This document shows, in pieces, positions 1-64,000 of a DNA stretch of 64,000 bases. The translations under genes and the position numbers were made by a program. Positions within the stretch are counted from its first letter, which is position 1. Every line of letters starts with the position of its first letter. Source of the DNA: Asparagopsis taxiformis (Eukaryota > Rhodophyta > Florideophyceae > Bonnemaisoniales > Bonnemaisoniaceae); the NCBI GenBank assembly GCA_030407315.1, contig JALQPE010000443.1, forward strand, positions 1 to 64,000. The letters run 5' to 3'. Below the pieces are notes generated by a model. The model saw only the letters and a list, made by a program, of their open reading frames with translations, had not been told where the DNA came from and did not search any database.

Positions 1-923
1 CTAATCCCCTAATCCCCTAATCCCCTAATCCCCTAATCCCCTAATCCCCTAATCCCCTAATCCCCTAATCCCTAATCCCCTAATCCCCTAATCCCCTAAT
101 CCCCTAATCCCCTAATCCCCTAATCCCCTAATCCCCTAATCCCCTAATCCCCTAATCCCCTAATCCCCTAATCCCCTAATCCCCTAATCCCCTAATCCCC
201 TAATCCCTAATCCCCTAATCCCCTAATCCCCTAATCCCTAATCCCCTAATCCCCTAATCCCCTAATCCCCTAATCCCCTAATCCCCTAATCCCCTAATCC
301 CCTAATCCCCTAATCCCCTAATCCCCTAATCCCCTAATCCCCTAATCCCCTAATCCCCTAATCCCCTAATCCCCTAATCCCCTAATCCCCTAATCCCCTA
401 ATCCCCTAATCCCCTAATCCCCTAATCCCCTAATCCCCTAATCCCCTAATCCCCTAATCCCCTAATCCCCTAAATCCCCTAATCCCCTAATCCCCTAATC
501 CCCTAACCCCTAATCCCCTAATCCCCTAAATCCCCTAATCCTAATCCCCTAATCCCCTAATCCCCTAATCCCCTAATCCCCTAATCCCCTAATCCCCTAA
601 TCCCCTAATCCCCTAATCCCCTAATCCCCCTAAAAAACCCCTAATCCCCTAATCCCCTAATCCCCTAATCCCCTAATCCCCTAATCCCCTAAATCCCCTA
701 ATCCCCTAATCCCCTAATCCCCTAATCCCCTAATCCCCTAATCCCCTAAAAAATCCCCTAATCCCCTAATCCCCTAATCCCCTAATCCCCTAATCCCCTA
801 AATCCCCTAATCCCCTAATCCCCTAATCCCCTAATCCCCTAAAATCCCCTAAAAATCCCCTAATCCCCTAATCCCCTAATAAATCCCCTAATCCCCTAAA
901 AAAAAATCCCCTAATCCCCTAAT
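1..923. repeat. Telomeric repeat tract (CCCCTAAT)n
   Basis: About 923 bp of tandem C-strand repeat with unit CCCCTAAT (G-strand TTAGGGGA). It is nearly perfect for the first 450 bp. Variants accumulate inward: CCCTAAT, CCCCTAAAT, CCCCTAAAAAAT, CCCCTAACCCC. Because the C-rich strand reads 5' to 3' at the left edge, this is a left chromosome end. The tract abuts coding sequence of retrotransposon A directly, with no spacer. Confidence 0.97.
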
Positions 924-1675
924 CGTTGGGAAAAAGAAATCGACCTGCACTGATTGGTTAAACGTCGAGGCTATATGACTCAATGACACCTTTCTTGACG
1001 TTTTCGGTCGGCCGGTACGGCAACATACATGACATGCGGAGTGCACATTGTCAATGCATTTCTGTAAACGTCTGTCTAATATATTTGCCATCTTGCATAT
1101 TCGCTTCATGTCATCACTTGTCGCATGTGAGTAGTTGTGTAACCGCTGTGCAAACTTCATCGGACCATGCTTATTGAGATATCTGATATGGCTAGACATG
1201 TAAGAACGCATGTCAGATGACAACTCCAGCTCACAATCCTGTGGTGGCGGTACACCTGACAGGCGTCGGCGATTCCCACCCTGGCTGCAGTATGTATGGT
1301 AGGTCAGACGCGTGCCATCTGGTTGGAATAAATGCAGACGATCAGACATGTTATCAGTCATCGAACATTTCAGCACATCATCCCCGATCAACAACGGCTC
1401 GGTACCGGCAACTAAGTGGAAATGCAGGTACCCTGTAATGCCGCCTATGTCTCTGACAGGCAGACTCCATAAACAATATACTGGTTTTGCATCGAGCATA
1501 TTCGGCCCCCAACCATGCATGAATTGCTCTTTAGGAGGTTTAAATATCAACCGAATTCCAATAGCATTGCAAAGTGCTGCAGCACTTTCTGTGCCACCGA
1601 TGCTGTGCGGTGCTCCGCTGTCTAACAGTGGGTTAGGGTCAGATCGGAGCTCATCTGACCCTACTTCTGAAAATG
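924..1675 (-). pseudogene. Copia A pol fragment: protease, GAG-pre-integrase, integrase start
   Basis: The minus-strand frame runs from the gag overlap through an aspartic protease motif LLDSGAPHSIGG, a conserved PPKEQFMHGWGP block, and an HHCC-type zinc region (LHNYSHAT followed by CHVCCRTGRP). It then reaches the start of the integrase core, FNQSVQVDF, where the telomere interrupts it. Element B has the same blocks in the same order. The frame is -1 relative to gag, as in B. It cannot make a functional polymerase because everything downstream of the integrase start is lost. Confidence 0.85.
1634..1675 (-). promoter_or_regulatory. Putative -1 frameshift signal, element A gag-pol
   Basis: On the minus strand the gag frame reads CAT TTT CAG AAG TAG. 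The pol frame reads one base earlier (ACA TTT TCA GAA). Five bases after the TTTTC run there is a perfect 11-bp stem, TAGGGTCAGAT / ATCTGACCCTA (plus-strand arms 1653-1663 and 1634-1644), with an 8-nt loop. The stem includes the gag stop codon. A slip run, short spacer and stable stem is the usual layout of programmed -1 frameshifting, but the heptamer is not the canonical X XXY YYZ. Confidence 0.6.
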
Positions 1676-2894
1676 TAGTCTGTCTTCATTTTCCGCAGGC
1701 TTTTCAATGGCCTCACCAGCCTCTCCGTCTTTAGGAGAGACACTGCTTATTTTACGACGCTTTGTCATGGGGCATTCTGCGTCTCCCTTCCAATGTCCTT
1801 TACGCTTACAGCGATGACATCGACTGTTCATCTTTCTTTCTGTCAGTTTTGTCGACTGACGTCGCGGTTGCATAGTTAGTGCTCCAATAGAGGATTCTCT
1901 TTGATTTTGAATAGCCATCATTGTCGCCTTTTGAACGGCGGCATGAAAATCATCTCCACTGGGCCTCTTCGAAGTGCTGTTGTGATGTTTTTGATGCGAT
2001 GGATCGGAATCCAAGGACTGCAGTGCGTTAAATACATCATCAACGTATATATCATGGCCAGAGTCCCCTTCACGAGTGACACATTGCAACAAATGCGTCA
2101 TGTTTGTCGCAATGTCAATTAATCTAGACAGATCTGCTTCAGACAACGTCCTACGTTGTTCACTCTGTCCATTATTGCCTGGAACTTCTATGCTGTCTGC
2201 TTTGCCGTATATGTCACTTGCGTCTCGTACGTAATTCTTGAGATTCTCTGTATCATGCACAGATAGCTTCACTGCCTTAGTTATCTTTGAAGCTCTTTTC
2301 TGCTGCACTTGAGTGACAAGTAATAACTTCACTGCGTTTTGAGTGTCATGTGGCAGACGAGAATTCTGCAACATTATCATTGCCATGAGCTGTGACTCTG
2401 TCTCAGTGACACTGATACCAATAAGTGACATATACTGTGAAACAAGCCCCCGAAAACGAGTTGCAAATTCGGAAGGCTGTTCTGAGTTGGATCTTATACA
2501 CATATATACATTCTTGTAAGCATTCAGGGCTCGATCGATAATTTCCAGTGATGTATCAGCGCCAATTAGCGATACAATCTTCAGCACTGCTTCTTCCTGT
2601 TGGTGCGGCTCAACATCAAATGAAATTGACTTGTTGATTTTAGCATGATCGATTACACTCTGATAACTTGCGTCCAAGGCATTGTACAGCTCGTAACACA
2701 GCGTTGCCTGGGTTGCAAGTGACTTTTTCTCACCAACAGATGCTCGCCTGGTGATATAGGCCATCCAAGAGTTGACATCTCTTCGCCATTTCTGGCGATC
2801 TTGACCGGGACGAAGCGGGGGTGGATCCTGTAGTGATGGGCTTTGCGTTCATTTCCTCAAGCGCTTTCTTCGGGGCCATGCCTCCTGGGCCCAT
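1661..2894 (-). pseudogene. Copia A gag with zinc knuckle, frameshifted
   Basis: Gag of element A. The open part (2764-1661) is 367 aa and contains the conserved gag core (for example EQPSEFATRFRGL) and a CCHC zinc knuckle CHRCKRKGHWKGDAEC near its end. The N-terminus lies in another frame: a start at 2894 (MGPGG) reads until about 2825, where one base of frameshift is needed to reach PGQDRQKWRRDV, a block shared with element B gag. The start codon is embedded in the tRNA primer-binding site, as in B. Confidence 0.8.
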
Positions 2895-2897
2895 AAC
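2880..2897 (-). other. Primer-binding site, half-tRNA-Met type (A)
   Basis: Directly inside the LTR edge the minus strand reads GTTATGGGCCCAGG. It is complementary to the anticodon stem-loop of a CAU-anticodon (Met) tRNA, not to a tRNA 3' end. Drosophila copia and yeast Ty5 prime in this way. Confidence 0.7.
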
Positions 2898-3139
2898 TGT
2901 GGAATAAAATGGCTTTGTCGACATGGACACCCAAGGAATAGAGAGAAATACTAGAGGCGATAACAGGAAGCCACAAAGGCCGGGTTTCTGGAGATGCTTG
3001 GGTTTGCTCGTTGCTTCTTGCTTGCCCTCTCCTCCCCTTGCACGACATCTTGTCGCACTATTTATAGGCAGATGCCGCACGCTGCAGGTACTTCTAAAGT
3101 GCCAACAAACAACAGGTTCCACTCTAACCCTAACCTAGT

Positions 3140-3597
3140 CATCGTACTAGTGGAAGCTCTCTATCAGAGTGAACCTGTAGCTGTGATGCTTCCATCATGG
3201 AATACATCACTTTGCTCTATCCTCAAGCTGAAGATCCATGTCTTCATCCAATGAGGATGCCTCTGTATCATAATTAATAATACAGTCTTACGTAATGCAG
3301 TGCTGCTATATAATAGCATATATCGATCATTCGATACACTTTCGCTGTGATGGCTCTATTTCCACTGTATGTGCTCGGCCAATCATTGGCCTCCATCACT
3401 TGCTGCTGCTGCATCAATCTGTTCGTCTGGATAGCAGTAAGCCAATATCCAGATTGCAGCACATCTGGATCGACCAGCTATTGCGCATGCAATACATCTA
3501 GATCGATCAGCTATTGCACAGGAAGATGTCCGGGGTATAAATACACCTGGGTAGCGATGGTAGTTTAAAGGAACACGGAAAAGGCTGTTCCGGCTAT
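3140..3597. other. Intergenic stretch, nothing recognised
   Basis: Between the LTR of A and element C. It contains a short imperfect duplication of GATCGACCAGCTATTGC-type sequence at about 3470-3515. No gene is supported on either strand. Confidence 0.5.
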
Positions 3598-3601
3598 AGT
3601 G

Positions 3602-4002
3602 TGTAGACATTTGCAAATTGCAATACAAGCTCGGGAATATTCAAAGATGGAAATTATTTCAACGGAAGGCTACAAGCCATAATAACGTGCACACATTCTA
3701 ATGTGTGGTTGATAATGTGATGAGGTGAATAACCGTCACTTTCAAATACGCAGATGGTTCACAGTCATTTGAATAGAGTAACGGAATGATGAATAGAATA
3801 GTATATATAGTAGGTCTGCCTTGAGCAGACAAAGGGGAGAGAAGTGAGAGAGAACACACCAGCCATCAGAGGTTCTAACCTACTGACACATCAGCCTTAA
3901 TAAAGACTGAACATTTCCACTAATTCCAGCGCTTCTTGGAACACACTTGGACCCTGCTGCCTCGTATCTGAGATTCTCTCAGGAAGTTGACACTGGTTTA
4001 CA
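3602..4002 (+). repeat. 5' LTR of element C
   Basis: 401 bp, begins TGTAGACATTTG and ends GGTTTACA. It contains a TATA-like TATATATAG at about 3802 and an AATAAA in CCTTAATAAAGA at about 3897-3905. Repeated at 8768-9168. Confidence 0.95.
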
Positions 4003-4072
4003 GATATATATCTGTACTAACACATTTCCGGCCGGAACGAGACACGGCGTCGAAAACAAGTGTGAAAGAAGA

Positions 4073-7000
4073 ATGGAAGTCCATGGAGATACTTCTAACG
4101 GCAGCCATTATAATGGAAGGAGCAAGACCTGCCCGCCTGCCATTTTCGAGACAATATCTCACCCGATACTGGAATCTATAGATCCAGCTGATGCAATCAA
4201 ATTTCTACGCGACAGAGACAGATATGAAATGCAAATGTCCCTAAATAACGCGGATGGACATTCTATCAAGCCTGCATCATATCGAGTGTCAATCGATCCT
4301 ACAGTTCTATCATCTATGTTTGAATTTGGATTCTTTGACAATATAGCGCCAGGAACTGATATACGATATATATCAGATGTGCACATCAAGAAGTGTATTG
4401 AACAAATTGCTTTTTCACAGATGACTACATGTGTGAACTCGACAGCAATTACAAATGCGGTCAATTGTATACGCATGAACATGAAGATTCGGAGTGCAAA
4501 GTCAAGAGTTTATCAGCTCGCTATCGACTTTAACAGACAACTAGAAGACATTGGTTGCAGTGATTTCAAAAATAGGAATCCAACCATGGCGTCGAAACTA
4601 TTCACGCTGCGTCTACACCCGAAATCGCTTAAACTACAAATACAGAACGACTTTGAGTTTATGCCAGAACTCAAGACCAATTGGAAAGGGTTTCTCAAAT
4701 ATGTTTCAGAGCAAGCAGAAATTATCGAGCGTGCTCAGGAGTCAGCAGTTATGAGCAATAGCTCACATCTATCAAGATCTAAACGGCCTGACAGATATGC
4801 CGGCCAGCCTCTCACAAAGCAAAGCTCAGAAAGAGCAGCACAGTCATCCGATAATCTACCGCGATGCATTAACCCGAACTGCAACCTCCGCCATTACCTT
4901 CGTCATTGCAAGAACACGGCTGAAGAAGATAAGCCAAGATTGATGAGCGAATGGAGACAGAAGAAGAGACGCCCTACAAAGGATAATACTGTGAAGATGA
5001 CGCGAAAAGTCATACATCAGCGACCTGATGACAGTCACATGGTAGAGACTATCTTTGCCAACGTCGTAGTACGACCAGCATGCGCTGACATAGGCAGTTG
5101 CATAAATTTGATGCCACCTGATTTGTTTTCCAAACTATTGGAGAAAGGTGCAAGGATGCGCATCGAGAATTTCAACACAAACAAGAAATTTGAGATGGCA
5201 GTCAGTGAGGATATGGAAGGAAGAAAAGTTTTCGTGGAATGCGACAAGTCAGTCACTCTGGACATTCAGCTAAATGTCAGACACGCATCGTCGCTGACGA
5301 TAAGGAATGTCACCTGGCATGTTGTAACCCGCCACGCCAACGAACCTTTGATATGCAGAGACCTCCTAAGAGCGCTCGGACTAGATGCCAGAGCAGCACT
5401 AGCTGCTGCGTGCGAGACATTTAATGGACAAGTGGATGCAGAAGATCTTCTAGCTGGAAGTGAATATCCAGATGGAAGTGTTGCTCGTCTGTTATCTGAA
5501 AATGGGGTATATCATAACGGAGACAATGCAGATGAAACATGTGATGACAAATCCATATTTCTGGAGATAGGTATGGACAAGGAAGAAGACGTGCAGGCAG
5601 CATTCTCTAAAATGCTACAAAATGCTGTTGATAATGGCATGTCATCTAAAGGAGTCAACGATCTTCAAAAAGTCATGCACAGCTTCCGTGATGTTTTCCG
5701 CATACGCCTCGGAAATGATCCGCCAGCCAAAGTTGAGCCAATGAGAGTCCAGCTAATACCACAGACACAGGGTATCATTACAAAATCTAGGCGATACAGC
5801 CCAGACCAACGAGAATACATGAAACGGTTTCTTATAAGGGCCAAGAACTACGGGTTCATCAAGGAAAATAGAAATGCAACATGGGCAGCTGCACCACTAT
5901 TGGTTCCTAAACCAAAATCAAATAAGTTTCGGTTGACGTTTGACTACCGACCCGTCAACGCTGCCATGCTTTCTACTGGTTGGCCTATGCCGCATCTGGA
6001 AAGTGAATGTGCCGATTTCGCAGGCAGCAAATGCTTTGCCGCGATTGATTTCTGCTCAGGCTACTGGCAGTTACCTTTACACGAAGACAGCCAAAGCGCA
6101 CTCAGCTTCATTACACATGAAGGAATTTGGCAACCGACCCGAACGCCCCAAGGAGCCAAGAACTCAGCGTGCAATTTTCAATCACGCGTGGAACCATGCT
6201 TCATTTCCATTAGGCAAAATGTGAAAGCATGGCAAGATGACTTTATTATACATCATAGCGATGAGCAAGGACTAATACAGACGTTGGAGCACTTCCTGCA
6301 AATATGCAGAACACGAAATCTAAAGATTTCAGCAACGAAGTCCACTCTTTTCACAACGAGTGTGAAATGGTGCGGTCGACTTATCGACCAGTTTGGAGTC
6401 AAATATGATCCCAGAAACCTCAGTGGCTTACAGAATGTCACAATGCCAGAAACCGCAGGGGAACTATCCCAATACATCCACTGTTTACAATGGATGTCCC
6501 AATCAATACCTGATTTTGCTAACCGCATTAGCATCATGCGTGATGTCCTAGAAGAAGCTTATAACATAACTGGCAAACGCAACAAGCGATCCATCGCGAG
6601 CATACCATTGCGAAACCTTTCATGGGGCAGGAAACATGAAATTCTATTTCAAGAACTACAAGAAAGCCTTCGACAATCAGTCACACTCGCTCATCCAAAT
6701 CCTGAAATGCAAATATGCATTTTTACCGACGCCTCAGACAATTTCTGGGCAGCAGTCGTCACACAGTGCATTACAGATGAACTGAACAAACCTCTGGAAA
6801 GTCAAAAGCATCAGCCACTAGCTTTTCTCAGCTCAGCATTTAAAGACAGCGAGCTACATTGGTCTACGTATGAGAAAGAAGGATTCTCGATTTATCAAGT
6901 TTTTAAGCGCATGGATTACCTACTACTAGGTAAAAATCCCTCGCATGTGTATACGGATCATCGCAACCTTCTGTTCGTGTATAATCCACTTAGTATGGAG

Positions 7001-8725
7001 CCAGCAATGGGCAGACATGTGGTGAACAAAGTGCAAAGATGGGCTCTATATCTATCCAGATTTCAATATACAATTGAACACATTTCTGGAGAGTCAAACA
7101 TAATGGCAGACATAATGACAAGATGGTTTGCCGGGTATAGAAAGAAGAAAATCGCCTCAAGAGTAACATCCATTAGGAAGACAAAACACATTGCTCAAGA
7201 TATTGTGCAATCACCCTTATCCCAATCCTTTATATGGCCAAACATGGATACTATACAAGCATCACAACAGGAGCACATAGCAGAAGTGCCTGAAGGGGGT
7301 AAGATCAACGAAATACCAATAATGATAATGAACAAAATATGGATTCCCAGACAAGATCTGGAATTACAGATGAAGCTGCTAGTCATCTCACATTGCGGAT
7401 ACAGTGGACATAGAGGAACAGAGTCTACTCTAAGCATCCTTACAGAGAAATATTGGTGGGAGACTATGCAGAACGACTGCAAAATGTTTGTCAAGAGTTG
7501 CATACATTGCATCATGTCAAGAACGGGAAATAGAATACCGCGCCCACTCGGTCACAACGAGATTGCATTGCGTCCAAATCATGTGCTTCATTTTGACTAC
7601 TTATATATGGGAAGAGGAAACACAGGAGAAAGGTACGTACTTGTCTTACGGGATGGTTTCTCAAGTTACACATGGCTCTGTACATCGAAAGGAGCAGACA
7701 CAGAAACTGTAGCAACCAATATTGCCAAATGGATACATACATTTTCAACTATGGAAATATGGGTGTCAGATCAAGGCAGCCACTTTAAGAATAATGTCAT
7801 GCATGCTCTAGCAAGCAAATACCACATAAGGCATCACTTTACCGTCGCTTACTCTCCATGGAGTAATGGGGCAGTAGAAAGGTGCTGCAAGGAAGTACTG
7901 AGAGCAACAACAGCGTTAATATCTGAAATGAGACTTGCTCCACAAGATTGGCCCGAAATTATTCAGGTGGTTCAGAAAGTAATCAACGAATCTCCCGTGG
8001 AAAGACTGGGAAGGAGAGCAGATGGCGTATATCGGTCTCCATTGGAAGTCATGACGGGGATAAAACCATCCAGAGCCGATTCGAACTACATAATGGAGAA
8101 GGAGATATCAGTAACACTCAAGGAATGTCAAAGGACAGTGAAGATTGAAGAACTACAATCAGCACTCACAGACATGCACAAGATACTTTCTAAGAAGATC
8201 AGCAAGAGCAGAGAAAGACACATTAAGATTCACAATGCAAGAACCAACATTGTGAAACCTTCTTTTAATATTGGAGACTTTGTCCTAGTGCGGAGAGCAC
8301 AGGATAAGGGGCACAAATTGTCATTTAAGTGGCAAGGACCGAAGCGTATAACCAGAGTTATTAATAGTCTGGTATATGAAGTTACAAGTTTGATCAAGAA
8401 TCAAACCGAAACTGTGCATGCAACACGCATGTGCATATACAGAAATGACTTGGATGGAGTTCCACCGTCCAAAGAATTACTCACTCATGCCGAGCACACT
8501 GAGACGCAATACGAGGATATTAAGTGTCTCAAGCAGTTGAAAAAGGTTGGAGAAGAATATAAGGTATGTGTAGAATGGGAAGGACTACCTGATACGTGTG
8601 ATTACACATGGGAGCCTATTGACAACCTGCATGAAGATGTACCTGAGCTTCTCATCAAATTTCTAAAAGACGAGAACACAGCAATGGCAAAGAAGGCCAT
8701 AAAGTGGATAACTCATAGCAAATGA
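4073..8725 (+). CDS. Gag-pol polyprotein with chromodomain, element C
   Basis: Single uninterrupted polyprotein. The reading frame is open from 3947, inside the LTR, but the ATG at 4073 (MEVHGDTS) lies past the LTR and is the better start, giving about 1550 aa. Domain order: gag with a zinc knuckle CINPNCNLRHYLRHC; a protease-like block (ADIGSCINLM); RT (LTFDYRPVNAAM, CSGYWQLPLH, and a catalytic box WQDDFIIH in place of YxDD); RNase H (IFTDAS, VYTDHRNLL); integrase with HHCC zinc (ending CIHCIMSRTG) and D,D,E residues (FDYLYMG, VSDQGSHF, NGAVERC); then a C-terminal chromodomain (VEWEGLPDTCDYTWEP). This RT-before-integrase order with a chromodomain defines Ty3/chromoviruses. The chromodomain probably guides integration to marked chromatin. 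Confidence 0.95.
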   Translation: MEVHGDTSNGSHYNGRSKTCPPAIFETISHPILESIDPADAIKFLRDRDRYEMQMSLNNADGHSIKPASYRVSIDPTVLSSMFEFGFFDNIAPGTDIRYISDVHIKKCIEQIAFSQMTTCVNSTAITNAVNCIRMNMKIRSAKSRVYQLAIDFNRQLEDIGCSDFKNRNPTMASKLFTLRLHPKSLKLQIQNDFEFMPELKTNWKGFLKYVSEQAEIIERAQESAVMSNSSHLSRSKRPDRYAGQPLTKQSSERAAQSSDNLPRCINPNCNLRHYLRHCKNTAEEDKPRLMSEWRQKKRRPTKDNTVKMTRKVIHQRPDDSHMVETIFANVVVRPACADIGSCINLMPPDLFSKLLEKGARMRIENFNTNKKFEMAVSEDMEGRKVFVECDKSVTLDIQLNVRHASSLTIRNVTWHVVTRHANEPLICRDLLRALGLDARAALAAACETFNGQVDAEDLLAGSEYPDGSVARLLSENGVYHNGDNADETCDDKSIFLEIGMDKEEDVQAAFSKMLQNAVDNGMSSKGVNDLQKVMHSFRDVFRIRLGNDPPAKVEPMRVQLIPQTQGIITKSRRYSPDQREYMKRFLIRAKNYGFIKENRNATWAAAPLLVPKPKSNKFRLTFDYRPVNAAMLSTGWPMPHLESECADFAGSKCFAAIDFCSGYWQLPLHEDSQSALSFITHEGIWQPTRTPQGAKNSACNFQSRVEPCFISIRQNVKAWQDDFIIHHSDEQGLIQTLEHFLQICRTRNLKISATKSTLFTTSVKWCGRLIDQFGVKYDPRNLSGLQNVTMPETAGELSQYIHCLQWMSQSIPDFANRISIMRDVLEEAYNITGKRNKRSIASIPLRNLSWGRKHEILFQELQESLRQSVTLAHPNPEMQICIFTDASDNFWAAVVTQCITDELNKPLESQKHQPLAFLSSAFKDSELHWSTYEKEGFSIYQVFKRMDYLLLGKNPSHVYTDHRNLLFVYNPLSMEPAMGRHVVNKVQRWALYLSRFQYTIEHISGESNIMADIMTRWFAGYRKKKIASRVTSIRKTKHIAQDIVQSPLSQSFIWPNMDTIQASQQEHIAEVPEGGKINEIPIMIMNKIWIPRQDLELQMKLLVISHCGYSGHRGTESTLSILTEKYWWETMQNDCKMFVKSCIHCIMSRTGNRIPRPLGHNEIALRPNHVLHFDYLYMGRGNTGERYVLVLRDGFSSYTWLCTSKGADTETVATNIAKWIHTFSTMEIWVSDQGSHFKNNVMHALASKYHIRHHFTVAYSPWSNGAVERCCKEVLRATTALISEMRLAPQDWPEIIQVVQKVINESPVERLGRRADGVYRSPLEVMTGIKPSRADSNYIMEKEISVTLKECQRTVKIEELQSALTDMHKILSKKISKSRERHIKIHNARTNIVKPSFNIGDFVLVRRAQDKGHKLSFKWQGPKRITRVINSLVYEVTSLIKNQTETVHATRMCIYRNDLDGVPPSKELLTHAEHTETQYEDIKCLKQLKKVGEEYKVCVEWEGLPDTCDYTWEPIDNLHEDVPELLIKFLKDENTAMAKKAIKWITHSK

Positions 8726-8767
8726 AAAACAATGTTCTGCAACACTGACTCACAGAACATGGGGCAG

Positions 8768-9168
8768 TGTAGACATTTGCAAATTGCAATACAAGCTCGG
8801 GAATATTCAAAGATGGAAATTATTTCAACGGAAGGCTACAAGCCATAATAACGTGCACACATTCTAATGTGTGGTTGATAATGTGATGAGGTGAATAACC
8901 GTCACTTTCAAATACGCAGATGGTTCACAGTCATTTGAATAGAGTAACGGAATGATGAATAGAATAGTATATATAGTAGGTCTGCCTTGAGCAGACAAAG
9001 GGGAGAGAAGTGAGAGAGAACACACCAGCCATCAGAGGTTCTAACCTACTGACACATCAGCCTTAATAAAGACTGAACATTTCCACTAATTCCAGCGCTT
9101 CTTGGAACACACTTGGACCCTGCTGCCTCGTATCTGAGATTCTCTCAGGAAGTTGACACTGGTTTACA
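8768..9168 (+). repeat. 3' LTR of element C
   Basis: 401 bp, same length and sequence as 3602-4002 as far as I can read, followed by the AGTG target duplication. Confidence 0.95.
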
Positions 9169-9172
9169 AGTG

Positions 9173-9817
9173 TCAAACAGTACGACGCCCCAGTCCCATT
9201 TTAGTTTCACTTGCGGCTGGTATTTGTGCAACACTGTTGGTTCATGAGACTGAATATGGACAGAGTGAAGCGGTAGATGCGAGGACGCCCTTTCCTGGAC
9301 CTCTATGTTTTTGCATACAATACATGTACATGGACTGACCTTTCATTCACAATGCATCCCCATTTCACATCATCCTCTACAACCAATTACTTCCTCAATT
9401 ATATTCTGCAGTCGATCCCGATCTCGAATTATTCTACCTCACTGCAACACATCATATCGACTCACATCCGTCTATCTGCACCCCCGGCGAAATATGCATG
9501 CCAAAACCGTACTATAAACATCATCGTTATTCTTGTCAGTCGGCAATGACCATTGTCAGCCAGAGATCCAGTCACTCCGCTATGCACTTCAGTTTAGTTT
9601 AGTTCAAACCTGCCAAAACGAGCACAACAATTAACCATCCGATCAAACAAACACCTAGTTTTCTCCTCCATCTATTTAGCTCTAAACGCGCGCATGCAGG
9701 TCAGAAAACATGCTCACACGCACACACACAGACACACACCAAAATCTACTCCCATGCACTTCAATAAGCTCTCAAGCTCTGCGGAACACATTTCGCCATC
9801 GCAATGCAGCCATGCCC
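9173..9817. other. Intergenic stretch, nothing recognised
   Basis: Low-complexity CA-rich sequence near 9710-9740 (ACAC repeats). No supported gene. Confidence 0.5.
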
Positions 9818-10470
9818 TCAAATCTTTTCAATCGTGTACCAGCCAACATTTCGTCCCTCAAATCGGTCAGTCTCGTCCTCCACCAGCAGAGCAATGTTCT
9901 TCTCTACCGCAAGCACGGCGGCGTTAACCCACTTCCATCATCCACACCAGTGTCGTACGCAATCAGGTCGCCCGTCATTCGCCTCACAAACCGCCCCCGA
10001 GACACATCAAACAAATTTCTGTTGTTGGTCTGCACAATCCAATCCGGAGACGGCGCAATCATCCCCGGCACCATCACAAATGAGTGCGCATAGTCCGCTC
10101 TCAGAATCACGCTCGTCGACTTACTAAGTCGGGTAGTACCCGGCATTGTCACCTCTCCCGCATCCACCACTGGCATGCCTTGCCCCTCTCATCGCCCGGC
10201 CGAATAATCCGACGGTTCACTCCAATCTCCGCCACTTGCTCCACAGGCCCGTTTTGCAAATCAGCGCACTGTGAAAAACGGCTGCTGGTTCGAGTTCGAC
10301 AATGCAGCCAGCGGTGAGTACACCAGCCCCTCCACCGGAATCAACTCACCAAAATTCTCCCGGCTCAACAGGTTCAAGAACGTCACCTTGTACTTGGCAG
10401 ATCCGCGACATCCTGGAAACGGACTGTCCTCGATCGCAGAAACACCCGCTGCCGACCCACCCACCGACAA
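9818..10470 (-). pseudogene. Spondin_N domain protein, frameshifted
   Basis: Minus-strand remnant of a Spondin_N-like secreted protein, read in pieces. Piece one (10470-10261) carries KYKVTFLNLLSRENFG and the block ending QQPFFTVR, the usual domain start. A shifted frame continues VEQVAEIGVNRR. The next frame (10176-9904) has the hallmark block MIAPSPDWIV followed by DLIAYDTGVDDGSG. A last shift gives about 30 residues to a stop at 9818. At least three frame changes and no in-frame ATG after the TATA box point to decay, though small introns cannot be fully excluded. Spondin_N domains occur in extracellular matrix proteins of animals and in some bacterial and protist secreted proteins. Confidence 0.7.
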
Positions 10471-10539
10471 CCTACGCTCCAGATTGAGCAGTTAACCGCC
10501 ACACAATGGGCGCCTTGAGCCCCACTGTGCCGTTCCTTC

Positions 10540-10547
10540 CTTATATA
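10540..10547 (-). promoter_or_regulatory. TATA box upstream of the Spondin_N remnant
   Basis: The minus strand reads TATATAAG about 70 bp upstream of the first Spondin_N coding block. It is positioned as a core promoter for that gene. Confidence 0.45.
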
Positions 10548-11276
10548 GGCAGCGTACATGCACAAATGCATGAGTTTGTTGGTCGGTCGGTCAGTCGGTA
10601 CTGCCATCATTACAGTTATTCAGCTCAACGATTCGCAGTTGTCGCGCACCCCACGCGTGGCAAGTTACCAAACCTACAGAGAAACAACATCGTGCGTGGG
10701 AGAGAAATAGCCCAATGAGCGTTAAGATAGATGAACCGCTCGATCGGGCGGCCAGTCACACGGGCAAGTGGCTGGTCCGCGCTGATGGGCATCTCAATCA
10801 TGTTTGTAGATAATGTACACGCCATATGCACTACATCGCATGAATTTCCGTTGATTTATTGAACAAATACAAATGGAGAACAAGTGCCCTTTACGCGTTG
10901 GCGCGCGCTTCGCGCGCGCGAATACTGTACCGTATTCGCAACTCTACTTAGGCTTAGACTATTAGCCCACATGTCCAGTGTGACTTGTGTGGTAACCGCA
11001 GTACGCTAAGTATACCAGCTTTATCCCGAAATTGGACAATAAAATGTGGTGTAGATAGCAGTTGCGCAGCAGCAATGTTAGACATGCTGCGAAGAGGAAA
11101 CGTGAGGAGTCAGGATGTCCATATCACGAGACCACATCCCAACTCTAGTGCCCGTGCAGCAACCGTAATGTCGCTGATCTCCGCTCAGTATATATTTCGC
11201 AACCATGCTGTCGATGGAAAATTCAACCTACCGCCATTGCATAAATGTTGCTTGTCATCCACCCAACCGCGCTACT
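10548..11276. other. Intergenic stretch with one GC-rich hairpin
   Basis: No gene recognised. The only marked structure is the hairpin repeat at 10883-10923. Confidence 0.5.
10883..10923 (+). repeat. GC-rich hairpin repeat, copy 1
   Basis: AGTGCCCTTTACGCG followed by a CGCGCGC-TTC-GCGCGCG hairpin. Nearly the same 39-41 nt recurs at 14298-14336 in the same orientation, so the two copies bracket the Sel1-repeat gene. Confidence 0.8.
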
Positions 11277-11674
11277 TCATCGGTCTATGAAGCTTTGATC
11301 CATGCAATTCACTACCTTTGTTTCTGCTTTCCCCTTGCCCGCCCTCTGCTCCGCTACCCAGCTCCCAAAATTCGACGGCAGTGCATGAACAAATCGATCC
11401 GCCTGCACGCACATTGCTGCGTCTACCAATCTCGACAAGCCCATTGCATCTTGACTGACTCCAAACTCTTCTGGATTAAACCAATGAACTGTCTTCAACT
11501 CTTTTGAAATTCTTTTCTTCGTCGCATTCGTCGCCAGATAAGCACGAATCGACGCCGTTTCTCCGCCCTTCCACCCGTGATTATACATATCAGATACAAT
11601 ATAAAACACAGCACTATTCCCAAGCCCTTCGGCTTGTCGTTTCGCCTCTAGTATCACTTCTTCCGTGCAATTCG
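11277..11674 (-). other. Probable C-terminal part of the Sel1-repeat protein, other frame
   Basis: This open frame is shifted by one base from the end of the Sel1-repeat ORF and overlaps it. It starts in mid-protein (NCTEEVILEAKRQAEGLG) and runs about 130 residues to a stop. The text AVFYIVSDMYNHGWKGGETAS looks like continued helical-repeat protein. The simplest reading is that one base change separates it from the main ORF, by mutation or sequencing error. No splice sites are evident. Confidence 0.5.
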
Positions 11675-13989
11675 TAATCCAGACGGATCAGCAGCTCGGC
11701 CAGAAGCACCATGACGCGCGTGTCGTCCGCGTGCGCGAGCGCCAGCTCGCACAGCGCGATCGCAAGATGTAGACTCTTCTTGTCGCCGCTTTGACGCCCG
11801 AGTTGCGCCACAACGCGTCGCAGCCGCGCAATGTACGACACGTCGTGTCGTATGCACATCGCGCATAGCTGCATGGCGCGCGCGGGGTCCCATGGAACCC
11901 CGCGTATGCCTTGCAGTAGTATTTGTGCGAGCAGGAATATGGCGGAGAGGTCATGTCGTGCGCTGAGGCAGACGTTTAGTAGACGTTGCGATATGGATGG
12001 GTCGTGTACGTATTGAGATGTTTCGATGCAGATTTTTTGCGCGATGCGGATGATGATCTCGCAGCATATATTGTTGTTTACATAGCGTTCGCAGAGACGG
12101 ATTGCGCGATTTACGTCGCTAGCTTCTGTGGAACCGCACATGATTTCCACGCCAGTTTCGATCGCGCATGGATCGTCCCATTTCTCCATGCACATTTCGC
12201 AGATTCTTATGGACATTGGCATGTTTTTGGCGACGCGCGTCGTACCCTTGCCGATTTCCTCTTCGAGATGAAACGCTCTGTCGCAAGACACGTCGCTATC
12301 GATTAGTTTGCCGCACAGCCGTAGTGTGTGGTCCGTGTTACGATTCGCTTTGTTTGAACACAGTAATTTGACGAGCATGACGATGGCCTCTGCGTTGTTG
12401 GATTTGTCGACGCAGATTTGTAGTAGACGAATCGTGAGTGCAGTGTCCGTTGGCTTGCACGATTTTGCACAATCCATTTGTTTTGCGATACCGACCACTT
12501 TGTCGCTACAGTCCCTGCTCTTCTCCAACGCACGTTCACAGAGCCATACAGCACGTTCACTGTCCTTTGCAATGCCCAGATCTCCAGTAATGAGATATTC
12601 CGCAAGTGTAACCATAGCGGCTGCGCCATGTTTACTGTCCATGAACAGTTCCAACAGACGCATCACGAGCGCACCATTACCCGCATCGCTAAATGCAATC
12701 GACTCTGCAAGATCCTCGAGCTTTTCACAATATGATTCCAAACCAACCAACTGACGACATAGTTGAATGCCCCGCTCAATATCCAAAACTGCTTTCGTTT
12801 GAAGCACGACATCCGCAAGAGCCAGTGTCGATTCAGATTTGAAATCCTTCATATTCATGCATTTATCCAACAACAAAACGGCAAACGACGGATTCCTCGC
12901 CATTCCGCCCTTTCTTTGTGCCATATCGTTTGCAAGCTGTATAATCTTGGACATCTGAAACTTGACACGATCACTCCCAGAAGCTCTATCCACCAAATTC
13001 ATCGCACAATCCACGTCCTTTTCCACGCCCGGAGCGCCCCTTAACAGCAGTTCAGACAATGTAAGCATAACGGCCGCATCGTTCCCCCTCGCAATACTCA
13101 TCTGACACAGATACACAGCTAGCTGCACATTGGCCTGAATCTGCGATGTTCCATAGGCGATTTTGCGCGCCAACACAGCCGTTGATAGTGAATACTCCCA
13201 GCGAACACTGGCGGTTCGTTCACATAGACGTATCGCACGCGTTGCGTCTCTGGCGACACCGGAAGCGCCGCTCAGAAGGATTTCCGCGAGTGGTATCATT
13301 GCATCACACTCGTCCCATCGTTCCACGCATGCCTGTAGCAAGCACGCGGCTAGTGCGACGTCTCGTGGGAGGTTGGACGATCCGTACATCAGCTCGTTGC
13401 ATATCTCGATAATCGGCATCGGCTCTTCACATCGCTCAACATACATGGTGAACAGACGCTTTGCGCGCGACACATCGCGTTTCGGCTGCATGATATCGGA
13501 TATGAGTAATCGAGCGAGCCAGAACATTGCCTCCAGATGCTGGCCGACGTCAATGCTCATTTGATAATAGTTCATCGCGCGCAAGACGTCCATTGGAACG
13601 TCTTTCTCGCCGACGTCATAGATCATTGCCAGCTCGAACATCGTGCACGCGTCATAGTCTAGTTGTATGGCGCGTTGATACAGATCGACGGCTCGTACGA
13701 AATCCTGCTCGCAGAACTTACCGTCGGAATACATGCGTGCCAGATCGAACATGGCGCCGGGATGGTAGCCTTCAACGACGCAGCGTTGGAGCAGTTGCAT
13801 GGCGCGTCGGCCGTCGCACATGTTTTCGGAGACGCGTAGAATGGTTGCGAGACAATACATGGCTCCGATGTGGTTGTGCTCCTCGACGCAGCGCTCGTAA
13901 AATTGCTCTGCGGCGTACATGTCGGTTGCGACGCGCAGATTGTCGCCGGGACAACTGTACGGCTGTAGTCTTTCCGCGATGGAAAACAT
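11614..13989 (-). CDS. Sel1-like repeat (SLR) protein
   Basis: 791-aa minus-strand ORF starting at ATG 13989 (MFSIAERLQPYS). It consists almost wholly of about 20 helical repeats of 36-40 residues of the Sel1/TPR-like type, for example RAMQLLQRCVVEGYHPGAMF and RAVDLYQRAIQLDYDACTMF, with the recurring pattern A-x-x-L-A-x-x-L then G-V-x-x-D. Such solenoids act as protein-interaction scaffolds. No catalytic domain, signal peptide or membrane segment is seen. The ORF ends SRRAWE after a probable frameshift; the +1 frame continues for about 130 residues. Cytoplasmic location is inferred only from the lack of targeting signals. Confidence 0.8.
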   Translation of the reverse strand: MFSIAERLQPYSCPGDNLRVATDMYAAEQFYERCVEEHNHIGAMYCLATILRVSENMCDGRRAMQLLQRCVVEGYHPGAMFDLARMYSDGKFCEQDFVRAVDLYQRAIQLDYDACTMFELAMIYDVGEKDVPMDVLRAMNYYQMSIDVGQHLEAMFWLARLLISDIMQPKRDVSRAKRLFTMYVERCEEPMPIIEICNELMYGSSNLPRDVALAACLLQACVERWDECDAMIPLAEILLSGASGVARDATRAIRLCERTASVRWEYSLSTAVLARKIAYGTSQIQANVQLAVYLCQMSIARGNDAAVMLTLSELLLRGAPGVEKDVDCAMNLVDRASGSDRVKFQMSKIIQLANDMAQRKGGMARNPSFAVLLLDKCMNMKDFKSESTLALADVVLQTKAVLDIERGIQLCRQLVGLESYCEKLEDLAESIAFSDAGNGALVMRLLELFMDSKHGAAAMVTLAEYLITGDLGIAKDSERAVWLCERALEKSRDCSDKVVGIAKQMDCAKSCKPTDTALTIRLLQICVDKSNNAEAIVMLVKLLCSNKANRNTDHTLRLCGKLIDSDVSCDRAFHLEEEIGKGTTRVAKNMPMSIRICEMCMEKWDDPCAIETGVEIMCGSTEASDVNRAIRLCERYVNNNICCEIIIRIAQKICIETSQYVHDPSISQRLLNVCLSARHDLSAIFLLAQILLQGIRGVPWDPARAMQLCAMCIRHDVSYIARLRRVVAQLGRQSGDKKSLHLAIALCELALAHADDTRVMVLLAELLIRLDYELHGRSDTRGETTSRRAWE

Positions 13990-14297
13990 GGTGCTTGCAC
14001 GCTAGCCAAGGATAACGCGGCGTTGCTTTCGTCGATTTGGCTTCGTTTTAACATGATTGTTGTGCAGTTGATATGGTCGGGATCGATGCAAAATGTATTC
14101 CGATGATGTGTCGGTTTGTATTGTACTTTAGTCGACGCGTTGCGTTGTGCGGCATAAAAATTGACCGCTGCACAGAGACGGACGTCTGTGTGTGTGTCTC
14201 GCTAACCGCTGGACACATGGACACGTGGGGATCTCAAATGGGCAGATTGCTCCCGCGCCGTGATCGATTGTTTGCATTAAGCGTTAAACTTGGTACC

Positions 14298-14336
14298 AGT
14301 GCCCTTTACGCGCTGGCGCGCGCTTCGCGCGCGAAT
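14298..14336 (+). repeat. GC-rich hairpin repeat, copy 2
   Basis: AGTGCCCTTTACGCGC followed by the CGCGCGC-TTC-GCGCGCG hairpin. Second copy of 10883-10923, upstream of the Sel1-repeat gene. Confidence 0.8.
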
Positions 14337-14510
14337 CTGATGCACCGAAATTCTGCTTGTCAGAGCAGGCAGGTCTTAGCTCGCAATTCAGGAGTAGAGT
14401 CCCATTCCTAGATACCCATACACTCTCCTTGCTTTTCGCTCTGCTCTCCTGCTTGATCTCCGTCTCTGTCGCCTTGATTCCCAGACTCAGCCTCGACACA
14501 GCTCCAGGCC

Positions 14511-14922
14511 ATGCACTCTGGCCTCAGCAACAGTGACTTCCGCATCCAGTTCTCCCGCGCCACCCAGGTCAACACGCCCAACTTTAGGGTTTACATTGCA
14601 GACCTCAAAAACGTCCCTGCGATCGCTGCCACCGATGTGCAGAACACCATTTTTCGCGTGTTCCTCAAGGCTTGCCAGCCTTCATTCCGCACCATCATCC
14701 CCGCGCCACGGAGACGCTCAATACTTTGTAGGGCACGTTTCGCATTTCCTTCCGGCTCGAGAAGCTCGGTGATGTTTAGACGGTGGCCATTGTCGTTCGT
14801 GTGGCCGAATCCATCATGTTTCCGCAGGGCTTGATTCGTGAAAATGTTTTCATTAGCAAGACGGACTGCGCGTTCCTGTCCGTGTCCAACTCGGCAGATC
14901 CGGGCACTGTTCTTTTGTAAAC
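14511..14922 (+). pseudogene. Decayed unknown gene
   Basis: Protein-like text continues across three frames: MHSGLSNSDFRIQFSRATQV and VQNTIFRVFLKACQPSF in the first, HGDAQYFVGHVSHFLP in the second, then VAIVVRVAESIMFPQGLI to a TAA at about 14922 after an in-frame TAG. The pieces lie in one order on one strand, which suggests a single broken gene of about 135 residues. I recognise no family. Confidence 0.35.
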
Positions 14923-17606
14923 AATGCGCAGCATTGTGCTGACGTCGGGAAATTTTGCATGCGTCTGGGACTCTATATCACGAACCACTGCTACTTGATG
15001 AATGTACAGTTTTTTGTATTTCTACACAGACGTACGTCTGTATCGTTTCCTTCTTCACTTTTCCTCACCGGCTATTTCTGTCACTCGCTCGCTCACTCAC
15101 TCAACTAAATCTATTCAATCAGTTGGTTGATTCACATGGCCAGTTGTCGGCACTATATTATTCTAAGCAGACGGTAACCATCTCACGGTGTTCATGCGAC
15201 TATCACTGCTGGCTCACATCTTGACGCCTGGCACGGCACGTGACCAGACCACACATACCCGCAGTCTTGTGAAATTACGTAAGCTTTCGCAATCACTCGT
15301 ATCTCATCCTCCATCGCATTGCAGTGACCGTTAAAAAACCATCCTTATGTGTATGCTCGGGTTATTAGAATGGAACATGTGTTCATTAGAACCTAGTGCA
15401 CAGTCGTTTCCAATTATTCTCCTGTCGGATCGTATCCAGTCGTTGTGCCTGACAGGCGCAACTGATGGTTCTGATGCAGGTCGGGTCGGATGGATGATTC
15501 GTTAATATTTACCAGCAACTGCCCATCTACAACTCTTCAACCCATAGACAATATGTTCACACCATCCATTAAATCCTCTATTCCGAACGAACGAAACACG
15601 AACACATTCAGAATGGCGTTCAACAGCTATTTTAGGAATAGTGAGCGTGACCAATTCTTCATCGCACTGCTCACCTTCTTCCAGTGCTTTGCGAGTATTC
15701 CTACCTTCTGCCTGCCCATTGGAAAGTCTCAGTCCACCACCAATGAGCCTGACCTCTTCCAGCTCAATCACAAGGTTGAAACATTGAGACCATTCAATTC
15801 CCAGACTGCGACAAAATCCGTTTCCGAACATCACAGTACGGAAAATGGCTCAGCCCCTCGCAAAAATATCAAACCCACCACGCTGACGCTACCCACTACA
15901 GTCAACGCGGCAGGGTGGTGGCCTGGCTCCACGAGCGCTTCGGCGCTATGCTCGTGGCCGAGCTATGTCGCCAGTTTGAAGCACTGATCGACAATGACAC
16001 TCGCCATAGTGCATGTAGCGCTAAACTGAGAAACACTAGCTGCTTCCTGTTCTGGTCCATTCCGCCCACAATTAACATAGATATCACACCAAAGATGTAA
16101 ATAAACAATTCTTCTTTGCAAAATCAATTTCCAGTTTACATCTTCCCCCGCCCCCTTCTGCTTCTAGTTTTCCGCCCCACCCAACTGATACCAGACTTGT
16201 GCTGCTTCACTGCAACTAATCGCCTTCCATCGCCACCACAATATGCAGGAGCATGTTAACAACCCGACCACAGATTTGCATTGCACGAAATGATACAGCG
16301 CAGCTGCAGCATATATACTATACAACAAACGAGCGCAAATCGCAAACTCGCCTCGACCGCATTGAACATACGTGTGCACACTTCAAATCACTTTCTCATG
16401 AGCCTCCAGCACATCGTTCATCAGAACAGTGATCACCCAAACAAACACGAACCGAAGTACGGTCCTCCACGCCACAAGCGCAAGTGCATTCGGCGGTACC
16501 CCAGAAACACAAGTCACAGAGCGAGAGAAGCTTAAATTAATCTACACACCCTGCACGCACAAAGCCAATACAGAAACCCACGATGTAAATCGGGTGCATC
16601 GAAATCCGGTGGGTGATGATCAAGTACACTGTCTTCATCATCAGCGTCTATACTACCAAAACAGCTCCCAAAGCCTTTTTTCGTATTCGGCACGAAACAA
16701 AACGCCAGCCCAGCCACAGCCGGGGCCACGATACCTGCACGCGCTTCAGCATGCCCCAACCCTCCACCAATACAAGCGGTAGATCCATTGTGTTCATGCG
16801 ATCGATCCGCAAGTCCCAGAACGTCGCTCAGCGCACTCAGCCGTATAGTGTACAACGGCACGCTGCACGGGCATCGGAGCCGAGACCATAGATGCAAACA
16901 TGGTGGACTGTCGCGTAGATGTCGGGAAAATACCCATCGTCAAGGATGTGAGGAGAAATGCTGTGCCGAACACGGCGTGCGGACGCAAAAATTGGTACAG
17001 ACCGCTTGTTTTGTACACCAATGATGCCGTGGGTAGATTGGAGGTGCCGCTTTCAGGCGCATTGGAAGGAAGCTTTTGCGTGCTGAGAGGCATGCGAAAA
17101 AACTTAATGATGCACAAGATAGCTTGGGATGGTGGACTTGGTAAAAAAATCGGACGAAGAACTTCTGTCGATTTGATATGAGGCCACGTTTGCACTATGT
17201 TTACAAATTGAATTTCTAGATCCGTAGATGCAGCATATTCGCTAAACAGAAAAGGAACGCCAATCGCAAACTCTCTTCAAGTGCCTGTGGGCACCAAAAA
17301 TCCGTGCCGTCCTATTATCGCCTCGAACTTTCATCAAAATCCAATGTGGCAACCACTATTTGGGCGAATCTCATCATTTTTTCATAGTCAAAGAAAATGC
17401 ACATGAGTATACTTGAGAGTTTCAGGGTTCCCATATTTTCCCATATACAGCCACAATCATACTCTACCATCCTACGTACATCAGAAGTATATCAAATAGA
17501 CATCACTAAGCGGATATCCAGAGTACATTGAAAGCCCCCTTCTGGAATGTCATACGCGCATCAAAAGTCGTACATCTGCAGGATGTCTATGGGTCGTCAA
17601 TTTTTC
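14923..17606. other. Intergenic stretch, no recognised gene
   Basis: Several ORFs of 90-165 codons exist on both strands (for example 15490-15987 plus, 16532-16897 minus, 16900-17181 plus), but none shows a recognisable motif, repeat or promoter. AWLHERFGAMLVAELCRQFE at about 15918-15980 looks protein-like and could be a relic. I cannot support a gene. Confidence 0.4.
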
Positions 17607-20600
17607 TTACTGGGAAATTTCAGAGCCAAATGATGAATAGGTGACACGTCTCTGCTTTGATGATGTCCAATCAAGAGGGTGGAATGCATGAACATCACCT
17701 TCGGGGATGGCTAAACCGGTAAAGACACCTGTCTGACCGTAGCTTTGCTTAGAGCTGATGTTGTAAGATGCATCAGAGAAAGTGCATAGATAAGCATCTG
17801 GTGCGTAATTCCGCTCTGGTGCAAGGAAAGTTAGTGATGGAGATAGCTTCTCTATCTCTCTGAGCATTGCATTTGCTGTAACAAGCCCTGATACTTTCAA
17901 TGGTGCTATTTTCTGAAGCATATAGCTTGCAACATAGGATGCATGTGGTAATACTCCTTTTCCAAGAAAATTGAGGACACCAGCGAGGTGTTGATATGAA
18001 GATAGTTCTTGTTTTGAGGCTGGCATGTTTGTTTGTGCTCTTCGTGCTCGCGTCAGTGGAATAGGCTCAATTCGATTGCAATACTCCGTCATATTGAGCT
18101 TAATTGAGCCATCATCCGCTTGAGCAATCTCTGCCCCATTAAATTTGATGACGTCATCGACAACCACTGTGCCAATCTCAAATTGAGCTCGAGCGTCAGT
18201 GACAAAACTGTTGAGTGCATCCAGACTTCCAGCTATCAAAAAATCATCAATCACCTTAACCAGAATATGTGATATCATGTTATCAGTGCGCTTGACGAAT
18301 ATCTGGGATAGACCAGGCACCTTGGTAAACTTCAGCTTGGAAAGTATCCAGTTCTCAACAACAAGATGCCACTGTCTCCCAGCCTCGACGATTCCATAGG
18401 GGAGTTTTTCCAGTTTCCATAAGATGCTTCGTCTGTTATTTCCATCATCAGCTGACAGTGTAAACCACTCTCTAGGAGGACGTACGTATATGTCACGTGA
18501 GATAGGTCCACTTTGTAGATATGCCTTCTTGACATCTATCTTGGCTAGTCTGAGTCCGAGAATTGCTGCAAGTGACAGTAGTATGCGTATGACAACAAAT
18601 TGGGCTGCTGCAGAGTCCTTTCGGATCGAATCTTTCTCTCGATCCTCGTTTCCATGAGCCACAATACGAGATTTGAGAGATAGCTTGCCCGATTCATCAG
18701 TTTTCACTTTGAAAACGGTGTGAGAGCGCACTATATTCGCATGTTTCGGGACAGCATGTTCATGTATCTCTGTGTATACATCTTTCCAGTTATCTAACTC
18801 TCGCGCAAACGAGTTGCTGATGATCCAGTCAGGAGCGAATCTAAGTTTGGAGCCAGAAACTTGGTTTGGGCCTATAGTGTCCAAGATAACTTGTAGAATA
18901 TGTTGTTCATTTGATTGCATACAAGTGCCATGAGCTGGTTCATTCAGTGATGATACCTGACCAATATCTTTTGCAGTGCATTCTGCATTTTGATGTTGCA
19001 CCATTAAAGCTGTGACTGCATTATTGTTGTCAGGACTTGGCATTTCAGTGTCTATGATGTCAGCGCTGCCAGGATTTGAGTTGTCCAATCCGTGGATGAC
19101 TACATCACCCCCCAAATCCTCGGCAGCGTCTGTTGATGTTAGATTGGTATTACCAAGCTCAAAAGAGAGTATAGAATTGTTGAGCTTAGTGCGGGGAGCC
19201 AATCGCACATCTTCATATGCTATATTCAGCGACTTGCCTTTGCCATTCCGTTTTGCGACGATGTAATGTGGAGTAGCGCTGGAAACGACTAGTGGTTCCC
19301 AAGTTCCACTCTGCAGAAATGCCCAGATGGGTGTACCGCTGGGCAGTGCGTCGGCAGTTAGTAGTTTTGGCGCTTTTGTAGATAGCATGCGGTGTATTGC
19401 TCGATTAGCAATTTGTTCTTGGTGGGCAGTGATCAAGTCATGAGGTATGACATTGTGTCGTAAACCACACAACCCAGGGGAGTATCCACGTACTTGCTCG
19501 AAAGAACTGGCAAGTTTCGAGCCTGATAGTAGATTACTAAGAAAGGAGGCACGCGCAACCAGAGATGCCATAGTGATATCGTGGCATTGCAACTCAAGGC
19601 GTTGTAAGATCAATCTTATAATAGCATTCTTACGTTCGACAGAGCCTAACTTATTGTGCCGTCGAGCTGGACGCGCTTCAAAACTGATATTGTGACATTT
19701 CAGTAGCTTTTTAAACGCCTCGCGGTTGAATTCTTGATCTCCACTGACAGTGACTGGTGCGCCATGGCGGGAGATCCATACCCTATCAAACACATGTGCT
19801 GTGTCATCAAGATCACGTGAGGGCACCACTTCAATTTCAGAATAACCAGTGCCGCGGTCGCGCATATGCAGGATCGTTCGAGTAGTATATCGTAACTTCA
19901 TGAACATAAAATCCACCTGCACGGATTGGTTGAAGCTGGAACCTATATGGGTGATAGATACCTGTCGGGATCGCTTTGGTCTGCCAGTGCGGCAGCATAT
20001 GTCGCATGCAGACACTTCATTCTCAAGTGCAATTGCAAGTTCACTGTCTAATACGTTAGCCATTTTGCAAATGCGCTTCATCTCGTGCACCGTGGCATGC
20101 GAATATTGGTGTATGCGCTTTGCAAAACGCGCTGGCCCAATTCTTGAGAGGTAATCATTGCTTGATATAAGGTATGAGCAGGAATTTTTCACACCAATAA
20201 CAGATGGGATGATTGGTGGGGGTACTACGGATAATCTTCTGCGGCTTTCTCCATCATTGAAGTATGTATGGAAAGTATTACGTGATCCATTGGCGTTGGA
20301 TACGTGCAACAGATCATGTATGTTGTCAATATGTGATCGTTCAGTTATATCACAACCAATAATCAGCGGTTCTTCTCCTTCTATCAAGTTGAAGGTAAAC
20401 ATGGTCCTACTTCCATCAACCTGCTGAACCGGTAATTGCCATACTGCGCATGTAGGTTTCGCATTATGCATACCAGGTCCCCATCCATGAATGAACTGCT
20501 CTTTAGGAGGTGTCATTTCGAGCTGTATTCCCAGTGCACTACACAATGCAGCTGCATTTGCTGTTCCACCAATGCTCCGTGGTGCACCAGTATCTAGTAT

Positions 20601-20645
20601 GGGGTTAGGATCAGGTGGCAGTAAACCTGACCCTAATTCCGAAAA
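17607..20645 (-). CDS. Copia B pol: protease, integrase, RT, partial RNase H
   Basis: The pol frame is -1 relative to gag. It carries, in Copia order: protease ILDTGAPRSIGG; the PPKEQFIHGWGP block; HHCC zinc (HQYSHAT followed by CDICCRTGRP); integrase core with VQVDFMFM, VSGDQEFN and GSVERKNAI as likely D,D,E; RT with LAKIDVKKAYLQSG, LPYGIVEAGRQW and a catalytic box VIDDFLIAG where most families have YVDD; and RNase H up to SSKQRRVTYSSFGSE. It ends within RNase H at a stop that probably comes from the truncation junction. The first ATG is at 20546, but the protease motif lies upstream of it, so pol is expected to be made by frameshifting from gag. Confidence 0.88.
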   Translation of the reverse strand, partial: FSELGSGLLPPDPNPILDTGAPRSIGGTANAAALCSALGIQLEMTPPKEQFIHGWGPGMHNAKPTCAVWQLPVQQVDGSRTMFTFNLIEGEEPLIIGCDITERSHIDNIHDLLHVSNANGSRNTFHTYFNDGESRRRLSVVPPPIIPSVIGVKNSCSYLISSNDYLSRIGPARFAKRIHQYSHATVHEMKRICKMANVLDSELAIALENEVSACDICCRTGRPKRSRQVSITHIGSSFNQSVQVDFMFMKLRYTTRTILHMRDRGTGYSEIEVVPSRDLDDTAHVFDRVWISRHGAPVTVSGDQEFNREAFKKLLKCHNISFEARPARRHNKLGSVERKNAIIRLILQRLELQCHDITMASLVARASFLSNLLSGSKLASSFEQVRGYSPGLCGLRHNVIPHDLITAHQEQIANRAIHRMLSTKAPKLLTADALPSGTPIWAFLQSGTWEPLVVSSATPHYIVAKRNGKGKSLNIAYEDVRLAPRTKLNNSILSFELGNTNLTSTDAAEDLGGDVVIHGLDNSNPGSADIIDTEMPSPDNNNAVTALMVQHQNAECTAKDIGQVSSLNEPAHGTCMQSNEQHILQVILDTIGPNQVSGSKLRFAPDWIISNSFARELDNWKDVYTEIHEHAVPKHANIVRSHTVFKVKTDESGKLSLKSRIVAHGNEDREKDSIRKDSAAAQFVVIRILLSLAAILGLRLAKIDVKKAYLQSGPISRDIYVRPPREWFTLSADDGNNRRSILWKLEKLPYGIVEAGRQWHLVVENWILSKLKFTKVPGLSQIFVKRTDNMISHILVKVIDDFLIAGSLDALNSFVTDARAQFEIGTVVVDDVIKFNGAEIAQADDGSIKLNMTEYCNRIEPIPLTRARRAQTNMPASKQELSSYQHLAGVLNFLGKGVLPHASYVASYMLQKIAPLKVSGLVTANAMLREIEKLSPSLTFLAPERNYAPDAYLCTFSDASYNISSKQSYGQTGVFTGLAIPEGDVHAFHPLDWTSSKQRRVTYSSFGSEISQ
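20605..20645 (-). promoter_or_regulatory. Putative -1 frameshift signal, element B gag-pol
   Basis: The gag frame reads GAT TTT CGG AAT TAG; pol reads GGA TTT TCG GAA. Four bases after TTTTC an 11-bp stem forms, TTAGGGTCAGG / CCTGATCCTAA (one G-U pair, 10-nt loop; plus-strand arms 20626-20636 and 20605-20615). Element A has an equivalent stem of different sequence at the same place. Confidence 0.6.
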
Positions 20646-21877
20646 TCCTTGTCTGCTTCATTCGCTTGAGAGCCATCACGGGTTGTCGCATTGGGTTGTC
20701 CATTGAACGTGTCAATTTTCGGCCTTTTGTTGGGGCATTCCGGATCACCTTGCCAATGACCTGTCTGCTTACAACTGTGACATGTCGTATTCTTTTTGCG
20801 CTCAGAGAACTTTCTAGACTTATTATGTAAGCGGGTCGGACGCTTTCTAGACGCCGTGGCAGCAAATAAGGCTGCTCTTTTCGGTAGTAAAGTATGTTCT
20901 TCGGCTACAAAAAGCCCTTTTTCCTTATGCTCAATAGAGCTCCGCTGCTTGAAAAGCTTTCCGGATGTGTCAAGTGACTTTAGAATATTATACACGTCAT
21001 CCAAGTATATCTTGTGCTTAGTATCACGACTGGCTGTGGCAATACGCGTTCTGGACAGCTCTGCAGATGTAATTTGAGCTGCATTCTTGATCATCTGGAG
21101 TATATGATCATATGCAGACACAGAGAATATTCGCATCTCCGTGTCATTACCCGAGGATCCTGCAACATTCCCAGTATCGGCAGATTGATATGCAGTACTT
21201 AAAGTGGCCATAATATTGTTCAAATTATTCATGACGTCTTTTGACACGGGTAATGGGCTTTGACTGGATGATGTGCGCTGCTGTCCCTGCGCAACTAGTT
21301 GTATTTTTACAGCATTTTGTGTGTCACTCGGTAGTCGCGCGTTTTGTAGCATCACCATTGCTAGAAGCTGTGATTCTTGTTCAGTGGCAGACACACCGGC
21401 CAAAGACATATATTCTGACGCCAGACCGCGGAATCGAGTGGCAAATTGCGATGGTTGCTCATTTTGTAGTCTGATGCAGGTGTGTACCTGCTTATAAACT
21501 GATAGTAAACGGTCAATGATTTCCAAAGGCGTGTCTTGACCTATCAACTCGATAATTTTCATGACGACAGCTTTCTGTCTTTGCTTCTCTCCATCGAAGG
21601 ACAGAGTACCCGAGTCTCTGGCATGGTCTAGTACCTTCTGGTAGCAAGAGTCTACTGCATCATAGAGAACATATGCAAACGTAGCCTCAGTAGCTATTGA
21701 CTTCTTGTCATTGACCTTTGCACGAGTTTCGACAATGTCCATCCATGACATCACATCTCTCCTCCATTTCTGCCTGTCTTGTCCAGGTACCAATGCAGGT
21801 GCATCTTCGAGATTACGCTTGGAATCAGAACTTGTTTTCATAGCCTGAGCTTGCAGATTCTTGCCCGCTGGGCCCAT
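20633..21877 (-). CDS. Copia B gag
   Basis: 414-aa gag opening with MGPAGKNLQ. The start codon lies inside the primer-binding site, four bases from the LTR edge. The body includes QDRQKWRRDVMSWMDI, the gag core EQPSQFATRFRGL and a CCHC zinc knuckle CHSCKQTGHWQGDPEC. The C-terminus overlaps the -1 pol frame. It forms the particle and binds element RNA, and is intact as read. Confidence 0.88.
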   Translation of the reverse strand: MGPAGKNLQAQAMKTSSDSKRNLEDAPALVPGQDRQKWRRDVMSWMDIVETRAKVNDKKSIATEATFAYVLYDAVDSCYQKVLDHARDSGTLSFDGEKQRQKAVVMKIIELIGQDTPLEIIDRLLSVYKQVHTCIRLQNEQPSQFATRFRGLASEYMSLAGVSATEQESQLLAMVMLQNARLPSDTQNAVKIQLVAQGQQRTSSSQSPLPVSKDVMNNLNNIMATLSTAYQSADTGNVAGSSGNDTEMRIFSVSAYDHILQMIKNAAQITSAELSRTRIATASRDTKHKIYLDDVYNILKSLDTSGKLFKQRSSIEHKEKGLFVAEEHTLLPKRAALFAATASRKRPTRLHNKSRKFSERKKNTTCHSCKQTGHWQGDPECPNKRPKIDTFNGQPNATTRDGSQANEADKDFRN

Positions 21878-21880
21878 AAC
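21863..21880 (-). other. Primer-binding site, half-tRNA-Met type (B)
   Basis: The minus strand reads GTTATGGGCCCAGCGGGC at the LTR edge. It is complementary to the anticodon arm of tRNA-Met(CAU), as in element A. Confidence 0.72.
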
Positions 21881-22049
21881 TGTGGTAAAAGTAGTTATTT
21901 CTTAGTGACAATCCTCACACAAGCTCCAATCACGGATGGTTAGCGTTGGAGAACTATTCAGCACAGCTGGGGAAGAGGATGGCTGCTTCTGTGCCTCACT
22001 GCCTCTTCCCGTGCACAACCGCGGCAGATTGTGCTCTTTTATAGACTAA

Positions 22050-23379
22050 TTCGTGGCTAGCTAATCGACATTACTCAATAGCGATTACATTGAGATATGC
22101 TATTGTAGGCGCAATCACGTTTTGGCCCACGCATAACACATTAGCCGCAAGTCATCAAATCCCGAAACCGCCCGGTGGTTTTGAGATTGCAGATACAGCA
22201 AAAGCTGTCTGTGATCCTGATAGAATCGCATAAAGGAATCGCTTCTGAGCTGCTCGCTCAGATTGATTTCCTCTATCAATCACTGCCATAGCAAATGAAG
22301 AAGTAACTGTTGGCCATCATGGCATAGTCAAGTGATAGGTCTATGCTTCTGCCAAACAAACCCAAGCGTTATGTAACTATCCACTCATAGGGAAGTACGG
22401 AATGACAGATTCCACTACATAACCTAAATGCAGTATGGGCATGCTGGAAGATAATCTTCCATCAAGTTACACGTCATTGCCGTGTGTTAGAACCACTGAT
22501 TGGCTCCTCATGTGCCAATCAGATTGATGCATGTTTAGCACCAATCACAGAACCGAAACGAAATGGTCACATGTGTTCTCGCAGGAAGGTGTGGGCGATG
22601 ATGAATAATAACGATAGCGCGCAGCAATTTCACAGCGGTTTGAGAGAGACGATCATGTGAGCGGTGGCTTTCCGTTCACCTACAGACGGCGCAACGCCAA
22701 CATAAACATGCGTCTTCAGTGCGGAGCAAGACATGAGATCGGAGTTATTCAAACCAGCCAAAGCACTTAGCGAATTGAAATTGACAATTTACTTTTCAGC
22801 TTTGTGCAACGAGATCCATCCATTGGCCAATGGAATCTCGACAAGTGGGCGCCAGTTGAATTTGCAGCTGTGTTGCAAACGTAGGCGTATCTATGCATCA
22901 CACGGTGCGTACGCCAGCGTCACGCAACGCGAGCCATTGTCTCCCGAGCGACTTGCTTGAGACGACAGTTCTACAGTAACACAATAGTTGCAGCTGGACC
23001 GTCCACCATCATCCGCTGTTGTAATTATTGCATGAGACATCGAGGAGAGTGGATGATTTTCATCCACATTTAATAGCAACACAACACACGAGCACGTAAT
23101 CTCCAATAATGAGAGTGATTCAATAACCTGTGCAAGTCTGCACATCTCTAATTCTTAGTTGTAATCAGAGTAGCAAAAGATAGTTGTGGATCACTACCAT
23201 CATGAATTGCATTCTACTTACATTCTCACTTTCAATAAACAAGGTACACCGTTCACTTCACACGAACCTCTAGCGTATCAGCACGCTAAGGATAAGCGTT
23301 TGATAACGGTTGACTCATAAGTGGACAGCTTGGCTCCGGCCGCGTCTACTACTTCGGTTCTGTCATAGTTAAACTACAC
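22050..23379. other. Intergenic stretch, nothing recognised
   Basis: Contains the outer part of the B LTR at its left edge. No supported gene, and no NB-ARC sequence that could belong to the NLR2 fragment to the right. Confidence 0.5.
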
Positions 23380-24674
23380 AAATGACCGCAGATTCGATGT
23401 ATTTGGCGTTCATGATGATAACTGTGACGTGCATGTCATTAACGCCCAGAACGGCAACGTGTTACACTCGTTGGCAGATCTTGAGCATTGGGCGTTGTCG
23501 TTAACATCCGACGATGAGCAGGTTTCATCGTATCCTTCGAGCTCTGGGGACCCCAATGATGCAACGCAAGTTTTTCTAAACCGATTTATAGAATCAATAT
23601 GGTTCAGCCCAGATGGTAGCGTCATCTCAGCTGTCGCAAATTTTCGGGTAGGTGGAGAGAATGGGGCAGTTGTGAGGAAGCCAATGTCATGGAATGTGTT
23701 TTCGGGAGAGCTGTTACACGAAGCAAATCCCGATGGCGACAGTGATGCATCAGACAGAATTGCACCTCCTCGGCTGGTATGCAAGACGAGGAGAGGCCAT
23801 TTTGGGCTTCACATTTTAACGGAAGGTGAAGTATGAGGGAAATGACTCATCTTTCGCGATAGCCAGCGTGGAGGGTCAGGTCAGAGCGGGTCACTATTTA
23901 CCCGATACACCTAGACTGTTTAGTGCAAGATTCAAAAGGGGAATATGTCACGTCGATCTCGTCACAGACAGCACTCATCTCCCCCCGCGAGATGAGCCTC
24001 CCCTCCCACCTCTGTCTCAACCGCATCCACCTCCATCAAACGGTCAACCAACACGCTCCGAATCAGAAGAGGTCTACGACGTGTTCATCAGCCACGCCGG
24101 TACCCACAAGCTGACCATTGCCGAGCCGTTATACGAATTGTTGGTTGCACTGGGTTATAAAGTGTTTCTGGACAAGGCTGAGCTGCGTCCCGGGCAGAAG
24201 GCATCTCAGAAGATGATTGATGCGATGCGGACTGCGAAAATTGCTGTGGTGATCCTGTCACCGGAGTTTGCTGCACGCAAGTGGACGCTGAAGGAGCTGA
24301 TGTGCTTCTTGGAGCGATTCGAAAAGGGCGGGGAACGTGAAGTGATCATTATTCCTGTGTTCTACAAAATGACACTGGATGATTGCCGAGACGAGAATTC
24401 GCTATTTAATATGGTTGATGAGAATGGAGAAAGCGTATTCACGAAGGAGGGATTCCTGAAATGGATGGCGAGGCAGAAGGAGATAACTATTGCGGATGTG
24501 TTGAAGGGATTGCAGTCACTGAGGAGTGTGACTGGAATTGAAAACAGTAACGAAGTGACGAATACGGATAGCGATACAGCGCAGATGGAGTTCGTCAATG
24601 AAATCAGAGACGCAATAGTAGAGGCGATGGAGCGACTGAAAATTGGAGGGGCTGCTGGTCCGAGCACTGCATAG
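23380..24674 (+). pseudogene. NLR2 fragment: WD40 C-terminus plus TIR domain
   Basis: C-terminal part of an NLR-like protein paralogous to NLR1. The first piece (to 23838) matches the end of the NLR1 WD40 region: VHVINAQNGNVLHSLADLEH here, VVHIVDARNGNVLRSLSDLE there. One frameshift near 23826 leads to the second piece (282 codons): more shared sequence (KYEGNDSSFAIAS), a Pro-rich linker, then a TIR domain of about 130 residues. The TIR has YDVFISHAG, KVFLDKAELRPGQ, VVILSPEFAARKWTLKEL and IIIPVFYKM. The E of WTLKEL sits where plant TIR NADases have their catalytic glutamate. The 5' part (NB-ARC, most of WD40) is missing. Known plant TIR-NLRs carry TIR at the N-terminus; here it follows the WD40 domain. 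Confidence 0.8.
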
Positions 24675-24858
24675 GGGTGAGAGATATCAGAGTAGACAGT
24701 CAATAAAGCATTGTTCGGCATCAGAAGAGTGACGCAAGAATTCAAAAGCATATACGAGTGTGGCGGAAGGTGCAGCGCAAGGTTTGTTAGGTACGAAACG
24801 GTAGGGCACTCGGCGTTGAAGGAGAACTGGAGATAGTGATGGTGCTCTGATAGTAATG

Positions 24859-25197
24859 TTTGGCTAGCAGTAGGGCAATAGTAAACTGCCGCTAGTGTGC
24901 TGGCTCCTTTTGTTTATTTCCCCTGCCAGTCGGATTATATGTACATCATGACCTCCTTTCTAATCCGGATTCTTGTACCACATCAGTAGAAATTCCACTA
25001 GTGACGATGCCGCTCATCCTTTCTCTCTAAAGGTTCGATGTATCGATATCGCAGTGATTCAATCACAAGACTCCCGGAACGTTCACTTCTGTACTGTAAT
25101 CAGTGCGTACCACTATTAATCAGTAATAATGGTAGCCGGGGAAAGTGCACAATATATTGCAGACGGTGATACGTACTGTCTTCGCGTGCGTGCACCA
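24859..25197 (-). repeat. 3' LTR of element D
   Basis: 339 bp. In element sense it starts TGGTGCACGC and ends TAGCCAAA. The termini are set by the TAATG duplication. Confidence 0.92.
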
Positions 25198-25216
25198 CTT
25201 CTCTCCTTTGAAAAGG

Positions 25217-28200
25217 TCACAATGCGAGTGCTTGCTGTACCATCTCAACATCATGATGCGATGACATGAAGCTTTCAAGCATTTTGGGAATGTCTTCTCG
25301 TAAGTTTTCCATTGGCTCCCATGTGGGATCCTCATGATCAAACCCTTCCCATTTCACTTGGACCTCATACCTGGCCAGCTCATTGTTATAGCGCAGGTCG
25401 AGCAACTGCTCCGCCTTGTTATAATGTGGATTATTATTTGCAACAGTGTCCAATAGTGTCTCGGTCACATTGAGACTGGAATCAGCATAAAACTTCAACC
25501 GATTAGCATGAACCAAAGTTAAAAGTCCTGAAAGGAGATCTTCCACCTCATAAACAACGTCAGAATCGGCTCTTGTGATACGTTGAGGCCCACGCCATTT
25601 GATCCTAAGCTTGTTGCCATCATTTTTAAGCCTCTGCGCGACTAGTACATAGTCACCAACTGTGAAATTAATCTCACTCACATTTGTTCTAGCGTTGTGA
25701 GCTGCGATAGATTGTTGTCTTTTCTTTGTTCGACGGAAAGAGACTTCTTTGTGTAAATCATCAGATGCTTGGAGCAACGATTTGATACCAGCAATCTTTT
25801 GCGCCTGTATGAATGATAAAGAGCGAGGTTCTGGAACTGAAGGTGGAACGATAGAAAGAAGTGGGCTGTCTGCGGGTTGTCCAGTGAAAGCCGTGATTGG
25901 AGCGATATTACCCAGAGAGGGGCGCTTAGAGTGATTCAGTATTGTCTGAATCAGACGAATTAATTTGGGCCAATCCTTGGTATCCATACGAAATTCCGAA
26001 AGCAGAGCTCTTGCAGCTCGAAGAACCTCCTTACACATGCTTTCCACTGTTCCATTGGACTGTGGACAATATGCTGTCGTGAAGTGGTGTCGCGTATGCA
26101 ACTCTCTATTAAGTTGACGCATAATTGTATTGCAGAAATGACTGCCTTGATCGCTCACCCAAGTATAGGATACGCCAAAGGATGCGAACCATCGACAAAG
26201 TACTTCTACCGCTGTTGCGGCATCTGCCACTGCTGTTGGCTCAAGCCATACGAATGAAGACGCGTCATCTTTTAAGATGAGCACGTACTGGTGACCAATG
26301 AAACTTTGTCCCATGAAAAGGTAATCAAAGTGCAACACTTCATTGGGTTTATCAGAATGCAGAGCATGTGATAGCGGTCTTGGAATCCTGTGGCCTCCAG
26401 TAGTCGCCCGGCCGCCTGGGCCAGGCAGTGTAGACAAGACCTACAGAACGACTGAATGTCGGAATCCATATTTTTCCAATAAAACATCTCGGAAATTGTT
26501 TTGAGTGTAGTATCTGCTCCACGGTGTCCACTTCTTCCGCAATGTCCTATAATGCATATGCGTAGTTGAAGTTCCACTGCATGGGAAGGAATCCAGATTG
26601 ATCCTGACTTGGTGACTGCCATTCCCTTCTTTTTCTTCTTTGGTGGGAGTCCCTCTTCATTTCCAGAGGCTGCCTTCTGTGCCGTTATGATATCGACTGA
26701 CGAAGGCCACTTGAAATCTGAATCCAAGTCGGGTGCCACTGGAGCAACGAAAAGTGCCGATAGTTTAGCACGGACTGATGCACCGTGATTTTGTACCACT
26801 GTGGGGGCTCCCCAGCGGGACATCAAGTCCGCCCAACAGTTTTCGGGCCCGGGAATATGGATTATGGTGTAACGGAATGCTGAAAGCCTCATAGCCCATC
26901 TCGAAATCTTGCTTGTAGTGTGCTTACCCATCGACTGGCGTGAAGATAAGGGATCAAATATGAATACCAAGTTCTTATGGTCGGTAAACAGGAAAAATCC
27001 TTCCGGGCGAAGAAGGAGGTAGTCCAGGCGCAATACCGACTCGATTATTGCGAAAGCCTCCTTTTCTGCAGTCGACCAACGAGAGCGCGATCCAGTGAAA
27101 GAGCCTGATAAAAAGGCCAACGGCTGATGTCTCTGGTCGACAAAGTCAGCATCAATATCAACCGCAGGAATTTGAGTGAGCACACCCGACCAATGAAACT
27201 CTGAAGCGTCTGTATAAAGGCATAGAAGCTTACAGGAGTCAGGGTGAGCGAGCGTAGTGGAATGTAATAGAGAATCCTTGACATTCTGAAATGCCTTTCG
27301 CTGGTCATCACCCCACAAGCTATCAAGCTTAATTTTGGCAACCGCGTGCCTCGTGCGCTTGCCCGCCATCTTGTACACATCCTCAAGAGTCGCATGAAGT
27401 GATGCTACAACTGTAGTGAATGATGGAATCGAATGTTTCATCCATGTTGCTGCACACAGGAACTGTTGCAGGTCTGCACCAGTGATGGGGTGAGACATAT
27501 TCAGAAGGCCGTTTAGACGGTTTGGGTCCATTCGAATTCCATCCTTGCTTATTGAGCGGCCACACCAACGCACTGTCTCCAGATAAAGTCTACACTTTTT
27601 CGCATGCAGTTTCAAATTGTGCTCTCTGCAGATACCAAAAAAAGTGCGAAGAATAGTGAGTAGTTGAACTACTGTTCTACAGTGAATCAGTATGTCATCT
27701 AGCCATTGTAGCAGAGAGTCGCGAATATCTCGGCAAAGAATCTGTACATTGCTTTGCAGGTATGACACTGCATTTGTTTGCCCATGCATTACTCGTGTAG
27801 GTGTGAATACTCCATCGGCTGTAATGAAACTTTGGCATTCTTGTGAACTAGGGTCCAGTGGTAATTGCCAATACCCTTGACACAAGTCTAAAGTGGCAAA
27901 ACAGGTGTCATTGGTTAGTTTCGCAGTGCAAGATTCCAGGTCTGGCATTGGCCAGACGAACGGAATTGTCTGTGAATTGACCGGTCTGAGATCAACCGTG
28001 AAGCGGAAGCCCTCTGGTCCTGTCTTGGGAACAACCAATGGTGCGCAAGCCCATTGACTGCTATTGTTAGGGAATATTAGTCCCAATTGTAACAGTTCAT
28101 CAACCTTCCGTCTTAAAAATTCAGTTTGTTGTTCTGAATAGCGTCGGACTCGAACCCTAATTGGTTTTGCGTCTTCCTTTAGGAGAACCTTCATAGGAGG

Positions 28201-30006
28201 AAGACGTGCCGGTGGATCTGCACCAAGCTTGGTTCGAAAAATATCTGAGTATTCTCGAACAAGAGCAGACATATCATTATGATACTCTTCTGGTAAGCCC
28301 TCTTTTATGCAGTCTTCCAGCATCAAAGAAATTCCATCTGCCGATTCCTTGTCATTATCTACACCCACAGGTAGGCTGTGCTCCGAACCATCGTCCATAG
28401 ACTTTGCATAATCTGAACTCTTGTGGATTTTAGATACTACCACCTTGTCAACAGAATATTCAGGGCATTCATCAATTGGTAGTGTATCACTACTCTGATC
28501 CGTCGGTGTAAGAAGCAATTCAGCCAATTTTCCCTTCTCTGCCCCCGTTTCTTGGCCATGAAAACTGTCTTCTATCCCATTGAAACCTATGTGTGAGAAG
28601 TCCGCATCATGATAGAGGTGCCTTACTGTAGAAAGGTGATTCTCCAAATCGAATCCTATGGATTGGAGCAAGGGGCGCGAAAGTAAAACCTCATCCATAT
28701 CTTCATCAAACACGAGATACTCAACATTCCGTAGCCGTAAAGGTCCTGTAAGCAAATGGATTGTAGTAGATATACGTGCCTTACGTTTCGCAGTATACAA
28801 CTTCTCTTTCCCCACCTCGTCACGTTCGTTCAGAGCAAGGCCCATAGAAATTGGTTCTGCGAGCGGTAAAACATTGATAAACACACCAGCTTGATATAAC
28901 TCTTCCAAATGTCTCCCAGAGAGCGAGGCATGATCTGATCCATAGTCGCCATTGACAGTAACCAGTACCTTGTCTGCCAGTAAGGCCTTGAACCGCCCTG
29001 CCGGGATTTCTCGAGTAGAATCATTCAATCGACTAGAGCTAGTGATGGATTCGTTTAACATACTAAGCCGTCCGCTCTTGGTCTTTTTGTCTCGGTATAG
29101 CTTCAAATACCTATCCTTTTCCTCCTGGGAAGTGTTTGGACATGATCTTATATAATGTTTGCCGCTACAGGACGGATTGAGACAGTCTGGCAGTGCTTTG
29201 GATGGCGAGCAAGAGACTGAAGATACATGAGAAGCCTTCTCAGAAGTATCCTTATTCTTGTGCGTGCTGGAGTTCGGAGGTACGCAAGGAGAATTCATAG
29301 AACTCCTTACAGTGACATTATCGCGTCTTTGTGGTTTGCTTTTTTCATGCTGATGAGGTGGCGTGGACTTTATCGGGACGTACTCTTCACAAGCTACAGC
29401 ACGTTTCATAACCTGCTTGTAAAACTTCATCCAATTATCTTCCAGATCGTGTACTCCTAGTTCAAGATCTTGCTGTATCCTGGTCTTCAGGACATTGGGC
29501 TTCAGCATTTCGCATATATGTCGAATAGAGAGAGCTGGTTTGTCTTCGATCAGCCTTTCCCATTTCTTGTTCCTCAGCAAAGTTTGATAGTCGGTAAACA
29601 GAGCCTGAATTCGAAGTTCTGGATCTGGTTCATTTACATTGATCTTGACTGACGTCTTTATCGCTGACTCGAGGTCCTCTAGCGATATGGACTCTAGCTT
29701 TATTTCTTCTTTGCTCTTTAGAAATTCTTCCAGTATATCATCTGTCAATTCCTTGAACTCGGATACACCTGGAAACGTCTCAAATGCAATTAAGGATAGC
29801 AGAAGATCACGATCGACAGATGAGATTATCGATACCGGCTTCATATTGCTCCCTGAAGAATTTGCATCTTGTATACGCAGTAGATAGTTTTCACGGTTCC
29901 GGAGGAAGGTGTGGATGGCTTTGCGTCCAAGTTTCTTCAGCTCCGGGTGTGCAATTGGCATGAAAACTGGTTGCCCAGTAGATGACGATGTACCTTGATC
30001 GTCCAT
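25217..30006 (-). pseudogene. Gag-pol with chromodomain, element D, one frameshift
   Basis: The first ORF (30006-26272) encodes gag with zinc knuckle CLNPSCSGKHYIRSC; RT (FTVDLRPVNSQT, LCQGYWQLPLD, catalytic box WLDDILIH); RNase H (LYTDAS, FTDHKNLVF); and the integrase zinc region up to CRSCLHCL. A 14-nt insertion at 26408-26421 throws the frame. The second ORF (26437-25217) continues with HRIPRPLSHALH, the integrase core (VSDQGSHF, NGTVESMCKE) and a chromodomain (VKWEGFDHEDPTWEP). Without the insertion the spacing from the zinc Cys to RIPRP is 8 residues, as in C and E. A recently inactivated copy. Confidence 0.9.
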
Positions 30007-30075
30007 ACTAGAGAGCTTAAGAGAGATGAAGCTCAGATAGGCCTCACGATGATTGCTCAGAAGCTAAGTGATCAC

Positions 30076-30414
30076 TTTGGCTAACAGTAGGGCAATAGTA
30101 AACTGCCGCTAGTGTGCTGGCTCCTTTTGTTTATTTCCCCTGCCAGTCGGATTATATGTACATCATGACCTCCTTTCTAATCCGGATTCTTGTACCACAT
30201 CAGTAGAAATTCCACTAGTGACGATGCCGCTCATCCTTTCTCTCTAAAGGTTCGATGTATCGATATCGCAGTGATTCAATCACAAGACTCCCGGAACGTT
30301 CACTTCTGTACTGTAATCAGTGCGTACCACTATTAATCAGTAATAATGGTAGCCGGGGAAAGTGCACAATATATTGCAGACGGTGATACGTACTGTCTTC
30401 GCGTGCGTGCACCA
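30076..30414 (-). repeat. 5' LTR of element D
   Basis: 339 bp, second copy of 24859-25197. It meets the internal region at a 12-bp palindrome AAGTGATCACTT that spans the LTR edge. Confidence 0.92.
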
Positions 30415-30497
30415 TAATGACAGTTTCGTTTATTTCGTCAAGTTGTAGAAAACATTGTCAGACCGCATGACTGTGGAACAAGCGCTTCATATTCGGC

Positions 30498-31016
30498 ATG
30501 CACACTAGAGTCAATCACAAAGCGTTCCGTCCACACACATGCTCCATTCATACACGCCATACGCGCACAACGCGCGATGTTGCTTCAGACACGTCGACAA
30601 TAAGCATGCGCAAACAAGCAGATATGGCAGATCAGCACAGAATCATGGGCGGGTGGTTTACATGCACACTGTCTAAGCGTGGTGGTTGCTGCATTTTACA
30701 ACTTGACCGCATCACTTTGCGAATGGCCTCACCCAACTTTTCGTTGCAGCTGCGCAACCCAACTGACGCACCTCTCCGCTTTCATATTGAAAAATGTACA
30801 CCCGCGCACTATTCCCTGAGAGCATGCCGTCAAATCATCATATGTCCCGTTCATTCTCCCCAAATAATATTGCTGCCGTTTGCTTTGAGCATTCCTGGGT
30901 CGACGAGAAAACAGCAGACGGACACTAGCTCGACTCAATGTGATCTGAATGCTGTTGGTCGGTATTTCGCAGTGATCGGAATTGAAGACGCAGCAATGAA
31001 CACCGAGGCCTGACTA
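30498..31016 (+). CDS. MSP/VAP-like domain protein
   Basis: 171-aa ORF from ATG 30498; an internal Met at about residue 44 is an alternative start. The central part, FSLQLRNPTDAPLRFHIEK, CTPAHYSLRA and QIIICPVHSPQIILLPF, fits the core of the major sperm protein (MSP) fold: NPTD, an F-x-(I/V)-K strand, P-x-x-Y and a final hydrophobic strand. VAP proteins use this fold at the ER to bind FFAT motifs. No C-terminal membrane anchor is present, so it would not be a typical VAP. Assignment rests on motif spacing only. Confidence 0.5.
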
Positions 31017-31911
31017 GAGCATTGGAGACGAGTCAGCAGTTTCTAGTGGAGGGCTGGGACTCGGGCAAGATCGCACAAGGGCTGGCCATCGCGTAGCATC
31101 GGCGATAACAAGCAGCGCAACCAGCCAGTGCATTCCGCGTTGTAGTCCTCCGCAACGGTGATCGGGAGGGTTTGGTATATTTGTGCGCGTTAATGATAGC
31201 CGGATCCGTGGGGGTGGATATCGTTGCACATCTCACCGAGCTACTGCCAACTGTGCTCGTGCTCAGTAGTGAACATAGGTGGGGGAGCGTTGGGATTTCA
31301 TCGCAGGAACGGCAGTGGATTGCGAGTTGGATAAGTCGTGTTTGCAGTCCGTAATACACGCTTCCAGCGCGACATGTTGGAGTCACTACGACTTCTGCAG
31401 CTCGAAGGAGGGAATTGCGGGTGGTAAGCGGGTGCCTAAGATTGATCTCCGAGCAGGATTGCGTTGGTAAATTTATGAAATACTGGGAAAAAATTGGCCA
31501 CAGAATTTTGGGTGGTTGTACCAAAACTGTCACCCAACCAGCCAGATCTCCGTTCTAGTGGCGGTCGTCATCCCGACGGCAGACTGCCATGAACCTAATC
31601 TTCCTAACCTCTGATTCGCTCACACACAAAACTCCGTTCATCGTCACAGCTGGGAGCCTCATCACCCCTTGCGATATACTCGTGTTTGATGCACGACTGA
31701 AATCGCTCATAGCAAATGCGTGAGTTGCACCCAATTCCAAATTGGCCGAACCACCGTACTGTTCGATCCTTCACCCAAGCGGGGAAGGATTCCCACCGGC
31801 CATGTTTGTCACGACGAGATCACATTGTTCTGGCGCATTGAGGCGTTACAGGAACACGTTCCCTAAAGGTCGCCCAACCATTACCTAGTCCTATCGTGTA
31901 AGGAAGGCTTC
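31017..31911. other. Intergenic stretch, nothing recognised
   Basis: ORFs on the minus strand (31033-31533, 31555-31740) show no family signature. No support for a gene. Confidence 0.45.
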
Positions 31912-31916
31912 TATGC

Positions 31917-32024
31917 TGTTGTCTAGGCAGACGATGATCCATAACTTTATTGTCGTCGGCGTGATCGGCGGCGTATAAATACTGTGGAGTTAGTGCTTAC
32001 AGCTAGTGGTATGATCATCCGACA
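31917..32024 (-). repeat. 3' LTR of element G
   Basis: 108 bp. In element sense TGTCGGATGATCATACC to GACAACA. It contains AATAAA (ACAATAAAG). Confidence 0.93.
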
Positions 32025-32092
32025 ACGTAGGCTCGCTGTGGACACGGCGCGGAAATAAGGGGTTGATCATCCGACAGTCGCCGCGCGCCGTG
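32012..32092 (-). promoter_or_regulatory. Pre-LTR stem-loop with LTR-start copy (G)
   Basis: In element sense a 9-bp stem CACGGCGCG / CGCGCCGTG (plus-strand arms 32084-32092 and 32043-32051) encloses a copy of the LTR start, TGTCGGATGATCA (32064-32076). The true 3' LTR begins with the same 13 bases at 32024. Elements F and I have the same layout. Confidence 0.7.
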
Positions 32093-32094
32093 GG

Positions 32095-35000
32095 CTATGT
32101 GAGTCGTAGGAGAGGTAGTTTTTCTGTGAACTGAGCAGGTTTGAGTGCTTTGGTCATGATGTCTGCAGCGTTGGTGTGGGATGGAGTATGGTGTAGTGTG
32201 ATATGTTTTCGCTGGATTTCTTCTTTGAGATAATGGTATTTGACATCGATATGTTTCGATTTAGGGGTGGGGAATTCCGTGTTAGCTGTGGTGATGGCGC
32301 CTGCGTTATCCATGAATATGGGTGTGGGTGCCTTGTTATGGTGGCGCAGATCTTGTATTATGTTGCGTAGGAATGATACATGTTGGCTAGTGTGGAAGGC
32401 TGCTACATACTCAGCATGCCATGTGCTCGTGGCTATGAATCGTTGACGTTTTGACTTCCACGCCACTGGGGCATTGTTGTAAAGGATCACCGTTCCAGAT
32501 GTGGAGCGGCGGGTGGAAGTGCACGATGCGAAGTCGCTGTCGGAGTAAGCGACGAGATCTGATTTTTTTTGTGTCCTATAGGAAATGCCTGTGTTGGGAC
32601 TTTGTTTCAGATAGCGTAGTACACGGAGTCCAGCTTGCCAGTGTAGCAGTTGCGGGGATGTGGAGTATCGGCCCAGGTAGCCAGTAATGAATGCGATGTC
32701 CGGGCGCGTTGAATCTGCCAGATATCGCAAGCAGCCCACCAATCCGAGGTAGTCGTACTGCTTAGTGTCGAGTGGATCGGTTAGTTTTTCTGTGGTGTTT
32801 AGTAAATCTGAGGCGATCGGCGACTTGGTGGCTTTGGCCTCGGTGAGCCCATATTTTTCAAGTAGTTGGGCAATGTATGAAGGTTGGGATATCTTTAGCT
32901 CGTTTGAAGTTCTGGTGACCTTCCATCCTAGGATGTGCTCGACTGGTCCTAGGTCTTTGAGTACGTATTTGGTTTGGATGTGGGTTTTGGCGTGTTCGCG
33001 CAGTTCATCGTTGTTTGAGACGACCAGGAAATCATCAATGGTTATGATAAGGAGTACAAAGTGAGTAGGATTGTGTGGACTTGTGAGCATAAAGCTGCAG
33101 CTGTCGCTTGTGAGTCTGTTAAACTTGTGTAGGCGAAGGTGGTTCGATAGGCCAGTGGTGAAGATATTGCACGCCTGTTTCGATCCATACATATTGCCTG
33201 TGATCTTTCCTACTCGGCCAGGATATTTGTATGTGCCATCGAAACGCTTGGGTTGATAGATGTATAGAGTTTTCGAGTCGCCAAATGTTTCATGAAGGAA
33301 TGCTGAATCTAGATCCCAGTGATGGACGGAGTAATTGTGTGCTGCTGCTATGGCTAGAGCCAATCTGATAGCATCACGGTCGGCGACAGGGGATGATATT
33401 TGGTCGGGATTGTAGTGTTCATGTGGCTTTTGTAAGTCGCCTCGAATGTTACAGCGTACTTTGCGTGTGATTGGTTGGCCGTCTGCGTTTCGTTTTGTTT
33501 TGAGGACAATCTTGATGGGCAATAGTTTCGTATTCGAGGGTAGTTCTGACTTAGGAACATAGGTGATAGTACCTCGTGATTCTAATGTGTCCAGTTCGGC
33601 ATTCCACGCTTTTTCCCATTCGAGGGCGTCTGGTGCGGCACGTGCTTGTTTGAGAGTTTTAGGTTCTGAGTATGGTTGGGTTGGTGCGGCCTGCAAGGGA
33701 CATGCGGGGGATTTATCGGTCGCCGTGTCGGTGTGTGCGGTGTGGGCTATATTGGCTGTTGCTGTGGGGTCGGTTTGGGGACTGTATGCACGAAAGTCTG
33801 CAGCGCGGCAGCGATGGACAGTGTTTGTATTAGTGTCATAGATGTAGTAGTGGTGTTGGTCTACGCGGCCAATGTAGTGTACAAGCTTGGCTTTTGGCTG
33901 AAGTTTGGTTCGCGGTTTCCGGTCATGCACAAATCCAGTTTGTCCAAAGCGTTGGAAATTGCTAAGGTCAGGTGTGCGTTGATTCCATTTGGTTATGGGA
34001 AGTCGTTTGTGGGCGTTGTGTGGTGAGTGGTTGATGTGATCCGCAGCTGCGCGTGCGGCGTATTCCCAGAGGTTCTCAGGGAGGCCGGAAGTGAGTAGCG
34101 TCGCTCTCGTGATGTCCATGAGTGTTCTGTTGACTCGTTCGCTGATTCCGTTTTCCTGTGGTGTGTAAGGAATTGTTGGGTGTACAGTGATGCCGTTGTC
34201 TTCGTAGAATTTTTGCAGTTCCTTGGAGAAGTACTCATTGGCATTGTCCATCGTAATATCCGTCACTCGACATGGTGAGCTAGAGTGGATGTGTGATATG
34301 TGCTGTTTAATGTATGCAGCGGCGTCACTTTTGCGTTTGGCAAAGTGTACGTGGATAAAACGGCTGTTTTCATCTGTGAACGTTGAGAAGTATCGGTTGC
34401 CGTTAATGGAGGGGTTTGGTAGAGGGCCACATACATCTGTGTGTATGTGAGATCCGAGTGTGGCGGTTCGCCTGCGATGTTTGTGGAATGGTGCAGATGG
34501 CTGTTTGCCTATTGCGCATCCGGTGCACGTAATTTCTGGAGGTGGGTTTTGGAGGGATGATGGCAGTCCGTGTACAAGGTTTGACTTGGCAAGTTGGTGT
34601 ATTCTTGTTGGGTGTAGGTGACCGAGGCGTAGATGCCAGTCGTGGTAATCTCGTGTAGTTTCTGGGAGAGATTGGACTGAGGTAGGGATCGGTATGGTTT
34701 GTGTTGTGTGTTGATTTGTTTTTGGTTCGGTGTGTGGCGTAGTGATAGGGGTGATGGTGTTTTGTGTGCGTATTGGCTCTAGTTGGTGTGGCGTTGTGGT
34801 TTTTGGGTGAGGGGTGTGAGGGCTGGGGGTGATATTGTATGTTTGTGTCGGTGATGGGGGATGGATGGTCGGATTGTTAGGTTTAGGGCGGTTCTTTGCT
34901 GTTTTTGGAGGGAGGGATGGTCTGGGTTGGGGGGTAGGCGGGCGTTTGGGTTGTTGTTGAGTGCTGGGTGGTACGGGGAGTTGTCGCTGGTGACATGGGA

Positions 35001-37089
35001 TGTTTGTGGAAAGACGGAATGGCTTCGGGGTTGTAGTGTGGCGTAGGATGGCTCTGGGAGGTACCGCGACGCGTGGCCTGTTCGTGTTTGTGTGTGTTGG
35101 TTGTTGTTGTTTGGGTTTTGATGTTTGTTTAGGCTGTGAGCGCGCGCCGTGGCATATGTTTTGTGGATGGGTAGCGCTCAGTCCAGGATGTGGTTTGGGC
35201 TCCGTGTGATGGTCATGGGTGTTTGTTGGCGGTGCTACAGTGGGTGCGGGGAGGCAATACATGTTATTCTGCTTTGTGGCAATGGCTCGAATTTGGCTGG
35301 GCGAGGGAGGGGGTTGTCGATAAGTGATGTATGCTGCGTCTTTTTGGAATATTATGTCGTTTCTGTCAGCCAGTTGGCTGACGGAGATCAAGTTGTGTGT
35401 GGCGGTGGGTAGTGTGACTGCGTGTGGAATGTGGAGTGTGGTTTGGTTTGGAATGTCTAAGTGGACGGGACCCTGGTGTGTGGTTGGGCATTGTTGTCCA
35501 GATGCTACCGTGGTGGTGGTAGCTTTGGGCTGCATGGTGGGATAGGGTTTCCGTAGGTGGGTTGGATAGGCACCGGAGTCCAGTATGTACGAGGCGGAGG
35601 AAGGAGTGTTTATTGTGCTGGTATATGAAGTGTCGAGTTGTGGATCCGTTACACTGTCCTGCGCTGGTGTGTCAGGTAGTTGGTATATGCTAGGAGGGGA
35701 TGGTGCGGCAGCTTGTGTGTTTCCGGTGTATACTGCGTGTTGTGGTTGGTGCCACTGGGTTGTTGGTGGTGTAGTTGGGGCTGCTTCGTTTTGTAGCGGT
35801 GGTGGGTGAATTGGTGGAGGGAGAAAGCCATAGTGAGCTTGGTGGGTTTCTCTGGTATTATTGTGCTGCAGTTGTACTTGTCGGGCTCGGCACGTCTGTG
35901 TAGTGTGTGTTGGTGATCCATGGTAGCTACACCAGTGACCGTTGTGGAAGGGGGGAGGTGGTATGTGGCGAATTGGATGTCCTTGAGGAGTGCGCTGGTA
36001 TCTGTTGGTGCCTCGGCCACGACGACCTCTTGCTCGATATGGATATGTGGGGGTATAGTATCCGGGATCTTGCCAGTGTGTTTGCCAGGCTGGTGGGGAG
36101 GGCGGATAGGGTATGGTCGGTGGGATAGGAGGCAACGGTGGATGGTGTGTTGTAGTTACTGGATGGATGGGGACGGCTTGTTCATGTTCTACTAGCATCG
36201 TGAATACGAGTTCCAAGTTTGGTCGTTCACCGTTGTGGAAGTTGTGAAAGTTGGCCACGTCGCGTATTAGTGGTGTCCAGCTGGGAAGATGTTTAAGTCC
36301 GTCCAGCACGAACTGCACGGTTGTGTTGTCATCTTCAATGTTAGGAAATCCGGACTGTAGCATTGTATCACGGAGGTCGCGGTGTCTTGTGATATATTCT
36401 GTGATGGGAGTTCCGGGTGTGTGTTGGAGTCTGGCGGCTGTGAGTCGTAAGTTGGTTTCGGTGTGCTGCGGTGGGATGATGGAGAGTTTGTCTTTGAGGA
36501 AGTTGTAGATGCCCGAGGGGTGTCCGGATAGTATTGTTGGGCTAATACTTTTGAGTATGGGTGGGGAAATGTGTGGGACGATGAGGAGACGAGCGAGGGA
36601 CAGTCTGTAGTGGTGTAGTTGGCGTTCGTTTGCGTCTTTTGGTTCGGGCGGTGTGGGGCCAATGACGTATGGTGTGATGTTGTGAATGGATGCATAACTG
36701 CGGATGCTGAGGGACCATTGGATGAGATTTGTGTGTGTGAGTGGGGGAAATTCGAAGTGGGGGATGGCTGTGGGTATCGGGGAGGGATTGGGGTTGTTGG
36801 CAGAGGGTGTTGGCGTTTGGTTTGCCATAGCGGCCGGAGTTGTATTGTGTTCCTCTTCAATTGTAGCTTGTGCGAAGAGATCGTCCGGGAGTCTGTCCAG
36901 TTCCTGTTGGCGTCGCCGTTGTGTGGCGTATCGACGTCGCCGTGTTGAGCGGTCTTCGGCCGCCTGGGAAATGGGAGGGGGTGGGGTAAGGTTGGGAATG
37001 TTGATGGATCGTTTTGAAACTGTTGGGGCGGCTGTGGTAGGTGATCCGGCGGTGTAGGGCGTCGCACGTTGTGTATGTTGATGCTTCAC
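32095..37089 (-). CDS. Gag-pol polyprotein, Copia element G
   Basis: 1664-aa single ORF. The Pro/Thr-rich N-terminal gag contains a CHHC knuckle WCSYHGSPTHTTQTC. The protease has YILDSGAYPTHL. After a long low-complexity Pro/Thr/Gln linker come GAG-pre-integrase (YHDWHLRLGHLHP to CTGCAIGKQ), integrase core (HTDVCGPLP, MDNANEYF, ENGISERVNRT), RT (HWDLDSAFLHETF, GNMYGSKQACNIF, catalytic box TIDDFLVVSN) and RNase H (AYSDSDFASCTSTRRST, TSTWHAEYVAAF, NAADIMTKAL). The order integrase before RT marks Copia. No frameshift is needed between gag and pol. The plus-strand ORFs here are shadows of this gene. Confidence 0.95.
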   Translation of the reverse strand: MKHQHTQRATPYTAGSPTTAAPTVSKRSINIPNLTPPPPISQAAEDRSTRRRRYATQRRRQQELDRLPDDLFAQATIEEEHNTTPAAMANQTPTPSANNPNPSPIPTAIPHFEFPPLTHTNLIQWSLSIRSYASIHNITPYVIGPTPPEPKDANERQLHHYRLSLARLLIVPHISPPILKSISPTILSGHPSGIYNFLKDKLSIIPPQHTETNLRLTAARLQHTPGTPITEYITRHRDLRDTMLQSGFPNIEDDNTTVQFVLDGLKHLPSWTPLIRDVANFHNFHNGERPNLELVFTMLVEHEQAVPIHPVTTTHHPPLPPIPPTIPYPPSPPAWQTHWQDPGYYTPTYPYRARGRRGRGTNRYQRTPQGHPIRHIPPPPFHNGHWCSYHGSPTHTTQTCRARQVQLQHNNTRETHQAHYGFLPPPIHPPPLQNEAAPTTPPTTQWHQPQHAVYTGNTQAAAPSPPSIYQLPDTPAQDSVTDPQLDTSYTSTINTPSSASYILDSGAYPTHLRKPYPTMQPKATTTTVASGQQCPTTHQGPVHLDIPNQTTLHIPHAVTLPTATHNLISVSQLADRNDIIFQKDAAYITYRQPPPSPSQIRAIATKQNNMYCLPAPTVAPPTNTHDHHTEPKPHPGLSATHPQNICHGARSQPKQTSKPKQQQPTHTNTNRPRVAVPPRAILRHTTTPKPFRLSTNIPCHQRQLPVPPSTQQQPKRPPTPQPRPSLPPKTAKNRPKPNNPTIHPPSPTQTYNITPSPHTPHPKTTTPHQLEPIRTQNTITPITTPHTEPKTNQHTTQTIPIPTSVQSLPETTRDYHDWHLRLGHLHPTRIHQLAKSNLVHGLPSSLQNPPPEITCTGCAIGKQPSAPFHKHRRRTATLGSHIHTDVCGPLPNPSINGNRYFSTFTDENSRFIHVHFAKRKSDAAAYIKQHISHIHSSSPCRVTDITMDNANEYFSKELQKFYEDNGITVHPTIPYTPQENGISERVNRTLMDITRATLLTSGLPENLWEYAARAAADHINHSPHNAHKRLPITKWNQRTPDLSNFQRFGQTGFVHDRKPRTKLQPKAKLVHYIGRVDQHHYYIYDTNTNTVHRCRAADFRAYSPQTDPTATANIAHTAHTDTATDKSPACPLQAAPTQPYSEPKTLKQARAAPDALEWEKAWNAELDTLESRGTITYVPKSELPSNTKLLPIKIVLKTKRNADGQPITRKVRCNIRGDLQKPHEHYNPDQISSPVADRDAIRLALAIAAAHNYSVHHWDLDSAFLHETFGDSKTLYIYQPKRFDGTYKYPGRVGKITGNMYGSKQACNIFTTGLSNHLRLHKFNRLTSDSCSFMLTSPHNPTHFVLLIITIDDFLVVSNNDELREHAKTHIQTKYVLKDLGPVEHILGWKVTRTSNELKISQPSYIAQLLEKYGLTEAKATKSPIASDLLNTTEKLTDPLDTKQYDYLGLVGCLRYLADSTRPDIAFITGYLGRYSTSPQLLHWQAGLRVLRYLKQSPNTGISYRTQKKSDLVAYSDSDFASCTSTRRSTSGTVILYNNAPVAWKSKRQRFIATSTWHAEYVAAFHTSQHVSFLRNIIQDLRHHNKAPTPIFMDNAGAITTANTEFPTPKSKHIDVKYHYLKEEIQRKHITLHHTPSHTNAADIMTKALKPAQFTEKLPLLRLT

Positions 37090-37180
37090 GGCGGTGTAGG
37101 GCGTCGCGCGTGGATGGTGTTGGTGGGAGAAGGGAGGTGGGATTGGGGTGTTGTGCGGTGTGCTGAGGGCGTAGTGGTTA

Positions 37181-37199
37181 GCGTTTTGGGTCCATAACC
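37181..37199 (-). other. Primer-binding site, half-tRNA-Met type (G)
   Basis: Minus strand GGTTATGGACCCAAAACGC adjoins the 5' LTR. It is complementary to an anticodon arm containing CAU, with one or two departures from the A/B version. Confidence 0.62.
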
Positions 37200-37307
37200 T
37201 GTTGTCTAGGCAGACGATGATCCATAACTTTATTGTCGTCGGCGTGATCGGCGGCGTATAAATACTGTGGAGTTAGTGCTTACAGCTAGTGGTATGATCA
37301 TCCGACA
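37200..37307 (-). repeat. 5' LTR of element G
   Basis: 108 bp, same as 31917-32024, followed by the TATGC duplication. Confidence 0.93.
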
Positions 37308-37654
37308 TATGCATTCGCCAAAATGAACTATCTGTCAGTGCGAGGTGTTGTACAAGCTGCGATTCCTGGCAGATGTCCTCGTGCGACTCGAAATCTAGAC
37401 GTGCAGCGGTGACGTCACAGGCTACAGCGCAGTTGAAGCAGGTACGCCAGCGAAATTCCGCATTGTGTACTATGTTGATCTGGATGTAAACGATCAGCCC
37501 AAGCAGAGCTTCTAGATGGAGATTGGCAGTACTAGTGCACGCAACATTTCCGGTTGGCAACTTGCGTAATGTGAGTGTTGGTGATCTGTTCGAGTCTTGC
37601 TGCATCTTGAACGGATGTACCCTGGAAGGAGGCTCGCTTTAGGGTGGAGGGTGA

Positions 37655-37846
37655 CTCGTATCCGTCTTCTGTTGCTTCTCCAAATGAATGCACAACTGCT
37701 GCAGTTCCCCGATAACGTTCTGAAACGCAGTTTGCTCTCTCCCTGTCATTGTAGATTCGCTGTATCCAGCGGTAGTCGGTTAACAACCTCAGCGCTTTGG
37801 TCATTCGCTCAACTCTTAACGCATGTCGGAAGACGTTTTTGGCCAC
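37655..37846 (-). pseudogene. NLR4 fragment (post-NB-ARC helical region), inverted
   Basis: The minus strand encodes VAKNVFRHAL and ALRLLTDYRWIQRIYNDRE, then after a frameshift FQNVIGELQQLCIHLEKQQK. NLR1 has NVVRHLL, ALKVLTDYRWTEKMNKDEE and FQKVMRELELIRRHLEEEEK in the same order. The fragment lies back to back with NLR3, on the opposite strand. Confidence 0.7.
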
Positions 37847-37984
37847 ACTTTTCCTATGCCACTCTGCAGGAATTCACTGTTGATCCAAACTTCACCACCT
37901 CGGCTGTGTCATTTGACCATCCGCAGCAAATATTACGCCCTACTCCTGTTATGAACCATACACCCCCACGGGGTCGACTCGGAT

Positions 37985-38935
37985 GCCTCCCGCCCCGCCA
38001 TCTTTTTCGCCCCGTCCTTTATTCCACTCCAGAACGCAAGACGAAGAACGCTCTTTCATTATTCTAGTTGTTCTTGGGTTAAACCTAGGTCGAAACAGCA
38101 CAGCACTTGTTGGCATGGATGTTTGCAGACACCAGAACGGCCCCACAGGCTCTCAGTCCAAATGCGGGTGCTTGGACAAAGTCTCAAGACGGTGTGTGGT
38201 TTATCCTTCTCGGTCACGATGCCAAAGTACAGAAGCTCTTGGACCAGCATGAAGACACTATCCTCGACTGTTTTCACACCATGTTGTATCGACTCTATCG
38301 GGACGGAGCGTTTGTCCAGGGCAATGTGCGTTGAAAGTTTGTGTTCCTATGATCGCATCGACTGTCACTCACTTTCGTCGTTCCCATCGGCGAGGCTTGG
38401 GGCATTAAAGTACCTGATCGCTCTGTACGCCGGATTAGCACCTCCTCTGAGTATCGCTGGAAAAGAGATGCGAGAGGCAAGTTTCGATTTTTGTGCACAA
38501 TGCAAAAATTCGACGTTCTTCCATTGTGTACTGTTGAGAAGCTATGTGGTGCAATAGAAGAACTTGCTTCAGCGAGGATGTTGGCGAGACAAATCGTAGT
38601 ATCGCTGGTTGAAGATGTGGGTAGATTGGAGTTACGAGTGCTACTGCATGATCTTGTTCAAGACCAGTGCGTTGACATGGCGGAGGAGAGCGGAATATGA
38701 ATGTGGCATAGAAAGCATGGTGAAACATACCGTCCATCGATGCGGACATGTCGAGGAAAAGTATGTGACCGAAAATATCGTTTCGTTCGATACCTGCCCA
38801 GAACTGGGCGGGGGACCGAAGCGCTGAAATTATTGACTGCCTACCGATGGGAACAGAAAATGTACGGTGACGAAACGCAATTTACTTATGAAAGATTCAT
38901 CGGCGGACTGAAACAGTTGGAAATGCATCTAAAAT
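37985..38935 (+). pseudogene. NLR3 relic: NB-ARC to linker, heavily decayed
   Basis: Plus-strand relic that aligns with NLR1 in order across several frames: STPERKTKNAL (NLR1 RTPESKAKHAL); ALVGM followed by a ruined P-loop; DGVWFILLGHDAKVQKLLDQ (NLR1 DGVWFIELGHGAKVQRLFDQ); GLAPPLSIAGKEMREA (NLR1 GLPLALS then VAGSGMQEV); LHDLVQDQCVDMAEE (NLR1 LHDLVHDVCVGMAEG); ALKLLTAYRWEQKM. The kinase-2 to RNBS-B region is largely deleted. No WD40 or TIR is seen after 38940. It is useful as an uninterrupted paralogue of the site where H entered NLR1. Confidence 0.78.
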
Positions 38936-39060
38936 ATCAGACGTATGTATATATGCATGCTGCTTGTCTTTTTCGTTTGTGGGACAACAATGTTATGCTT
39001 GGCAGACTGGAGCTTCTTTGTATGACTATGCGTAAAATTAAGAATCGCCATCAAGTATAG

Positions 39061-42000
39061 TTTGTTGTGCTGCATTGATAAAGATATTGGTAGATTAAGC
39101 TCGATGTGTGTCAGAACAGAGGCGCTCATGTAGCAGGTCATGGACACGACTATTCGCATACGCGCCGCATCATGTGGCTACTACACTGCAATTATGACGT
39201 GCGGGAAAGACGAAGAGAGTTTGTCAACTTTGAAACGAATGCCGAGTTGTCTCCGTACAGTAAATCGATGGGCAGAAAGCGGGGAGGACGTCAATTTTTA
39301 CAATTTTTTCGAGACAGTCAACCCGCACCGCTAAATCGTCTTGCGCTTTTCCATCGGACAAGCCGTTGCCCCTATCATCGCCAATCCTCCGTTCCATCCC
39401 TGGGACACATCCCGCGTTGTGGGCAGCATCAGAATCGGCCCGAACGCCGCGCTTCACGATATTGTAGACAGCCGTCCCATGCCTGCAATGACGTCAATTT
39501 GCCCAAGCTCGACTGAACACACCTACGGCTGATACGCCAATCCAGCCGAGTCTTGCATTATTCGTGCTGCCAATTGGCGCGATTATTCTTCCGTCGACTT
39601 TTGCATGTGCAGATTAATATGCGGCGCCTTCGTGGCGATGGAATGAGTGTGTTGCGATGTTTGGACACTCATGGCGTCGACGTGATTTCATCGGTTGTTC
39701 CATTAGTCTCGGTGAATTGATGTACCACTGCTGCTTACGAGCTTTTTCATTACGTCATTGTCTCTGAAAGTTACGGGGTACCTGAACGTGACTAATGTAG
39801 TTCACCAAGTATTGACATTCAGGCATGCCGAAATGGACAGCAATCTATGTTTGTGGTTGGACATGTCAAAAGAGGGAACTGTTAGTTGGTACTAGTCATA
39901 ACAGGGATGTAAGGTGGACAGATTGTCATGTTTGAGTTGCAATTGGTCAGTATGGAGATAAACTAATGATCCACTTGATTTACGCATGCAAATTATTGCG
40001 GTGGAGAAAACTGATACGTCTACAGGCCTGTCCTATACACAAGAGATAAATTTGTCAGATGGGACTATAAGCTGCAAGCGGTGAAGACAAAGCCATCTCA
40101 ATGATGTGACGTGCGTGAAAACTTCATTTTTTCTTCGATTAATATGGGATACCCGCCTGCTACACACAGTTGAATAAACGAATGTGTCACAAACAGCGCA
40201 TCGCATAGGATACTCACCCATCTGATATGGCGTCAAATCCAATAAAGGGACAAACAATTATCTAACAATGAATTTTACATGTTCGCGACGTTGAGATGCC
40301 GGTTTATAACCGTAATCTCGTCATGAAATTGGGGCCGCGGTTGACTATGGACGCAATATCAGCTGAGATGAGCGATGGAGTGCTACGCGTTCGAGTTGCA
40401 TTTGCCGAGGCCCCGAAACCGAGAACCAGTGGAGCCGCATTCTAGCTGATTGTAGATGCAAAGCTCTACGAGCCTCTGCAATAAGCAGATGTAAGTGGCA
40501 ATGGTAGTATTGGAGCAGACGCCTCGTGGAAGTACATGGAACATGAGAACCAAAGCATAACGGGGCGGTGGCGCCGACAGAAACACCGGTCAAGATTTAT
40601 TGGATAGCAAATAATTTCTGAAATTTTGTAGCAAAGCTTGTAATGTAATGAAAATGTTTTGCACAATTTGATGCCAATGGTATACAGCAATGATTCGATG
40701 TGGCTAGCGTTGACATACATCCAATCACCGTATGTTGACGAACGCACATGAGAGTGGTGCAGGTTAGCAAATCGGGTGAATTTGGATGGCGCTATTGAAA
40801 ATAAAACCAAATATTTCTTCTGATGAAAATATTTTTCATTTCTTAGCCTGGCAGGGGACGGGGACTCGTGTTGTCGGATTGCATGCGTGTAGTTTGCGAT
40901 GCACGTGGTTGCAAGGTCTTGGTCAGGAGGATGCCGCAGACGCGTCGGTGCGATCGGCGGAATGAATGGGTCTTACTTGTTGGGACGGGAGGTAATGCTT
41001 GTGGCAGCCATGAAGAATACACTGCTGAACCAGAGATGGTGTTTTCGGCGCGGTGGTACTACCGAGGTTTGAGTACCGCATGTGGGCGCATTTGCTGCGT
41101 TCGTAATGATCGCGAGTAGGGCGACTCTCAATTTGTAATTAGGTACTTGAGAGATGTTGGGCAGCAGAACGTTGCACTTGGAAAAGATACAGAGTAGAAC
41201 AGTTAAGTTTTAATTGGTCCACTTAGCCGCAGGTTTTTGGCCAATAGTCAGACATTCTTATCTCATAAATATGAAACATCAAGTCAAAGCTTGAAACATT
41301 TCAGCTTTATCTCTGTATTTCAAAATGGCATGCACATTTTACCTGAACATGCCCAAGCCAACCCCTTTGCAGCAGCGCTCGTCCACCGCACTCAACTGAC
41401 CATCCATCCGCCCTTCCGACTTTATCCTGCATCCTGAGCGCAAAATCCGACACATAATGCCTCTCACATAGCTGTTCTTCTGGTTTTCCCCTGACACAAT
41501 TCACCATTCTGCCTCTCAGCACGGCCGTCGATCGCGAATCTCGCGCACCCATCGAATGACACGGGAATATTCCCGCTCGCTCAGAAACTGTTCCGCGCCA
41601 TACATGTCACTCAGAACCACTTCTCAACGAAATGAATATTCGTTGCCCGCAACTAACCTGCGTTCCTCCAACACTCGATCCGGCACATCTAGATTTCTCT
41701 TCGTCACCATCGCAAATCAATTGATTGCGTACTCGACCTTCACCGACGTGTACAGGTAGAAATGCCCAGGGCCACTGCCGAGATATGGCGCCGCCCCCGT
41801 CTCCTAGACAGCCAATTCGGCACTTCCGCGCGCGTTTCATCGCCAACTCAAGATAGAAGGCGTCCAAATTTTTTTGCTCACAACGCAAGTATCGAACCGG
41901 GCTCGAATACCCTCGAGGGTAGCTACAAATATCAGAAACTTCAATTTACTCGACAGTATAGAATTCTCCACTGCAGAAAGCTAACCTAAATCACCACCTG

Positions 42001-42110
42001 TTGGAAAACTGCAGATGCATACCATGTGTCGAAGTCTTACCAACACACAATTGGCGAGGAAAAGGATGGAAGTAATCTGCGACATTAGCCCTTTAATCAC
42101 GACAGTCCCC
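39061..42110. other. Intergenic stretch, nothing firm
   Basis: No recognisable gene. A minus-strand piece near 41590, DMYGAEQFLSERG, faintly recalls the Sel1-protein N-terminus (DMYAAEQFYERC) and may be a relic; too short to call. ORFs of 60-136 codons elsewhere lack motifs. Confidence 0.4.
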
Positions 42111-42113
42111 AAA

Positions 42114-42121
42114 TATAAAAG
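42114..42121 (+). promoter_or_regulatory. TATA box for the small Cys/His ORF
   Basis: TATAAAAG, about 110 bp upstream of the ATG at 42227, the same distance as the NLR1 TATA box from its start. Confidence 0.5.
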
Positions 42122-42226
42122 CGCGTTCGAACTTGGTACTTGATCATTCATCCATCTCATCAACCACATTCAAGACGAACACACGAAACCAAGCGTGCCA
42201 AAACTTCTAGAGCTTCAAAGAGCACC

Positions 42227-42517
42227 ATGTTCCCCACGCATCCAGCTACAGAACACATCCACCACCATACCAACCAGGGAATGAAGCCTGTTTCGCCCGG
42301 TCAACAGCGAGGAGACATCGACTTGCGCTCATGTTCTCGTTCGGACGGCTGCTGCAAAGCGAGAGTACGTCACACAGCGGGTTCCCGGGATGGCCATGGG
42401 GAGTGTCGTGAGTTCAATAGAACCAAACCCAAATTTTACACGTGCCACTTTTGTGGCTTTACATTCACTGATAGGCATGAATACGTTATGCACACACATC
42501 CTCTAGGGAGAAAGTGA
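42227..42517 (+). CDS. Small Cys/His-rich protein with zinc-finger-like end
   Basis: 96 codons from ATG 42227 (MFPTHPATEHIHHHTNQG); a non-ATG frame extends upstream to 42140. The N-terminus is His-rich and the middle Cys/Arg-rich. The C-terminus, FYTCHFCGFTFTDRHEYVMH, resembles the front of a C2H2 zinc finger (C-x2-C, aromatic, hydrophobic), but the His pair is H-x-H and not H-x3-H, so folding is uncertain. A TATA box precedes it. No family recognised; possible DNA-binding relic. Confidence 0.4.
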   Translation: MFPTHPATEHIHHHTNQGMKPVSPGQQRGDIDLRSCSRSDGCCKARVRHTAGSRDGHGECREFNRTKPKFYTCHFCGFTFTDRHEYVMHTHPLGRK

Positions 42518-42519
42518 AT

Positions 42520-43870
42520 TGGTTTGCTGTCTGCAGGTCTGCACGACTACATCTGAGTTACGAAATAATGATGTAGTTGCTGTTTCCCTGCCGGCGGCTT
42601 GCTCTGTTCAGGCTGATATGCCTATATTGAGGCTATTGGTACGAGCCAGTTCCGTTGGCGGTTGCAAAAGAATTAAACTGGAGACGATGGAAAGGCCATC
42701 GAGTCGGAGAGTAAAAGTTTGGGAATATTAAACGATTATATGGAAGCGTTGCACGTTGACAAAAAATTTGTCTCATAGAGACCAGACACGGATGTCGAAT
42801 GTATTATATCTGAATTTTTTTCCGAATCGCGAGTGCGTCTTGTGGGAACGTCTCTCACCGCACGCCCACGTCAGCTGCCCATCTACGCAAGAAAAACTTG
42901 CGATTCCACGCACGATCAGAAATGACAACACATCGAATACAAACGCGCCCGTCGAGTTATCGCGGCGTGTCATATCGAAGCGACAAGGCATTAAAGCCTA
43001 TTCACAAGCAACTGATGGAACACATCTTGGATGCAGATCACAGCCGGCATGCCAGTCCAACGATTCGACAGGGCGTCACTGAAGGGCACTACGCGTCGGG
43101 GGCGCATGTATTCACAGATGCAAATTGTAAAGTCGTCGAGGAATGCCGACGTACCAGGTCGGATAATGAACGAATACGCGTCAAATCGAAGTGTTGCGTC
43201 GAATACATACTGTCGCACGAACACTGTGGAGACCGAAAACGCGCGTCACTTGAACATCATGAACTCCAAACCGTCTGATCGGCGACCGTCAGATCTACGA
43301 CACTCAGTAAAATTTGTAATATGTGTTTCAATTTGCCGAAATAATTGCAAGCGTAATTGTTTTCATGCTTTTAACATTACGCACTGATGTATGACGTCAC
43401 TCACTGACTTTCAGGCAGCATATCGCTGTAAGCATAGCCTGACGGAAGACTTGAATGACGCAATTTGCCCCGTGTTCCTCATAGTATTCCACATATTGGG
43501 CCAATACGCGTATCCCATTCCCACGCTTATGAAATGCTTCCAAGTCTCGACAGGAACCGTCTCACTTGATTCCGGCTATGACGTTTTAATTGGTCGCAAC
43601 AGAGGCAGATACGATACACGCGCTCGACTGAAATTCATCAATATTACGTGTACACGTATACAATACAATATAAAAAATAAACATGAAAAATCTTTCAACT
43701 CCACAAAAATTCACTTGCGCACGCATCTCTCCCATCACGAACCTGAGATCAGCCAAACGAGTACAGAAGCGAAAGAACAGCGTCCCGCAACAACCCACAT
43801 TTGAACTCCAATCAAACTTTCCACTTCACCGCCACTATCCATCGTTTTCGCTTCGCCAACCCGCGCCAAA
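42520..43870. other. Intergenic stretch, nothing recognised
   Basis: Overlapping short ORFs on both strands at 42756-43390 without motifs. AT-rich at 43650-43690. Confidence 0.45.
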
Positions 43871-43873
43871 TCT

Positions 43874-43880
43874 TATAAAC
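43874..43880 (+). promoter_or_regulatory. TATA box of NLR1
   Basis: TATAAAC in a GC-richer context, 124 bp upstream of the NLR1 ATG at 43998. Confidence 0.5.
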
Positions 43881-43997
43881 CCCTCCGTTCATCGCCTACA
43901 CATCCGTCAATCCCTCTCCGACCACGTTTCCCGTTCATTCCCCCATCCGTACCCCGACTGACATTGCTCTTCGTTGACCCTCACCATCAGCATCGCC

Positions 43998-44928
43998 ATG
44001 GAAAATTTCTCCAATCCATCACACAGTCCCGATCCGAATCCCTCCACGCAGCAATCTAACGCCCCACCGCAAACCACCTGTCCCAGTCCATCGACCGCAC
44101 CGCTGCCCAACGCGCCATCCCCCGCTCCCCGTCCTGCGTCCCAGCCTTCCTATCCGCCGCCACATCCCGCTCTGACCCCATCTCCCGCCCAACCGTCTCG
44201 TGCCTCACATCCCGCTACCTTCCACGTTCCCCGTAACTCCCGCCAGACTGTCCTAGACTTTTCCCGAAACTCCCGCACTCCAGAAAGCAAGGCCAAGCAC
44301 GCCCTTCTGTCCGATGACCCAAACAATAACGCTATAGCTCTCGTCGGTATGGGTGGCGCAGGCAAAACAACCATCCTGCGCGCCCTAGGCAGACGTGCAG
44401 ACGTTTGGCAAAAGTTCCCGGACGGCGTGTGGTTCATTGAGCTCGGTCACGGCGCTAAAGTACAGAGGCTGTTTGACCAGCTGGAGCAGATTGTCACCGA
44501 CGCATTCCCAGATTTCCTCCCCAAATTCGTTGAACTCACTGCAAAGGACAACACCCATCTGAATATGATGGAGAAGCTGGTTGACCTACTCGTTCCGAAG
44601 CGCTTTCTCCTCATCTTTGACGACGTGTGGGATCTCAATGCCAATGTCTACACGCTGGTAGACACAGCGTGCAAAGCTGTCCAGGAAATGGATGGAGAAA
44701 GTTGCAAGGTGCTGACGTCGACGAGGAATGAGGCGATAGGTCGTGTACCAACGCATGATGTGTCAATTGCAGTGAGTCCTGCAGATGTGCGTAGGGAAAC
44801 ATGCATTTACATTCTGTGCGGGTATGCTGGGATCGACTGTACCAGGCTTGCGTTGTGGTCTTCACTTAACCGTGGAGCACTGGACAACATTGTTGACCTA
44901 TGTACAGGACTACCACTGGCACTGAGTG
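43998..44928 (+). pseudogene. NLR1 segment 1: Pro-rich N-terminus and NB-ARC
   Basis: Start of an NLR-like STAND NTPase, interrupted by element H. ATG 43998 gives MENFSNPSHSP. Residues 1-85 are Pro/Ser-rich without a CARD, coiled coil or TIR. NB-ARC follows: P-loop VGMGGAGKTT (about 116-125), kinase-2 LLIFDDVWD (204-212), RNBS-B-like KVLTSTRN (237-244) and GLPLAL (304-309). These bind and hydrolyse ATP/ADP and switch the receptor on by oligomerisation. The segment ends after one base of codon 311, at the GAGTG duplication. Removing H restores the same frame in segment 2. The gene lacks introns as read. Confidence 0.88.
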
Positions 44929-45508
44929 TGTTGATGAAAAAAGTGATCAGTGCGACTCTCACTGCGCAACTGTCTGCTTACAGAGCCATGACAACATGCC
45001 AACTCCAAGACAGTGTGAAGGAGACACTAAAATCTCCACGTGGCTGTCTCCTTCGAAGTACGACACAGCGCAAGACAGTGATAACCCTAGAGATAGATCC
45101 ATTGCGGAAGCCAGCGAGCTCGCAACCCAAAAGGGAAGCATCTAGAGACAGTTTCGAGTTCAGTATTTAAGTGGTAGGTGTAGAACATCCTCCAACAACT
45201 AAAGCAAGACAATTAACAACAAGAAAACATCAACCAAACCACACCAATCGCCAAGGCGAATATTAGAGAAAACCTCTAACTCTCCCAAGGGAGAAACACT
45301 CCTGCTTCCAAGGAAGCGACCCCCGCCTTCAAGGAGGCAACCCACCGCCTTTAAGGAGGCAACCCACCGCCTTCAAGGAGGCACCCATCACTCCCAAGGG
45401 AGAATAATTAACCGCAGTGCGTCACTGCCTGCAACCGAATCATAAGAAACGTGTCTAACACTTTCTGACAAACAGCCCTCAAAAGAAACAATTCAGAATC
45501 CCACATCA
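44929..45508 (+). repeat. 5' LTR of element H
   Basis: 580 bp, TGTTGATGAAAA to CCCACATCA. Holds the hairpin array at 45248-45402. Confidence 0.94.
45248..45402 (+). repeat. Array of seven small hairpins in LTR H
   Basis: Seven inverted repeats centred on AA: TCGCC-AA-GGCGA, TCTCCC-AA-GGGAGA, GCTTCC-AA-GGAAGC, GCCTTC-AA-GGAGGC (twice), GCCTTT-AA-GGAGGC and CTCCC-AA-GGGAG. Stem sequences differ but pairing is kept (including G-U). The 3' LTR has the same array. Confidence 0.85.
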
Positions 45509-45646
45509 CTTCGAAGTAAGTGGGTCTGGAAACTCACTGGATAAGGAATGAACGCCTTCCTGAATCAATACCTCTGCACAAGTGGTTATATAACCCTGCA
45601 TTCAACTCTGTCGAACTACACACATCATCAAGCCTTGGATTCCAAA

Positions 45647-46624
45647 ATGAGTTCAAAACCGTACGCCCCTCCTGCCCCGGGAACCAGAGCGGCTAAATAT
45701 CTCATGATCAAAGATGTAAAACTTTGTGACCACCCCATGGCGAAATCATGTATTAAGGAACTGGAACTAATCGATCCGGACTCAAAGGTCGTCGATTACG
45801 TCATATATGTCATAACAAAGATACTACAAGGAGATGCACTACCGGAAGACAGCAAGAACGAACTGTTTAATGATCTCACGGCTGACTTACTGGGAGACGA
45901 AGCAGTCTTAGCTGAAAAAAAGCTGTTTTACATCCTACGCAACGTACCATTAATGGTCGGAGCAGAAGTTCGCAGCGGCAAAGGCAACCCAATCGTCACT
46001 GCAGTGCTAGAAACTATATTTCCTGCAGTCACAGAAGCAATCGCGCACGTTACAGCCAGACAGAAGGCAATATCTGAGCGCCAACGAAACGGAGACGCGT
46101 TCTCAATCGATAACGCCCGAGCCCGAGAGGAATCAAGCCACGAAGCAAACGGAACGAAGGAACCGAATAACTCACCGATGAAGGGCCCTATAACGCGCCA
46201 ACACATGGCTAATGAAAGTGACGTACAGGATTCGTCATCACCACCAGCTAACCTCCCCAATGCTGAAGATATAGTGACCAACATCGAAACATCAGAGAAG
46301 AGGAAACCCCGAAAGAATAATTCCCAAACCCAATCGAGGAAACAGAACTCCCGTGAAACGCTGGATGGCGACAATAGTGACCAATATCCAAGCGAAAGCG
46401 AACCGGACGATGAGACTTATGTCCCTACGGATACCAAAAACTGGAAAGGACGCAGACAAGTCGAGCAGTCCAGATCACAGTCATATGACTTAGCCAGCAA
46501 CAAAAGTCGCGTTGCGCTAATGGTGAAGGACAAATGCTTTACCGGAGCACCAGACACTGGAACGGACTTCTATACGATGTCAAAACATTCGAAGCGGCCT
46601 GCATTCAGCAAGAGATACCACTAG
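45647..46624 (+). pseudogene. Element H gag, N-terminal part
   Basis: From ATG 45647 (MSSKPYAPPAPG), about 325 aa: a helical N-terminal region (CIKELELIDPDSKVVDYVIY) then a charged low-complexity region. The frame ends shortly after a -1 shift leads into the next ORF. Because the shift lies within gag and not at the gag-pol border, it is probably a mutation, not programmed. Confidence 0.65.
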
Positions 46625-47646
46625 ATGAAGCTACAGACGTCCTATGGCATTGCTTAGACGGAGACGCCAAGCGATTCTACTTTGAGCACATACAAGGAAA
46701 GAGAATGACTCTTACGGAGACATTTGGCCTCTTAAAAAGCCAATTCGATACCTTGCATCATCAAAGCCAAGCCCAATCATATGTCAACAGCATCACCATG
46801 CAAGCCATCCGATGCGAAAAAGGATGCAACGATATTGAAGCGCTACGAATCGTCCATCAACGGCTGTCTGAAACGTTACCGAAGTGTGGACAGATCTGTC
46901 GCAGCGACGAGTACAAAATATTGACTCTCGAGCGAATCGTCAAATACGAATCATGGGCAGCGAACGTAATAACTACCCGATCGGCTAACCCCAACCTTGC
47001 GTACTCGAGCTTCTATACAATGCTTTGCACCGCCGCAAATTTACACGTTGAGAAATCAGCTATCAGTTCGGCTAATGACGAACAGACCACAGAGGAGAAC
47101 AAGCAGATTGCAACAATTCCAATACATTATGGGTCAACATACGGCGTGAATGACTCACAACACTATGGGAAGAGAAGCGGGGAAGCCAAGAAAGTTTTCC
47201 ATCGACGTGGAAACCGACTCGAAAACCGCTCGCCAAATTACTTCCGGAACAACCGGCGCACTGCAGAGCAGATGGAAACTCGGAAGTCTCGCACCCGTTG
47301 TCACTACTGCGGCGAGCTTGGCCATTGGCGAGAGGAATGCAAGAACAGAGATCGGACATTGGCCGACGTCGTTCGAGCACGCCTAAGCGAGAAAGCAGAC
47401 CTGCAGCCTCTCACAGCCTTCGCTGAAGTTCTCGGAGAAATTGTACAACACGAGGACGAGTACCACGAATACGTCACCATGTGTTCGCCCGAATCACGCA
47501 TAGAAGAAAGCCAAAATAGTCACGTGGAACTCATGAACGACGTATTATACAGCAACGAAGAAGCGGAAGCATGCGCGACAGATATATTCAACCAAATCGC
47601 AGCCGATTCTGGGAGTCGACAACATTTTCAGGATGGGGGAGCTTAA
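46534..47646 (+). CDS. Element H gag, core and zinc knuckle
   Basis: Second gag frame. From about 46560 it holds the Copia gag core (YDVKTFEAACIQQEIPLDEA, VLWHCLDGDAKRFY) and a CCHC knuckle CHYCGELGHWREEC. It ends CAT TTT CAG GAT and a TAA. Pol overlaps in the -1 frame. The TTTTC at 47625 matches the slip position in A and B. The ATG at 46534 is only the first in frame and not clearly a real start. Confidence 0.7.
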   Translation: MLYRSTRHWNGLLYDVKTFEAACIQQEIPLDEATDVLWHCLDGDAKRFYFEHIQGKRMTLTETFGLLKSQFDTLHHQSQAQSYVNSITMQAIRCEKGCNDIEALRIVHQRLSETLPKCGQICRSDEYKILTLERIVKYESWAANVITTRSANPNLAYSSFYTMLCTAANLHVEKSAISSANDEQTTEENKQIATIPIHYGSTYGVNDSQHYGKRSGEAKKVFHRRGNRLENRSPNYFRNNRRTAEQMETRKSRTRCHYCGELGHWREECKNRDRTLADVVRARLSEKADLQPLTAFAEVLGEIVQHEDEYHEYVTMCSPESRIEESQNSHVELMNDVLYSNEEAEACATDIFNQIAADSGSRQHFQDGGA

Positions 47647-50600
47647 GTGAGGACCCCTCCTCCACAAACAACTGCGATAACACGCATATTGACGACGAAA
47701 CCGTCAAGACAAACACCTCACAAAGACCCACACTCCCCGACAACGGCTTACAACTAAACCAGGAGACTTGCCGACCACCTCCGAAACCGTCACCAAAGGT
47801 GAATTCACAATTCGATGAATATTTCAGTCTACAGCCAAAATTCAAACTCATCTCGCGCTCTATCAACCACCCAGAAAAACAAAAAACACATCTAGAACAC
47901 CACGTCCCGACGCCAACTTGGAAATTGAGACACGACAGCGGAAGGGAAGACAACGGGAAATTCCTAGGCGCGCTTATCGACACAGGCGCACAACGCTCAG
48001 TCATCGGCGAAGCCCAGGCACTTGCTTATTGCAACGAACATGGAATACCCTATCAACCATCAAAGTCATACAACAAATTCCGATTTGCGTCACTTTTGAA
48101 AACTTCACTTGGGAAGATCCCCATTCTCATAACCACACCAAACGGGTTACTCCGCATGAATGTCGATATTGTCAGAGAAGACATACCACTCCTGATGGGT
48201 ATCAATTTCATGGATGAAAACGGTTTGCAATTCCTCTCCGTAAGAAATGAACTTCAATGCGTACATGACGACTGGGCAATGCCCGTCACACGACGCGGTG
48301 GACACGGATACCTATGTTGGGAACCGATATCAAGCGTGATGTTCAACAAGGCACAACTATTGAGATTGCATCAACACTTACTACATCCAAGCGTGCAGAA
48401 ACTTTACAACCTCCTTCAGCGAGCGAAACCAGAAGATATGACTCCGAATACCAAGGAAATTCTGCAAGAAATTACGAGTAATTGCGAACAATGCATCAGA
48501 TTCTCGAACAGACCGATCACATTCCGCGTTCGTGACGACGAAAAATTGCGCTTTAACCAAGAACTAATGCTGGACATCATGTACCTACCAACGAAAAATG
48601 GAAGACAAACACCAGTACTACATATGGTGGACGCCGCCACCCGCTTCAGCGCTGCATGTATGCTGCACAAAGTCAATGTCTCAGCAGTATGGAACGCCTT
48701 CTTAAGGAACTGGTCTACCATGTACGTGGGATACCCAGAATCCATGTTGACAGACCAGGGATCAGTCTTCGTATCAGCAGAATGGAAGTACGCATGCGAA
48801 GTGCAGAACATAGAACTACGCAACACAGGAACAGAGAGTCATAATTCATTGGGAGCAGGTGAAAAATATCACCACACACTGCGAACAATCTATCTCAAAG
48901 TCCAAGCCGACTTCCCATCCGTCGACGACGCTACACTACTCGCGATATCAGTGAAGGCGATGAATGATACCGTCGGACCGGAAGGACTCGTCCCGTCACT
49001 ACTAGTCTTCGGCGCCCTTCCTCGATTACCAACCATATCGCCCCGTGACTATCCATCACACAAGGAACGTATGCGCGCCATGATAGTGGCACGAAACGAA
49101 CACGAGAAGATAGTTGCACGAAACAGAGTAAGAGTCGGCATATCAAGACGGCCACCACCTTCCGCAAATTACGACATTATGCCAGGCGACTTTGTGTACG
49201 TCTACCGCGAGCGAATTAAGGCCTTTACAGGACCTCACCTTGTCGCAGAAGCGAATGGAAAAGAACTAAGAATACACGTCGGCGATCAAAGGGGGCCGAG
49301 ACCATTCAATATAGCACAAGTCAAGCCGGCACCTATCGGCCGAAGAGATGACACTGCAGCATCCATTGGATACACAAACCACTCCCGTCCGCAATCGAAT
49401 ATCATGCACACTGAAACCTTGCCCGCAGGAGACCCACGTGAGTACCTGTTCGATGATGCGAAACGCAACGAGCTCCTCGGATTAATTGAGAAAGGCACAT
49501 TTCGGATTGTACTTAAAGAGGACATGAAGAAAGAAGGACATAATCTGAACGTTATCCCGTCAAGATTCGTATTAACCATCAAGGAAAACGATGGCATAAC
49601 AAAGTACAAAGCGAGGTTTGTACTAGGCGGACACAAGGATCGTGACAAGAACACGATAGTCCACAACTCTACTACGCTCAGACATTCATCCGTCCGTGTC
49701 TTGATGGCACTTGCCACTATAATGGGATTCGACATCTGGTCATCAGACGTCACCCAAGCGTACCTTCAGGCTGGCGCGAAATTACAGCGAAAAGTCTTTA
49801 CCCGACCCAACATCCTCAATTTGGCACAAAACGAATTACTGCAAGTTATACTACCCCTTTACGGACTCCGTAAAGGGGTAGTATAACGGTGAGTCGGACT
49901 CACCGATTCTGGTGACTATTGGCACGAAACGATTACCAAGTTCCACCTTAATGAACTCCGCATGAAACAACTAGCTGGGGATTTCTCATTCTTCTTCCGC
50001 AAAGCAGCCAATCGGCTAATCTCAATGTCAGGTGCATATGTTGATGACATCCTCCAAGCATCACTCCCCTCTGACAAACCGAAACTACAGAAATTGATGC
50101 AAGAAAACTTTGACATAAGGCTGAATGGCCAAAAGGACTTCACATTTACCGGCATACAATGCAGCACTTCTGACAGTCTGTTGCGAACCATGACACAACG
50201 CGACTATATCGGCCGACTAAAACTACTGACGTCAGACACCAACTTCGCTACTTTTCGCTCTATGCGACACAAGCTAGCATGGGTAACCAACACGCGTCCG
50301 GACATCGCGTGCGCTGTTTCAATGCTGACCCAAGTGACGGAAAGAAACTTTGGCCAGGAATCAATTCGCGAAGCGAACAAAATTATCAAACACCTTCAGA
50401 AAACTCAAGAGATCTCCCTGAATTATCCTAAGCTCGACATGGAGACGCTTAGAATACTGATTTATACGGACTCAAGCTTCAACAACCGCACGGACAATCG
50501 CTCTCAACTTGGATATATTATCATTTTGTCTGATGCCTCTAACAAGTGCAGCATTCTACATTACGCCTCTATTAAGAGCAAACGTATTGTACGCTCAAGT

Positions 50601-51230
50601 ATGGCTGGAGAAACACTGGCATTTTCGGCGGGATTCGACGCTGGATTCATCCTGAGACATGACATTGAACTCATGACAGGAATGAAAATCCCTATAATAA
50701 TGTTGACGGACTCAAAATCACTCTTTGACGTGCTAACTCGCGCAAAGTATACAACGGAAAAACGGTTAATGGTTGACATAGCCGCCGCCCGAGAAGCCTA
50801 CAACGATCACGTCATCTCTAACATTGCTCTCATAGCTTCCGCTGATAACCCAGCCGACGCCCTCACCAAAATCGGACACAATTCGGCGCTGCAAAATCTA
50901 TTACGCACTCATCGCATATCACACCCCATCATCCAGTATGTGATAGAAAACCAGTTGCACGCCAGCAATTTACAACGAGATCCAGCGCAGTTCGGTCTTC
51001 CAAAAGGGGCATGTGTTGATGAAAAAAGTGATCAGTGCGACTCTCACTGCGCAACTGTCTGCTTACAGAGCCATGACAACATGCCAACTCCAAGACAGTG
51101 TGAAGGAGACACTAAAATCTCCACGTGGCTGTCTCCTTCGAAGTACGACACAGCGCAAGACAGTGATAACCCTAGAGATAGATCCATTGCGGAAGCCAGC
51201 GAGCTCGCAACCCAAAAGGGAAGCATCTAG
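47571..51230 (+). pseudogene. Element H pol, interrupted in RT
   Basis: Protease ALIDTGAQRSVIGEA; zinc region HQHLLHPS to CEQC; integrase core (MLDIMYLP, LTDQGSVF, GAGEKYHHTLR); RT start (SSDVTQAYLQAGAKL, LPLYGL). Then a 33-nt insertion at 49869-49901 adds in-frame TAA and TGA. The frame resumes unchanged: TDSGDYWHETI, catalytic box AYVDDILQAS, RNase H (IYTDSSFNNRTDNRSQLGY, SSMAGETLAFSA, LTDSKSLFDVL, NPADALTKI). The C-terminus runs about 70 codons into the 3' LTR. Apart from the insertion it looks undamaged. Confidence 0.88.
49849..49911 (+). repeat. Two nested palindromes at the H RT insertion
   Basis: TTATACTACCCCTTTACGGA, one base, then its exact reverse complement; directly followed by CGGTGAGTC-G-GACTCACCG. 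Together they mark a 33-nt templated insertion (49869-49901). Confidence 0.9.
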
Positions 51231-51593
51231 AGACAGTTTCGAGTTCAGTATTTAAGTGGTAGGTGTAGAACATCCTCCAACAACTAAAGCAAGACAATTA
51301 ACAACAAGAAAACATCAACCAAACCACACCAATCGCCAAGGCGAATATTAGAGAAAACCTCTAACTCTCCCAAGGGAGAAACACTCCTGCTTCCAAGGAA
51401 GCGACCCCCGCCTTCAAGGAGGCAACCCACCGCCTTTAAGGAGGCAACCCACCGCCTTCAAGGAGGCACCCATCACTCCCAAGGGAGAATAATTAACCGC
51501 AGTGCGTCACTGCCTGCAACCGAATCATAAGAAACGTGTCTAACACTTTCTGACAAACAGCCCTCAAAAGAAACAATTCAGAATCCCACATCA
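51014..51593 (+). repeat. 3' LTR of element H
   Basis: 580 bp, matches 44929-45508 as read. Followed by GAGTG. Confidence 0.94.
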
Positions 51594-52416
51594 GAGTGTA
51601 GCTGGGTCTGGGATGCAAGAAGTGATTGGTCGATGCACAGATGTGTGTGGACCAAATGCAATTGTGCAATACTGGGAGAGTCTGAAGCGGAGTAGTGTGG
51701 AATTGTGTATTGCGGAGACTGGGAGTAGACACGTGGGGCTGGATGCAGCAATTCAGACGAGCTTGAAGTCGCTGGAGAAAGTGTGGAAGGGGAAGAGCAT
51801 GAATATGGAAGAGATGTTTCGATCGTTTTGCGTAGTGGAAAAGCAGATGTCTGTTCCATTGTGTGTGATCGAGAAGATATGGGGTGTAGAAGATGCGCTC
51901 GCAAGGGTGAGGATGTTCTCGAGATACAGTCTGGTATCATTGGATGAAGATGATGGAGGGCTAGTGAGGGGGATACGACTTCATGATCTTGTTCACGATG
52001 TGTGTGTGGGAATGGCAGAGGGGAGGGAGGGAGTACGAGGGTGGCATGGGCGGCTTGTGGATGGATACCGGGGATCACTACGGACAAGTCGAGGGGGTGC
52101 TGAAGATCATGCGATGAATGCAGGAGGAGAGGGCACCGAGAGTGAAGAAGACAAGTGGTGGGAACTGAAGAAGGAGAAGTACATAAAGGACAACGTGGTA
52201 CGACACCTGCTCGGAGCTGGGCGGGTGAGTGCTGCGCTCAAGGTGTTGACGGATTATCGATGGACCGAGAAGATGAATAAGGATGAAGAGCAACCGCCGT
52301 TCCAGAAGGTCATGAGGGAGTTGGAACTCATACGAAGGCACTTGGAAGAAGAAGAGAAGACGGAAATTGGAAGAAAAATTGTCCGTGATTTATACGTTGT
52401 CACAAGGGCAATGGAG
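51594..52416 (+). pseudogene. NLR1 segment 2: winged helix, MHD-like motif, helical linker
   Basis: Continues NLR1 in frame after the target duplication (VAGSGMQEVIGR). SVPLCVIEKIWGVEDAL matches the winged-helix pattern of NB-ARC proteins. IRLHDLVHDVCVGMAE (about residues 436-451) is an MHD-type motif with L for M; the His-Asp pair that senses ADP is kept. A charged helical region follows, with ALKVLTDYRWTEKMNKDEE, also found in NLR3 and NLR4. The open frame ends at 52417 in a TGA supplied by the first bases of element F. Confidence 0.87.
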
Positions 52417-52528
52417 TGACGAATAACTTACACATTTACAGTACTTACAGTCATCACAACACATAGATAAACCTCCGCCGACGATCTCGGGGAGGAATAA
52501 ACGGTCAAGCAACCACGTTTGTTTCACA
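52417..52528 (+). repeat. 5' LTR of element F
   Basis: 112 bp, TGACGAATAACTTACAC to TTTCACA, with AATAAA (GAGGAATAAACGG). Its TGA ends the truncated NLR1 frame. Confidence 0.93.
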
Positions 52529-52546
52529 GGTTATGAGCCCAGACGC
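52529..52546 (+). other. Primer-binding site, half-tRNA-Met type (F)
   Basis: GGTTATGAGCCCAGACGC directly follows the LTR. Its complement reads GCGTCTGGGCTCATAACC, an anticodon stem-loop with CAU anticodon. Confidence 0.75.
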
Positions 52547-52611
52547 TACAATCTGCTTCCCTCCACCCGCCCATTCTTCCTAATCACCGATCTCACGGCT
52601 GCACACTACCC

Positions 52612-52795
52612 GTGCCTCTCTTACGGCACCATCTAGCTCCACGCCTCTCTTACGGCGACACTCCCAGCCCGTTATCACGCCTCTTTTACGGCAGTAACTG
52701 ATCACACGCCTCTTTTACGGCGATATCTACATTTCACAATCTCGCCTCTGTCCACGGCGACCCTCACCTCTCAATATCACGCCTCTTTTACGGCT
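52612..52795 (+). repeat. Array of six hairpins in the leader of F
   Basis: Six units at about 30-37 nt spacing (52612, 52642, 52678, 52707, 52742, 52780), each GCC-TCTTTTAC-GGC or close. Flanking pairs vary together: GTGCC/GGCAC, CGCC/GGCG, TCGCC/GGCGA. They lie between the primer-binding site and gag. Confidence 0.85.
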
Positions 52796-52914
52796 ATATT
52801 TTCGACGTGTTTCCCACACACACTTACTCATCCACTACCTCATTTTTCCGGCGACCTTTCCCCAATTTCTGTTGACTTTCTACTTCTATTCCAGAAACAC
52901 TCAAACTTCACAAC

Positions 52915-55900
52915 ATGGCTGACCATGAACATTCCACCCCCGTTCCGCCTACTCCACAGATCCAGCACCAATTGGAAATACCAGAACTCAACAATGGGAA
53001 TTACATTCCATGGAAAATAACGGTGGAACATTTTGCTCGAGCCCAAGGTGTCTACGACCACTTGACCAACAACATACCTGTTCCGTCTGACCCTATTATG
53101 GCGACCGAGCACTTCACCAAACACACACAAGCCCAATTGCTTGTACTATCCACTTTATCTCAAGACATCATGAAACACTACACCGACTCGGAACTCCACG
53201 GACCTATTAGTGTTTTATACAACAAAATTCATCACCGAATGACCACCGTGAGTCCGGAAAAATCCCCTGAGAACCTACGCCGAAAAGCTCGTTCCATACA
53301 TTGGTCACATTCTACCCCCATTTCTAATTTCATCAATCAGCACCTTGAACTTCGGACAGTCATGATCAGATCCAACTACCCCGAAATTTCCAACGAGCAA
53401 ACCACCATTCGTTTCATGCTGGAAGCCTTAGAAGGTCATTCCGAATGGACAACATTCCTACAAACCGTGTCAGCACACATGGATTTGAATCCTGACCGAC
53501 CACCCTCTCTTCATCACATCACTGCCATGATGCTCAAACACGATGACCTCCGCTCATGCTCTTCTATCTCCAACCAACCCACCAACCATTCTACTCCTCC
53601 TCCCTTCATCCGAAACCCTCAACGATACTACCAACGCCGCAGCTATACTCGCCGCACACCCAAACCTCATCCCTTTCACCCCGAAAACCACATACCAAGG
53701 CCACATGGCCACTCTGGCAGATGGTGCACCATGCATGGTACGAGCTCCCATGATACTTCCCACTGCAAAATGCGCAAGCGGCTTGAACGTCTTCCGCATA
53801 CTTCCGACCACAAACAATTCCGCCGCACGCCGCCGCAAAACATTGGTCACCAAGCTATTGACCCCTCCGAAGGATATGATTCTCCTGCTCCACACTCTGA
53901 CTCCGATGACGTAAGTTCCAGTCAACATACAACTTACATTCTCGATTCCGGAGCAAATCGTACTCACCTCACTTCTCCCTCCACAGACATCCCCGTGAAA
54001 CTGTCTTCCACAATATGCGCAGATGGCAGACGTGCACAAGTAACACATGGTGGACGAGCGTCAATTCCTGCGCTACAACACACTCCCCTCCCGGCACACG
54101 ACGTCGTCGTGGCTCCCTCACTGCAGCATAATCTGCTATCCGTGGGCCAAATAGCCAAAACACACGACGTCATATTCCAACGGAAAACAGCTTTCATTAA
54201 AACACCATCTCCTCCCCCACCCAGCGACCAAATCGTAGCCACTGCTTCCAAGACGCGCGAAGGACTCTATCGTCTACGATATCCTAACCCACACAAGTCG
54301 CAATTACGCCGCTTAAGAAGGAACAACAGGCAAAAAACGCTTGCCAATGGCGCACGAGCACTCCCTACCATACGAAAATCAAAACAAATCAAACTATCCT
54401 CTACAAACAAGCCACCAGCTCAAACGCCAAATATAATTCCCAAGCGCCTTCGCAAATCGCGCTCACAGAAACGTTCTCAACCTATTACATTTCTCAAAAA
54501 GGTCATTTCCAAGAAGCCCCAATCTCAAAAACCTCGTATCCCTCCACGAACGCACCCAAGACTCAAGGCGGATCTACCGTCCACTATCAGAGACTACCAC
54601 AAGTGGCATCTTAAACTGAACCACATTCATCCAAACAAGATTCACTACATGGCTAAGAATGGCCTTGTTTCCAACATGCCTTCAACACTGCTCCGCACAC
54701 CCCCTCGTGATTTCATCTGCTCTGGCTGTGCACAAGGAAAAATGCACGCAGCTCCATTCCGCCGCAAAGTACGCCTTGCCCCTATCGGTTCTCACCTACA
54801 CACCGATGTCTGCGGTCCCATGCCTCATAATTCCTTTTCCCGCAATCGTTTCTTCATTACCTTCCTTGACGAAGGCAGCAGATTCCTCACTCTGATACCC
54901 ATCAAATCAAAAGCGGACGTAGGCTCCACCCTATCTCAACACATCACTGACACACTCACTCATACCCCACACCGCATCACACAGCTCACCTCAGACAATG
55001 CCAAAGAATACCACACACATTCCCTCACATCCTTTTACAAACAACACAACATCCACCTTCACCCTACCATACCTCACACCCCGCAAGAAAATTCTCTTGC
55101 CGAGCGAGTGAATCGTACAATCATGAACACAACCCGTACCACACTCCTATCCGCCAATTTACCATTAGAACTGTGGGACTACGCTGCCATTGCCGCAGCT
55201 GACACGTACAACCACACCCCGCATGCAGCACATGGCCAGCTCCCAGCTGCCCTTTGGCACAATATTCACCCACAAGTCGACTCACTCCTCCCATTCGGTA
55301 CCGACGGCTACATCCATGACCCATCCCCACATAACAAACTGCAGTCCCGTTCCAAACTCGTCACATACATTGGACGATGCGACTACAACCACTACTTTGT
55401 TTACGATCGCAACTCACACAAGATATCACGATGCCGCACACGAGATTTCACCATTTACGACCCCCTGCATGATCCCATTTGTACCACATCTCCCTCATCG
55501 ATGACACTAACTGCCAAAACACCGTCGTTAACCTTTACGGAGCCCAAAAACGTAAAGCAAGCTCGATCCGCTCCAGACGCCAGGGAATGGGAAATTGCAT
55601 GGAACGCAGAACTCGACAATTTGGAAGAGCGTGGTGTACTGACGTACATACCCAAGACCGATGTCCCACCCAATACGAAGCTCCTCCCGGTTCAAACTGT
55701 CATAAAACTCAAAACTGACAGTGATGGTTCACCCACTACCCGCAAAGTTCGCTGTACTATACGAGGTGACCGCCAAATTTCCGGCCTACACTACGATCCG
55801 GATGATTTATCTAGTCCAGTTGCCAGCCGCGAAGCGATACGAACGGCCCTAGCACTTGCGGCTGCTCATAATTGGCACACCTTTCACTGGGACCTTGAAG

Positions 55901-57132
55901 CCGCATTCTTACATGAGCTGTTTACAGAAGATCGACACATCTTCCTCCACCAACCGCGCCGTTTCGATGGCACTTTAAAATATCCAAATCATGTAGCCAA
56001 ACTGACTGGAAACATGTATGGCAGTCGCCAGGCTTGTAAGATATTCACTGAAGGCCTGGCAGACTTTCTCAACGTCTCCGACTTCTCCCGCCTTACATCT
56101 GACACCTGCTCTTTTCTTCTCCGTCACCAAATTAACCCATCCCACTTCGTCTTACTCGTCATCACGGTGGATGACTTCCTCGTGGTCTCTAACCATATTC
56201 CCCTTGTCAATAAGGTTAAAACAAGACTTCAACAGAAATATACTCTCAAAGATCTCGGACAAGTAACAAACATACTTGGCTGGAAAGTAGAACACTCAAA
56301 AGAAGGCATCAAGATTTCACAGCCTGGATACATCCAAAATCTCATCGATCGCTTTGGACAAACTGATGCCAAACCCTTCCCATCTCCCATCGCTTCAGAA
56401 ATCGTTGCCGACTTAAACAGTGAAAGCAAACCACTGGACACATCCACTTATGAATACAAAAGCCTTATAGGATCCCTTCGATACCTATGTGATTCCACCC
56501 GCCCCGACTTATCCTACATTGTAGGCTTCCTCGGCCGTTACTCACATGCTCCGACACAACACCATTGGAAGGCCGCCATCCGTATTTTACGCCATCTCAA
56601 AACCTCCTCATCCAAAGGAATTCTATACCCTCGCGGATTCTCCACCGGCTTACAAGCTTATTCGGATTCCGACTTTGCTGCTTGCCCTGATACGCGCCGC
56701 TCTACCTCTGGATCCATCATATTTTACAACAGTGCACCCATATCATGGCAGTCTCGCCGACAACGCAACGTTGTCACCTCTACACACGCAGCTGAATATA
56801 TCGCTGCTTTCCAAACAACCTTACTACTCAAATCGATTTCTAACTTTCTCACAGAACTGGGACACGCGCAAACAGACCCAATTCCTCTCTATATGGACAA
56901 CGCAGCTGCCATCAGTACTGCTAAAGCCAAATACCCCACACCAACCTCACGTCACATTGACGTCAAATTCCATTGGCTACGAGAACAGGTCAAACAAAAG
57001 TTTATACTCCCTACACATATCCCTTCTGCGCAAAACCCAGCAGACCTATTAACTAAGGCTCTCAAGCCTGCACAATTCACTGCCAAGGTACAACTCCTTC
57101 GTCTGAATCCACTCACAGCGCGCGGCGACTGA
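52915..57132 (+). CDS. Gag-pol polyprotein, Copia element F
   Basis: 1405-aa open polyprotein from ATG 52915 (MADHEHSTPVPP). Gag has LNNGNYIPWKITVEHFAR and a CHHC knuckle WCTMHGTSSHDTSHC. Protease YILDSGANRTHLTS. GAG-pre-integrase WHLKLNHIHP to CSGCAQGKM. Integrase core HTDVCGPMP, TSDNAKEYH, ENSLAERVNRT. RT FHWDLEAAFLHELF, GNMYGSRQACKIF, catalytic box TVDDFLVVSN. RNase H AYSDSDFAACPDTRRST, TSTHAAEYIAAF, NPADLLTKAL. It is most like element G, and gag and pol share one frame. The stop codon TGA (57130) coincides with the copied LTR start in the 3' stem-loop. Confidence 0.95.
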   Translation: MADHEHSTPVPPTPQIQHQLEIPELNNGNYIPWKITVEHFARAQGVYDHLTNNIPVPSDPIMATEHFTKHTQAQLLVLSTLSQDIMKHYTDSELHGPISVLYNKIHHRMTTVSPEKSPENLRRKARSIHWSHSTPISNFINQHLELRTVMIRSNYPEISNEQTTIRFMLEALEGHSEWTTFLQTVSAHMDLNPDRPPSLHHITAMMLKHDDLRSCSSISNQPTNHSTPPPFIRNPQRYYQRRSYTRRTPKPHPFHPENHIPRPHGHSGRWCTMHGTSSHDTSHCKMRKRLERLPHTSDHKQFRRTPPQNIGHQAIDPSEGYDSPAPHSDSDDVSSSQHTTYILDSGANRTHLTSPSTDIPVKLSSTICADGRRAQVTHGGRASIPALQHTPLPAHDVVVAPSLQHNLLSVGQIAKTHDVIFQRKTAFIKTPSPPPPSDQIVATASKTREGLYRLRYPNPHKSQLRRLRRNNRQKTLANGARALPTIRKSKQIKLSSTNKPPAQTPNIIPKRLRKSRSQKRSQPITFLKKVISKKPQSQKPRIPPRTHPRLKADLPSTIRDYHKWHLKLNHIHPNKIHYMAKNGLVSNMPSTLLRTPPRDFICSGCAQGKMHAAPFRRKVRLAPIGSHLHTDVCGPMPHNSFSRNRFFITFLDEGSRFLTLIPIKSKADVGSTLSQHITDTLTHTPHRITQLTSDNAKEYHTHSLTSFYKQHNIHLHPTIPHTPQENSLAERVNRTIMNTTRTTLLSANLPLELWDYAAIAAADTYNHTPHAAHGQLPAALWHNIHPQVDSLLPFGTDGYIHDPSPHNKLQSRSKLVTYIGRCDYNHYFVYDRNSHKISRCRTRDFTIYDPLHDPICTTSPSSMTLTAKTPSLTFTEPKNVKQARSAPDAREWEIAWNAELDNLEERGVLTYIPKTDVPPNTKLLPVQTVIKLKTDSDGSPTTRKVRCTIRGDRQISGLHYDPDDLSSPVASREAIRTALALAAAHNWHTFHWDLEAAFLHELFTEDRHIFLHQPRRFDGTLKYPNHVAKLTGNMYGSRQACKIFTEGLADFLNVSDFSRLTSDTCSFLLRHQINPSHFVLLVITVDDFLVVSNHIPLVNKVKTRLQQKYTLKDLGQVTNILGWKVEHSKEGIKISQPGYIQNLIDRFGQTDAKPFPSPIASEIVADLNSESKPLDTSTYEYKSLIGSLRYLCDSTRPDLSYIVGFLGRYSHAPTQHHWKAAIRILRHLKTSSSKGILYPRGFSTGLQAYSDSDFAACPDTRRSTSGSIIFYNSAPISWQSRRQRNVVTSTHAAEYIAAFQTTLLLKSISNFLTELGHAQTDPIPLYMDNAAAISTAKAKYPTPTSRHIDVKFHWLREQVKQKFILPTHIPSAQNPADLLTKALKPAQFTAKVQLLRLNPLTARGD

Positions 57133-57187
57133 CGAATAACTTCTCTTTTTCCGCGCTGTGACTACATCCAGCCTTTCCGAATAACTT
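57114..57187 (+). promoter_or_regulatory. Pre-LTR stem-loop with LTR-start copy (F)
   Basis: The stem CACAGCGCG (57114-57122) / CGCGCTGTG (57152-57160) encloses TGACGAATAACTT (57130-57142), the start of the LTR. A second copy, CGAATAACTT (57178-57187), begins the LTR body. Element G has the same stem with one compensating pair change (A-T to G-C). Confidence 0.72.
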
Positions 57188-57286
57188 ACACATTTACAGT
57201 ACTTACAGTCATCACAACACATAGATAAACCTCCGCCGACGATCTCGGGGAGGAATAAACGGTCAAGCAACCACGTTTGTTTCACA
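57130..57286 (+). repeat. 3' LTR region of element F
   Basis: From 57178 it equals the 5' LTR from its fourth base to the end at 57286. The first three bases of the 5' LTR (TGA) occur only at the upstream copy, 57130, so the exact 3' LTR start is ambiguous. Confidence 0.85.
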
Positions 57287-59325
57287 TGGAGCGTTGCATG
57301 GTGCCGTACTGCGTAAAGAATCGAAAAGAATGTACGTTTCAACTATTTGGGCGACCGCGCGATGTTGTGAGCGAGAGTGGGTTGGTGGAGCAAATAGTAT
57401 ACAGTATTGAGAAATATGCGGAGCGGCCTTGGGCTCGTTGTGGGCCTGGGGTGCTGGAGATTGGGGGGAGCTCGCTGCGATGTGTACTGGAGGTGGAAGG
57501 TCGTGGACGATGTATGTGGGTCAGTGGGGCAAGGGAAGAAGTGATTGTGGGAGGGGAGAATGGAAAGGTATGGGTGTTGGATGGTAGTGAAGGGAGGGTG
57601 AAGAGAACCCTAGCTGAAGACGAAGATAGTGCTATCGTGGGTGTGTTTTTCGACCGCATCTCGGGGTTGATGTACTCATGCAGTGGAAGAGGACAAGTGA
57701 CAATATGGAAAGAGGAAAAGTTGCGATCAATGCAAGCTGAAGTAGAAGACGAAGAGGAGATCTTTTGTATGCAAGTATTGCTTTCGTCGAGGAAAGTGGT
57801 TCTAGGCACAAGTAAAGGGCGACTAGTAGTGATGGATGCAACGAGCGGGAGAGTAGTTCGAATTGTCGCCGCGCATTCTGATGGAGTGACTTCGCTATCA
57901 ATTGGAGGAAGCGAAACTGTGATAGTGTCTGGATCACGGGATGGATCGATTCGTGCATGGGATACGACAAGCTTTGACGAAATCGGCACTGTATTCTCGG
58001 GGCACACACGGAGGTTGACCAGCGTAGCATTGAGCGCTGATGAGAGACTACTGGCCTCGGGGTCGTGGGATAGAAGCGTTCGGCTTTGGGACGTGCAGAG
58101 TGGTGAGCAACTATGGACATCACCTCACGAACATGACGCTTTGGTGTATTGTGTTCTGCTTAATGGCGATGAACGTTTGCTATATTCTGCGGGCTCCAGA
58201 GGAACGAACGTATGGAGGGTGATGAAGGGTGGTCGTGACGTGTCACTGGCGCACACTCTCCCCTGTGCGTCGAAATATGTCGTCGAATCGCTTGGTCTGG
58301 GGGATGCAGCGCAACTGTTCGGGTTGAGTGAAAATCGAGTACAAGTTTGGGACGCGCGACAAGTCGGCAGTTGTGATGATTCGGTCGATGAATTTCTTTC
58401 GGACGTGTTCGGATTTGTTGTTTCTGAAAATGGGACAACAATGTTGACGTGGAACCTCTGGTTGAGAGGGATGGAGATACGGAGTACGAGTGACGTGTGC
58501 GAGCGCATTGATCGCGTCATTTCGAGTTTCAAAATCCCTGTTCATTACCCTCGGCTAGAATCACTGGCCGTATCAAACAACCAGCAATTGGTTGCGTTCT
58601 CTTGTTGGCAGAGTTGTGTAGTTCATATCGTTGACGCGCGGAATGGAAATGTTCTGCGTTCACTCTCTGATCTCGAGGAATGGGCGTCATCGTTGACACG
58701 CGATGAACATGGTGGCCCAAGGAATCCTTGGAATTGCCGGAACTCGAATATTACGGCACGAGTCGAATCGAACAGAGCTATTGAGCTACTCTCGTTGAGT
58801 TCAAACTGCAATGTGATTACAGCTTCGGCAGCCGCCGAAACAAACTCATACGAAGAGAATGCGAGGGCTGTCGAGAGAAAGTCTATGTCTTGGAATTTAT
58901 CTTCAGGAGAACCCGTAGACGAAATCCGTATGGACAGCGGTAGTACCGCAATGGGTAGCACAGCATCTTCTCGTTTGGTTTGCAATGGGGAATTTGACAA
59001 ATACCCCTTCCGTTTTCCACCTGATGTGAAGTACGAGAACTGCTTATCGTCTTTCACCATCGCAACTATGGAGAATATTGTGTATTGTGCCCATTACATC
59101 GCCAATACCTCCCGATTACTCCTTTCAACATCGCAAAGGGGTATGTGCTATATCGATCTAATCACCAACAACACCAAACTCCCACCGCGCAATGTACCCC
59201 CTCTACCCCTCCTTCGCCAACCTCATCCACATCCACCCCCATCACAGGACACAATCGCCGATACCGAAGCTGATAAAGTATTCGCAGGTCCTAGTATCGC
59301 GTGGGGTCGCAAAGGTGTAGAATAG
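57287..59325 (+). pseudogene. NLR1 segment 3: WD40 repeats, Pro-rich tail, TIR missing
   Basis: Resumes NLR1 in frame after TGGAG (RCMVPYCVKNRKECTFQ). About seven WD40-type blades follow; the clearest are AHSDGVTSLSIGGSETVIVS with GSIRAWD, and GHTRRLTSVALSADERLLAS with RSVRLWD. A less regular region matches NLR2 (VVHIVDARNGNVLRSLSDLE), then a Pro-rich linker (PPRNVPPLPLLRQPHPHPPP). The protein stops a few residues into the place where NLR2 begins its TIR (DKVFAGPSIAWGRKG then stop). WD40 rings in Apaf-1-type NLRs sense ligands. Without H and F the gene would be 3783 nt. With them it cannot make the full product. Confidence 0.85.
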
Positions 59326-59678
59326 AAGGTAGAATGACGTTAAAGAGATGATGAAATAGAAACCGTGTGACGGCAGTTGTAGGTACAAGTTGTGGTGTTG
59401 GAATTTATTGAGAGATGATTGAAACGGACGAGCCGTGACGATGGCGAAGTGCGATAGATATGGTATGATTTGAAATTCGGCGAGATGTGTATAACGGGAT
59501 TTTGAGCGGATTCTGGATTGCGAGAATAATGCGCAACCTTCGTGTAGTAGCCCGAGGGAGGCAGGAAAATACACTTGGTGATATCGCGCGGAGGCGGGCA
59601 AAGTAGAACTAGTCTATGCAAGTCATCACGCAACGTTTCACATATCACATAGTCCCGTTCATATTCCTTCCGGAAAAC
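59326..59678. other. Stretch between NLR1 and element E
   Basis: No TIR sequence and no other recognised gene. The minus-strand ORF at 59242-59601 has no known motif. Confidence 0.45.
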
Positions 59679-60141
59679 TGTAGACTCTTGCAAGTTTTCT
59701 AGCTGGGCTGGAGAGGAATGGGAAGGCTAGGAAGATCGGCAATGTCGCTCTGCCTCTGTTGTCTACTGAGGAGAGGATGCCTTTAATACTACTTGAGTGG
59801 GCAATACTGACCGTAATTGCCGCCTTCTGGGTAGTGCAACCCAGAGAATCCCTTGCTATGCAGTGGCATAGCTGTATTCGGCCATAATAGGGTAGTATAG
59901 CTAGCTGCTGTGCTGCAGCGAGTCCAGTGAACGTCCACAACGTGGGTAGCAGCGCTACCCAATCATTACATAGCCTAATAAGATATAACAAGTAGCTGGG
60001 TGTCATCCATCATATTTTATATGTGGAGATTGTTCACGTATCATGATACGTGTAGGTCAATGGCGGGAAGTCATCCCTTGTCCGGAGGACGCTGTTGAGC
60101 ACTCCGCTACGTGACTCAGCCGGGATCAGCGATGTGTTACA
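59679..60141 (-). repeat. Tentative 3' LTR of element E
   Basis: In element sense, a purine-containing CATGGGTCAC precedes TGTAACACATCG (60141), and a plausible CA end is GAGTCTACA at 59679. Inferred from position and TG/CA only; the second LTR is outside the window. Confidence 0.4.
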
Positions 60142-60175
60142 GTGACCCATGAGTTCTTTGTCGGCGACAATGAAG

Positions 60176-63100
60176 TCATTTAGAAGAGCACAGAGCGGCT
60201 GCTTTTTCCTTCAGCTTTCTGTTTCCAGGAGTTGCTAGAAATGCTTCCAGTAGCTGTGGCATGTCCTCTTGGACCTGCAGCAGTGGCTCCCACGTCATAT
60301 CCATCTCCTCAGGTAAACCTTCCCATTCGATCTGAACTTCTATGTGTCCATCCCTGCTACGAATGCTTTGGATAGAGTTTGCATACTGGTATACAGTATC
60401 GGCATGCTCAGCGGCTCGGAGGAGTCTCTCGTCCACAGGTTTTCCATCCATGTCCGCGCGGTATAGAAGCAATCGACGGGCATGCACCACTTCCCTCTTT
60501 CCGTGTATAATGTCCTCAACTTCATAAACGAGTTCGGATTTGACATCAACAATTCGCCGCGGTCCAAGCCACATTAGGCTGAGCTTATGGCCCTTCTTAG
60601 TGGCACGCCGTACAAGTACAAAGTCTCCTTTCTGGAGATTCACTGGTTGAACGTTTGTCCGCCTATTGTGTGCATCAACTTGTCGCTGGCGAGAGGAATC
60701 AGTGTTTTGCTTGACGTCTTTGTGCATAGCGACAAAGGAATTTTGCATAGCTTCGATGTCGATAATTCGTTGGACATCAGAGAGGTCTGTAGACATAATA
60801 GAACGATATGAATACAGGGGTAATGCATGTAGCAACGGCCTAGTAGGTATGTGACCCGTAAAAACCTCCATCGGCGTACGGTACACACCGGGGTAGTTCT
60901 TGTCGCGCAATCCAAGTCTTTTCAAAGGAGAGTGGTTCAGTACACTTTGCACACATTCCACTACGGAAGGCCAGTCTTGTGGAGCCAATTTCCACTCACT
61001 GCACAAAGCACGACAAGCGCGGAGCACTTCGCGGCAGATTCGCTCCACAGTCCCGTTAGACCATGGACTATAAGCTGTAGTGAAATGATGATTGATTCGG
61101 AGCTCAGAGGAAAGACCATTGATGAGTTCGTTCTTGAAGTGTGACCCCTGGTCAGTTACAAACCACTTCATTGAGCCAAAAGAACTGATCCAAGTTGTTA
61201 GTGCATTGACGGCTTCTCCGCTTGTGGCCGCTTCTGTGGCGAACAACCAAACAAATGAAGATAGATCATCTCGTATGATGAGAACATACGACTTATTATC
61301 GATTCCAGCTCCCATATACAGGTAATCGAGATGCACAACTTCGTTTGGGCGCTCTCCGTGTAGAGAGTGGGCCAGTGGACGAGGGATGACGGAGCCAGTC
61401 CTAGTAACAATGCAATGGAGACATCCTTTCACTAATTGTTCTGCATCTCTCTTCATTGACGTCCAATAAAATTGCTCCAATAGTACGCTTATTGTGGCTG
61501 TCACTCCGCGATGCCCAATCGCACCGCAATGAGATGCAACCAGAATTTTGAGCTGCAAGTTCTGGTCACTGCTGGGTATCCAAATGCGCTTGTTGAGCAT
61601 CCATAGGCCATCCGAACCTTTTTCAACACCAGTACTGGGGAGCTCGGAGATATGGTTTTCCTGAGATTTTCGGAAAGTGTCAATGGCGGGAAATGTAATT
61701 TTTGAGGCTGCAGGAATGAGTTGTGAAGGTGTCAAAACTAGACTGCAAATGCTCTTTGCTCGTTTCGTTTCCTTCCTATATCCGCTTGCCCAGCGCGTTA
61801 ATATATCGGCAAAAACATTTGCCGACCCGTTGACATGTTCGATAACGTACGGGAACCGAGACAGGTAAAGCGCCCAGCGTTGCACTTTGGAAACGATGTG
61901 TCTCCCGAGAGCTGGCTCCAGTGCCAAAGGTGCAAATACAAACAGGAGGTTTCGGTGGTCTGTGTATACGTGGATGTTGTTAACGGCCAGTAGTAAGTAG
62001 TCCAGCTTCTCGAAGGTTTTAAAAATTGCATACCCTTCTTTTTCAAAAGTTGTCCAGCCTTGTTGTGAACCTCTGAATTGTGCGCCTAGGAAAGCTAGCG
62101 GCTCGTGTTTCTGTTCGGCGGATGCGAGGTTTAGACTTCTTGGATTAGTCTGAGTTACGACTGCGGACCAGAATTGATCAGACGCGTCGGTGTGGATGCA
62201 TACAGCCATATGTTTCTTTGGATAGGAGAGGCTGACAGCGTTACGCAATGTGTCTTGTAAAGATCGGAAAGTTTCCACGTGTACAGTGCCCCAAGACAGA
62301 TTGTGTAACGCGATGTTTCTGATTGATTTCTTTGTACGCTTTCCAGTTTTTGCGTAGGCTTCCTCCAGAACTGAATTGAGCGGTGCGATTCTGGTGGAAA
62401 AGTTTGGTATGCATAGTGCCATCCACCTACAGCAGTAAACAAATTCACTGAGCTCGTCCGCGGTTTGCGGAATAGTCATTGTTTGAAGTGCTGTAACTCT
62501 TGCAGGATCCATTCGATATCCTTCCTTTGAGATGATGCGACCACACCATTTCAGACTGGTTGAGAATAGTACCGACTTGCATGCTGAAAGATATAACCTG
62601 TGAGCATGGCACGTGTGAAAGAATCTTTCCAAAAGAGATAGTAGTTGCTGTTCGCATGTGGCGTGAATGTTAAAATCATCTAGCCAAGCTTTTAAATGTC
62701 CCCTCAGGTCTTCGAACAATGGCTCCACAGTACTCTGGAAATGCGCGGTTGCGTTGGCAAGTCCTGGTAGTACTCTTTTGGAGGCAATCACACACTTCGG
62801 TGTTACTATTCCACATGAATCGTATGATTCAGGATGCAACGGAAGCTGCCAGTAGGCAGACACGAAATCTAGGCTGGCGAAGCAGACGCTTCCGGCGAAA
62901 TCAAGCATCTCTGCGTCAAGGTTGGGCATTGGCCATGCCTCTTTGACTGTGGCCGCGTTTATTGGCCTGAGGTCAATAGCCATTCGGTATTTTGACTTGG
63001 AGCCAGATTTTGGAACAATGAGGGGTGCTGCTTGCCACGTGGCCGTGGGCATTATAGTTGCAAAATCCATCTCAACAAGTTTCGCAGCGTATCGTTCCAT

Positions 63101-63272
63101 AAACTTACGTTGCTCAGGTGAGTACCGACGAGCCTTCACTTTGACTGGCTTGCTATCTGACAGAATTCGTACTCGCATTGGCTCGACAGCAGCAGGTTTT
63201 GAGAATCCCAGACGGATGCGGAACACGGAGCGATATTCATGCAGTAATTTGGTGAGTCTGCTACACCCTTCC
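60176..63272 (-). pseudogene. Pol with chromodomain, element E (5' part missing)
   Basis: The open frame continues upstream of the first ATG (63226) to the LTR junction, reading GCSRLTKLLHEYRSVFRIRLG, which aligns with VNDLQKVMHSFRDVFRIRLG in element C. It then has RT (MAIDLRPINAATV, VSAYWQLPLH, catalytic box WLDDFNIH), RNase H (IHTDASDQFW, VYTDHRNLLFVF), integrase (HHCC ending CLHCIVTRTG; VTDQGSHF; NGTVERICRE) and a chromodomain (IEWEGLPEEMDMTWEP). About 1030 residues, no internal damage. Gag and protease are separated by insertion of I. Confidence 0.9.
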
Positions 63273-63454
63273 TGTCAGAAGGAGAATAAATCCTTACCTC
63301 TTTATTGCGTAAGTCTGTGATCTGCTTTTATAGGTTTTGTTTGTTTCACTCTCGCCGGCGTCCCGGCGGTGCGTCGGACAGCTGTCTTTTGTTAGCATCC
63401 TGACTGATTTGGTCACTGCCTCTTGGCGACTTCTTGTTTGTTAGCATCCTGACA
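63273..63454 (-). repeat. 3' LTR region of element I
   Basis: About 182 bp in element sense from TGTCAGGATGC (63454) to CTTCTGACA (63273), with inverted ends TGTCAG/CTGACA and AATAAA (GCAATAAAGAGG). A second copy of the start lies at 63391-63404, so the LTR proper may begin there. Confidence 0.7.
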
Positions 63455-64000
63455 CGCCCCCTGTCGCCAAGGGGCGGTGAGCTAGTTTGGTCGTTGACGG
63501 GAGGGTTTAGGAGTTGTATAGATGTTGATATGCGCTGGAATGCGGGGTTCGAGAGTGGCTTTGTAAATATGTCTGCTAACATTTCGTCCGTTGGTTTGTA
63601 GAGTAGCCTGATTTGTTGGTTGTTGATGTTGTCGATAATGTGGTGGTACCGTATGTCTATGAATTTGCGTCGTTTAGTTGGTGCCGTTTGTGTCGCGATT
63701 TGCAGTGCCGATTGTGAGTCGGTATATGTGGTGATGGCGTGCTGCTGCGGGATGATGCGGAGTTCTTTGAGTAGTCCAGCGATCCAGTTCGTTTGCCTGA
63801 TTGTATCGGATATAGATATGAATTCTGCGTCGCATGTGCTGAGTGCAACGAGAGATTGTCGTTGGGAGGCCCAGTGGATGGGGGAACCGTGGAGTAGGTG
63901 TAATGAGCCTGAGATAGATTTTCTTGTGGTCTTGTCGTTAGCAAAATCTGCGTCGGCATAGGATATGAGTGGATCGTCGTGGGGTGTGGAGGGGAAGGAG
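63346..64000 (-). CDS. RNase H end of element I pol (partial)
   Basis: Minus-strand frame open from the window edge: LISYADADFANDKTTRKS, IHWASQRQSLVALSTCDAEF, TTYTDSQSALQIATQT, FIDIRYHHIIDN, MLADIFTKPLSNPAF. These are the conserved blocks of Copia RNase H in order. The frame then runs into the LTR before a stop at 63346. Gag, integrase and RT are expected past the right edge. Confidence 0.88.
   Translation of the reverse strand, partial: SFPSTPHDDPLISYADADFANDKTTRKSISGSLHLLHGSPIHWASQRQSLVALSTCDAEFISISDTIRQTNWIAGLLKELRIIPQQHAITTYTDSQSALQIATQTAPTKRRKFIDIRYHHIIDNINNQQIRLLYKPTDEMLADIFTKPLSNPAFQRISTSIQLLNPPVNDQTSSPPLGDRGRVRMLTNKKSPRGSDQISQDANKRQLSDAPPGRRRE
63391..63471 (-). promoter_or_regulatory. 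Pre-LTR stem-loop with LTR-start copy (I)
   Basis: In element sense the stem CTTGGCGAC / GTCGCCAAG (plus-strand arms 63463-63471 and 63422-63430) encloses TGTCAGGATGCTAAC; the sequence GTCAGGATGCTAAC returns 49 nt further on (63391-63404). Same layout as F and G with unrelated stem sequence. Confidence 0.68.

What the first reader, a model, noticed from the sequence alone, without database searches (positions are those of the whole stretch)
23380..24674. NLR family with the TIR domain at the C-terminus (NB-ARC, WD40, TIR)
NLR2 joins a WD40 tail that is clearly paralogous to NLR1 to a full TIR domain through a Pro-rich linker shared by both. NLR1 supplies the upstream NB-ARC and MHD-like parts. 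The inferred full order is Pro-rich, NB-ARC, winged helix, WD40, TIR. Plant TNLs have TIR first and LRRs last; Apaf-1-like proteins have NB-ARC-WD40 but no TIR. The putative NADase glutamate (WTLKEL) is kept. I do not know a described family of this order.
Basis: partly seen in the sequence, partly recalled or inferred. Interest (0 to 1): 0.85.

Follow-up and report, generated by a model that had tools for sequence, protein, structure and literature searches.

The report
Algal immune receptors, TIR end reversed
A red alga carries dozens of apparently intact NLR-type immune-receptor genes in which the likely cell-death enzyme (TIR) sits at the very end, behind the sensor, instead of at the front as in plants and in the red algae compared here.

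Summary
Confirmed and extended. The window holds two broken members (NLR1: NB-ARC to WD40, cut by two young Copia elements, no TIR; NLR2: WD40 tail, Pro-rich linker, TIR, no N-terminal part). The genome, a red alga by kinship and a phycobiliprotein contig, settles the order: 43 places have NB-ARC and TIR in one open frame, NB-ARC first in 43 of 43; with a second search the union is 60 places on 39 contigs. Twenty ORFs read out show: often an MG start, Pro-rich stretch, NB-ARC, winged-helix/helical part, WD40 region, Pro-rich linker, TIR, conserved tail. The catalytic-Glu motif is kept in 20 of 20. The nearest organism-named kin (Chondrus, Gracilaria) carry a homologous TIR at the N-terminus, so the module has changed ends within red algae. 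TIR is the most constrained part (median dN/dS 0.19), the second WD40 half the least (0.71), and paralogues exchange modules. Inferred: Apaf-1-like oligomerisation clustering C-terminal TIR NADases, possibly membrane-anchored by myristoylation. One bacterial MAG protein has the same order with a distant TIR. My searches found no paper describing this order in a eukaryote. Function untested. New variant of a known kind.

The parts
23369..23791 (+). NLR2: part of the second WD40 half (family residues ~1007-1170), frame 2
   Evidence: tblastn of paralogues, 41-58% identity in the four queries shown; no Pfam hit alone
23808..23975 (+). NLR2: end of the WD40 region, frame 3, in frame with linker and TIR
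   Evidence: tblastn
23976..24071 (+). NLR2: Pro-rich linker (32 residues)
   Evidence: read directly from the sequence; same place in paralogues
24075..24485 (+). NLR2: TIR domain
24294..24296 (+). Putative NADase glutamate (W-T-L-K-E-L)
   Evidence: nearly invariant column E159 in a 19-row alignment; motif in 20 of 20 paralogues
24531..24674 (+). NLR2: conserved C-terminal tail behind the TIR (TGIEN..TN.. then a predicted helix) and stop
   Evidence: shared with paralogues and with N-terminal TIRs of Chondrus; helix in model
43998..44926 (+). NLR1: Pro-rich start and NB-ARC
   Evidence: Pfam NB-ARC 1.3e-21; tblastn 65-76% in the four queries shown
44927..51586 (+). Copia-type element inserted in NLR1; terminal repeats 44927-45501 and 51012-51586 identical (575/575)
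51595..52416 (+). NLR1: winged-helix and Apaf-1-like helical part with LHDL motif
   Evidence: tblastn 59-79%; weak Pfam Dark_WHD 0.0022, APAF1_C 0.0093, both under cut-off
52420..57278 (+). Second Copia-type element in NLR1; repeats 52420-52520 and 57178-57278 identical (101/101)
57286..59292 (+). NLR1: WD40 region and Pro-rich linker; ends at the TIR start, TIR missing
   Evidence: Pfam WD40 7.2e-20; tblastn 50-62%

Best explanation
The window copies are decayed members of a large red-algal NLR family, largely intronless where read, of order [often MG start, acylation-like]-Pro-rich-NB-ARC-WHD/helical-WD40 region (probably two propellers)-Pro-rich linker-TIR-tail. Shown: the order, the copy number as a lower bound, conservation of the catalytic-Glu motif, strong constraint on TIR, fast change of the second WD40 half, module exchange between paralogues, and that the nearest organism-named relatives carry a homologous TIR at the other end. 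Inferred: it works as an intracellular non-self sensor. A ligand contacts the WD40 part, the NB-ARC swaps ADP for ATP and assembles an Apaf-1-like wheel, and the tethered C-terminal TIRs are brought together and cleave NAD+, killing the cell or making a signal. The enzyme hangs behind the sensor (SARM1-like placement) rather than leading into the hub as in plant TNL resistosomes, and the hub end may be held at a membrane by a lipid.
Against: No expression, binding, NADase or infection data. By sequence the best PDB match of the window TIR is a bacterial TIR (AbTir 1.1e-14), ahead of plant ones (Roq1 9e-13). The WD40 model has mean pLDDT 68.8, its last quarter is weak, and Apaf-1 is not its best match by E-value. 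8 of 20 lack an MG start in my reading, so the lipid anchor is not universal or start codons are wrong. Many copies are broken, including both in the window. dN/dS pairs are few (9-23), not independent and touched by gene conversion. Searches score only the best candidates and include likely haplotig copies.
Confidence: 0.72

Rival explanations
1. The family serves self/non-self recognition between individuals or cell fusions (like fungal HET-D/E WD40 NLRs), not pathogen defence; same machinery, different ligand.
For: Many paralogues with fast-changing WD40 parts and module exchange are also what fungal incompatibility NLRs show (recalled; an abstract start on Podospora het-d/het-e NLRs was seen in the listing).
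Against: Nothing here separates the two. Only neighbouring evidence: three NB-ARC+WD40 genes rise in Pyropia during oomycete infection (PMC6928737, passages read), and those are listed without TIR.
Confidence: 0.25
2. The C-terminal TIR is a scaffold that recruits another TIR or effector and does not cleave NAD+ (as in MyD88 or Mal).
Against: The Glu motif is kept in 20 of 20; the best matches are plant TIRs by structure and bacterial and plant TIRs, several named as NADases, by sequence.
Confidence: 0.15
3. The domain order makes no mechanistic difference: the linker lets the TIRs reach the hub and form the ordinary TNL-type assembly.
For: The linker is Pro-rich, roughly 30-45 residues in the rows read and variable (median identity 42% for the stretch 1171-1254); the TIR model is most like plant TIRs.
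Against: The hub end carries its own MG start in 12 of 20, suggesting it does another job; no structure is available.
Confidence: 0.35
4. NLR2 is a chance fusion of two unrelated genes.
For: None beyond the broken state of this copy.
Against: 95 scored matches share the WD40-tail-linker-TIR stretch and 43 places join NB-ARC to TIR in one open frame.
Confidence: 0.01

Closest known systems
Red-algal TIR-NB-ARC-WD40 proteins (Chondrus crispus P0015, P0016, P0021; Gracilaria domingensis P0012)
   Same: NB-ARC in one red clade with this family (97/87); same TIR module including the TGIEN..TN tail in Chondrus; WD40 by Pfam in the three Chondrus proteins.
   Different: TIR at residues 8-153 (Chondrus) or 72-214 (Gracilaria), before NB-ARC; here it is last. 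The Gracilaria record (893 aa) showed no WD40 although its source names it a WD40-repeat protein.
Chondrus Roc-TIR protein P0096 (probably the TPR-ROCO-TIR of PMC11378527, passages read; the identity of the two is my inference)
   Same: Closely related TIR module at the C-terminus; its TIR is sister to Chondrus NLR TIRs (98/93; 100/98).
   Different: Roc GTPase instead of NB-ARC; no WD40.
Apaf-1
   Same: NB-ARC, winged helix, helical part, WD40 region; sequence match over residues 106-468.
   Different: Has CARD at the front and no TIR (recalled).
Plant TNLs (RUN1, RPP1, Roq1)
   Same: TIR fold and Glu motif; NB-ARC.
   Different: TIR first, LRR last (PMC8635717 and PMC9153377 passages).
SARM1
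   Same: C-terminal TIR NADase behind sensor and oligomerising parts (PMC8635717 passage).
   Different: ARM and SAM domains, no NB-ARC.
NLRP1/CARD8 (recalled, not tested)
   Same: Animal immune sensors with the effector domain at the C-terminus.
   Different: CARD freed by FIIND cleavage; NLRP1 has NACHT and LRR, not NB-ARC and WD40.
Terriglobia bacterium MAG protein (L041 2692-6351; P0078)
   Same: NB-ARC (5e-28), WD40, then TIR_2 (7.4e-18) in one 1219-aa ORF.
   Different: TIR on a very long branch (3.93) and a weak match to this family's profile (2.7e-4); the only such bacterial case among the 46 proteins with both domains.

Membership tests
STAND/NB-ARC NLR | NB-ARC with P-loop, DDVW (Walker B) and GLPLAL | tested here: met
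   Pfam NB-ARC over cut-off in 6 of 6; DDVW in 20 of 20, GLPLAL in 19 of 20; P-loop in 18 of 20 when read from the first Met
STAND/NB-ARC NLR | MHD-like motif in the winged helix | tested here: met
   [MLIV]HD[LIV] in 20 of 20
Plant TNL | TIR at the N-terminus | tested here: not met
   TIR follows NB-ARC in 43 of 43
Plant TNL | LRR sensor | tested here: inconclusive
   WD40 found in 6 of 6 and no LRR among the 25 shown of 32-42 families; the own-genome LRR_1 search found nothing but no control rang
Apaf-1 family | NB-ARC, WHD, helical part and WD40 region | tested here: met
   Apaf-1 among PDB matches for residues 106-468; WD40 in 6 of 6; APAF1_C in 2 of 2 only below cut-off (0.0012 and 0.00083)
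Apaf-1 family | N-terminal CARD | tested here: inconclusive
   First 100 residues of L025 and L034: no Pfam family at E 0.1, 2 of 20 tested; a very divergent domain cannot be excluded
Catalytic TIR (NADase) | TIR fold and catalytic Glu position | tested here: met
Catalytic TIR (NADase) | NAD+ cleavage | not testable with these tools
   needs protein
Red-algal TIR-NB-ARC-WD40 of Chondrus type | homologous NB-ARC and TIR | tested here: met
Red-algal TIR-NB-ARC-WD40 of Chondrus type | TIR before NB-ARC | tested here: not met
Bacterial NB-ARC-WD40-TIR (P0078) | common descent of the arrangement | tested here: inconclusive
   TIR long-branched; the NB-ARC in record P0078 is too short and was not in the tree

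The most novel reading that the evidence does not exclude
Within red algae the TIR NADase of an NLR family has moved between the hub end and the far side of the sensor, and a lipid anchor has taken the hub end. The family has expanded to at least 60 single-frame places (haplotig copies included) and shuffles its TIRs among paralogues, giving an 'inside-out' resistosome in which the enzyme assembles from the sensor side.
Probability: 0.45. Interest if true: 0.85.

Novelty: new variant of a known kind. Interest (0 to 1): 0.72.

Why it matters
Plant TNLs put the TIR first, and models of their activation rest on stacking it over the hub (recalled). A large, constrained eukaryotic family with the TIR last, whose nearest named kin have the same TIR first, is a natural domain-permutation experiment: it makes testable whether TIR enzymes need hub geometry or only proximity. 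It also points to a big, fast-changing receptor repertoire in a red seaweed, a group whose immunity is little studied.

Tried and rejected
Chance fusion or artefact of NLR2: rejected. N-terminal TIR members in this genome: none found among scored hits; the two TIR-then-NB-ARC spacings under 2.5 kb lie in two neighbouring open frames; the best match to the NB-WD40 part of Chondrus P0015 (C69, L046) shows no TIR in the locus held. Single versus multiple origin of C-terminal placement: AU tests reject neither one clade of all C-terminal TIRs (p 0.464), nor of these without P0003 (0.128), nor of the four N-terminal ones (0.273), nor of these plus ROCO (0.596): open. Homologue search with the TIR region of L025 alone returned none of 877 candidates, although the full-length search found kin, so it says little. 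EDS1_EP and LRR_1 searches of the genome found nothing, but no control genome rang either: not evidence of absence. An animal precedent was sought in a placozoan paper: passages list WD40 or TPR repeats with CARD, death-like or death domains. One paper search was too loose to use (1,502 papers).

Full report
What is there. Window ORF 23820-24674 is a TIR domain by Pfam (2.2e-19 and 8.6e-19), preceded in the same frame by the end of a WD40 region and a Pro-rich linker. WD40-type sequence further upstream is in another frame (23369-23791), and the N-terminal two thirds of the protein are missing: NLR2 is a truncated, frame-broken copy. NLR1 carries NB-ARC (43998-44926), a winged-helix and helical part (51595-52416) and WD40 plus linker (57286-59292), split by two Copia-type elements with identical terminal repeats (575/575 and 101/101 bases), hence young insertions; it stops where the TIR should begin.

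The genome (141.5 Mb, 3156 contigs) was searched with Pfam NB-ARC (114 scored hits of 414 candidates) and TIR (150 of 275). I paired hits on one contig and strand, within 7.5 kb, with equal reported open-frame length: 43 pairs, NB-ARC first in 43 of 43; the 20 fetched do hold both in one frame. A further 29 NB-ARC hits have a nearest unpaired TIR within 6 kb in another frame, 24 downstream and 5 upstream; these were not followed one by one. A search with the 1358-aa P0009 gave 34 scored matches of 1317 candidates, 22 of them near full-length without a stop; the union with the 43 is 60 places on 39 contigs. Five groups among the 60 share an open-frame length (53 distinct lengths), and some of these (C680/C961, C2602/C2620, C107/C460) look like haplotig copies, so 60 is not a gene count; because only best candidates are scored it is not an upper limit either. 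The window's two copies are not among the 60.

Selection and shuffling. Median pairwise identity over 190 pairs of the 20 is TIR 69%, NB 55.5%, WHD/helical 50%, first WD40 half 51.5%, second half 37%. With a Nei-Gojobori script, on pairs with dS 0.05-0.8, median dN/dS is 0.185 for TIR+tail (10 pairs), 0.275 NB (10), 0.33 WHD/helical (9), 0.46 WD1 (23), 0.71 WD2 (17) and 0.545 linker (22); in the close pairs L037-L038 and L037-L039, WD2 is 2.19 and 1.22, at small dS (0.031 and 0.086). These pairs are not independent. Chimeras are plain: L023 and L036 share 98% of TIR but 46% of NB-ARC; L023 and L034 share 88% of NB-ARC but 64% of TIR; L031 shares 97% of NB-ARC with L026 and 92% of TIR with L027. 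A conserved engine and enzyme with a fast sensor is what an immune or allorecognition receptor should show.

Kinship. The organism is a red alga by two lines: the closest proteins that bear an organism's name are from Gracilaria and Chondrus, and contig C469 carries 11 of 13 phycobilisome matches. In the NB-ARC tree this family is one clade (100/100) within a red clade (97/87) that also holds Chondrus, Gracilaria and some unnamed proteins, apart from bacteria and plants. In the TIR tree the red TIRs, N-terminal, C-terminal and ROCO, stand together against plant TIRs (100/100). Of 127 homologues listed (one search listed the best 120 of 197), 46 match both my TIR and NB-ARC profiles: 41 have TIR first and 5 have TIR after. 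The five are P0008 (96.5% to L028) and P0009 (98% to this genome), which look like the same species; P0010 (not placed, unanswered); P0116, a plant protein with TIR far downstream of an NB-ARC, perhaps a compound gene; and P0078, a Terriglobia MAG protein whose ORF is NB-ARC (5e-28), WD40, TIR_2 (7.4e-18), its TIR distant. So the order itself has a bacterial precedent; whether by descent or convergence is open. P0003, a metagenomic WD40-tail-TIR fragment, is at most 42% identical to anything scored in this genome, so the arrangement probably exists in another lineage too. Chondrus has the same TIR module, tail included, in front, and Gracilaria a related one; Chondrus also has it behind a Roc protein (P0096). 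The module has thus changed position, but the data do not say which end is ancestral or how often it moved.

Mechanism, marked as inference. Sensing by WD40, nucleotide switch and wheel formation by NB-ARC as in Apaf-1 and plant resistosomes, then TIR clustering and NAD+ cleavage. What differs is geometry: the enzyme hangs behind the sensor on a Pro-rich tether, as SARM1 carries its TIR last (PMC8635717 passage), while the hub end often has an acylation-like start. Whether TIRs gather at the rim or fold back over the hub is open. A C-terminal effector in an NLR is known for NLRP1 (recalled), which is why I lowered interest from 0.74 to 0.72 on checking; no other score changed.

Literature. Read as passages only: PMC9806590 (C. 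crispus 'TIR-NBARC-WD40'), PMC7145615 (C. crispus 61 NB genes, 58 NB-WD40, 23 of 58 with TIR, order not given in the passage), PMC9153377 (TIR attached N-terminally to NBD in plants and bacteria), PMC11378527 (TPR-ROCO-TIR), PMC8891106 (rhodophyte NB-ARC/WH/APAF1_C/WD40), PMC6928737 (Pyropia NB-ARC+WD40 induced), PMC8307928, PMC8635717, PMC6321704. None of these passages states a C-terminal TIR on an NB-ARC-WD40 protein, nor do the titles and abstract starts listed by searches (25 of 190 papers; 15 of 176). Subscription papers, including the Chondrus genome paper and Gao et al. 2018, and supplements were not read, so prior description cannot be excluded.

Verdict. A real, large and constrained family; a new variant of NLR architecture rather than a new kind of system.

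Noticed in passing
window 37939-39063 (+) and 37733-37864 (-): A third, decayed member of the same NLR family (residues ~67-600, about 28-51% identity over several frames), with a small piece of the same protein on the opposite strand beside it.
   Followed up: partly
window 30873-31087 (+): Two short pieces (53 and 55% identity to L023 residues 319-350 and 369-397) of a possible fourth NLR relic.
   Followed up: no
window 11614-14001 (-): 795-aa open frame of Sel1 repeats (Pfam 3.6e-24), apparently an ordinary gene among the transposons.
   Followed up: no
L046 211-4356 (-) (G000:C69, match 31982-34264): A different NLR class in the same genome: NB-ARC and WD40-like sequence without TIR, with about 190 residues of helical-looking sequence at the front (by reading); the best match in the genome to the NB-WD40 part of Chondrus P0015.
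   Followed up: partly
L041 2692-6351 (+): Bacterial (Terriglobia MAG) single-ORF NB-ARC-WD40-TIR protein of 1219 aa: same domain order, distant TIR; a possible bacterial defence protein.
   Followed up: partly
G000:C107: One contig of 172 kb holds eight near-full-length matches to P0009 on both strands, some with 1-2 stops: a receptor cluster.
   Followed up: no
G000:C469: Plastid-like contig; a phycobilisome match occurs at 33273 and 210443 with equal scores, suggesting a circular plastome of about 177.2 kb assembled with an overlap.
   Followed up: no
window 3911-8725, 17607-21901, 26272-30063, 32095-37272, 60176-63274: Much of the window is LTR retrotransposons with long open frames; Pfam was run on 3911-8725 and 60176-63274 (Gypsy-like) and 17607-20657 (Copia-like); the others are judged by reading only.
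   Followed up: partly
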